31,350 nt of DNA from a virus. The first letter of the stretch is position 1. The number at the start of each line of letters is the position of its first letter. The notes beneath the pieces were generated by a model. The model saw nothing but the letters and a program-made list of their open reading frames with translations. It had not been told where the DNA came from and ran no database searches. The stretch lies in IMG/VR virus record IMGVR_UViG_3300050343_000061, positions 1 through 31,350 of that record. One strand, given 5' to 3'. The position numbers were made by a program, and so were the translations under genes. Below are positions 1 to 31,350 of the stretch, piece after piece.

Positions 1-853
1 GCGTGTCTGCTGCGAACATTGGGTATATAGGTTTGCCATCTTGAATGGTTCCAAGCTGGTTCATTACATAAACATCTATCCAACTTTTTGTCTTACCTTG
101 AATTAAATTGGGGTAATAAGACTTCAACATGTGCTTTGTGTTCTCAGCCTTGGTGTTTGGAACGTAACCCTCTACTTCTCCCTCCTCATTCTTCTTCGCC
201 ACCATCCCAGAGGGCTGCGTATAGAAAGCCCAGTTGTCTGGTTTAACCAGCATCTTAGCTTGCTCACGCGGAATATGATCTGGGATTGGAACCTCTCCAG
301 CCATAATGGGCCACCAATGATCTTCCTCAGGGGCGTTGGTATCGGCAATAACGCCAGTCCAACTAGGACCACCATCACGCATAGAAGGAAACCGCCCAAC
401 ACGCATCGTACAGGCGTCAATAATACTTTTAGGAACCTCTCGCGCCTCGTTAATCCAGATGCCGGTAAGTTCCAAAGATAAGAGTTTCTTAACATCTTCT
501 GGCCTATCAAGAGCAAGGAAGATAACCTCAAGGTCTATGTCTCCCTTTTTAATATGATGAGTGTACGGAACAGACCAAGTAAATCTACCCCAATCGCTTT
601 CGGGAAACCAATCAAGCCAAGTCTTAATAGTAGTAGTTCTTAACTGTGGGTTGGTATTACGAATAATAGCCCAACGACTTTTGCGTATTCCTGATTCTGT
701 TTTCTTTTGAGAAAGTGCGCGGCGAAATACTTCAACACAGCAACCAACAGATTTACCAGAACCAACTGGGCCTCTTACGCCACGAAAGAATGTATCGTCT
801 TTCATAAAAGCCTTGAGTACGTCACCATCTGGTTTGTACTTGAAGTCAGTCAT
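1..853 (-). CDS. terL: Terminase large subunit, N-terminal part (runs off window at base 1)
   Basis: ATPase half of the DNA packaging motor that translocates and cuts phage DNA at the portal. The frame is open from ATG at 853 to base 1. It shows a Walker A motif GPVGSGKS at residues 28-35 and a Walker B-like segment GIWINEARE, plus the IRNTNPQLR stretch common in podovirus terminases. Base 1 is the first base of codon 285. Together with bases 31350-31349 it makes CAT (His), and the frame continues in the C-terminal nuclease half at 31348->30680, giving a protein of about 507 residues. The ATG overlaps the stop of the upstream 66-residue gene (ATGA). Confidence 0.95.
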   Translation of the reverse strand, partial: MTDFKYKPDGDVLKAFMKDDTFFRGVRGPVGSGKSVGCCVEVFRRALSQKKTESGIRKSRWAIIRNTNPQLRTTTIKTWLDWFPESDWGRFTWSVPYTHHIKKGDIDLEVIFLALDRPEDVKKLLSLELTGIWINEAREVPKSIIDACTMRVGRFPSMRDGGPSWTGVIADTNAPEEDHWWPIMAGEVPIPDHIPREQAKMLVKPDNWAFYTQPSGMVAKKNEEGEVEGYVPNTKAENTKHMLKSYYPNLIQGKTKSWIDVYVMNQLGTIQDGKPIYPMFAADT

Positions 854-1050
854 CTAAGCCCCTTGTTGACTCCAAAGCGAATCATGTCTTCCACTACTTC
901 AGGCGCAATGCTTTCAATCAGCTTATCGCACTCAGCATTGGTAACAAAAGACTTGCCATGCTTTTCTTCTATGTAAGCAAAGTGAACCTTGCGAACAATG
1001 CCGCGAAGAAGATCTAGATCTTGCTGCTTAATGGTAGTTATAAAGCTCAC
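850..1050 (-). CDS. Small protein upstream of terL, function unknown
   Basis: 66 residues, starting with GTG that overlaps the stop of the preceding gene (GTGA); its own TGA overlaps the terL ATG. This tight coupling supports it being real. The sequence is helical and charged (QDLDLLRGIVRKVHFAYIEE) with no membrane segment or known catalytic motif. Position between terS-side genes and terL suggests a packaging or head-associated role, but that is inference only. Confidence 0.8.
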   Translation of the reverse strand: MSFITTIKQQDLDLLRGIVRKVHFAYIEEKHGKSFVTNAECDKLIESIAPEVVEDMIRFGVNKGLR

Positions 1051-1214
1051 TTTTTAACAGCCTTCTTCTTGGGCTTAGGTGCGGGTTTTGGATCTGGGCC
1101 TTCGATAAGACGCCGTGAATCCGAAGTGCGAGTCGCGCCAGAATAAGTTGAGCCGCCCAATGTGTGAGTCGGCCCTGTGTAAATCTTATTATCGTTTGCT
1201 GTGTACCAAGCCAT
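1047..1214 (-). CDS. Small basic-tailed phage protein, unknown
   Basis: 55 residues beginning MAWYTANDNKIYTGPTHTLG and ending in a Lys/Pro-rich tail. The N-terminal YTGxTHT pattern looks like a small protein seen in many marine phages near terminase genes; no function is known. ATG overlaps the TAA of the upstream gene and its TGA overlaps the GTG of the downstream one, so it is translationally coupled in the terS-terL run. Confidence 0.75.
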   Translation of the reverse strand: MAWYTANDNKIYTGPTHTLGGSTYSGATRTSDSRRLIEGPDPKPAPKPKKKAVKK

Positions 1215-1451
1215 TAGGTTCTATACTTCCTTACTTTGTTGGCAATAGCTTTCGGTTGAGCCACATGCTGCTTACCTTTTGCCTTACCCTTTCGTTTAGC
1301 TGCGGTTGTAGCTGCATATTCAGAACTAGCTAAGAGCAGCGATAGCCTTACTAGGAAGATAACGCTCACCTGTTTCACTGGACTTCTTGCCAGACTTGGT
1401 GCGCCACTTCTGCTTACCCCAGTTAAGTAATGACTTCTGAGGCGCTTTCAT
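1214..1451 (-). pseudogene. Small basic phage protein interrupted by one frameshift
   Basis: Starts at ATG 1451 (MKAPQKSLLNWGKQKWRTKSG) but meets TAG after KAIAALS near 1331. Shifting one base at about 1333-1336 continues as ASSEYAATTAAKRKG through to a TAA at 1214-1216, which overlaps the next start. Both halves together make about 78 residues and read like one basic phage protein (KWGKQKWRTKSG ... EYAATTAAKR ... VAQPK). One extra base (CTTAGCTAG instead of CTTGCTAG) explains it. Probably a sequencing indel; a real mutation or +1 recoding cannot be excluded. Function unknown. Confidence 0.7.
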
Positions 1452-1855
1452 TAGTTCGTCTTGGGCTTATACAAAGTACGCTTAGAATATTCCTGAGGCA
1501 TCATCATTCTGCCACCAGCGCCCCCGCTCATTGTTCTAGTCTTAATGCGCTTTGTTTTTGTTTCGCCCGTCACTTTATCGCGGGTTTGATTCTTAGGGTT
1601 ATCTTCCATCTTCTCCTTTGAAATATTATTTAAAAGAGTGGTAGCTTTTTTCTTAACGGCTCGCTCATCGTTTGCCAAATCTTTGTTTGTAGCCCTCTGA
1701 GGCCCGTCATCGCTCTGAATAACTACTTCTTTTTTGGGGCTCTTCATTAAAGAATCAATTCTTTTTTGAGCAGAAATTATCGCCTTGCGAAGATATTTAA
1801 TTTTATCTGCCTCTTTGCGAGGCATACTTTCGTTAAATCTATCCATAAGGTTCAT
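1451..1855 (-). CDS. Hypothetical charged phage protein
   Basis: 134 residues, Lys/Glu/Asp-rich, with predicted helices at the N-terminus (MPRKEADKIKYLRKAIISAQKRID pattern, residues about 10-35) and a Gly/Met-rich turn (GGAGGRMMMPQEY) near the C-terminus. Start overlaps the stop of the upstream 56-residue gene (ATGA) and its TAA overlaps the next ATG. I do not recognise a family. Context: a packaging-side small gene cluster. Confidence 0.75.
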   Translation of the reverse strand: MNLMDRFNESMPRKEADKIKYLRKAIISAQKRIDSLMKSPKKEVVIQSDDGPQRATNKDLANDERAVKKKATTLLNNISKEKMEDNPKNQTRDKVTGETKTKRIKTRTMSGGAGGRMMMPQEYSKRTLYKPKTN

Positions 1856-2022
1856 GATCTATATCCTCCACCAGCGGCCTTATACCGCTTTGCTAAGAGT
1901 TGCGCCTTACGTGCCGACCACTTGCCAGCAGCAGTGCCTTGAACATTAGCAGCCTTTATTCTGTTGAACAAAGACTTCCGCATCTTAGGCTTGGTATAAT
2001 TACCAGCAGCATTAACCGCCAT
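1852..2022 (-). CDS. Small conserved phage protein (AGNYTKP...SARKAQLLAKRYKAAGGGY type)
   Basis: 56 residues, basic, starting MAVNAAGNYTKPKMRK and ending with a WSARKAQLLAKRYKAAGGGY pattern. This short protein type recurs near the terminase/portal genes in many phages and prophages of Proteobacteria, but no function is assigned. Starts inside the end of the upstream gene and ends with a TGA overlapping the next ATG. High Lys/Arg content suggests nucleic-acid contact; this is inference. Confidence 0.75.
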   Translation of the reverse strand: MAVNAAGNYTKPKMRKSLFNRIKAANVQGTAAGKWSARKAQLLAKRYKAAGGGYRS

Positions 2023-2275
2023 CTTGTTCCTCGCTTATATTCATTTGACTGCGGAACTTCTCACTAGCAGCGCTCTCTAACTTCTTAACCTTCTTCAAAA
2101 GGTTTTCACGCTTCATACTAGTAACCATCTGCCCATCAGAAGTGCCAAGAAACTCCTTAACCTTGCGGCGCAACTTAGTCACCATAGAGTAATCTTCGGG
2201 CATGCTTTCTAATTGCTTAGAGAGCAACGAATAACGAGCATTTATTTTGTCCCTCGGAGATCCACCCTTAGGCAT
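2012..2275 (-). CDS. Hypothetical coiled, charged phage protein
   Basis: 87 residues, highly charged and probably helical (RYSLLSKQLE..., NLLKKVKKLESAASEKF), with no cysteines. Its ATG touches the stop of the upstream 64-residue gene at 2275 and its 3' end overlaps the next start by 11 bases. No family recognised. Confidence 0.7.
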   Translation of the reverse strand: MPKGGSPRDKINARYSLLSKQLESMPEDYSMVTKLRRKVKEFLGTSDGQMVTSMKRENLLKKVKKLESAASEKFRSQMNISEEQDGG

Positions 2276-2469
2276 TAATAACCCCCTGTGTTAGTGGGCA
2301 TCAGCAAAGAACGAGCCTGATAACCCTTCCGCTTTACATCCTCTAACTCAACAGGCTTGCGATCCTTTTTCCGCTTAACAGCTAAAGAAGGCAAAGGACC
2401 AAACTCAGGCTTCTGCTCCTCATACATTTCATCAGCACTAGGGCCGCTACTTCCAACACCAAAACACAT
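2275..2469 (-). CDS. MCF-starting small phage protein, unknown
   Basis: 64 residues starting MCFGVGSSGPSADEMYEEQ and ending with QARSLLMPTNTGGY. A second protein in this genome (30392-30670) also starts MCF and ends with a basic RRSLF stretch. Small MCF-starting proteins of this kind occur in marine podoviruses. No function known. Stop/start overlaps on both sides support translation. Confidence 0.75.
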   Translation of the reverse strand: MCFGVGSSGPSADEMYEEQKPEFGPLPSLAVKRKKDRKPVELEDVKRKGYQARSLLMPTNTGGY

Positions 2470-2738
2470 CAGCTTTTCTTATGCCTCCTTGCAAAGTTAC
2501 GAGCCGCTTCCACAGAACCAAAGCCCCACTTCTTTAACGCCAAAGCCTTGCGAGTAGGGCGACCCTTCTCATCCTTCATCGGCCCCTTCATGCCAGCAAA
2601 CCGAGCAGCAAAAGAAACACGACGAGGATTCGTACCCTTGGGAACAGGTGCCTTTAAATTAGCCCCCTCAGTCCGCTTAAAATGACGACGACCAGCAGCA
2701 GTTAAACCACCACTAGGACTTTTGTGCTCTTTTCGCAT
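2469..2738 (-). CDS. DUF6321-like small basic protein
   Basis: 89 residues, strongly basic, with the order SPSGGLTAAGRRHFKRTEGANL, then RRVSFAARFAGMKGP..DEKGRPTRKALALKKWGF. This layout matches my memory of the DUF6321 phage family (SPKGGLTAAGRKHF...KGPL.DEKGKPTR.ALQA..WG). Molecular role unknown; the basic, Gly-rich composition would fit nucleic-acid binding. Overlaps the upstream 35-residue ORF by 26 bases and the next gene by one base. Confidence 0.75.
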   Translation of the reverse strand: MRKEHKSPSGGLTAAGRRHFKRTEGANLKAPVPKGTNPRRVSFAARFAGMKGPMKDEKGRPTRKALALKKWGFGSVEAARNFARRHKKS

Positions 2739-2820
2739 AACCCTTGCTCTTCAATAAACTCTTCGCCTTAGCATTAGACTTCTTTGCTGGCGTCTTCTCT
2801 GGCTTCTTAGAATATCTCAT
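2713..2820 (-). CDS. Very small Lys-rich peptide
   Basis: 35 residues, starting MRYSKKPEKTPAKKSNAKAK, with a GAGGTGAG Shine-Dalgarno just upstream of the ATG at 2820. About 40% Lys/Arg. It is the first gene after the noncoding stretch downstream of terS and overlaps the DUF6321-like gene. Short, so only moderately sure; the good ribosome site and position support it. Confidence 0.55.
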   Translation of the reverse strand: MRYSKKPEKTPAKKSNAKAKSLLKSKGYAKRAQKS

Positions 2821-2951
2821 TTCTCACCTCTAGCAGATAAAATATTTTTTGAGAACCTTTTTTAAGAAAAATGTGAACGAGGGACTATTACAGTAACTGA
2901 CTAGCTAGTTTTTCCCCCTACCCCCACTGCCACACCATAGCCAACAACGAA
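2821..2951 (-). other. Noncoding stretch after terS, possible packaging site
   Basis: 131 bases without a gene between terS and the 35-residue gene. It holds a 10-bp palindrome ACTAGCTAGT (around 2899-2908), a C-rich tract (ttttccccctaccccc on plus) and a long A/T tract (2839-2873). Phage cos/pac sites often lie beside terS, so this is a candidate initiation site for packaging; nothing here proves it. Confidence 0.35.
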
Positions 2952-3323
2952 TCACCCTAGATCTATGCTCACCTTGATGTCACCAGCCACCTGTACTTGG
3001 CTTCTATCTATAGGCTTGTAGCCAGCCCTGTCTAATAAATCCTTACTAGCTTCAAGCTGAACATACTCAGACTTAGCGCCCTGTGACAGCCTACGCACTG
3101 TGTTCACAGCTACGGTAGCACTAAGTCCAAACTCCTCATTCATACGCTGCATCATGTACTGCTGCACATGGGCTGTCTTGAGTGCTTTGTAAGCTGAGAC
3201 GTATCCAGACTTGCCTTCAGCGTACCCAGCTTCAATAGCAGCTTTAGCTGCAGGCAGCCCTTTTGATACCATTATATCCACCAGCGCAGCCTGTTTATCA
3301 GTTAACTTCTTAGCAGGAACCAT
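2952..3323 (-). CDS. terS: Terminase small subunit
   Basis: 123 residues. DNA-recognition subunit that binds the packaging site and loads the large terminase. The N-terminal half has the hallmark order KLTDKQAALVDIMVSKGLPAAKAAIEAGY (residues 5-34) of the Terminase_2-type helix-turn-helix, followed by a helical oligomerisation region. It is the first minus-strand gene of the divergent control region. The Shine-Dalgarno AAGAAGGA precedes ATG 3323 and lies inside one arm of an 11-bp inverted repeat (see 3326-3414), so translation may be gated by leader folding. Confidence 0.88.
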   Translation of the reverse strand: MVPAKKLTDKQAALVDIMVSKGLPAAKAAIEAGYAEGKSGYVSAYKALKTAHVQQYMMQRMNEEFGLSATVAVNTVRRLSQGAKSEYVQLEASKDLLDRAGYKPIDRSQVQVAGDIKVSIDLG

Positions 3324-3325
3324 AT

Positions 3326-3414
3326 CAATCCTTCTTCTATGCAGTGACTAACCTATAGCTAACTGCTGTCGTCTGTGTTTGCTAGATGCAGTAAGCTATC
3401 ATTAAGAAGGATTG
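3326..3414 (-). promoter_or_regulatory. Structured terS leader sequestering its Shine-Dalgarno
   Basis: Perfect 11-bp inverted repeat: 3326-3336 against 3404-3414. The proximal arm contains the AAGAAGGA ribosome site of terS. Nested inside is a second stem, 3356-3366 against 3388-3398, 11 bp with one central A-A mismatch. Extra GCAGT (3341-3345) and ACTGC (3362-3366) segments allow alternative pairing. In the terS mRNA the outer stem would hide the ribosome site. Confidence 0.6.
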
Positions 3415-3447
3415 TTTAAACATTAGGGCTTATATCTCATTCACTAG

Positions 3448-3470
3448 CCCCCCTCTCCCTCTCTCCCCCC
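3448..3470 (+). repeat. 23-base homopyrimidine tract
   Basis: Only C and T for 23 bases on the plus strand, between the terS leader and the promoter. Such tracts can form triplex DNA or bind C-rich binding proteins; here it may simply be a low-complexity spacer. Confidence 0.6.
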
Positions 3471-3494
3471 ATTACGACACTATTCCTGCAGTGC

Positions 3495-3524
3495 TTGTCA
3501 ATAGTGACGTTACGTAACTATACT
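3495..3524 (+). promoter_or_regulatory. Candidate sigma70 promoter for the early genes
   Basis: TTGTCA at 3495-3500, an 18-base spacer, and TATACT at 3519-3524, each one mismatch from consensus. The spacer contains the perfect 10-bp palindrome GTTACGTAAC (3509-3518). Transcription would run into the 3639-3821 leader and the gene at 3824. No phage RNA polymerase gene is seen, so a host-type early promoter is expected. On the opposite strand TTGACA (3502-3497) overlaps the same -35, but I find no matching -10. Confidence 0.55.
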
Positions 3525-3540
3525 AATTACCCTACGTCAC
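3504..3540. promoter_or_regulatory. Inverted pair of 15-bp boxes around the -10 (operator)
   Basis: Plus-strand box GTGACGTTACGTAAC (3504-3518) and minus-strand box GTGACGTAGGGTAAT (3540-3526) face each other across the 7-bp centre TATACTA, which holds the -10. Consensus GTGACGTNNSGTAAY. A third copy, GTGACGTAAGGTAAC, is at 4502-4516. A dimeric regulator binding here would cover the -10. Candidate binders are the small HTH proteins of this genome or a host factor. Confidence 0.6.
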
Positions 3541-3638
3541 ACTGCATTTCACTAGTTGACAGACTATAACAACTACCAACAACCAAACAGCTAATAACCT
3601 CTAGTCTCAGCTTGTAGCTCGTTGATAGTACGTCATGG

Positions 3639-3821
3639 GCTAGTTCTCCTGTGTCCCTGCGGCTACCTCGCTTGCCATCCTTCATGTCATCAGCCTGCAA
3701 CAGTTCGCAAGGTACGCTTCGCTTTGCTCCTTGCGAACTGCAAGCGCCGTGGGCGTTTCAGTCTGTGCCATTTGTCTGTCATCGCGAGGGTAGTCCTCGC
3801 GACACACATAGGAGAACTAGC
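3639..3821 (+). promoter_or_regulatory. Large structured leader that pairs with the Shine-Dalgarno of the first early gene
   Basis: Perfect 12-bp outer stem: 3639-3650 with 3810-3821. The right arm contains AGGAG, the ribosome site of the gene at 3824. Inside: a perfect 12-bp hairpin 3701-3712/3729-3740 (16-base loop), a closing helix CGCTTG/CAAGCG (3669-3674/3741-3746), a short CGCC-GTG-GGCG hairpin (3745-3755) and an 8-bp hairpin 3782-3789/3795-3802 (5-base loop). CTACCTCGC (3663-3671) can instead pair with GCGAGGGTAG (3784-3793, one bulge), so two exclusive folds exist. GC content is visibly above the surroundings. Confidence 0.7.
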
Positions 3822-3823
3822 AA

Positions 3824-4240
3824 ATGACTAAGACATTATCAGAACTCGCAAAGCTGAAACTAGAGGTTATCAACTATCATAACCACGACATCTCTAATCC
3901 TGACAACAAAACAGGTGGCAACGTGGTCAACGAACAATTCATTATCTCACTTGCTCGTGATGCTTGCTTTGCATCAGCTAGAGCAGTCAAGTTCAAGTCT
4001 GATTATTACAACGATCTTGTAGCTCAATACGATATAGCTGTTGATAACAACAACATCTCAGAAGCAAGACGTTGTGAGTATATCCTTGAACGTATCCCAC
4101 CAGAAGTAGACGAACTAAAGTATCGTCACAATGCAGACCTTGAGGTTTACAAGGAGCTAACAGGTGGTGAGACTTGGCTCCCTAAAGGTAGCTCTAACGA
4201 GAACTTCAAGGCTAAGAAATTCAAGAAGATAGCAGCGTAA
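3824..4240 (+). CDS. First early protein, unknown
   Basis: 138 residues, soluble, charged and mostly helical, with a Lys-rich C-terminus (FKAKKFKKIAA). ATG 3824 is preceded by AGGAG nine bases upstream, which sits in the right arm of the large leader structure. Being first behind the only good promoter, it is likely an early protein involved in host takeover; I see no domain that says how. Confidence 0.75.
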   Translation: MTKTLSELAKLKLEVINYHNHDISNPDNKTGGNVVNEQFIISLARDACFASARAVKFKSDYYNDLVAQYDIAVDNNNISEARRCEYILERIPPEVDELKYRHNADLEVYKELTGGETWLPKGSSNENFKAKKFKKIAA

Positions 4241-4291
4241 TGCTATCTTTACTACAATAATAAGTTGCTAATGGTGGCAGCTTAATTACCC

Positions 4292-4321
4292 GAGGGGATT
4301 GGTCAGGACACCAGTCCCCTC
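4292..4321 (+). promoter_or_regulatory. 12-bp stem-loop between early genes
   Basis: Stem 4292-4303 with 4310-4321 (12 bp, one G-U), six-base loop CAGGAC. No run of T follows (attcattgc), so it is a weak intrinsic terminator at best. It may be an RNA-processing or stability hairpin, ending 14 bases before the AGGAGG of the next gene. Confidence 0.6.
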
Positions 4322-4346
4322 ATTCATTGCTAACTTAGGAGGCAGC

Positions 4347-4505
4347 ATGCTCAAGACAGTTTGGATTGCGTTCGTTGCATTCTCTTCGCCAGAAGAATGC
4401 GACCGTTACGTCGAGCTTAACTCGGATCTAATTCATGGCGAAATACAATGCGTCATTCACCAGCACGAAGTGCCAGCAGTAAAACCAAAACGAAAACCAA
4501 AGTGA
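4347..4505 (+). CDS. Small early protein with hydrophobic N-terminus
   Basis: 52 residues: hydrophobic start MLKTVWIAFVAF, two cysteines, and a Lys/Pro-rich end. The ATG at 4347 is chosen over upstream in-frame starts because TTAGGAGG lies 5-10 bases before it and the upstream extension falls within the hairpin at 4292-4321. Function unknown. Its TGA overlaps the third copy of the GTGACGT box. Confidence 0.65.
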   Translation: MLKTVWIAFVAFSSPEECDRYVELNSDLIHGEIQCVIHQHEVPAVKPKRKPK

Positions 4506-4516
4506 CGTAAGGTAAC
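4502..4516 (+). promoter_or_regulatory. Third copy of the GTGACGT box
   Basis: GTGACGTAAGGTAAC, identical at 13 of 15 positions to the box at 3504-3518. It overlaps the stop of the 52-residue gene and lies upstream of the gene at 4575. No clear -10 could be assigned, so it may be a second operator or an internal regulatory site. Confidence 0.5.
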
Positions 4517-4537
4517 TAATGACTTTAACTATTGTTA

Positions 4538-4551
4538 CTGCAATAATGCAG
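4538..4551 (+). repeat. CTGCA-N4-TGCAG inverted repeat, copy 1
   Basis: CTGCAATAATGCAG, a 5-bp inverted repeat with a 4-base centre, 23 bases before ATG 4575. Same pattern at 6041-6056 and 7223-7236, each in the gap before an early gene. Confidence 0.6.
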
Positions 4552-4574
4552 GACATAACCTTAGGAGAACTAAT

Positions 4575-4766
4575 ATGAAACTTAATTACATTGACACAGA
4601 TGAGACACCAGTCTCAATTACTTTCGTTGCTGATGAGATCAAAGTAATCAGCAACTTTCTTGAACTGCATAAAGCTCAAGTCGAAAGCTTTAATCGCAGT
4701 GCATTGATGGAAGACATGGCTAATAAATTTGCAGAGATAACTGCAAGATTGATTATGGAGAAATAA
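4575..4766 (+). CDS. Small acidic early protein, unknown
   Basis: 63 residues with a helical C-terminal two-thirds (IKVISNFLELHKAQVESF ... FAEITARLIMEK). ATG 4575 follows AGGAGAAC (4563-4570), the strong ribosome site shared with the genes at 3824, 7269 and 8039. Ends one base before the DUF932 gene start, so the two are probably co-translated. No family recognised. Confidence 0.7.
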   Translation: MKLNYIDTDETPVSITFVADEIKVISNFLELHKAQVESFNRSALMEDMANKFAEITARLIMEK

Positions 4767-4767
4767 G

Positions 4768-5601
4768 ATGAAACATTTTTCAATGAACGACTTTAACTTT
4801 CCTGTTGAACAACAACCAATCCATGACCAGCTTGGCAATATCATTGCCGGTCATCAAGCTGTTGTGCGTACCGACACCGATCAGGTGTTGGGCGTACACG
4901 GATCACGCTACAAGATTGTATCACACGATAATGTAGTCAACTCAATTCTCGACGGAGTAAAGTCAGCAGATCTATCAGACGATTATGATTTAAGCGTCGA
5001 TGTGCTTGAAGACGGTCGCAAGCTAAGAGGTGAGATACTATTTAATGATCTTGCTGTTGAACCAGCAGTCGGTGACTATGTTATGTTCCGAGTTAGCTTC
5101 TTCAATAGCTACGATGCGTCTTGGTCTTTCTCTCAGCAAGCCAATGGCTTACGGCTATGGTGCCTCAATGGTTGCACTACACCTGACACAGTAGCGCGTA
5201 GTAGATACAAGCACACCGCATCTATTAACGTCGAAGGCGCAGCAGCCAAGGTAGTCAATGGCCTTGAGCACTTTCAATCCCGCAAGGATATCTGGCAAAG
5301 CTGGATGCAAACCAAGCTAGAGCAACCACAGATCGAGAACTTCTTTAAGAAGACTGTCTGCAAAGCATTCACACGCCAGCAGTCAGTCACCAAGACCAAC
5401 GAAAAGCAACTAGAAAACTTGCTAAGTATTTGGAATGACGAGCGCAGCAGCCTCGGTTCCAACAAGTGGGCGCTGTACAACTGCCTTACTTACTGGGCTA
5501 CGCACACGCAGGATCTACGCAAGCCTGAGATTGCCAAGTACAATCGTGAGATACAGATTGCCAGCGCAATGAAATCAAAACAATGGACGGAGATGGCATG
5601 A
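4768..5601 (+). CDS. DUF932 family protein
   Basis: 277 residues. The N-terminal half with AVVRTDTDQVLGVHGSRYKIV and the central SFSQQANGLRLWCLNGC block match the DUF932 (phage/plasmid-like, TIGR03299-type) family, found in phages, plasmids and integrative elements. Its biochemical role is unresolved. The length is typical of the short members. It lies in the early operon upstream of the nuclease and recombination genes, consistent with a DNA-metabolism or host-takeover role. The TGA overlaps the next ATG (ATGA). Confidence 0.85.
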   Translation: MKHFSMNDFNFPVEQQPIHDQLGNIIAGHQAVVRTDTDQVLGVHGSRYKIVSHDNVVNSILDGVKSADLSDDYDLSVDVLEDGRKLRGEILFNDLAVEPAVGDYVMFRVSFFNSYDASWSFSQQANGLRLWCLNGCTTPDTVARSRYKHTASINVEGAAAKVVNGLEHFQSRKDIWQSWMQTKLEQPQIENFFKKTVCKAFTRQQSVTKTNEKQLENLLSIWNDERSSLGSNKWALYNCLTYWATHTQDLRKPEIAKYNREIQIASAMKSKQWTEMA

Positions 5602-5681
5602 AGAAACTTTTAGCAGAGTTAGATGAAATGCTCGCAACATTGAAAGGTAAAGTTAAGGAGATGCAAAATGCGAATGAGTAA
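5598..5681 (+). CDS. 27-residue peptide
   Basis: MKKLLAELDEMLATLKGKVK..., a short amphipathic helix, coupled to the DUF932 stop by an ATGA overlap and overlapping the next gene by 14 bases. An AAGGAG inside it (5656-5661) is the ribosome site for the next gene, so it may mainly carry ribosomes through. Real expression is plausible but unproven. Confidence 0.4.
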   Translation: MKKLLAELDEMLATLKGKVKEMQNANE

Positions 5682-5871
5682 ACAACACTATGAATTTATT
5701 GCAGACACGATTGGACCAATGGTAGGTTGGCCCTCTCACTTACACTCAATAGCTGATGAGCTAGAGAAAACTAATCCACGTTTTAATCGTGAGAAGTTTC
5801 TGCAACGCGCAACCAAAGCTTGGGAGGACAATCATGACATACCAAATGTTAATGACTACATCCCTTATTGA
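5668..5871 (+). CDS. Small early protein (HYEFIADTIG type)
   Basis: 67 residues with the pattern QHYEFIADTIG...IADELEKTNPRFNREKFLQRA. Short proteins of this type (Y..IA..I......NPRF...KF) recur in phage early regions with no known role. AAGGAG sits 7-12 bases before ATG 5668; a second in-frame ATG (5674) is possible. Overlaps the next gene by 38 bases. Confidence 0.75.
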   Translation: MRMSKQHYEFIADTIGPMVGWPSHLHSIADELEKTNPRFNREKFLQRATKAWEDNHDIPNVNDYIPY

Positions 5872-6037
5872 ATGCCCAGAGTGCTATGGTCATGGCACTC
5901 TGACTTACACTAGGTTTATTAGGCAAGGTTTCGATGTCGATGTGGGCTATGAAGAAGAATACAAAGACACTTGCTTTAACTGTAATGGTGACTGCGAGAT
6001 TGAGATTGAACCAGAAGATCTTGACAATGATGAATGA
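5834..6037 (+). CDS. DnaJ-type CxxC zinc-finger small protein
   Basis: 67 residues with two CxxCxG motifs, CPECYGHG (Cys14, Cys17) and CFNCNGD (Cys47, Cys50), which would bind one zinc as in the DnaJ cysteine-rich domain. The C-terminus is very acidic. The start at 5834 is chosen because GGGAGG lies 7-12 bases upstream; a longer in-frame version from 5789 lacks one. Role unknown: possibly a chaperone-like or nucleic-acid-binding early protein. Confidence 0.7.
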   Translation: MTYQMLMTTSLIECPECYGHGTLTYTRFIRQGFDVDVGYEEEYKDTCFNCNGDCEIEIEPEDLDNDE

Positions 6038-6040
6038 AGT

Positions 6041-6056
6041 GCTGCACTAATGCAGC
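6041..6056 (+). repeat. CTGCA-N4-TGCAG inverted repeat, copy 2 (abuts start codon)
   Basis: GCTGCA-CTAA-TGCAGC, a 6-bp stem with 4-base loop, directly touching ATG 6057 where a ribosome site would normally sit. Shares its core with 4538-4551 and 7223-7236. It may be an operator or translational repressor site for the gene at 6057. Confidence 0.6.
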
Positions 6057-6320
6057 ATGAAATCATATCTCAAATATCTACAAGACAAAGCAGAGGGGTG
6101 CGATATCCCTTTGCTTAAAGCATTCAAGCAAGCTGATATACCAACATCAACCTACTATCGTACAATAAACTTAGTGTCTGAGCTAAGATATGAAACAGCA
6201 AGTAAAGTTTTAAATGCTATAGAATATCTACACAAAGCTAATGAAATGAGAGAACACGCAAAAAAAATAGGGCCATCAAAGCGCAAGAACATATCTATTA
6301 GATCTAAGTTTAAAGCTTGA
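6057..6320 (+). CDS. Small basic protein, possible DNA-binding regulator
   Basis: 87 residues, Lys-rich. Residues about 15-55 (CDIPLLKAFKQADIPTSTYY...SELRYETASKVLNAI) resemble a helix-turn-helix of the Cro/XRE kind, with TSTYYRTI as a possible recognition helix. There is no ordinary ribosome site; the inverted repeat 6041-6056 abuts the start, which would fit self-regulation. This is inference; no family is firmly recognised. Confidence 0.6.
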   Translation: MKSYLKYLQDKAEGCDIPLLKAFKQADIPTSTYYRTINLVSELRYETASKVLNAIEYLHKANEMREHAKKIGPSKRKNISIRSKFKA

Positions 6321-6625
6321 AAAAAGCACAAGCTATTAACTGCATTGCTTGCGAAACAGAAACAACTTGGTTCGTTGCAATACTTAAAAACAATAGCGGC
6401 GGTACATACGAGAAGCATTGGTACGTCTGCCTTCATTGCTATGAGGAGGACAAGTGGCAAACCGTAACAAGAACAAAGGAACTTACCACGAAAAGTGGTT
6501 CGTCGACTGGCTTACGAAAGCGGGTATCAAAGCCAAAAGGCAACCCCTCTCAGGCAGCTTGGGAGGAGAGTATAGCGGCGACATCAAGCTCGAACTCTTC
6601 GGTCAAGAACTGGTGGGAGAAGTAA
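6317..6625 (+). CDS. Zinc-ribbon small protein overlapping the nuclease gene
   Basis: Starts with TTG 6317 overlapping the previous TGA. The first ~48 residues are convincing: two CxxC pairs (Cys9/Cys12 and Cys38/Cys41) around an aromatic core make a zinc ribbon. From about residue 48 the frame overlaps the nuclease gene (6454-6807) for 172 bases and becomes low-complexity Ser/Thr/Lys, as expected of a shadow frame. The native protein may end near 6465, with an indel removing its stop. Function unknown. Confidence 0.5.
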   Translation: MKKAQAINCIACETETTWFVAILKNNSGGTYEKHWYVCLHCYEEDKWQTVTRTKELTTKSGSSTGLRKRVSKPKGNPSQAAWEESIAATSSSNSSVKNWWEK

Positions 6626-6807
6626 AGTATAGGGACAAGTCTAACTTCCCCAGCCCATACACAGTATTAGATAAGCGAGACATTGCTTTCTACAAAAGAC
6701 GGACGGGCAGTCCGCAAACGTTAGTCATAATGACTGGCGAACAATTCCTAACCTTCATGGAGAACGCAAATGGAATCACAAAACAAAATGATAAAAGCTC
6801 ACCTTGA
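6454..6807 (+). CDS. Holliday-junction-resolvase-like endonuclease
   Basis: 117 residues from GTG 6454, after GAGGAGG. N-terminal KNKGTYHEKWFVDWL, then a PLSGSLGGEYSGDI segment and GEVKYR: Glu13, Asp43, Glu56 and Lys58 form the E...D...ExK active site of the restriction-like fold used by archaeal-type Hjc resolvases and similar phage nucleases. Likely cleaves branched DNA before packaging or during recombination-dependent replication. Fits the downstream exonuclease/annealing/SSB genes. Confidence 0.8.
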   Translation: MANRNKNKGTYHEKWFVDWLTKAGIKAKRQPLSGSLGGEYSGDIKLELFGQELVGEVKYRDKSNFPSPYTVLDKRDIAFYKRRTGSPQTLVIMTGEQFLTFMENANGITKQNDKSSP

Positions 6808-6967
6808 AAAAGGTCATACCTTAACTTCGTTAGGAGCATTAGATTTATACGGCTGCTTTAGATTATCAGCTAGAATATCTGAGCTAAAAACTTCTGGCTT
6901 TCATGTAGAAAAAAATATGATTGAGCTGGCAAATGGTAAAAAAGTAGCGGAGTATTACAAGCCATGA
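6770..6967 (+). CDS. Small winged-helix DNA-binding protein (HTH_39-like)
   Basis: 65 residues with the order IKAHLEKGHTLTSLGALDLYGCFRLSARISELKTSGF, a compact helix-turn-helix/wing pattern as in the HTH_39 (PF14090) family common in phages. Likely binds DNA; could act on the inverted-repeat motifs of this genome. Overlaps the nuclease gene by 38 bases and the next gene by 4 (ATGA). Confidence 0.75.
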   Translation: MESQNKMIKAHLEKGHTLTSLGALDLYGCFRLSARISELKTSGFHVEKNMIELANGKKVAEYYKP

Positions 6968-7221
6968 AGAAACCTAAATCAATAGGCACTGCTGTAGCTA
7001 GCAGTGTGTGGGATGCACACATTACTAAAGCCACAAGCTCACCGCACTATGCTAGAGAATACAAGAAGTATAGTTATGTGCTTGATGAGTATGAGATTAT
7101 AGCCAAGCGCATTAAGAATGGTGAGCCTGTTGGCGAGTCATATCTTAAAGGTGAGCAAAAGAAAAAACTTCTTGAGCTTACTGACTTACACCACGCTGAC
7201 TTCAAGAAATACCTTGAGTAA
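6964..7221 (+). CDS. Hypothetical helical early protein
   Basis: 85 residues, Lys/Tyr/Glu-rich and soluble, starting at an ATGA overlap with the HTH_39-like gene. Ends with TAA one base before the palindrome at 7223. No domain recognised. Confidence 0.65.
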   Translation: MKKPKSIGTAVASSVWDAHITKATSSPHYAREYKKYSYVLDEYEIIAKRIKNGEPVGESYLKGEQKKKLLELTDLHHADFKKYLE

Positions 7222-7222
7222 G

Positions 7223-7236
7223 CTGCATATATGCAG
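7223..7236 (+). repeat. CTGCA-N4-TGCAG inverted repeat, copy 3 (perfect 14-bp palindrome)
   Basis: CTGCATATATGCAG is its own reverse complement across all 14 bases. It lies just after a stop codon and upstream of TATAAT (7249-7254) and of the exonuclease gene. It could be an operator for a promoter here, though no clear -35 is present. Confidence 0.6.
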
Positions 7237-7268
7237 TAGACTAACCTATATAATAAAAGGAGAACTTA

Positions 7269-8046
7269 ATGGAACGCAAAGGTTTCATAGGCGGCAGTGA
7301 CTGCGTAAAAATTATGCAAGGCAACTGGCTTGAGCTATGGCAGATCAAGACTGGTCGCATAGAGTCAGACGACTTGTCTCGCAATATTGCAGTACAACTT
7401 GGCAGCTGGACTGAAGACTTCAATCTTGAATGGTTTGAACATGAGCATGATTGCGTGCTGTCTAATCATCAAGAAGAACTAGAAGATATGATTGGCACTG
7501 TGCCAGCCAAGGGCATGATAGATGCTCGCTGGGGATCTCGCATTGTTGAGGCCAAGCATACCAATCCATACAAAAATATAGATGACATCATCGAATACTA
7601 CATGCCGCAGATACAATTGTACTGCTATCTTGTCAGATGCAGATGGCGCATACTTCTCAGTAATCTTTGGCAACAGCAAGATGGGAATCAACTTATGTCT
7701 CGTACAATCACAAGTATTTCAATTCTATGTGGGCAGTGGTGTCAGACTTCTGGGGTTACGTTGTACGCGACGAAGAACCGATTGGTATTCAAACGCCAGA
7801 CATCTCCATTGACAAGGTTGAGGTGGACAACATGGTCAAGCGAGACGCCAGCACAGACAACCAGTTTATCGACGCAGCAGTTACCTACATCAACGGATAC
7901 GAACACAACCGCGTGTTCGAGAACGCAAAGAAAGATCTCAAAACATGGTCGGTAGCAACGAACGAGAAGTTTACTGCGACCACCTTACAATCAAACGAGA
8001 CAAGCGGGGATCACTCCGCATAACAAGGAGAACCAACAATGACTAA
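7269..8046 (+). pseudogene. YqaJ-like viral recombinase exonuclease, broken by three indels
   Basis: Starts at ATG 7269 after AGGAGAAC. Residues 7-30 (IGGSDCVKIMQGNWLELWQIKTGR) and GMIDARWGSRIVEAKH with Asp85, Glu94, Lys96 identify a YqaJ/lambda-exonuclease-type 5'-3' exonuclease. Conserved sequence changes frame three times: extra T at 7630-7631, extra A near 7681, and one missing base near 7945-7950. Corrected, it continues LSDADGAYFSVIFGNSK, then WESTYVSYNHKYF, and ends with a CDHLTIKRDKRGSLRI tail at TAA 8046 (about 258 residues), overlapping the annealing-protein start. Intact parts on both sides of each shift favour sequencing indels. Confidence 0.8.
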
Positions 8047-8488
8047 TAACCTCAACATCTGGGACAAGCTGGCCTCTTCAGACCCCAAATATCTGAAGAA
8101 GGTCAGCTTCGGCAGCCGATCATTCACCGCCATCGACCCACAATATCAAGTCAGAAAGATGACTGAACAGTTTGGGCCAGTCGGTGATGGCTGGGGCTGG
8201 CACAACACAACAGAGATTGTGCCTGTAAGCAACGGAGACAGCGCTGTGCTAGCGCATGTTACTGTCTGGCATACATCGCCAGCAAATTCATTTGGCCCCT
8301 TCACAGGGTGCCGTAAGTTCTTTGATGCAGCTAAGGGTCGTATGGCTGAAGATGCACCGAAGATGGCTATCACTGATGGCCTAACCAAAGCACTGTCGCA
8401 CATTGGCTGTGATGCTGACATCTTCTTAGGTAAGATGGATGGCAATAAGTACGATCAAGACAGTGGTAACAAGAGCAGTGGCTGGTAG
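8039..8488 (+). CDS. Putative single-strand annealing protein (ERF/Sak-like)
   Basis: 149 residues preceded by AGGAGAAC. The order IWDKLASSDPKYLKKV.....FTAIDPQYQVRKMTEQFGPVGDGWGW, then DAAKGRMAEDAPKMAITDGLTKALSHIGCDADIFLG, matches phage annealing proteins of the ERF/Rad52-like (Sak) group: an AI...YQ...A.E.FG..G.GW core and a late ...TDGLTKAL...G... helix. Sits between the exonuclease and SSB-like genes, the standard order of phage recombination modules. Which annealing family exactly is uncertain. Confidence 0.7.
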   Translation: MTNNLNIWDKLASSDPKYLKKVSFGSRSFTAIDPQYQVRKMTEQFGPVGDGWGWHNTTEIVPVSNGDSAVLAHVTVWHTSPANSFGPFTGCRKFFDAAKGRMAEDAPKMAITDGLTKALSHIGCDADIFLGKMDGNKYDQDSGNKSSGW

Positions 8489-8512
8489 TCACACAATACA
8501 GGAGCCAGAAGC

Positions 8513-8884
8513 ATGGCAGATCAACAGTACGATGACACAAATAGAGGCGCAGCCTTCACACCATTTCCAACACAGCAAATGATCTTGCAAGGTAAGGTCA
8601 ATGTAGAAGGCGTGGATTCAAAAGTAGTTCTTGTCAAAGACCAAACCAAAGATGGGCGTGGCATTGTCGAAGTCTATCAAAAGATGGCAGTCATGTTTGA
8701 CAACGACAAGAAGGGCAATGATGCAGCACCCGATTACTCTGGGCCAGTTGGTGAAGAAAAACGTATTGCTGGGTGGAGACGCATGAAAGATGGTAAACCT
8801 TATATGTCTTTTCAAATAAGCGACAAACAACAAGGTCAACAAACTGCATCTTCCCCCTTGTCAGAAGATAGCATTCCGTTCTAA
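8513..8884 (+). CDS. SSB-like single-stranded DNA-binding protein
   Basis: 123 residues with a beta-rich OB-like body (MILQGKVNVEG..VVLVKDQTKDGRGIVEVYQKMAVMF), a conserved late block (RIAGWRRMKDGKPYMSFQISD) and a disordered tail ending PLSEDSIPF. The last residues mimic the DDDIPF tip through which bacterial SSB recruits partner proteins. Likely coats single strands for the exonuclease/annealing pair. Last gene before the terminator at 8932. Confidence 0.7.
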   Translation: MADQQYDDTNRGAAFTPFPTQQMILQGKVNVEGVDSKVVLVKDQTKDGRGIVEVYQKMAVMFDNDKKGNDAAPDYSGPVGEEKRIAGWRRMKDGKPYMSFQISDKQQGQQTASSPLSEDSIPF

Positions 8885-8931
8885 GCTAACATTAGTTCTC
8901 CAGAGGAGCGTCCTGCCCCTCCCTCATAACT

Positions 8932-8974
8932 GCCTCGCTTAGTCAGAACACTCTGCATAGCGGGGCTTTTTTTT
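8932..8974 (+). terminator. Rho-independent terminator after the recombination module
   Basis: Stem GCCTCGCT (8932-8939) with AGCGGGGC (8959-8966), one G-U pair, 19-base loop, followed by eight T (8967-8974). Clear intrinsic terminator shape; separates the SSB-like gene from the last three early genes. Confidence 0.8.
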
Positions 8975-8990
8975 ACCCAAAGGAAACAGC

Positions 8991-9182
8991 ATGGAAACAT
9001 GGAAACAAATAGAAGCTCGGCATCGCCGTGAAAAACTAGAGTTAGTAAAAGCTCTGGCAAAATCTCGCTGCACACAAACTCAAGCAGCAAAAATCCTTGA
9101 CGTAAAACTAACTGGATTAAATAATTTTATTCATCGCAACAACATATTCTGGCCTGTAATAGAGCAAGGAAAAAGGCAATGA
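8991..9182 (+). CDS. Small Fis-type helix-turn-helix protein
   Basis: 63 residues. Residues 28-50 (TQTQAAKILDVKLTGLNNFIHRN) form a Fis/HTH_8-like helix-turn-helix, after a charged N-terminal helix. AAAGGAAAC precedes the ATG. Just downstream of a strong terminator, so it needs read-through or its own promoter. Likely a DNA-binding regulator or a structural nucleoid-type factor. Confidence 0.7.
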   Translation: METWKQIEARHRREKLELVKALAKSRCTQTQAAKILDVKLTGLNNFIHRNNIFWPVIEQGKRQ

Positions 9183-9358
9183 AGATACATCGCGCACATG
9201 AAGTAGAGTTAGACTTTCTTAAACGCAGAGTTGATACACTAATCAATGAAGAAAACAGAACTGACTCACACCCAAATGTAAAACAAGATCTATGGGCAGC
9301 ACGTTCTGAACTAAATCAATTTGTAAACAAACTAAGAAAAGAAGGCTATCACATATGA
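9179..9358 (+). CDS. Small charged helical protein
   Basis: 59 residues, MKIHRAHEVELDFLKRRVD..., predicted coiled and highly charged. ATG overlaps the previous TGA (ATGA) and its own TGA overlaps the next ATG, so it is coupled on both sides. No function assigned. Confidence 0.6.
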   Translation: MKIHRAHEVELDFLKRRVDTLINEENRTDSHPNVKQDLWAARSELNQFVNKLRKEGYHI

Positions 9359-9642
9359 ATGAAAAACTACTAGCCGCAATGCTTGAAGATGCAAAGCAAG
9401 TTAATAAAAGAGCTAAAGAAAGAGATGGTCAAAGCCGATTCTTAAAACAAAACTTACCTGTTGATTACAACATGGGCGGTAGGGACGGTAAACCAGAGAC
9501 AAAAGAAATAATTAGACTAGCCTTAGAAGGTAAGAGCAAAGACTCTATATGCAGACGCATGTCTTTCTTAGGATACAGTCGCACTAAAACATTAAAAACT
9601 TTATGCCGACACGCAGATAAGATTAATAATCTAAAGCATTAA
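9355..9642 (+). CDS. Last early gene, possible HTH protein
   Basis: 95 residues, basic. The C-terminal part (IIRLALEGKSKDSICRRMSFLGYSRTKTLKTLCRHADKI) has the spacing of a helix-turn-helix, but no family is recognised. Ends TAA 9642, overlapping the stop of the convergent endolysin gene by 4 bases. Confidence 0.65.
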   Translation: MNEKLLAAMLEDAKQVNKRAKERDGQSRFLKQNLPVDYNMGGRDGKPETKEIIRLALEGKSKDSICRRMSFLGYSRTKTLKTLCRHADKINNLKH

Positions 9643-10088
9643 CTCAAAGTGAGGGCCATCAATGAATGGCCTTCGCCCCTGACTTCTACGCGTAAATCAA
9701 CATAAGCATTCATAGCTTCTTCCATTGTGCCATCCCATATACGGATGTCATCTATATGCCAAGCTGCTCCCCAGCGCACACTTACACCAGCAGCTTCAGC
9801 ACCTTCCTTCATAGCGTCAGCCAAATCGTCATACAGATTAAGCTCCCAAGAACCACGGCCCTCAATGTAAGCCATCAAATCAACAGCCAATCCATCCAAA
9901 TGTTTTGACTTCATAGTCTGACTAGCGCCTTTAGCTACTAATGCTTTTTGCATTTCAAGAGTACGCATACCCTGAATAACACCAAAGTCTGTCTTAGTTG
10001 CAGTGATTGCAAACTTAACTACAGAAATCATACGCTCGTCTATGCCTTCCATTCGATCAAGGCTGCGTTGCGATAATTTAAAACTCAT
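9639..10088 (-). CDS. Endolysin, L-alanyl-D-glutamate peptidase (M15/VanY-like)
   Basis: 149 residues. Cuts the peptide stem of peptidoglycan to release progeny. The pattern GVIQGMRTLEMQ, SKHLDGLAVDLMAY (His63, Asp70) and WGAAWHIDD (His111) gives the zinc-binding HxxxxxxD...H set of M15 peptidases such as phage T5 endolysin. The start at 10088 (MSFKLSQRS) is preferred; an in-frame start at 10160 would read through the holin gene. No signal peptide, so export depends on a holin; holin-like genes lie just upstream. Confidence 0.88.
   Translation of the reverse strand: MSFKLSQRSLDRMEGIDERMISVVKFAITATKTDFGVIQGMRTLEMQKALVAKGASQTMKSKHLDGLAVDLMAYIEGRGSWELNLYDDLADAMKEGAEAAGVSVRWGAAWHIDDIRIWDGTMEEAMNAYVDLRVEVRGEGHSLMALTLS
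9651..9674 (+). terminator. Hairpin after the last early gene
   Basis: Stem GAGGGCCAT (9651-9659) with ATGGCCTTC (9666-9674), one G-U, six-base loop, nine bases past the TAA of the early gene and inside the 3' end of the convergent endolysin gene. No T run follows, so it may stop or protect the mRNA end only partly. Confidence 0.45.
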
Positions 10089-10429
10089 TTCTTTAATCCT
10101 TTCATTGTGCGAATTCCAAAGCTTGCAGCTATTGAAGCGTACATTCCCCATTGCACCCACATTGGACAGTTAGACAAATTATCAAAGCCAACACGCATTG
10201 CGTCTTGCCAGCTTGGTATAAAATTAGCGCAAAGAATAGCTACAAAAACTATAGTCCATAGCTCATCTTTCCAAGAATCCTTTGAGGCTTCTATTGCTGA
10301 CTGCTCCCAGTCCATTTCACCAGTAGCTTGCTTGAGCTTGATCTCTGCATTAGCTTTCTGAACAGCAGTCTTACCATCTAAGTAACTAGTAGCTAGCCCA
10401 CCAACTGCACCTATAATCTGACCAATCAT
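10085..10429 (-). CDS. Holin, GTA_holin_3TM-like
   Basis: 114 residues. The middle block ASKDSWKDELWTIVFVAILCANFIPS and the C-terminal MWVQWGMYASIAASFGIRTMKG match the 3TM holin family first named in gene-transfer agents (SWKDE...P.W......ASFG.R). Hydrophobic segments at about 58-72 and 90-106, plus a weaker one at the N-terminus (1-17). It would make the inner-membrane hole that lets the endolysin, coded immediately downstream with a 4-base overlap, reach the cell wall. Confidence 0.8.
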   Translation of the reverse strand: MIGQIIGAVGGLATSYLDGKTAVQKANAEIKLKQATGEMDWEQSAIEASKDSWKDELWTIVFVAILCANFIPSWQDAMRVGFDNLSNCPMWVQWGMYASIAASFGIRTMKGLKK

Positions 10430-10632
10430 TTTTCAGATCCAACCCATACTGCAAAAGCACCTGTCAGAGCGCCTGTAACCGTGGCTGTAAGAGCGGTAGC
10501 TTGAGTGCTAACCACATCCTGCGGCAAAGACATAAACCATTCTATAACGCGAATATACATAATGGTCATAACAAGCATCATAACGCGTGGCATTATCTTC
10601 CATGCCAATATCTTTTCCATAGCTATTGTCAT
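10426..10632 (-). CDS. Two-TM holin-like small membrane protein
   Basis: 68 residues with two hydrophobic spans (about 14-34 and 45-65), a basic start (MEKILAWKIMPR) and a short charged end (GSEK). Located between two other membrane/lysis genes with ATGA overlaps. Could be a second holin, an antiholin or an accessory lysis protein. Confidence 0.65.
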   Translation of the reverse strand: MTIAMEKILAWKIMPRVMMLVMTIMYIRVIEWFMSLPQDVVSTQATALTATVTGALTGAFAVWVGSEK

Positions 10633-11090
10633 TTCATTCCTTTCAAAAACTCAGTTAAGAAATACAAAACAGCAAAGCCGCCAATACTTAACGAAGCAAT
10701 TACACCCCAAGAAATATATTTAATTGTAGCAGCTATCTGCTTCTGCCTTTGTTCAGCTTCCTTCTTTCGCTGAACGCGCATCTTAGCCTCAAAAGCTAAG
10801 AAAGAATCCCAAGTCCCTGGCTTGCCATACAAGCGACAAATAGATTCTAATTCTTTTCGTTGTTCTTGTATCTGTTGCAAAGCAATGAACTCATCAAAGT
10901 CATCAGCAGACTTGCCCATAACTTTAGAAAACAATCCGTCCTTCTTGCGATTGCCTCTAGCTTTTAGATCTTCTTCTGCGCCAACAAGATTTTTAAGAGG
11001 CGATAAAAAATCACTAACCTCTTTACCATTAGATACAAACTTTTTGATTGTTGAATAAGCTGCATTGGCTGCTGCTAACTCAGCTAACAT
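10629..11090 (-). CDS. Conserved phage protein with C-terminal membrane anchor
   Basis: 153 residues: an Ala-rich N-terminal helix (MLAELAAANAAYSTIKKFV), a charged middle containing YGKPGTWDSFLAFEAKMR, and one membrane segment near the end (ISWGVIASLSIGGFAVLYFL). Proteins with this layout are common in marine podoviruses and myoviruses close to lysis and tail genes; function unresolved, possibly lysis or virion assembly at the membrane. Confidence 0.65.
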   Translation of the reverse strand: MLAELAAANAAYSTIKKFVSNGKEVSDFLSPLKNLVGAEEDLKARGNRKKDGLFSKVMGKSADDFDEFIALQQIQEQRKELESICRLYGKPGTWDSFLAFEAKMRVQRKKEAEQRQKQIAATIKYISWGVIASLSIGGFAVLYFLTEFLKGMK

Positions 11091-11093
11091 AAC

Positions 11094-11285
11094 TTAGCTC
11101 ATCATGTTCATTCGCAAAAGCAAAGCAATAATGAATGCACTGGTTGCAATCATAATAGCCTCAAGCCGCTTTACACGATTAAACAAATCTTTGAATTGAA
11201 TATCCATCTCAGTCTTCATAGCTATTAACTGCTTCTCAACAGCATCAATTCTATTATGTGCAGAGGCAACAGTTTGTTTAGTCAT
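11094..11285 (-). CDS. XhlA-like coiled-coil/TM protein
   Basis: 63 residues: coiled coil with heptads in residues about 8-44 (RIDAVEKQLIAMKTEMD ... RVKRLEAI), then one membrane span (MIATSAFIIALLL). This matches the layout of XhlA-type proteins that help holins. Sits at the head of the lysis group. Confidence 0.6.
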   Translation of the reverse strand: MTKQTVASAHNRIDAVEKQLIAMKTEMDIQFKDLFNRVKRLEAIMIATSAFIIALLLRMNMMS

Positions 11286-11605
11286 GCTATATCATCCACA
11301 ATTTCTATTTCTATATATCTACTATTAGGAAACGTTTGAACTCCGCTATCAGCGTAAGTGACTTGAAACTCTCCTTCATAGCTACCAACAGTAGCAGTAT
11401 CAGAAGGAGACCAAGAGTATGTAACCTGACCATTAGTCGCATCAGAAATAGTTGCAGCTGAATCTACAGTCGATGAAGTTTCACCAGACTTTCTCATTTT
11501 AAATGCAACACTAGCACCACTTAAAGAAGCAACAGAACCATCGCCATTAATTAAAGTGGCAGTGATTATAGGCTTGGTATCATTTTGTTTAATGTAAAAG
11601 GCCAT
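11282..11605 (-). CDS. Ig-like virion appendage protein (BppU N-terminal-like)
   Basis: 107 residues, all-beta pattern beginning YIKQNDTKPIITATLINGDG, with VAFKMRKSG, GQVTYSWSPSDTATVGSYEG and TFPNSRYIEIEI. This matches the N-terminal domain of baseplate/tail-fibre proteins such as BppU (PF10651). Likely a small tail appendage or fibre-associated protein. Overlaps the next gene by 4 bases. Confidence 0.7.
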   Translation of the reverse strand: MAFYIKQNDTKPIITATLINGDGSVASLSGASVAFKMRKSGETSSTVDSAATISDATNGQVTYSWSPSDTATVGSYEGEFQVTYADSGVQTFPNSRYIEIEIVDDIA

Positions 11606-11623
11606 ATCTTTCTTTACCTTGTA

Positions 11624-13018
11624 TTAAGCAACATTTGCAAGAACTACTTCCTCATCAATAATTGCATCACTAACATCAATAGAAATGTAAACTTCATTAG
11701 CTTGAGTAAGCATAATCAAATCATTAGCCCCATCAATGTCAGGATTAATTAAAGGTGAAACGTCAAGAATTGTAGACTGATCTATTACTGGCAATCCAGT
11801 AGTTATAGATATTGCTACACATTCATGACTTTCATTAGCTGTAGGAATATCAATTTGAACTGCATTAGTTGTAATATGATTAGCAGTTAGTTGAATGAAA
11901 TAATCTGGGCTATCAACAACAGGAGGCGAAGTTACAATATCATCAGAAATAAATTGATGATTTTGAGTTAAAGAAATCTGACCTACTGTAGGAGTATTCG
12001 TTGTAATATTGTTTGCAGTTAATGGATTCTCTACTAATGAAGGCTCATTGATAGAAACAGGATCTGTTATAATTTGAGTGTCAAGACCTACAGCTTCTCC
12101 TGAAGGAGACTTTCTAATAAATAAATCACCAACCATGCTAGAGTGATTTAAGCAATAGTATTGCAAATACTCAGGCGCATCATAAGCTAAGACTAACTCA
12201 AGCCTATCTTCATAATCAGGTGGATGATAAAGAGTAACGCCATCAGTGTATGAAACACCATCAAGCGTTCTTAACCTAAAATCATGTCCACTATAATTAC
12301 TCCCACTAAAGCTAAAAGTATAACCGTGAGTTCCACCAAAACGCCCAGTATGTAACTCAAGACTATTAAAAAGTGGCCCTATATTACCAACATTAACTTT
12401 ATAATCTTGAAGGGTAAACTGACCACTAGAAACTCCGACCTCAAAACGACCATCAATATGTTCTCTAAATGTATGGTTCTGAGAAATAGAAGGTGAATCA
12501 ATTAATGGAGAATTAGTTGTTATGTCTGTAGAAGTAAGATCGCTAAGTGTATTTAAAACAGGTTGATCAATAAGCGGTGTGCTTGATGTAACGCTGTTAG
12601 AAGTAAGCAAGTGAGTTTGCGTAATGTTTGACGCATCAATAATTGGATTATTAGTTGATATGTCATTAGCTGTAAGAGCAATGAATTCAGATATACTTGC
12701 AGAATCTACAGATGGATTACCTGTTGTTATATCGTTAGCAGCTAAAGAAAAATTCGTAACATGAGTAGCGGGATCAACTACAGGAATACCAGCAGTAATG
12801 TTCTGAGCTACAATTACATGTCCTTGAGTAATCCCTGATGCGTCAACAACAGGTGCGCTTGTTGCGATCTCAACAGATGTAAGCGCATGAGACTGACTAA
12901 TTGCAGCAGCATCAACCGTGGGTGCGCCAGCAACAATGTCATCAAGGCCAAATCCTGCTTCTGCAACAGCCCCAGTATCCGCGAGTGGGGCAGACGCTAG
13001 TGGGCTGAAACCTAGCAT
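11624..13018 (-). CDS. Repetitive tail appendage protein with cupredoxin-like insert
   Basis: 464 residues. Repeats of about 22-24 residues (L.s.dItT..P.vDs.sIsq.h) run from residue ~26 to ~182 and again ~322-415. Between them (~185-305) is a different beta domain with GHDFRL (His245) and YYCLNHSSMVG (Cys289, His292, Met295), the ligand order of a type-1 copper site in cupredoxins. Similar cupredoxin-like inserts occur in marine phage structural proteins. The N-terminus MLGFSPLASAPL also resembles marine phage tail proteins. Likely a surface-exposed tail decoration or adhesin; copper binding is inferred. Confidence 0.7.
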   Translation of the reverse strand: MLGFSPLASAPLADTGAVAEAGFGLDDIVAGAPTVDAAAISQSHALTSVEIATSAPVVDASGITQGHVIVAQNITAGIPVVDPATHVTNFSLAANDITTGNPSVDSASISEFIALTANDISTNNPIIDASNITQTHLLTSNSVTSSTPLIDQPVLNTLSDLTSTDITTNSPLIDSPSISQNHTFREHIDGRFEVGVSSGQFTLQDYKVNVGNIGPLFNSLELHTGRFGGTHGYTFSFSGSNYSGHDFRLRTLDGVSYTDGVTLYHPPDYEDRLELVLAYDAPEYLQYYCLNHSSMVGDLFIRKSPSGEAVGLDTQIITDPVSINEPSLVENPLTANNITTNTPTVGQISLTQNHQFISDDIVTSPPVVDSPDYFIQLTANHITTNAVQIDIPTANESHECVAISITTGLPVIDQSTILDVSPLINPDIDGANDLIMLTQANEVYISIDVSDAIIDEEVVLANVA

Positions 13019-13027
13019 GTGTTACTC

Positions 13028-13258
13028 CTACGGCTTCGGGTTTGCGTCTTTGATGGCTTGTATATCAGCCTTCCAAGCATCAACGCCCTCGTGAAATATC
13101 TTATCCAGCTGCTCTTCAATAGCGGGGTAAGCAGCTTGACGCATATGTATATACATAGTTGCAGCGCTTTCTGCTTCTAATGCAGCCATATCAACATTTC
13201 GTGCAGAAATCTCTGCTTCAGTCATATCTACCGTGACGCCGTTTTTAATCTTCTGCAT
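13028..13258 (-). CDS. Small conserved tail-region protein
   Basis: 76 residues. The C-terminal block MRQAAYPAIEEQLDKIFHEGVDAWKADIQAIKDANPKP resembles a motif (R...YP.I..QLD.I...G...WK..I...K...P) seen in many phage proteins encoded beside tail fibres, some called assembly factors or chaperones. Located directly between two fibre-type genes; likely a fibre assembly or capping protein. Confidence 0.65.
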   Translation of the reverse strand: MQKIKNGVTVDMTEAEISARNVDMAALEAESAATMYIHMRQAAYPAIEEQLDKIFHEGVDAWKADIQAIKDANPKP

Positions 13259-13864
13259 CTAAGCGTCCTTCACTTTGTAAAAGTTAAACGTGCCAGAGGT
13301 AAAAGTTCCACCGCTAGGGAATATCTTTACGCCGCCAATCCCACCAGTTGGTGATGTTGAGAAAGCAGCATAACAGCTGCTTTGTGCGCTTTCAGTGTGC
13401 CATCCATGATCTGTTCCATTGAAGTTTGCTCTAATATACGATGTGTTGAAAGCACCTCGATCACTATTTATAGTAATGTAAGCATAACCAAAAACAGAGT
13501 TGTTAGCTACATATGTTGGATACACATTATACATTCTATCAACTTGGTTTTTTGTTAGAGTAGCACTAGCGTTTTGAATGACTTTAGTGCCATAATTAGA
13601 AGCAGTAATAGCAGCATCATTGCCGTCAAGAAACTGTGACTGAACATGGGCCGATGTGTTAGACCTAATCAAATCATTGAAAGTAAAAAAGTAAGTATCA
13701 CCCGCAGTCAAGCCAGTGTATTCGACAACAGATGTGGATGATAAAGTTGTCTTGCTAATAAACTCCAGCGCACCGCCGCCACCACCAGCCGCAGCACCGT
13801 CAATCGTCACACTGCCGCTAGTAGCGCTGATGTCATTTGTCTGATGATTGATGGTTAAAGCCAT
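13259..13864 (-). CDS. Tail fibre-type protein
   Basis: 201 residues, beta-rich, Ser/Thr/Gly/Asn-rich, starting MALTINHQTNDISATSGSVTIDG followed by a GGGGG hinge. The second half has short alternating strands and ends in a compact GGTFTSGTFNFYKVKDA strand. The N-terminal motif recurs in marine phage distal tail proteins. Probably a fibre or receptor-binding tip. Confidence 0.65.
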   Translation of the reverse strand: MALTINHQTNDISATSGSVTIDGAAAGGGGGALEFISKTTLSSTSVVEYTGLTAGDTYFFTFNDLIRSNTSAHVQSQFLDGNDAAITASNYGTKVIQNASATLTKNQVDRMYNVYPTYVANNSVFGYAYITINSDRGAFNTSYIRANFNGTDHGWHTESAQSSCYAAFSTSPTGGIGGVKIFPSGGTFTSGTFNFYKVKDA

Positions 13865-13867
13865 AAG

Positions 13868-14173
13868 TTATACCGCCGTTGATCCTGACATTTCATCCTG
13901 CGCCATTACCCAAGCATAGCACTTGTCTAAGAACGTAGAGCCTGACGCAGCTTCTACATCTGTGAGATTTGCGCTCATGCGTTTGAAGTCCACCTCGCGG
14001 GTGTCATCGGTAGGCGAGCTTGTAGCATAAGCACTCAAGTCAATCATCACGCTGAACTTGGGTTCATCCCCACGTTGGCGCGAGATGCTAGCTGTAACGA
14101 TGCGGTAATAGGCGTTGTTAAATGCGATGCCATATTGGGAGGCACCTTCTGCGATGTTGTGTTGAATAGCCAT
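13868..14173 (-). CDS. Small tail-region protein, unknown
   Basis: 101 residues, mixed alpha/beta, MAIQHNIAEGASQYGIAFNNAYYRI. It follows the large fibre gene and precedes the 201-residue fibre-type gene with a few bases between. GGAGAAACC precedes the ATG. Similar short proteins accompany fibres in marine phages; no function known. Confidence 0.65.
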   Translation of the reverse strand: MAIQHNIAEGASQYGIAFNNAYYRIVTASISRQRGDEPKFSVMIDLSAYATSSPTDDTREVDFKRMSANLTDVEAASGSTFLDKCYAWVMAQDEMSGSTAV

Positions 14174-15121
14174 TGGTTTCTCCTTTAGGCGTAAGTTACT
14201 TCAGATGTGTGGATCGTGGCGACCCAGCGAATGTTTGTTGATGCTGCACCAGTAACTGTGATGGCTAAGCCACCGTTGGTTGTATCTGCACTAAGAGCCA
14301 TGCCCCATGCTGGTGTGTTATCCAAGACAGTTGTAGCAGAATTGACCAACACTGTCGTCCCAGCAGAGCCTTCCCTGCGGATTAGACCCTCAACCTTCCA
14401 TGCTGCACAAGCTGTACCATCAGCCGCTTGCTGGCGAGCTACGATAGTGCCGTGAAAGGCGTAAGCGGAGTTGTTGGGTAGGATAATTTGGTTTGTGCTG
14501 CTAGCCGTACTTTTATTTGTCGTTAGTGCTTCGGCAGTAGCATCTGTCGTGTCGCTACGCAGAATAAAAGTGCCTGTCTGTGCATCGCCAGTTGCAGAAA
14601 ATCTACCAGAGGCTTGCGTATGTTTTCCATAGATATCGCTGCTTGCTTCTTTACCAACTGCTACAGAAAAGTCTTGAGTTGCTTGCGCCCTATACCCCAC
14701 GGCAAAAGTGTAAGTATCTGAAGCTATTGCGAAATTACCTAAAGCAATAGCATCTGCGGAGGTTGCTTTTGCTCGGTCTCCTATTGCGATACTACTAGCA
14801 CCAGTAGCCCCATAGCTTGAAGTGTTGTTAGCTATAGCTGCTGCGAAGGAGTCTTGACCGTTAGCAAAAGAACGTCCAATTGCATTGGCATAAGACGCAT
14901 CAGCCCTTGCATCATAACCAATTGCTAAACCACCAACGCCAGCACTAGCAGCCGCATGTCCAATTGATACATTGTAATTTTGAGTTGAGTTTGTGTTAAA
15001 CCCAATTGAGACCGACCTGCTGCCAGTCGCACGTGCATTAGACCCAATTGCTACTGCATTATCACCACTTGCTGTTGGGGTAGTCGCAGAAACAGCATTA
15101 TCACGATAGAGATCAGGATCT

Positions 15122-15234
15122 CCACCACCACCACCCCCAGCATCTGCAAAGGTTACAGCACCAGAGCCATCTGTAGTAAGTACCTGCCCGTTTGTGCCGT
15201 CTGCGGTAGGTAAGGTGTAAGTCTCTGAAATGCG
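15122..15234 (-). repeat. Fibre linker repeat, copy 2
   Basis: Encodes RISETYTLPTADGTNGQVL...FADAGGGGG, nearly identical in protein to 15944-16053 but with many synonymous third-base changes. Confidence 0.8.
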
Positions 15235-15943
15235 TACTGTGTCGGTTGTACCACCAATGCTGACTTGGTTTGCGGCGGTAGACTGTACGCTATTACCAAT
15301 AACAACTGAGTTTTGGCTAGAGGCTGTAGAGTTGTAACCCAAGGCCAGTGAGCCAATGCCATCGGCTTCATTAGAAAAACCAAGAGCAACAGCATATGTA
15401 GCAGTGGCTTGGGCTTGATAACCAATAGCTACGGTTTCAGCTCCACTAGCCGTTGCATTGTAACCTCCAGCCGCAAAACTTCTTTCACCAGAAGCTATAT
15501 TCTCACGGCCTATTGCAATGCTTTCTGTTCCAGTAGCTTTTGCGTTCTTTCCCATCGCAATGCTATTAGCAGCACTAGCACCATAGCTGCTTGTATTATT
15601 GTTAATAGCACCTGAAAGACTTGAATTTCCTGACGCATAAGAGTTTGGGAATGCAACGGCATAAGACGCAGCAGTTTGCGATAATGCTCCAGCGGCCAAA
15701 GAATAAGAACCTAGTGAACTCGTACCAGATGCATAACCTAAAGCAGTTGAGTACCCACCTGCACTATCTGCGGCAATACCAAAGCTAGATGCTAACGTGC
15801 CTGTCGCATCACAATTTATGCCAACGCTAATATTGCTGTCTTGTGTTGCAGTTGCATTGCGGCCAATCGCTACTGCGTTGACACCAGTGGCAGAAGGCTT
15901 TGGCGATGTGCCATCATAGTTTTCTGCAAAGAGATCAGGTGAG

Positions 15944-16053
15944 CCACCGCCACCCCCAGCATCTGCAAACGTAACTGCACCTGAACCGTCAGTAGTAAGC
16001 ACTTGACCATTTGTGCCATCAGCCGTTGGCAGGGTATAAGTCTCTGAAATGCG
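15944..16053 (-). repeat. Fibre linker repeat, copy 1
   Basis: First copy of the linker between YadA-like modules; the pair marks a duplication of the whole module of roughly 820 bases. Confidence 0.8.
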
Positions 16054-17075
16054 TACAGTTGCAGTCGCATCGCCAAGCGTAATTTGATTTGATGCAGTTG
16101 TTACAGCATTTTTGCCGATAGCTACTGAGTTTTGGTGCGCAGAGTTTGCGCTCTTTCCGATAGCTATAGCTGATGACTGACTTGCCGAAGCTCCTACGCC
16201 AATAGCAATCGAATTATTTGCTGACGCCGTTGAATCACTCAAAGCCAAGCTGTCATTACCAGAGGCAATAGCACCCTCGCCAAAGCTCATAGCATTTGAG
16301 CCTGTACTTTTAGCTAAGTAACCCAAGGCCACACTGTATGCACCAGTTGCGCCGTAACTGCTTGTGTTGTTAGCTATGGCTGCTGCAAAGCTGTCTAATG
16401 CTCCAGCGTAAGAGCCGCCTAAAGCTGTTGCTCCACCCGTAGTATTGCCACTTACACCTGCGATTGACTTGCTACCGCCACCATTCATGCCGATTGCAGT
16501 TGTTCGCTCATAATTAGCATTGCCAATTATAGCTATAGCTTTTTCGCCAAGAGCTTGAGCGCCAGCGCCCAGAGCAACTGAATAATCTCCAGTAGCATCG
16601 CTAAAGCCGCCAAGGCTAATACTTCTCAATCCGCTGGCAACTATATTATCGCCAATCGCCACAGCATCTTCGCCACTAGCCGTTGTGTTGTCGCCAATTG
16701 CTATAGCATTTGCACCACTCGCCGTTGGAGTAGTAGCGCTAGATGGATTATCAGCATAAAGCGCAGGAATATCTTCAGCCGTAGCCCCGATAAACACAGT
16801 AGCTGAACCGCTAAGGTTAATAGCTGCGTCTGAGTTGCTGCTTTCGCTTACCGTGCGTGACAGGGTGGTGCCAGTGGCCGTATAAGTACCTGTGCCTATT
16901 TCCCAGTTATTACCGTCCTCAATAACGTAACGGACTACATCTGCATTAGCTACACCAGCATCAGCAAAGGTCTGATAACCATCCTCAGCAGAGCCAAGCG
17001 TAATGGGGAGAACCAGTGCCAGTAGCACTAGTGGACATCTTTGCCCTATTTTTAAGAACGGCCATTGTTTAGCCC

Positions 17076-17447
17076 TTATGCTGGATCTGGAATTTCTATA
17101 TCAACCGCAGTTAAACTAAAAGTATTTCCAGAAGTTACAGACTGACTTGATGATAAAGATCCAGTAACAAGCAAACGTGAGTTACCCGTATCAGTAATTG
17201 CATAATGTGTTGCTGTACCTGTTCCCGTTACAGTTCCACTGGTAATAGCGCTAAGAGTAACTTTACGTCCAGACGTATCTCCGTCAGTAGGTGCTGAAAT
17301 ACTTATGCTTGTTTCATTTCCAAGGGTATTTGTAGATGTTGCTGCCGTGTAAGTAGTTGGCTCTGAACTGCAAATATCTACACGATTTGCTTCCGTATCT
17401 AAAACTGTCAAGCCAGAATCATATACCCGATTTGCTAAAGTTGCCAT
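17076..17447 (-). CDS. Conserved small structural protein
   Basis: 123 residues starting MATLANRVYDSGLTVLDTEANRVDICSSEP, then a Ser/Thr-rich beta sequence. This N-terminus (ANR.YD.GL..LD.EA.RIDICS.EP) recurs in many phage genomes next to tail or internal virion genes and is annotated only as structural or hypothetical. Placed between the internal virion proteins and the large fibre; likely a tail appendage component. Confidence 0.75.
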   Translation of the reverse strand: MATLANRVYDSGLTVLDTEANRVDICSSEPTTYTAATSTNTLGNETSISISAPTDGDTSGRKVTLSAITSGTVTGTGTATHYAITDTGNSRLLVTGSLSSSQSVTSGNTFSLTAVDIEIPDPA

Positions 17448-17503
17448 GTTAATCTCCTATTTGGCTTAACTTCCGTTACCATAGTTATTAATTAATTTCA
17501 AAC

Positions 17504-20500
17504 TTAATACCTTCCAAATCCAAGAGGAGCATCAAGCTCGCCCTCAATCATATTAGTAAACTCATTCATCTTGCCTTTCCAAAACCACATTCGAGCAAAA
17601 GGCAAATTACGAATAACTTCTTTGGTACCCTCGCCAATATTCCCCGTAACTAAATCATAAGACCCGCGAGCAAGATCAGTCGCAATGCTAGGTCCAGCGC
17701 CTAGTAAGCCGTTTGCAGCATCTAGCGCATCAGGCTTCTGAGGGAAAGCGAGGCTGAAGAACACCGCCAGTTAGATTGGGGTCCACCCAATGCTAAGCTA
17801 GTAGACATGGCTGTGTAGAACATATCGGAATACAAAGCAGTAACGCCTGAGTAATCAAAGGATCTAGCGAGCTGATCTTGGAAACTCATCTCTACGAAGT
17901 CGGGCGTTTTGTATTGCAGCACCATATAACCCAAGCCCATAGACAGCGCTGTGCCAATCCACTGGTTCTTTAGCTGCCCATGTCCATATGCCGCTGTAAT
18001 CTTGTTTACCGCAGCTAAGCTATAGCTATAGAACTGAAACGGTAGTCCAAGCAATCCGCTTTCAATACGAGCATATCCCTTGAACTCTCTGTCTTCCTTC
18101 ATGCCGAACTTCTCAGCAACACGCATAGGAATGTAAGCAATACCATCAGTAATTATTGGCTTATCTGCCGGTGTGCCCATTAGGATTGTATTCATAATGC
18201 CAGAGCCAAGAGCATTACGGAATGTACGCACAGTCTCAGGATCTACTCTTGCTTGCTTTTCTATCTCAGCAACAGCCAAATCATTAATTGCATTTTCATA
18301 CGCAACTTTGTCTTTGTTCTTTCTCATATCAAAGCCCATTTCTTTGGGCCTGTTGATTGAGTGCATAATCTCATGCATCTTAATGAAAGTCACATAATCT
18401 TCTGGCGTATTGATGATACCTTTTTTAATAGGTTTAACACCTTCAACTCGTGGGTTTTCCCAACCGCGCTGCTCGTACATTACATCCTTGATGTGCTCTT
18501 CATCTATGTAAATGCGCTTCTCAGAGTCACGATAGAATGCTGCTTTATAGCGACCGCCTTTAGCAAACTCACCTGTTGGCCCAGATATGACTTCAGCTTT
18601 GGTTGCAGGAAACTCAATCGTATTACTCCATGCCTCTGTGTTTGCCATATACAAACCAGACTCAGACTTCTGCCAAGGTGCATTTGCAAGCTTCTTAGCA
18701 TCTTCTAAATCAATGTTATAACGCAGCAGATACTCTTGCTCTTGCTTCGTTGCTTTGCCCTGCGTCCAGCGCACAGAGTAATCAATAATGCTGTGAGAGC
18801 GCATCATAGCATCAAAGTCTTTGAAGATACGAGTAATCGGGCCAAGACCGTTGAGCAGATAGAAAGGCTCTTTAGCCTTATCTAGTATGTCAGATCTAAA
18901 CGGATTATTGTTTACATCATCAACAAGACGCAGATGCGCCGAGTTCATAATATTATCTAAGGCTTCACCAGCTAGTCTGCCCTCTTTGCCACCAAGTCTT
19001 AGCTGATTGTTCTTCATTACTGAAAACAAGCCACGAAACGTAGGAGCAAGCCCATGCTCCATCATGATCTTAGCTGGCTCAGTTATTGTCGATATACCGG
19101 CAGAACCTAGATAGTTTAACTGTGCAAGGCTGCGAAGAACTCTAGCCGTTGATTGATCCCAGCGATCAGGCTCACGCTGCAAACCACCCGTAACTCTTCT
19201 ATACAAGTGACGCATATCACGCAAAGCGCGGTTAGCTTGCTCTGGTGTATTGCCAGCATCCAGCATTTCGTTAAACGTATCATCTAATACATCGTCGATA
19301 GATGCCCCATCAAACTGTCGAGAAAACTCATAGCGAGTTCCAGTGCGCTGAACGTATGCCTTCATTACAGCAATCGGATTAGTTTGAATAAAGTCTAAGA
19401 CCAATGCGTTTGGAATATCTACTAAGCGGTGCTTAAAGTGCTTTGATTTACCAGCGCCATAGTAACCAGCCTCAGGATCTAAGATGTCCTTAATGCCAAT
19501 GATGTTATCTATTGTATCGTCAACACGCGTTTTAATAGCTGCTGGATCTGTAGATAGCTGTACTTTGCTAAACTTACCGTCCTTCTCAACAACTATTGAC
19601 GGATTATTCTTGTACCAGTCTGTAAGAATACGCTCAAACTCTACGCGGTTTGCCTTGATTGCATCCTGATCCCAGTATCTAGGACGGAAGATCTTTTCGT
19701 TAGCTGGCATAACTTCATCGGTTATATCATCTAAGATAGCACGAGCCTCATCTACTTCATCGCCGTAGCGCCGCACCTGAGCCTCTAGCTTCATACGGTA
19801 GTCTATGTTGCGAGCAGTCTCTAAGCGCTTCTGTACGCCTTCTATGCGCCTCTCACGGCCTGTTATGAACTTCTCGTAGTGTGCCTTAGATCCAATCAGG
19901 CCTTGCTCGCTAAGGCGAGTCTCCCAAGTCTTGTAAAAAGTATTGAGCTTGTTCATGGCCTGAGCTTCAAAATCATCCGCAGCTTCAACGCCACGCATTG
20001 CTTTTGAGTCTACGCCCTCAAGCCATGTCTCAAAGTCTTTGCGCTTAAATGTATAATCCAGAGGATTGACCACACCCTTGCCAGTGCTCTCACCCCAGAT
20101 CAGCATCATGTCATCGTATGTCTTTACCCATTCGCCTTCGAGCAGCTTAGAGTTCTGAAAGACTGAGTTACCTACCTTCTGACCTTGTTTGTTTGCTGCA
20201 AGCAGTATGCCAGAGTCGTTAGCTATTTTGAGTGTACGCAACTTAACTGAGTTCGGGATGCTGTCATCAGTAAGAATACGTTTCATAGGAGTGGTTACTC
20301 CTTTATATAGCCATGAGTCGGTAAACAAGCTTGGCGCTATCTCAGCAACAGGCTCACCCTCAACTGGCTCAATCTGTTTCTGCAGATTAGCTATCTCTTC
20401 TTCAGCAGACTTCTGCGCCGCAATCCTTCTTTGCATTGGGATTGTTACTAAACCACTGATGGCACCGCCAAGAATAAACGAAGCGCCAATGTTTAATGCT

Positions 20501-20994
20501 GCCTCTTCTTTTGTAGCCAAGGGATCAAGCGGATAGCGAATAGCTTCCTGACCAGCAACGACAGCAGCGGTAGACGCGCCACCCCTAACAGCAGCGCCAG
20601 CAAAAGTTGCAGCACGAGCAAACGGAATACCAATGTAGTTGATAGGATCAAACAGTTCCGCAGCAAACTGTGGTATAATACCTGACCTAGAAAGATCTTG
20701 GCGTGTCTTTAGCCCATCTCTCAGGTTTTGAACCAGATATTCCATATGATCTTTATTTGTAGCTCTAAGCAATGTCGAGCCATACTGCTTCATATCATCA
20801 GGAATATTATCTATTGCCCTATATCCATCTTGAGGCAACGAAGGAAAGCGAGCTATTTCTAACTCTCTATTTATTAGAGGCTGATATTTATAAGCTAAAG
20901 ATGCCCCAACAGTTTTTAGAAAAGAAACATCGGGCATAGGTGTTACTCTTTGCCCAACCTCAATCTCTCTTAATGCTGTTAGCCCATTTTTCAT
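17504..20994 (-). pseudogene. Large internal virion protein (T7 gp16-like) with HExxH motif; two frameshifts near C-terminus
   Basis: About 1162 residues when repaired. Likely ejected with the DNA to form the trans-envelope channel, as T7 gp16 does. Positions ~110-185 contain Ala/Gly-rich membrane-active stretches (IGIPFARAATFAGAAVRGG; NIGASFILGGAISGLVTI). HEIMH at residues 874-878, with YEN about 25 residues later, gives a gluzincin-type zinc protease signature. The frame breaks at two C runs (plus GGGG 17778-17781, GGG 17742-17744); deleting one base from each gives LGGPNLTGGVLQPRFPQKPDALD and continues to TAA 17504. Overlaps the upstream internal virion gene by 4 bases. Confidence 0.75.
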
Positions 20995-23900
20995 TCTTCT
21001 AGCGCCCTATTAATGTCTTCATATGTCTTGGGAACATAGTCAGAGAAGAGAGGGTTAAGTCTGTTTTCCAACTCTTCTCTTACAAGAAACTTTCTTTTTT
21101 GTTCTGTCTCTTGCTCTCTTAATGCAGAATCACGCACACTTGCCTTTTTAGCTGTATGGTCTGCAATATCACTACGATCAAAGGCAGGCCACATAAGCTC
21201 AGGCTTTTCGCCCTTTCTAGAAACTTGTTCAAAGATTAATGGTTGCAATACTTTATTTTCATCCACGAAATAAGAAAAGTAATTTACTCCAGCAGTGCTT
21301 TCATCTGGAACTAAGTACACTCGCTTAACATCCTCTATCTCTATATCTGTAGTCCCCTTAACAGTAACAGTTGGGTCTAACGAATATCCAAATGGAAGCT
21401 GTGATTCTACTGCTGCTATAAATGCAGTACGATCATCTTCCTCAGGAAATACAGCCTCTAAAGAGTAACGTGATCTTTCGATTGAGCCAGCAGGAAAGCG
21501 CGGATCAGCAATGTATTTGCTTTTTGCATACTTGCTATCAACAATTTGATTTAACACAGAGTTAATTTGCGATGCGCCCTTTCCAGTAAGGGCCATATAC
21601 TCAGTAACAGGTGCTAGCTCTTCTGCAATAATAGGATCTTTTACCAAATTTAAAGTATATGCAGTTGGTGTCATTTTTTGTAAAACAACATCCATATTAA
21701 TCTTAGCTTTAGGATCTGTCTGCCTTTGAATTAAAGTAGTTGCAATTTCATTAACACTTTCGCCAGTATTTAATCTTATCTGATGTATGTCATTTAAGCG
21801 CTGAGCATCCGCTGGACTAATAGAATCGCCAAATCTGCTAATAAACACACCAGTATTAGTGGGGTCATTAGATAAAACAGCGTGTATATCTAAAAATTGC
21901 GCTGCATTTGGAACTACTTGACCAGATAAGATTTGGTCAAGCTTATCTATTAACCCCTGTGGTGGAGCACTTCTCATTATAGAAAGCGCAGCAGCCCGTT
22001 GTGTATCGGGAAGCTGATCAAACCGCTCTAAGTCAATGCCAGCATTGTCTAGCATATCCTGACTAATGTCTCTGTCAGCCTTATCGTTAGCGTTTCCGCC
22101 GCCACCAAGAATACGGATAGAATTATTGCGAAGCTCAATAGCTTCTTTCATTTGTGTTTCATTAGCAGATACTGCTGACTTAATACCTTTAATTTTACTA
22201 ACGACAGCATCAACGTCATCTGTAGCTTCTAAGATCCGATTGCCAGCAGCAACTACATCAGGCGACATGCCTTCACGCTTACCTCGGCTGTCTACATATA
22301 AAATAAGATTATTTAGACTGTTAGAGTTAGCACGAGCAGCAAAGGTTGTGACCTCACCAAAGGCTCTGGACTTACTTAGACGGTTTGATTCAGATATACC
22401 TTGATCTGCCGTTAAGCCATTTGGTCCAATACTATCTTCAATCTTAGCATTTAGAGAATTAAATTCTTTATCACTAAGCGCACCAGACTCAGCAGCAGTT
22501 GCAGCTTCTGTTACAGATTGAGCAATCTCAAAGCGTAATGCTTCTCTATCTCGTTGCTGTCTAATCTGATTAATGTTTGCTGATAGAACTTCTCTAGCAA
22601 ACCCAGTGTCCTCATTGGGATCAAAAAAGTCAGTGTTGTAAATCTCAGAAATAAATGTGCGCTGCTTTAATGACAGCTTGCTCATGTCCTCTGGATTATT
22701 GCTTACTAATGCAATCCGAAACTCTTCTATATTACCTTCAGCAGCCGCTTGAATTAAATAAGGGCGAATAAGGTTCTGGCGAGCATCTTTTAAATCGCTT
22801 TCTCGTTCTGATCTTGAATAAGTCTCATCAGATAAGAAACGTTGATCTAACTTAGACTGAACATTTGTATACAGATCATTTGTTAAGTTAAGGCCAGCTT
22901 GTATCGAGTAATCCTCATCTGAGGCAAAGGCATCAGACGCATTAATGCTAGATGTAGTAAACAAAGTTTCAAGAGTATCAGGCAGAGTAAGCTCTAGCTC
23001 TCTTGCTTTTAGCTTTGCTAGATTCGATGCTTGCTGAATTTGATCCTGCTCAACAGCATTGTAATCGCTAGATACAACCGAGCTATGTCTAAGAACCGCT
23101 TCTATGTTTGCTGGCTCAACATAAGTCAAAAGACTTTTAACTTCTTCTTGCAAACCTTTTGGCAATCCTGACATCTGATTACCGCGAGTTCGTATAGCAA
23201 GATCAATCGCATTGCGCTCTGATTTGTTTGCAGTTCCAGAAAGAAGATACTCAACAGCGCCAAGTGCAATAGATTGCTTAAGCTGTTGTGAGGCGGTCTG
23301 ATCAGCTCCAATTTTTAACAGTGAAGAAGATACACCATTCTGAGCATTGGCAAACTCTCTATCATGTATTGCAGCGGCCTCACTAATATCTTCACCTTCA
23401 CGCGCAATAAAGCCACCAGCACGAGCAATGCTATAAACATCATCTTGACTTGCACTAATCCCAGTAAGGATAGAATTAGCGGCATTCTGCCTAGATCTTG
23501 ATGCAACGCGCTCTTGAATGTTTAACTTTGTAAGAGCTAAGAACTTAGCGCCTGTTGTTTCTACAAACGTTCTGTATTTACCTTCAGCACCATCAGCCAT
23601 CTGACCAATGTAATTACTCATTACTTCATCATATGACTCAGGATCATACTGGTATTTTAAAGCAATCTCTTGAGCCTTAACTCTAAGCTCAGTGCCAATT
23701 GAGTCTTCGTATCTCTTATCAATAACGCTCTGATAAGCAGCAGATGCTATACGACCAAATCCTTTAGGAGCCTTAAATGCTTCTGGCTTTCCTGTTTCTG
23801 GATTTATTGTTCTTAGTTTCTTTTCCTCAATAGCTTCAGCAATTTCTATACCTTTTTTTTTCAGCCGCAATAGCAGCCTCCTTAAAAGCAATCTCTTGAA

Positions 23901-24012
23901 ATGCAGATGCAACATTGCTAATCGCATTACCAATATCTTGGCTTCCAGCATTAGTGCGGACAACCCCAATAGGTTGAGTAAATTGTTGCGTTCTTTGCCT
24001 AATAACAGCCAT
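20991..24012 (-). pseudogene. Large internal virion protein (T7 gp15-like position), one poly-A frameshift
   Basis: About 1006 residues once corrected. ATG 24012 overlaps the TAA of the gp14-like gene and gives MAVIRQRTQQFTQPIGVVRT...; the frame is lost in A9 (plus T9, 23853-23861) and resumes as KKGIEIAEAIEEKKL if read as A8. Long helical, Gln/Glu/Lys-rich protein with no enzyme motif seen. Position after a gp14-like gene and before the gp16-like gene matches the T7 order gp14-gp15-gp16, so a DNA-ejection channel part is likely. Confidence 0.75.
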
Positions 24013-24458
24013 TATTTGCTCACATTATATTGATAAATGCCTTGTCCTATAGTTCCAATAGCATTGAACAAAGAGGCAGTTTGAATATTTCGACCTCTAC
24101 GCCTTTCAGCCATAGCAGCCATTTCTGCCTTCATTCCTTCCATGCTAGATTGCCTTACTATTCTTCCAATGTCATCACCCACAAGACTTTCCTGCCTTTC
24201 AAGAAATGCCTGTACGCTTTTATCCGAGCCAACATCACGACCAGCTGCAAAAAATGCAGCTACATTAGCTGATGTTGCTAATTCATACTCTTCTCGCCTT
24301 GCCCTAGACATCTGCAAGGCTTGGACTTCATTTAAAACTTTGTCTGTTTTAATTTGAAATGCGTTTAAATCAGCAGCCTCACGCTGTCTTCTAGCAGCGC
24401 TAACTTGCCCCATTGCGCCAAAAAGTGAACCAGCAAGACTAAGAACAGCTAAACTCAT
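24012..24458 (-). CDS. Internal virion protein, T7 gp14-like
   Basis: 148 residues. A short hydrophobic N-terminus (LAVLSLAGSLFGAMGQ) is followed by a long helix (ARRQREAADLNAFQIKTDKVLNEVQAL ... RREEYELATSANVAAFFAAGRDVGSDKSV). This layout matches small podovirus internal virion proteins that go into the outer membrane during ejection. Overlaps the nozzle gene stop by 4 bases and the next gene start by 1 base. Confidence 0.8.
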   Translation of the reverse strand: MSLAVLSLAGSLFGAMGQVSAARRQREAADLNAFQIKTDKVLNEVQALQMSRARREEYELATSANVAAFFAAGRDVGSDKSVQAFLERQESLVGDDIGRIVRQSSMEGMKAEMAAMAERRRGRNIQTASLFNAIGTIGQGIYQYNVSK

Positions 24459-26458
24459 TGAACTACTAACTCCGCTACTATTCCATTAATTTGCATTGCT
24501 TCTGGATCACTTTGCTCAATAACTACTTGTGGATTTCTGTTGTAACCAAGAAGCTTTATTTCTTTTTTTCCTGTAAAACTTCCATCAATAGCAAGCTTAG
24601 AGTTTACATTCATTGACGTTGTGTCCTTTACATCAACAATAACATTAGTAATTCCACGAACCTCACCAGTTACAGGACCGCTTCCCATATTTGCATCTAT
24701 TGGATTGGTTGTTAATTTAGCTGTAAACTTCTTACCAACAAGAACAGAGTCATAACCAGAGCTAGAATAAGCAGACAAATCAATTCTATTTGCTACACCG
24801 CCAACATCCCCAACAGTAAAATCACCTAAGTAAGTATATTCAGAGGTGCTGTTCTTATAACCATTTACAGAAATTACATCACCATTTGTATACAGTGGGC
24901 CAACAGTTAATTGTGTTGAAAATGTGTGAAGTTCAGAAAAGTCTAAATTTTCTAAATCAAACTTACAAAGTTGAAGCTCATTATTTGAATCATACACATT
25001 AGCATATAAAGTTTTATTTATTGCAATGACTGAATCAAAGCTTCCATCCGTAGTAACACTTGTCCACGCAGCTTTTCTTTCAGCCCTGTTAGATGAAAAT
25101 AAAGTCAAATTACCATTGCTTAATGTAAGCGCTGCATATGAATCAGGTAAATTAAATAAACCATGAGTAACAGTAAGATACTTAGGATTGTCTATAAGAT
25201 GAGAAGCAAGAGTAGATATTGAAGAAGCTGTATATGCATCTTCAGAGTCTGAATACAAAAATTCTCTAACTATCTTCCCACTTCTTTGAGCAAAAATAGT
25301 TGCACCATCTATAGAGCAAGGCAATACAAAGCTACTGCCATATGGAGTTTGCATTCTTATTTGAGCATTGGTAGGCGTTATTGCTTGGTTTAAGTAAGTA
25401 GGAATATAAAGCTCACCTGTAGCTGTAAAGACTTGCAGATCACGGTTAGAAACTAAATATCTGATTTCATGAGAATCGCCTGTAGCAGCGACTAAATTAA
25501 TTGACTCATCATCAGCTGCCTCACCTACATCAAAGTTAAAAAAACTTCCAAGTTTACTCATCCATATTGTATCGGGTTCTGATAAAGTTCCCCCAAAACA
25601 CAATCTATTTTCATGAAAGGCAACCGCAGCAGGGTATCCCCTTACAGCAGAAAACGCTTGCTCATCCCATGTTGTTGTTGGAGCATGACACGATACAGAT
25701 ACAACTCCACCACCATCCTCACTGCTAGATGCATTTCCACCAGCTTGATAAGTGTATGTATTATCATCTATTATTTCTCTGACTTGATCGGTAATATTTA
25801 AATTGCCAGTGTTAATACCACCTGTAGATGAAGCGTTTTGGATTGTAATTGCATCTCCTACATTAAGGCCATGCAAAACATGTGTAACTTCTACTATATT
25901 TGAACCATCTCTAGTTCTTAATGGATTAACAACAGATAGTCTGGCAGAAAGATTATCAACAACATTAGCCGTTACGTTGGTTGAAGAGTTGTATGCCGTA
26001 ATAGTTATTTCAGATTCATGATATCTTACAGTTGTTCCAACGTGATCTGGCGTCCAATAAGCAGAACTAGTAATTAAACTAATTCCATTTCCTGTTACAG
26101 CAGAAGGATTAAGAGTAACCCCAGATGCATGAAACCTAGAGTATGGTTGATACGTAACAATATTATCTGCTCTTGAGTCAAACGCATAAGTACTCACCTC
26201 AAAACTTGTAAGGCTAGTCCTGACAAGCATTCTTGGCGCAAACAAAGGATGGCAAATAAACATTACATCGCCATATTGTGCAGCTGTATATTCTTGCAAA
26301 TACTCCCTATCAAAAGGCAAGGTAGCGCTGCTAACATCTTGAGTTAATGTAGAAACAAGACTTAAGTCACTATTAGCAAGCTTTCTAAAACACCTTACTT
26401 TTTGATGCTCAACTGAAATTACATATTCTTCGTTTGTATCAAAAACAAATCTAAACAA
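24455..26458 (-). pseudogene. Tail nozzle / tail tubular protein B-like, 5' end missing
   Basis: 667 residues of beta-rich tail protein: FRFVFDTNEEYVISVEHQKVRCFR, then AAQYGDVMFICHPLFAPRML, then a central region with GYPAAVAFHENRLCFGGTLSEPDTIWMSKLG and VFTATGELYI, typical of T7 gp12-like nozzle/stabilisation proteins. The frame is open back to the capsid stop (26525) but contains no ATG or GTG with a ribosome site; the first possible start is a TTG at 26458, inside conserved sequence. The normal N-terminus (roughly 60-100 residues) is absent. The upstream sequence runs straight into the capsid terminator hairpin, pointing to a deletion. Confidence 0.75.
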
Positions 26459-26502
26459 ATGAGATTGTTCTGGATAAGTAGAACTGTATGTTATGCCATA
26501 AG

Positions 26503-26518
26503 GGGGGCCGAAGCCCCC
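26503..26518 (-). terminator. Capsid terminator hairpin (GGGGGC-TTCG-GCCCCC)
   Basis: Perfect 6-bp G/C stem with a stable TTCG tetraloop, 7 bases past the capsid stop on the minus strand. The usual T run is missing (it continues CTTATGG into nozzle sequence), so the deletion joint is probably right at its 3' edge. Confidence 0.7.
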
Positions 26519-26524
26519 GACCCT

Positions 26525-27339
26525 TTAGTTGTTATCAAGGACTTCGTAGATACCATCGTCATCAATAACAACAGAACCCATAGACATCATAGATGTTGCA
26601 AGGTGTGAAACTTTTTGCGGTACATAGTTTACTTCAGTCGTGAACATCAGAGTTGACGCCAATGCCAACTGCTCGATGTATGGTACGCAAAGTTTTTACC
26701 ACCAGCTACAGCAGACGTTGAGAAGATCTTGAAGCCCAAGAACTCTTTCATTGTCATGCCGCCAGCAAATGGCAAGTTCTGTGGTCCAACAAAGTCAGAA
26801 TGATGCAAACTCGTTAATGTTAAACAAGTCAGCAAAACCAGCAGGGGACATAGCAATATAGCGCTGTCCATCTTCTGGAATGTCGGCTGCGCCAAATGTT
26901 CAAACAATGAAAGCAAGTCAGCTTTGCCAAAGCACCAGCTAGTGTCATGCAATCTGAGTTGAGTTAGCACCAGCGTCCATTGCTGTAATTGTGATTCTCG
27001 TCAGTCTTGCGACCAATGCAGCAGCAGCAGATTCAGCTACAGCTTGACGCTCGTTGATGTTGATCTTCAACTCATCAAGCTTGTCGATGTACTCAGCAGC
27101 GTAGAAGTCAGCCATTGTTGCTTCAACGTTGGTGTGTGCCAAGTTCCATTGCAGTAACGTCACCGTTGCGAGTTTTAGTATTGCTGCAGTGCCTTTCCAA
27201 TTTTTTGGAAACGAGCAGTTGAACCAGTTACATTTGTCGTACGAACAGTGTTGCGGAGCTTGGAACCCATACGCTGATACGCCATATGTACTTCGGTTTC
27301 AAACTGCTTGATAAAGGCTTGGTCGATAGTATTAGCCAT
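26525..27339 (-). pseudogene. Major capsid protein, heavily frameshifted
   Basis: Starts at ATG 27339 (MANTIDQAFIKQFETEVHMA, then YQRMGSKLRNTVRTTNVTGS), the hallmark N-terminus of a podovirus capsid family. Conserved stretches then appear in alternating frames: AHTNVEATMADFYAAEYID, AADIPEDGQRYIAMSP, DFVGPQNLPFAGGMTMKEF, KIFSTSAVAGGKNFAYH, RAVGIGVNSDV, TEVNYVPQKVSHLATSMM, ending at TAA 26525. At least seven indels are needed (near 27193, 27175, 27140, 27000, 26950, 26799 and 26645-26690). Forms the icosahedral shell, with the scaffold gene upstream. Confidence 0.8.
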
Positions 27340-27417
27340 TTTACAGTCCTATTAGAAGTTTCAGTTGATCACAGGTATCCGCTTTTCTATCTCAACAAGG
27401 GTATCCTTACGGGCCTT

Positions 27418-27917
27418 TCAATGTATTACGGGCTGTCGTGGTTCATCATAAACACAATTTTGATCTAAATTGCAACGAACAAATTCAACATACTTATTTC
27501 CGTTCTGTATAGACACACCAACAGGATCAAACCCTAACCACGTTGCCCAGCTTACCATGCCTTCATAATCAGCAAGAATTGTCATAGACATATGCGATTG
27601 GCTTTGATCAAAAAACTCTACTAGCATTCTTGATCCACGCGCTAACATTGTAAAGTTTTCCCTTATTTTACTGGAAAACATTGCAAACATTTGAGGCCAA
27701 TCTTGATCCTTTTACGGCAGACATAAGCCTCTGAAGTTTTGCTCATTACTTCTAATGCTGTTCTTACATCGCAGTATCCTAATAACTTTATCTCTCTGCG
27801 ATTTTCTTTTGATAAAACTCTTTCAAGCTCATCAATGTGAAAAGATTTAAGGGGAGTTAAATAGTAACTCCCCCTTTTTATTATCTTAACCTCTGTAAAG
27901 TTGTTTAAATCCATCAT
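27418..27917 (-). pseudogene. GNAT-like protein (T7 gp13/DUF2833-like), frameshifted
   Basis: First part: HIDELERVLSKENRREIKLLGYCDVRTALEV ... EAYVCRK; second part in another frame: SSKIRENFTMLARGSRMLVEFF ... GMVSWATWLGFDPVGVSIQNGNKYVEFVRC. Together (about 165 residues) they follow the DUF2833/T7 gp13 pattern, a degenerate N-acetyltransferase fold (internal virion protein A). The shift lies near 27700-27715 (two extra bases or one missing). The start at 27917 overlaps the scaffold end by 32 bases and the first codons contain a hairpin, so the true start is unsure. Confidence 0.6.
27851..27873. terminator. 9-bp stem-loop just after the scaffold gene
   Basis: GGGGAGTTA (27851-27859) with TAACTCCCC (27865-27873), five-base loop, A5 and T-rich flanks. 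On the minus strand it starts 13 bases past the scaffold stop, with a weak T run (TTAAATCTTT); the plus strand has a better one (CTTTTTATTAT). Probably an attenuator setting capsid versus scaffold levels, although it also lies in the presumed GNAT-like coding start. Confidence 0.55.
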
Positions 27918-28623
27918 CCACCTGCTTTACAAAGTTTGCATCTCTATTACGAGGCTCCCAATATCTTGGGTCTTTCATCATTTCTTGCAAGCCTTGCTCA
28001 GTAATTGATGGGGAAGGGCTAGCATTTCCAGCAAAGTTACCATCTTTCATTTTATCCATAATGGTTTCTAAAGCTAAAATACCTTCATGAGATTCACACA
28101 TGCGCTCAATAGCTGGCAGTGCATCTTCTGGAAAAAACTTGTTAGCGAATACAGAAGCGGCTTCAATTCTTGTGCTGGCATTATCACCAAGCTTTGCTGA
28201 CTCAGCTTCTATATCTGGCTGATCTGCATTAATCGCTTGAGCATACATTTCTATACCCTTTTGAAACTCTTCTTGCCCATAGCCATTCTCAAAAGAATGC
28301 TCAGACCACCATTGCAAAAGCTCATTATCAACAGCAAGTTCATCGTCAACAATGTCTGGAAGTTGATAATCACCAGCAGTCTCTGGCCTATCAGCAAAAG
28401 CTTCTGCTTTTATTTCTTCAAGCAAGGCTTCTCGTATTTCCTCATCTTTGCCACCAAGTTTAGACTCAAGTTCTTTATATGCTTTTGCTAAATCTTCACC
28501 TGTTTTATATTTCTCAGGTAGCCACTCTGGGCGCTCAGGTGCAACAGACTGCTCTACATCTTGCTGAGTTACAAAGTCACGGCCATCTGCTTCAGCCGCT
28601 TGAATTGCTGCGTCATCATTCAT
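27886..28623 (-). CDS. Scaffolding protein
   Basis: 245 residues, very acidic and helical, with RPEWLPEKYKTGEDLAKAYKELESKLG at residues ~30-56 and a basic/aromatic C-terminus (PRYWEPRNRDANFVKQVDDGFKQLYRG), the layout of T7 gp9-like scaffolding proteins whose C-terminus binds capsid. Encoded between the portal/Bbp19 and capsid genes, as expected. ATG overlaps the upstream TGA (ATGA). Confidence 0.88.
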   Translation of the reverse strand: MNDDAAIQAAEADGRDFVTQQDVEQSVAPERPEWLPEKYKTGEDLAKAYKELESKLGGKDEEIREALLEEIKAEAFADRPETAGDYQLPDIVDDELAVDNELLQWWSEHSFENGYGQEEFQKGIEMYAQAINADQPDIEAESAKLGDNASTRIEAASVFANKFFPEDALPAIERMCESHEGILALETIMDKMKDGNFAGNASPSPSITEQGLQEMMKDPRYWEPRNRDANFVKQVDDGFKQLYRG

Positions 28624-28880
28624 TTGTTTTTACTCCTATGTGCATGAGATATGCGTTGTTCAAGAAGGCCAACTACATACCGCTGCCCTTCTATATGTCT
28701 TAGCTCTTCTGTAGATACGTTAGGTCCATTAACCATCTCAATAGTTATAGACCGAAGATATTGAAGCACAGCCTTTCCAGTAGGCGTGTTAAATATCTGA
28801 GCTATGTTTTCACTTATTTCAACGTCTTTATTTGTGTGACGCTGTATTCCATCTATGCCAATATTAGCCTTCGTCGCCAA
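28620..28880 (-). CDS. Bbp19-like small protein
   Basis: 86 residues with IAQIFNTPTGKAVLQYLRSITIE and EELRHIEGQRYVVGLLEQRI, the IF.T..GK.VL.YL...EGQR pattern of the phage Bbp19 family, which is commonly encoded between portal and scaffold. Role unknown, possibly head assembly. Overlaps the portal end by 17 bases. Confidence 0.7.
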   Translation of the reverse strand: MATKANIGIDGIQRHTNKDVEISENIAQIFNTPTGKAVLQYLRSITIEMVNGPNVSTEELRHIEGQRYVVGLLEQRISHAHRSKNK

Positions 28881-30392
28881 CTTGCATTCCTTGTTGCTGT
28901 TGAGCCATTTGCTGCGCTATTGCAGCTATTTGTCTACGCTGTTCTTCATCACGAATCAAGCTTTCTGGCACGCCAAACTTCTTAGAAAGGAATATAGCTG
29001 TTTGCTCTGAGTCAACTAACATTTGCATCATCTCAGGGCCAAAGGCTCCACCAACAAGCTCTAAGAAACGCGCAACACTTGAGATGTCTTCGTTTGCTTG
29101 CGCTTGTGCAAGCGGAGATACAGAACGCACTTTAACCTCCCTACCATTTACTGTAGGTACTTCTATGCGGCCCTGCTTCTTTAAGATGTAAATTACACGT
29201 TGAAGTACGGGCTGCACGAGTTCAGCTTGCAGCCTGCCAAATGAAGAACCCATCCTTCTGGATAGGTCTGCCATTCTTTCAGCTACCTCAGTTGCAGTCG
29301 CAGGAGTTTTGTTGGGATCAGCAAGCATATCCATAAACAAAGCCTTGCGAATATTAAGGCGCATATCATTAAGAACAAGCTGCGCTACATCAAAGCGACC
29401 AGCAGCTTGTATAGGCTGAAGGCCAGCAGAACCCATAGCCTTTGGTATAATAGTTCCGGGCACCAAATTAATTGTATCAGGATTAATTACGCCATCATCT
29501 TCCATCTGATATATACCAGAAATAGACATTTGAGCATTCTCAAGAATAAGCTCAATCGTTAAGTTGGTAGTTTTAATAGCAGACAAAGCATTAAGAATGG
29601 GGCCACGACCATATACCTCGCCAGAACACTTGGACCATCTAAAGCAAATAAACGGATTAGACCCTACGCCCTTCATCTGTTTTTGATGTAGCGTTGTTTT
29701 AGTAGTCATGCAGAATGCGTAATGATAGTAAGCTTCTTCGTTTCTTCTGCTGTAGTCACGACACACAAGTTCAAGGACAGTAGTTTCTCTGTCCTTACCC
29801 ATTTGCTGCTCAACCTTTGGATCAAATACAGCGTCAGGAAAAAGAATACTTAGATCGTCAAAAGGGATCTTTTTACGCTCTCTAAATACATGGTCAATCT
29901 TATCGTCTGGACCAGTATCAAGTACGACATGCGGAAGAGGTATTGCTGTAAAGTTTATTGGATTAATTGAATCCCCTTCTTCGACGCACAAGACACCAGT
30001 ACCAACAGCCAAGTCCATAAAGGATTCATGAACCTCTTGGCTAAAGTTAGAATTTTGCAATACCTCAAATACATAATCGGTAACTTCATCTAACTCATTA
30101 TCAATTGCTTCGCGCTGATCTTTGGCACTTCACTGCCAGACATAAGATCAGCCCATCTAGCAAAGTTAGGAACAATACCAGACTGCAACCTGCTAGCAAA
30201 CTCCTGAACGCCTACGACAGCTGTTTCATCAAAGATCTTTTCATCTCTGCGCTGTCCAGCTTCTTCATAATAAAATGACTCACGTTGAGGCAGAGCGTAC
30301 TCATAACACTCCTCAAAGAGAGGAACCCAGTTTTCCCGAAAAGCTTTTGCCTTTTGGTACTTCTTTAGTTTTTGCTCTGCTAAAGTATTCAT
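28864..30392 (-). pseudogene. Portal (head-tail connector) protein, one frameshift
   Basis: Dodecameric ring through which DNA enters and leaves. N-terminal part from ATG 30392 (MNTLAEQKLKKYQKAKAFRE) up to RWADLMSGSEVPK; one base is missing in an A run (plus TTT 30121-30123). Restoring it gives DQREAIDNELDEVTDYVFEVLQNSNFSQEVHES and continues (LAVGTGVLCVEEGD, VYGRGPILNALSAIKTTN, ATATEVAERM) to TAA 28864: about 509 residues, normal for T7-like portals. Its C-terminus is Gln-rich. Likely an artefactual indel, since both halves are fully conserved in type. Confidence 0.85.
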
Positions 30393-30670
30393 TATCCAAA
30401 CCGCCCTAAGAATCCAGCGCCACCAGAACGGAATAAAGATCTACGACCACGACCGCCACGCATACGGCCACTAGATCCACGCACATTGCGTTTTTCAGTT
30501 TTGGTTTCTATTGCTTCAGAAATATCTTCTCGTTTCTTTTCAGCAACCTTTTCAACTTCTTCACGTTTTTGCTCATCCGCTTCAATTCTTTGCTCTACAG
30601 CCACTTGCTTTTCTGTTTTCTGTTTTGCCTTTGGCACAGGTTTTTTACTGCTACGTTTTGGAAAGCACAT
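30392..30670 (-). CDS. Small MCF-starting coiled-coil/basic-tail protein
   Basis: 92 residues: MCFPKRSSKKPVPKAKQK start, a charged coiled coil (about 20-62, EQRIEADEQKREEVEKVAEKK), then an Arg/Gly-rich tail with RRSLFRSGGAGFLGRFG. Resembles the 64-residue MCF protein at 2275-2469 in its two ends. GGAGAT precedes the ATG. Located between terL and portal; maybe a head-tail or packaging accessory, unproven. Confidence 0.7.
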   Translation of the reverse strand: MCFPKRSSKKPVPKAKQKTEKQVAVEQRIEADEQKREEVEKVAEKKREDISEAIETKTEKRNVRGSSGRMRGGRGRRSLFRSGGAGFLGRFG

Positions 30671-30679
30671 AACTATCTC

Positions 30680-31350
30680 CTACATTCTAGACCAAACGCC
30701 AGCTGATCTGCGTGTACGTGGGCCTTTGTTAAATACATCAAAGTTCCTCTTAGCTACTACAGGCTTAGACGGTTTCTGATTATTCATCAAGGCTCGTCCT
30801 TCACCAGCACCTAACAACAGGTATTGAAGCGCGTCATGAATATGCGAATACATGTTTTTATCTGGTTTGTCAGCATATCTTTCACCAGACACCTCCATGC
30901 GCTTATACTGATAGCCACCCTCAAAGCCCTTAATAAGCTGTGGACAGCGCCTATCAATTAAAAATGCTGGCTTACCTTCGGTCATCTTGTTCAGCTGGGA
31001 GGAGACTGATTCAAGACGCAGGTCAACAGAGTTGGAGGGCGCTGGAAACGCCTTCAAGCCAGCACCGCGCAGAATGTGAAATGGAGTCGATTCATCAGTC
31101 TGCGCTCTAAAGTCTCCCGCTGGATCGCCATATATATAGACATCAGAACACTCTGAAAACCTTGTGGCTATTTCCTGCCTCAGAACTTCTGCAAATCTTA
31201 CAATGCCCATATCAAATGCAACGACTTCAGCTTGGATTAACCATCTTCCCCTTACCTTTTGCCCTAGCACGGCGGCGGGGGTTAGGCCAAAGTCTAAGCC
31301 GACATAAAGGGGCAACGAAGCGGCAATGGCGATTTCTTCTTTTGCAACAT
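30680..31350 (-). CDS. terL: Terminase large subunit, C-terminal nuclease part
   Basis: Continues the gene cut at base 1: after the shared CAT codon, VAKEEIAIAASLPLYVGLDFG. RNase H-like nuclease motifs are visible: GLDFGLTP (Asp about 304), YIYGDPAGD (Asp about 360) and HIHDALQYLL (Asp about 457), the three metal-binding acids that cut the concatemer. The in-frame TTG at 31315 is only an internal codon. Ends TAG 30680; GGAGAT and the next ATG follow. Confidence 0.95.
   Translation of the reverse strand, partial: VAKEEIAIAASLPLYVGLDFGLTPAAVLGQKVRGRWLIQAEVVAFDMGIVRFAEVLRQEIATRFSECSDVYIYGDPAGDFRAQTDESTPFHILRGAGLKAFPAPSNSVDLRLESVSSQLNKMTEGKPAFLIDRRCPQLIKGFEGGYQYKRMEVSGERYADKPDKNMYSHIHDALQYLLLGAGEGRALMNNQKPSKPVVAKRNFDVFNKGPRTRRSAGVWSRM

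Follow-up and report, generated by a model that had tools for sequence, protein, structure and literature searches.

A conserved rod-like hairpin at the first early gene of an uncultured marine phage and its possible role as a leftward antisense RNA

What is the folded, gene-free sequence that precedes the early operon of this phage, and on which strand does it act? The window, that is, the whole stretch of DNA analysed, is a virus record of 31,350 bases. It is podovirus-like; its terminase and late genes point leftward, and its early operon rightward. Early gene 1 (3824–4240, plus strand) encodes a protein of 138 aa with a predicted helical hairpin fold, which belongs to no known family; structure comparison gave no informative match, and a search of bacterial genomes with the protein found no relative. 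The first gene downstream of the element on the leftward strand encodes the terminase small subunit (terS, 2952–3323, minus strand; phrog_2538, phrog_51). The closest cultured relative of the terminase is that of Pelagibacter phage Hodr (60 % identity).

Further repeats flank this region. The terS ribosome site (AAGAAGGATTG) lies within a perfect 11-bp inverted repeat (3326–3336/3404–3414, minus strand), and several relatives also have a hairpin at this site, with differing sequences. An operator-like direct repeat, AGTGACGTTACGTAACTA / AGTGACGTAAGGTAACTA, is present at 3503–3520, upstream of early gene 1, and at 4501–4518, before a 63-aa gene at 4575. A promoter-like site (4519–4547) lies beside the second copy, ahead of the 63-aa gene.

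Extent and conservation of the fold

The initial annotation described nested repeats in a GC-rich domain, and all of these are present in the sequence. A perfect 12-bp inverted repeat (GCTAGTTCTCCT, 3639–3650; AGGAGAACTAGC, 3810–3821) encloses a perfect 12-bp inner hairpin (CAGTTCGCAAGG, 3701–3712/3729–3740) and a small hairpin (TCGCGAGG, 3782–3789/3795–3802), and the GC content is 0.563, against 0.427 for the window. The alternative pairing of CTACCTCGC with GCGAGGGTAG is also present, and the competing pairing, here termed X–Y, is conserved. The proposed closing helix (CGCTTG, 3669–3674; CAAGCG, 3741–3746) can be read in the sequence but is not kept in relatives, which form a different helix, P2, at this point. 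The domain was said to contain no gene, and the frame of the ORF at 3651–3827 is indeed not kept in relatives. A coding leader in this ORF was rejected because indels between P5 and the Shine–Dalgarno (SD) sequence, in an alignment read by eye, are not multiples of three.

On the plus strand, the region 3630–3840 folds with −90.1 kcal/mol, compared with −60.7 ± 4.2 for shuffled sequences (z −7.0; none of 200 shuffles as low), and the larger region 3540–3900 gives a z of −7.4, beyond every shuffle. The repeats lie within 3639–3821, as annotated, but the structure reaches farther on both sides. The minus strand folds better than the plus strand, with −140.4 kcal/mol (z −11.6) for 3585–3880 and −151.0 kcal/mol (115 Watson–Crick and 10 G.U pairs) for 3550–3915. 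The fold places a rod-like hairpin on the minus strand at 3557–3907, with both ends predicted.

Helix P0 pairs 3586–3613 with 3851–3878 (28 bp, of which 5 are G.U in minus-strand letters), beyond which weaker pairing reaches 3557/3907. Its left arm is a remnant of an inverted gene copy, while its right arm is antisense to codons 10–19 of early gene 1. Helix P1 (3632–3655/3801–3828) extends across the start codon (3632–3636/3824–3828); here the right arm is antisense to the AGGAG ribosome site and the ATG of early gene 1, and the left arm is an inverted copy of the ribosome site and start codon region. Segment X (3663–3671) pairs with Y (3784–3793) in the rod, or Y pairs with Z in hairpin P5 (3782–3802), which excludes X–Y. 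Helix P2 (3691–3697/3759–3765), weak in the window and strong in relatives, forms a three-way junction with the apical hairpin P3 (3700–3741) and the small hairpin P4 (3745–3755). All of these are assigned to the minus strand except P5, which is assigned to the plus strand. Eleven leaders were folded on the minus strand, and in most of them the minimum free energy structure is the long rod of P1, X–Y, P2 and the junction of P3 and P4, with P5 as an alternative.

Relatives were gathered by means of the early protein, terS, a protein that we take to be DUF932-like, and DNA patterns, giving about 170 loci. About 45 distinct leaders of the window's type can be aligned, and some 60 viral contigs keep the architecture. 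A covariance model of 188 positions and 43 pairs, R1, matched 55 times among 86 sources and 10 times among 56, never more than once per source. It also matches leaders outside its training set (L079, L092, L100, L094 and L156), and has no match in phage Hodr. BLAST comparison of the window's leader with cultured phages gave no match.

The initial annotation proposed covariation in relatives as a check, and this is evident. Across the 43 pairs in an alignment of 28 sequences, 83.7 % of cells are paired, compared with 73.1 % after shuffling, and sliding the partners lowers this to 34–46 %. Double-change cells in the same alignment number 121, against 48 in shuffled data (0/500). Covariation is clearest in P3 (95.6 % of cells paired), P4 (89 %) and P5 (93.7 %); P3 shows exchanges of C-G to A-U and C-G to U-A, and the pairs of P4 occur as GC, CG, AU and UA. 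An all-pairs covariation scan of the sequences with a simulated null, which has little power, yielded one clear pair.

The longer helices were assessed by exchanging arms between leaders. The stem over the ribosome site is real: in 23 diverged leaders, P1 has an energy of −23.8 kcal/mol with its own arms and −17.4 kcal/mol (sd 0.69) with permuted arms (0/20000). P1 covers the SD and ATG in nearly all leaders, and the start codon lies within it as GTCAT/ATGAC, or as GCCAT/ATGGC in L066. For X–Y, own arms give −15.3 and swapped arms −12.6 kcal/mol (0/20000), with 36 double-change cells against 11.4 in shuffled data (0/500), and the compensation includes bases of the P5 loop. P0 behaves similarly in 25 leaders, with −50.5 against −31.1 kcal/mol on the minus strand and −34.7 against −21.7 kcal/mol on the plus strand (0/20000 for each).

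The element is thus real, structured, gene-free and unnamed, with compensatory evolution, and one of the possibilities put forward in the initial annotation, a new structured RNA, stands. Nothing in Rfam 15 exceeded the gathering threshold, relaxed searches gave chance-level matches or none, and a search for tRNA and tmRNA found none.

The loop of P3 is about 22 nt in the window and about 75 nt in other lineages. The P3 hairpin (CAGTTCGCAACAACGCTCG...TTGCGAACTGCAAGC) recurs in L054, L112 and L113 inside an otherwise unrelated leader, and therefore behaves as an exchangeable cassette. The long variants (L002, L004, L119, L151, L080, L057 and others) have a common loop motif, TTTCCTTTCTNAGC ... 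CCTTGTGGGGAAA, or AATCC/GGATT forms, which is possibly a binding site. A match to the P3 pattern in L170 was dismissed as chance, the leader context being absent.

Strand of the folded molecule

After correction by shuffling, the reverse complements fold better than the leaders in 21 of 25 cases (mean z −6.9, compared with −5.4). In the window genome, the minus strand as a rule folds more stably (tiles of −96, compared with −86), so raw folding energies are no evidence of strand. A census of tetraloops found only CUUG, on the minus strand; this is a single loop type and is not decisive.

Mismatches were therefore counted by strand, with G-U pairs forbidden in folding and only isolated mismatches between flanking Watson–Crick pairs scored. 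A plus-strand A.C mismatch is a G.U wobble in the minus-strand RNA. In plus-strand letters, the leaders have 37 A.C and 1 G.T (38:2 when the minus strand is folded), or 22 and 1 when distinct sequence contexts are counted. Shuffled leaders gave 54:43. A.C also exceeds G.T in the intergenic regions of 29 sequence clusters (84:17), the exceptions being the L056/L153/L148/L155 group (5:4) and L052 (3:4). P1 alone has A.C in 13 distinct contexts and G.T in none. Its left arm changes T to C opposite the SD adenines (TTCCCC against GGAGAA); since the SD is fixed by translation, it is this arm that reports what is tolerated, and the tolerance points to the opposite strand. P5 is the exception and the sole helix with a plus-strand wobble pattern: G.T occurs in it in six lineages, and internal A.C is absent.

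The antisense strand of rRNA, folded as a control, gave 15:1, as expected. Folding the sense strand gave few events (16S, 3 A.C to 1 G.T; 23S, 0 to 2). Coding stretches of the window also depart from 1:1 (early 9:23, late 23:12). Counts made on alignments show no bias, either with MAFFT or with the model alignment (78:77); these were set aside because, in our judgement, the bulges of P1 are misaligned there. Judged from these mismatch patterns, the folded molecule under selection is probably the leftward, minus-strand RNA, and not that of the strand favoured in the initial annotation.

The initial annotation proposed selection on the mRNA leader, as a switch or thermosensor that hides the SD. 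In such a leader, plus-strand P1 would hide the ribosome site and start codon, and X–Y and P5, formed sequentially during transcription, would constitute the switch. The near-universal cover of SD and ATG by P1 fits this proposal, as do the mutually exclusive pairings X–Y and Y–Z, both of them conserved, and the plus-strand G.T of P5. There is also a candidate for a rightward early promoter, TTGTCA-18-TATACT (3495–3524, plus strand), inside TGACGT palindromes; the TATACT block and the palindromes are conserved in close relatives, and the −35 element varies (TTGTCA, CTGTCA or GTGTCA). Leaders that hide an SD by long-distance pairing include the lambda N leader, the leader of the MS2 maturation gene and hok, which share with the window an upstream SD complement, internal hairpins and a competing pairing. 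Unlike these, the window has a strand pattern that is wrong for an mRNA, with 13 contexts to none in P1 indicating wobble tolerance on the other strand, and its pairing enters the coding region and in relatives spans the entire gene. An SD switch needs neither. A leader switch is for these reasons unlikely, although P5, beside the SD and with the reverse pattern, may have an additional role in the mRNA leader.

Inverted copies of the early gene

In 17 of 89 related loci, from about eight lineages, an inverted and decayed copy of the entire early gene lies upstream of it. These copies score 9 to 61 sd above shuffled sequences (threshold, more than 6). Identity between gene and copy is 70–81 % over extended alignments and 75–84 % within the gene. 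In the window, the gene arm spans only the first 28 codons or so. In L163 (a 37 kb contig), a distant relative (48 % in the DUF932-like protein), the early gene likewise has an inverted copy along its full length, at about 0.8 identity; the distance of this relative suggests that the arrangement is probably old. A literature search for inverted gene copies in phages found nothing, which is weak evidence, as subscription journals were mostly outside its scope.

Divergence of the copy is directional. Substitutions from gene to copy comprise 198 A>G and 102 C>T, compared with 21 T>C and 24 G>A (300 against 45 in total). The bias is seen in 10 of 10 loci, not all of which are independent lineages, and its direction is identical at codon positions 1, 2 and 3. 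Per site, A>G is 6 times as frequent as T>C, and the rates rank in the order A>G, C>T, T>G, C>A, A>T, C>G, G>T, A>C, T>A, G>A, T>C, G>C. Mismatches in an RNA helix are tolerated in the order G.U, then A.G, U.U and G.G, then C.U, then A.A and A.C, and finally C.C. The gene-to-copy rates appear broadly to follow this order for the minus-strand RNA.

A diversity-generating retroelement template was considered and rejected, since differences occur also at C, T and G and not at adenine only. A search of ten ORFs, early and terminase, found no reverse transcriptase.

The inverted repeat might instead act as DNA, as a quasi-palindromic origin or single-stranded DNA hairpin with arms kept alike by template switching. 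The imperfect palindrome with gene-length arms is compatible with this, the early genes searched include no recognised replication initiator, and repeated homogenisation would also make the arms more alike than those of relatives. However, mismatches are tolerated in the order expected of a single RNA strand, and the direction does not differ between codon positions; roles in double-stranded DNA predict no strand bias, and strongly asymmetric mutation would be required. We consider a DNA element quite improbable. A functionless, decayed divergent duplicate, with a bias due to a strand-asymmetric mutation spectrum, would be consistent with a left copy that lacks a long open frame (the longest stop-free stretch is 56–95 aa of 219–295 in the four loci checked). 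Against this, pairing with compensation is retained by diverged lineages and by the apex, which contains no gene, and A>G is in sixfold per-site excess over T>C; this explanation is very improbable.

A putative leftward antisense RNA

The best explanation, in which we place about even confidence, is a hairpin RNA transcribed leftward, one arm of which is antisense to early gene 1, while the other is a decayed inverted copy of that gene. The element would form the apex of an extended, imperfect inverted repeat, whose halves are the upstream copy and early gene 1 together with its ribosome site. The minus-strand RNA would fold as a rod in which the 5' arm is antisense to the gene and the ribosome site, the apex comprises X–Y, P2 and the P3/P4 junction, and the 3' arm is the inverted copy. 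By position, the antisense arm is complementary to its target RNA, including the ribosome site. The hairpin RNA would be made with the onset of leftward transcription, in the direction of terS and the late genes. Its antisense arm would then cover the start of the early gene 1 mRNA, and the pair would be cut by RNase III. Early gene 1 would thereby be turned down, perhaps when late transcription starts, a timing suggested by the position upstream of terS on the late strand. The copy arm may keep the antisense arm in a stable, wobble-weakened hairpin, from which the perfectly matching mRNA can displace it.

The leftward transcript, its promoter and ends, and the regulatory effect are what we infer here, and several observations speak against this explanation. 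A leftward promoter candidate, TTGTCA-19-TATGAT (3876–3906, minus strand), is weak (score 10.0, compared with 7.3 ± 1.9 for shuffled sequences) and is found in the window, L001 and L002 only; across the family, no fixed position has a conserved leftward promoter. P5 has the plus-strand pattern. The plus strand, too, has a stable fold (mean z −5.4), and any use of the early promoter implies that it is transcribed. The sense-strand rRNA control is thin and the coding stretches of the window depart from parity. Homogenisation of the arms by template switching could also give the fit of each arm to its own partner without selection on RNA.

Other noncoding regions occupy the same slot in relatives. 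Those of L022, L102 and L168 (class C), L026, L166 and L145 (class D) and L113 and L142 (class E) are mutually dissimilar, about 500 nt long and strongly folded; each is flanked by a similar promoter/operator block on one side and by a different first early gene on the other. They mostly have the same strand bias of A.C over G.T, and those tested have no Rfam match. The control family 6S RNA does not occur in this record.

These regions bear on a different role for a leftward RNA, either as a cis-acting 5' leader of the late transcript, for example an antitermination signal of the put kind, or as a trans-acting decoy. Downstream on the leftward strand lie terS and the late genes, and the unrelated large structured regions in this slot share its strand bias. 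No boundary or promoter is recognised for it, however, the very different RNAs in the slot speak against one conserved polymerase contact, and the gene-length inverted copies are left unexplained. Such a role is rather unlikely. Alternatively, gene and copy may be transcribed as a single hairpin and cut into short double-stranded RNA that silences the same early gene in co-infecting relatives, a form of superinfection control, for which we see only a small chance. This would be a prokaryotic counterpart of hairpin-RNA silencing, in which, with similarly small probability, different RNAs in the slot would have different specificities.

Cis-encoded antisense RNAs of phages include P22 sar and lambda OOP. 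Like these, the antisense RNA proposed here would be an opposite-strand RNA that overlaps a phage gene. In contrast to sar and OOP, its antisense arm would fold onto an encoded inverted copy of the target, in a predicted rod of 290–350 nt, or near 1 kb in relatives. Antisense/sense duplexes are cut by RNase III (PMC7373196). In plants, hairpin RNA loci such as Mu killer arise by inverted gene duplication (PMC3440606). Mu killer resembles the RNA proposed for the phage in having an inverted partial gene copy that gives a long hairpin against the parent gene, and differs in its use of eukaryotic small-RNA machinery, outside any bacteriophage.

Two other groups of structured RNA invite comparison. 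The cabRNA of staphylococcal phages is transcribed from the terminase genes themselves (PMC10686824). It too is a structured RNA near terS, with no evident relation to the element described here. GOLLD and ROOL are large structured RNAs, some of them of phages (PMC12286853). Relatives of the window similarly carry structured regions of 500 nt in the same slot, but the window element has no Rfam match at gathering or relaxed thresholds.

Covariation alone is silent on strand; here it was the direction of wobble that indicated it, against the obvious interpretation of a stem hiding the SD. In the literature searched, no phage precedent was found for an antisense arm with its own decoy copy. Should such a leftward RNA be produced, its antisense arm, accompanied by a built-in decoy copy of the target, would be the means by which these uncultured marine phages regulate the first of their early genes.

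Follow-up and report, generated by a model that had tools for sequence, protein, structure and literature searches.

A candidate exchangeable-cassette adhesin fibre with protein-conserved joints in a short-tailed marine phage

How do two linkers of one phage fibre come to agree in every residue and to differ in their DNA? The fibre gene lies in the window—the whole stretch of DNA that was analysed, a 31,350-base IMG/VR virus record—and carries three YadA-head modules. Its two linkers agree in 39 of 39 residues, whereas 21 of their 117 nucleotides do not match. Of these 21 differences, 20 are third-position differences and 1 is a first-position difference; none is nonsynonymous, pS is 0.62, and dS is about 1.3. 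A sequence-only reading, whose linker coordinates were within a few bases of those used here, had correctly noticed this contrast and explained it either by an old duplication under strong protein constraint or by selection that keeps the repeats different. Modules equally diverged in protein and DNA, which it had named as the observation that would count against it, were not found: the head cassettes share 39–48% protein and 49–53% DNA identity (pN 0.40–0.46), whereas the linkers are identical in all 39 residues.

The phage is short-tailed as judged by its gene content, namely a head–tail connector, internal virion proteins, a tail protein, and terminase. The same kinds of genes neighbour the fibre ORF, which is hence a member of the tail/structural gene block. 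Both window ends carry pieces of the terminase large subunit on the same strand, which suggests a circularly permuted genome. The nearest isolate by head–tail connector is Pelagibacter phage EXVC031P Hodr (60.7%), so that a SAR11-like host is plausible; in the 27.8 of 34.2 kb of Hodr examined by patterns, no YadA-like or linker-bearing ORF was found. At 17504–20994 and 28864–30392, adjacent same-strand ORFs of the window resemble split parts of one internal virion protein gene and of one head–tail connector gene, respectively—possibly frame breaks or sequencing errors. Two genes at 13030–13867, coding for 76 and 201 aa, are missing in the related contigs L202 and L219, in which the DNA on either side of them is contiguous; close to its start, the 201-aa product carries a run of Gly, like a small fibre.

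The fibre is arranged as follows, from its N-terminus:
14185..17028, minus strand: tail-fibre ORF P0001, 947 aa, GTG start as listed, true start unsure
16765..17004, minus strand: N-terminal domain, residues 9–88, common to relatives
16405..16761, minus strand: cassette A_N, residues 90–208, in 7 fibres of the 78-ORF set
16339..16398, minus strand: joint J2 of module 1, residues 211–230, NNTSSYGA
16075..16338, minus strand: cassette A_C, residues 231–318, 94–100% identical in L202, L203, and L204
15943..16059, minus strand: linker 1, a joint J1, residues 324–362, ends in a Gly run
15634..15939, minus strand: cassette B_N, residues 364–465, slot 2 in the window and L202, slot 1 in L001, L217, and L218
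15559..15627, minus strand: joint J2 of module 2, residues 468–490
15259..15534, minus strand: cassette B_C, residues 499–590, slot 2 in the window and L204, slot 1 in L004
15124..15240, minus strand: linker 2, a joint J1, residues 597–635
14863..15117, minus strand: cassette C_N, residues 638–722, slot 3 in the window and L204, slot 2 in L203
14794..14856, minus strand: joint J2 of module 3, residues 725–745
14584..14793, minus strand: cassette C_C, residues 746–815, identity to the other fibres compared not above 53%
14188..14574, minus strand: C-terminal domain, residues 819–947, located in 77 of 78 fibre ORFs

The start is unsure because the window differs in length by 4 nt from L202 and L203 at 17024–17035, just upstream of the listed GTG; the start region of these two relatives corresponds to another frame in the window. 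Two conserved parts had escaped the sequence-only reading: J2, a second conserved element around NNTSSYGA that occurs once per window module, and the C-terminal domain of about 130 aa, found in all but one of the YadA fibre ORFs examined. The N-terminal domain is presumed to serve virion attachment.

The Pfam model YadA_head (PF05658) matches the fibre ORF in 14 stretches with an E-value of 2.9e-62 and 206.3 bits (cut-off 25). A predicted monomer of module 2 with both linkers (16 sequences, pLDDT 78.9) features strands every ~14 residues, and the linker appears in it as two short predicted strands of moderate confidence. A Foldseek search with the module 2 model returned the YadA-type heads of BpaC (7o23, E 1.1e-7), CbpF, UspA1 (3pr7), YadA (1p9h), and BoaA (3s6l); TM over the target reached up to 0.75, and TM over the whole model was low (0.13–0.41). 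By this match of overall fold, the module is predicted to be a head of the YadA type, a family whose fold is a left-handed parallel beta-roll. Against solved structures, the linker gave only chance-level matches (actinohivin, E 1.4 and 1.7), and the C-terminal domain had no match among PDB sequences up to E 1. A trimeric autotransporter adhesin was considered and rejected: no YadA membrane anchor was detected, YadA_head is the only Pfam match at E 0.01, and NCBIfam models of such adhesins match the fibre far below cut-off. The product is probably a homotrimer and, on the best reading of its sequence, the tail fibre with which this short-tailed marine phage would bind its receptor.

Relatives of this fibre were collected as a set of 78 ORFs, the window's own and 77 from viral contigs. 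By pattern, 55 of these have one J2 and no linker; one J2 together with one or two linkers occurs in 6, two J2 in 11, and three J2 in 6. Since the set was chosen by similarity to the window, these proportions are not population frequencies, and some ORFs are cut by contig ends. One-, two-, and three-module fibres thus exist, and the variation in module number for which the sequence-only reading had proposed to look is there. A consecutive J2 pair with no linker recognised in between occurs in L003, L007, L013, L207, and L220. Several contigs (L003, L005, L020, L062, and L218) carry two or three YadA-type fibre genes in tandem, which are possible cassette donors; several of the tandem genes bear another N-terminal segment (MGKIELDHTGSG... 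or similar). Outside this set, five weak relatives (29–39%) were found among 51 pattern-matching stretches of bacterial genomes, and a whole-fibre tblastn search of phage records gave two matches—the N-terminal domain of Roseobacter phage CRP-207, 50% over residues 13–90, and a second match at 29%.

With each window cassette searched separately and the fibres cut at the joints, the following cassette map was obtained:
Window: A_N A_C / B_N B_C / C_N x
L202: A_N A_C / B_N x
L203: A_N A_C / C_N x / x
L204: A_N A_C / unrelated insert + B_C / C_N x
L001: B_N x / A_N x / x
L207: x / A_N x
L205: A_N x (A alone)
L217 and L218: B_N x (B alone)
L004: x B_C / x

Cassettes recur in relatives at 83–100% protein identity overall: A_N at 89–96% in its five best matches, A_C at 94–100% in three relatives, B_N at 83–88% in four, B_C at 89–92% in two, and C_N at 94–98% in two. 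Relatives at ≥70% identity exist for five window half-cassettes, and four of these five are found in more than one slot. A_N, for instance, lies in the first module of five fibres, in the second module of L001, and after a linker in L207; A_C was seen only as part of the first module, in four fibres, apart from L220, in which it has a J2 joint on either side. Partners change as well: clustered at 70% identity, B_N has five partners in five fibres and C_N three in three. As identified by these protein matches, half-cassettes occur in different slots, orders, and combinations among related phages, all of them metagenome-derived viral contigs, of which two of the richest, L202 and L203, are shorter than 5 kb. 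In L204 (832–2010), the linker is followed directly by a non-YadA segment that forms the start of module 2; the joint hence seems to accept unrelated domains.

The ends of the shared tracts were mapped in 70 representative fibres of the 78. In the head region, 55 of 67 unique tract-end sites, drawn from 23 fibres, lie in joints (J2 35, J1 11, module start 9), compared with about 20 expected, and none of 20,000 simulations reached 55; the joint zones had been drawn after the first examples had been seen. This count, in which the C-terminal domain was placed by homology, replaced two earlier ones: an unrestricted count with 108 of 544 ends in joints against 87.6 expected (p 0.01), in which the C-terminal domain common to the fibres made up many of the tracts and left the enrichment weak, and an initial count of head ends that relied on an incomplete marker of that domain, with 55 of 114 against 26.0. 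Eight of the nine tract ends of the window itself lie in joints. The match to L204 breaks off within the Gly run of linker 1, starts anew about 12–14 residues past J2 of module 2, and ends again at J2 of module 3; the match to L203 likewise ends at the Gly run of linker 1. In such matches, the tract ends cluster at J1, at J2, and at the starts of modules.

Synonymous divergence sets the joints apart from the cassettes. The L204 record is 97.6–97.7% identical to the window over most of 4347–13029 (97.7% over 8026–13029), and within the fibre gene B_C and C_N are similarly close (dS 0.03 and 0.06), whereas linker 2, which separates them, has a dS of 0.86 (Fisher p 2e-9). The C-terminal domain is also diverged between the two (dS 0.94). 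In the comparison with L202, linker 1 has a dS of 1.35 with flanks of 0.25 and 0.35 (p 7e-5), and J2 of module 1 is saturated. J2 exceeds its flanks in five of seven comparisons, which share fibres and are not independent, and has no synonymous difference in the other two; linker 1 differs from that of L203 at one site. These low values indicate that joints sometimes travel with cassettes. Judged by synonymous sites, the joints are often more diverged, and in that sense apparently older, than the neighbouring cassettes.

The linker core is found well beyond YadA strings. The degenerate pattern DGTxGQVLxTDGxG occurs in at least 120 viral stretches, and among the matches listed, 117 of 121 ORFs with the core show no more than one YadA-like repeat when repeats are counted with a simple regular expression; this expression undercounts true repeats (it missed the L205 fibre), and the share lacking YadA repeats is hence approximate. 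The core appears, from these pattern matches, to be a common phage-fibre connector that is mostly found without YadA repeats and is used by YadA strings too. In an ORF of L170, three near-identical cores follow each other at a spacing of 31 residues. Most of the linker DNAs compared differ by 12–30%; the longest identical run of a pair has a median of 14 nt, and 88 of 323 pairs share runs of at least 20 nt.

The main explanation of the sequence-only reading was that a single head module had been tripled in place long ago, after which purifying selection held the linker and the heads were free to diverge. The linker values (pN 0, pS 0.62) and the common architecture of the window heads, each with one J2, agree with such a history, and the strong protein constraint on the linker that it assumed is upheld by the absence of nonsynonymous differences between the copies and by the recurrence of the core in viral stretches. 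However, an AU test on 24 distinct YadA-fibre linkers (105 nt; three rows with long branches) rejected linkers 1 and 2 as sister copies (p 0.012), and their nearest relatives lie in other fibres: the linker of L203 for linker 1 (99.0% identity) and that of L015 for linker 2 (93.3%). Five of the six window half-cassettes have a foreign match at 88–100% identity and are only 39–49% identical to each other. On the AU test and these identities, local duplication was rejected; with the slot and order changes among relatives, triplication is largely refuted already and has become unlikely. A pair of linkers that is identical in DNA, unlike that of the window, exists in the L009 ORF at 1274 and is apparently a recent true duplication. 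The other explanation, selection that keeps repeat DNA different and so prevents the loss of modules by recombination, could draw on the 21 differences between linkers of the same protein. Yet codon draws from the phage's own usage give an expectation of 27.5 ± 3.5 differences, so that the observed number carries no sign of selection to diverge; the linker DNA copies are not unusually different and are, if anything, more alike. One- and two-module relatives and the DNA-identical linker pair of L009 also speak against it, and we give this explanation hardly any credence.

Genes that could promote exchange are present on the plus strand of the window:
7269..7955, plus strand: YqaJ/RecE-like recombination exonuclease, proposed helper (Pfam YqaJ E 2.3e-7; phrog_434 RecE-like E 2e-17)
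8039..8488, plus strand: probable single-strand annealing protein, proposed helper (annotation of homologues)
8513..8884, plus strand: SSB-like protein (phrog_18154 E 7.7e-7)

The identity of the annealing protein is probable and follows the annotation of homologues that are 33–39% identical: HTVC035P (39%, 'putative single strand-annealing protein') and PseuP_222 (33%, 'RAD52-like annealing protein'). Most other listed matches are named 'hypothetical protein' or 'exonuclease', the PHROG is annotated 'exonuclease', and a Pfam search of the product gave no match. Systems of an exonuclease and an annealing protein recombine imperfectly matched DNA, and the YqaJ exonuclease and the annealing protein perhaps act at the fibre joints.

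The reading that we prefer, with a probability of about 0.7, is an exchangeable-cassette adhesin fibre that recombines at protein-conserved joints, perhaps with the YqaJ exonuclease and the annealing protein as helpers. The fibre would begin with an N-terminal attachment domain, continue as a string of three beta-roll heads of the YadA type, and end in the conserved C-terminal domain; one head would be two variable half-cassettes flanking J2, and the heads would be connected by J1, that is, the TLPTADGTNGQVLTTDGSG linker with its Gly hinge. Phages would swap and reorder head cassettes in frame via recombination at the joints, with the exchange across imperfect homology promoted by the phage's own exonuclease and annealing protein, and the outcome may be altered receptor contacts or reach. 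If structure fixes the joint protein and the DNA of the joints comes from many alleles in a common pool, the two linkers of one gene would be the same in protein and not in DNA.

A more ambitious version holds that J1 and J2 are dedicated exchange joints of an adhesin-shuffling system, in which marine phages share a pool of half-heads and cassettes are added, lost, reordered, and replaced in frame via low-stringency annealing by the phage's own recombinase pair, so that one virion displays several different heads; this version is tentative. Real exchange could also proceed by illegitimate recombination, with selection retaining only in-frame swaps at domain boundaries, which the joints would then simply mark. 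This is the simpler mechanism compared with helper-driven exchange; domain mosaicism of phage tail fibres is described as widespread in the part of the source available (PMC10684548), and an identical run of only 14 nt in the median linker pair offers little homology. However, repeats of ~14 residues should tolerate many internal in-frame swaps, yet 55 of 67 sites lie in joints, and about a quarter of linker pairs (88 of 323) do share runs of at least 20 nt; the mechanism is possible, and we lean against it. That the mosaics are chimaeras of metagenome assembly, joined at repeated linker or J2 sequence, would fit relatives that are all metagenome-derived contigs and joints that are the most repeated part of the gene. 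But linker DNAs that mostly differ by 12–30% offer few stretches at which short-read assembly could join them, one fibre with a single module was recovered from two different samples (contigs L205 and L206) at an equal ORF length and with equal match statistics, and the differing cassette orders come from contigs with different sample numbers. Chimaeras are thus an improbable source of the mosaics.

Replacement of the whole gene at the fibre position occurs as well, as judged from G011, a near-complete relative. It is 89.6% identical to the window over 17501 to 24736, with neighbouring virion genes common to both, and has an unrelated 1066-aa ORF adjoining them at the position expected for the fibre; this ORF has no Pfam match. 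Among 43 searched of 80 contigs fetched for the annealing protein, the fibre was present in 5, four of these as partial matches, so that turnover within one lineage could be traced in one close relative only (G001). Probes for two flanking genes gave 0 and 1 hits in 20 of these contigs, and a DNA search for the virion-gene block gave no match in five records (L219, L203, L202, L220, and L001), none of which need contain the block.

The exchangeable-cassette reading turns the linker puzzle into a testable rule for the remodelling of marine phage fibres: fixed protein joints, free cassettes, and a changeable slot order. The joints mark in-frame head junctions, and peaks of synonymous divergence at them provide a simple scan signature for other phage fibres.

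Going by the title of a study of T-even adhesins that is cited in PMC6363177 and PMC10408124, conserved motifs are reportedly the exchange points at which adhesin specificity is swapped. Window-type fibres resemble this in that exchange ends concentrate at conserved motifs (55 of 67 sites; the less targeted counts, 108 of 544 and 55 of 114, are weaker). They differ from it in their units, which are half-heads of a multi-head YadA-type string and can each recur in more than one slot, and in their joints, where divergence of the DNA often exceeds that of the cassettes. Compared with the heads of YadA, BpaC, UspA1, and BoaA, the fibre shares the 14-residue repeats and the predicted beta-roll; unlike trimeric autotransporter adhesins, it has no Pfam-matched membrane anchor, and its gene lies among the tail genes of a phage.

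That phages exchange segments within their fibre genes is documented as domain mosaicism of receptor-binding proteins (PMC10684548), and the window fibre is alike in this respect; in the portion of that text available, YadA occurs 0 times and no slot permutation within one fibre is described. For a tailspike gene, conserved sequence beside the variable receptor-binding domain was proposed as a recombination site (PMC10408124). According to the accessible part of that source, those motifs flank one receptor-binding domain and their DNA is conserved above its surroundings, whereas in the window joints it is the protein that is conserved, and the DNA has often diverged further than in the cassettes. 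YadA domains occur in marine phage structural proteins (PMC3909814, PMC9146016, and PMC7029224, as far as their available text goes). Among these is a pelagiphage tail fibre with a C-terminal YadA domain in a variable region (PMC3909814); it has one such domain, and no multi-head string, linker, or permutation is described in the part of the article at hand. Neither slot permutation of YadA heads nor protein-fixed joints with diverged DNA were found in the open-access literature searched, as far as its accessible text reaches. Fibre mosaicism in phages is thus already known, and its version with YadA-head cassettes would be the new part.
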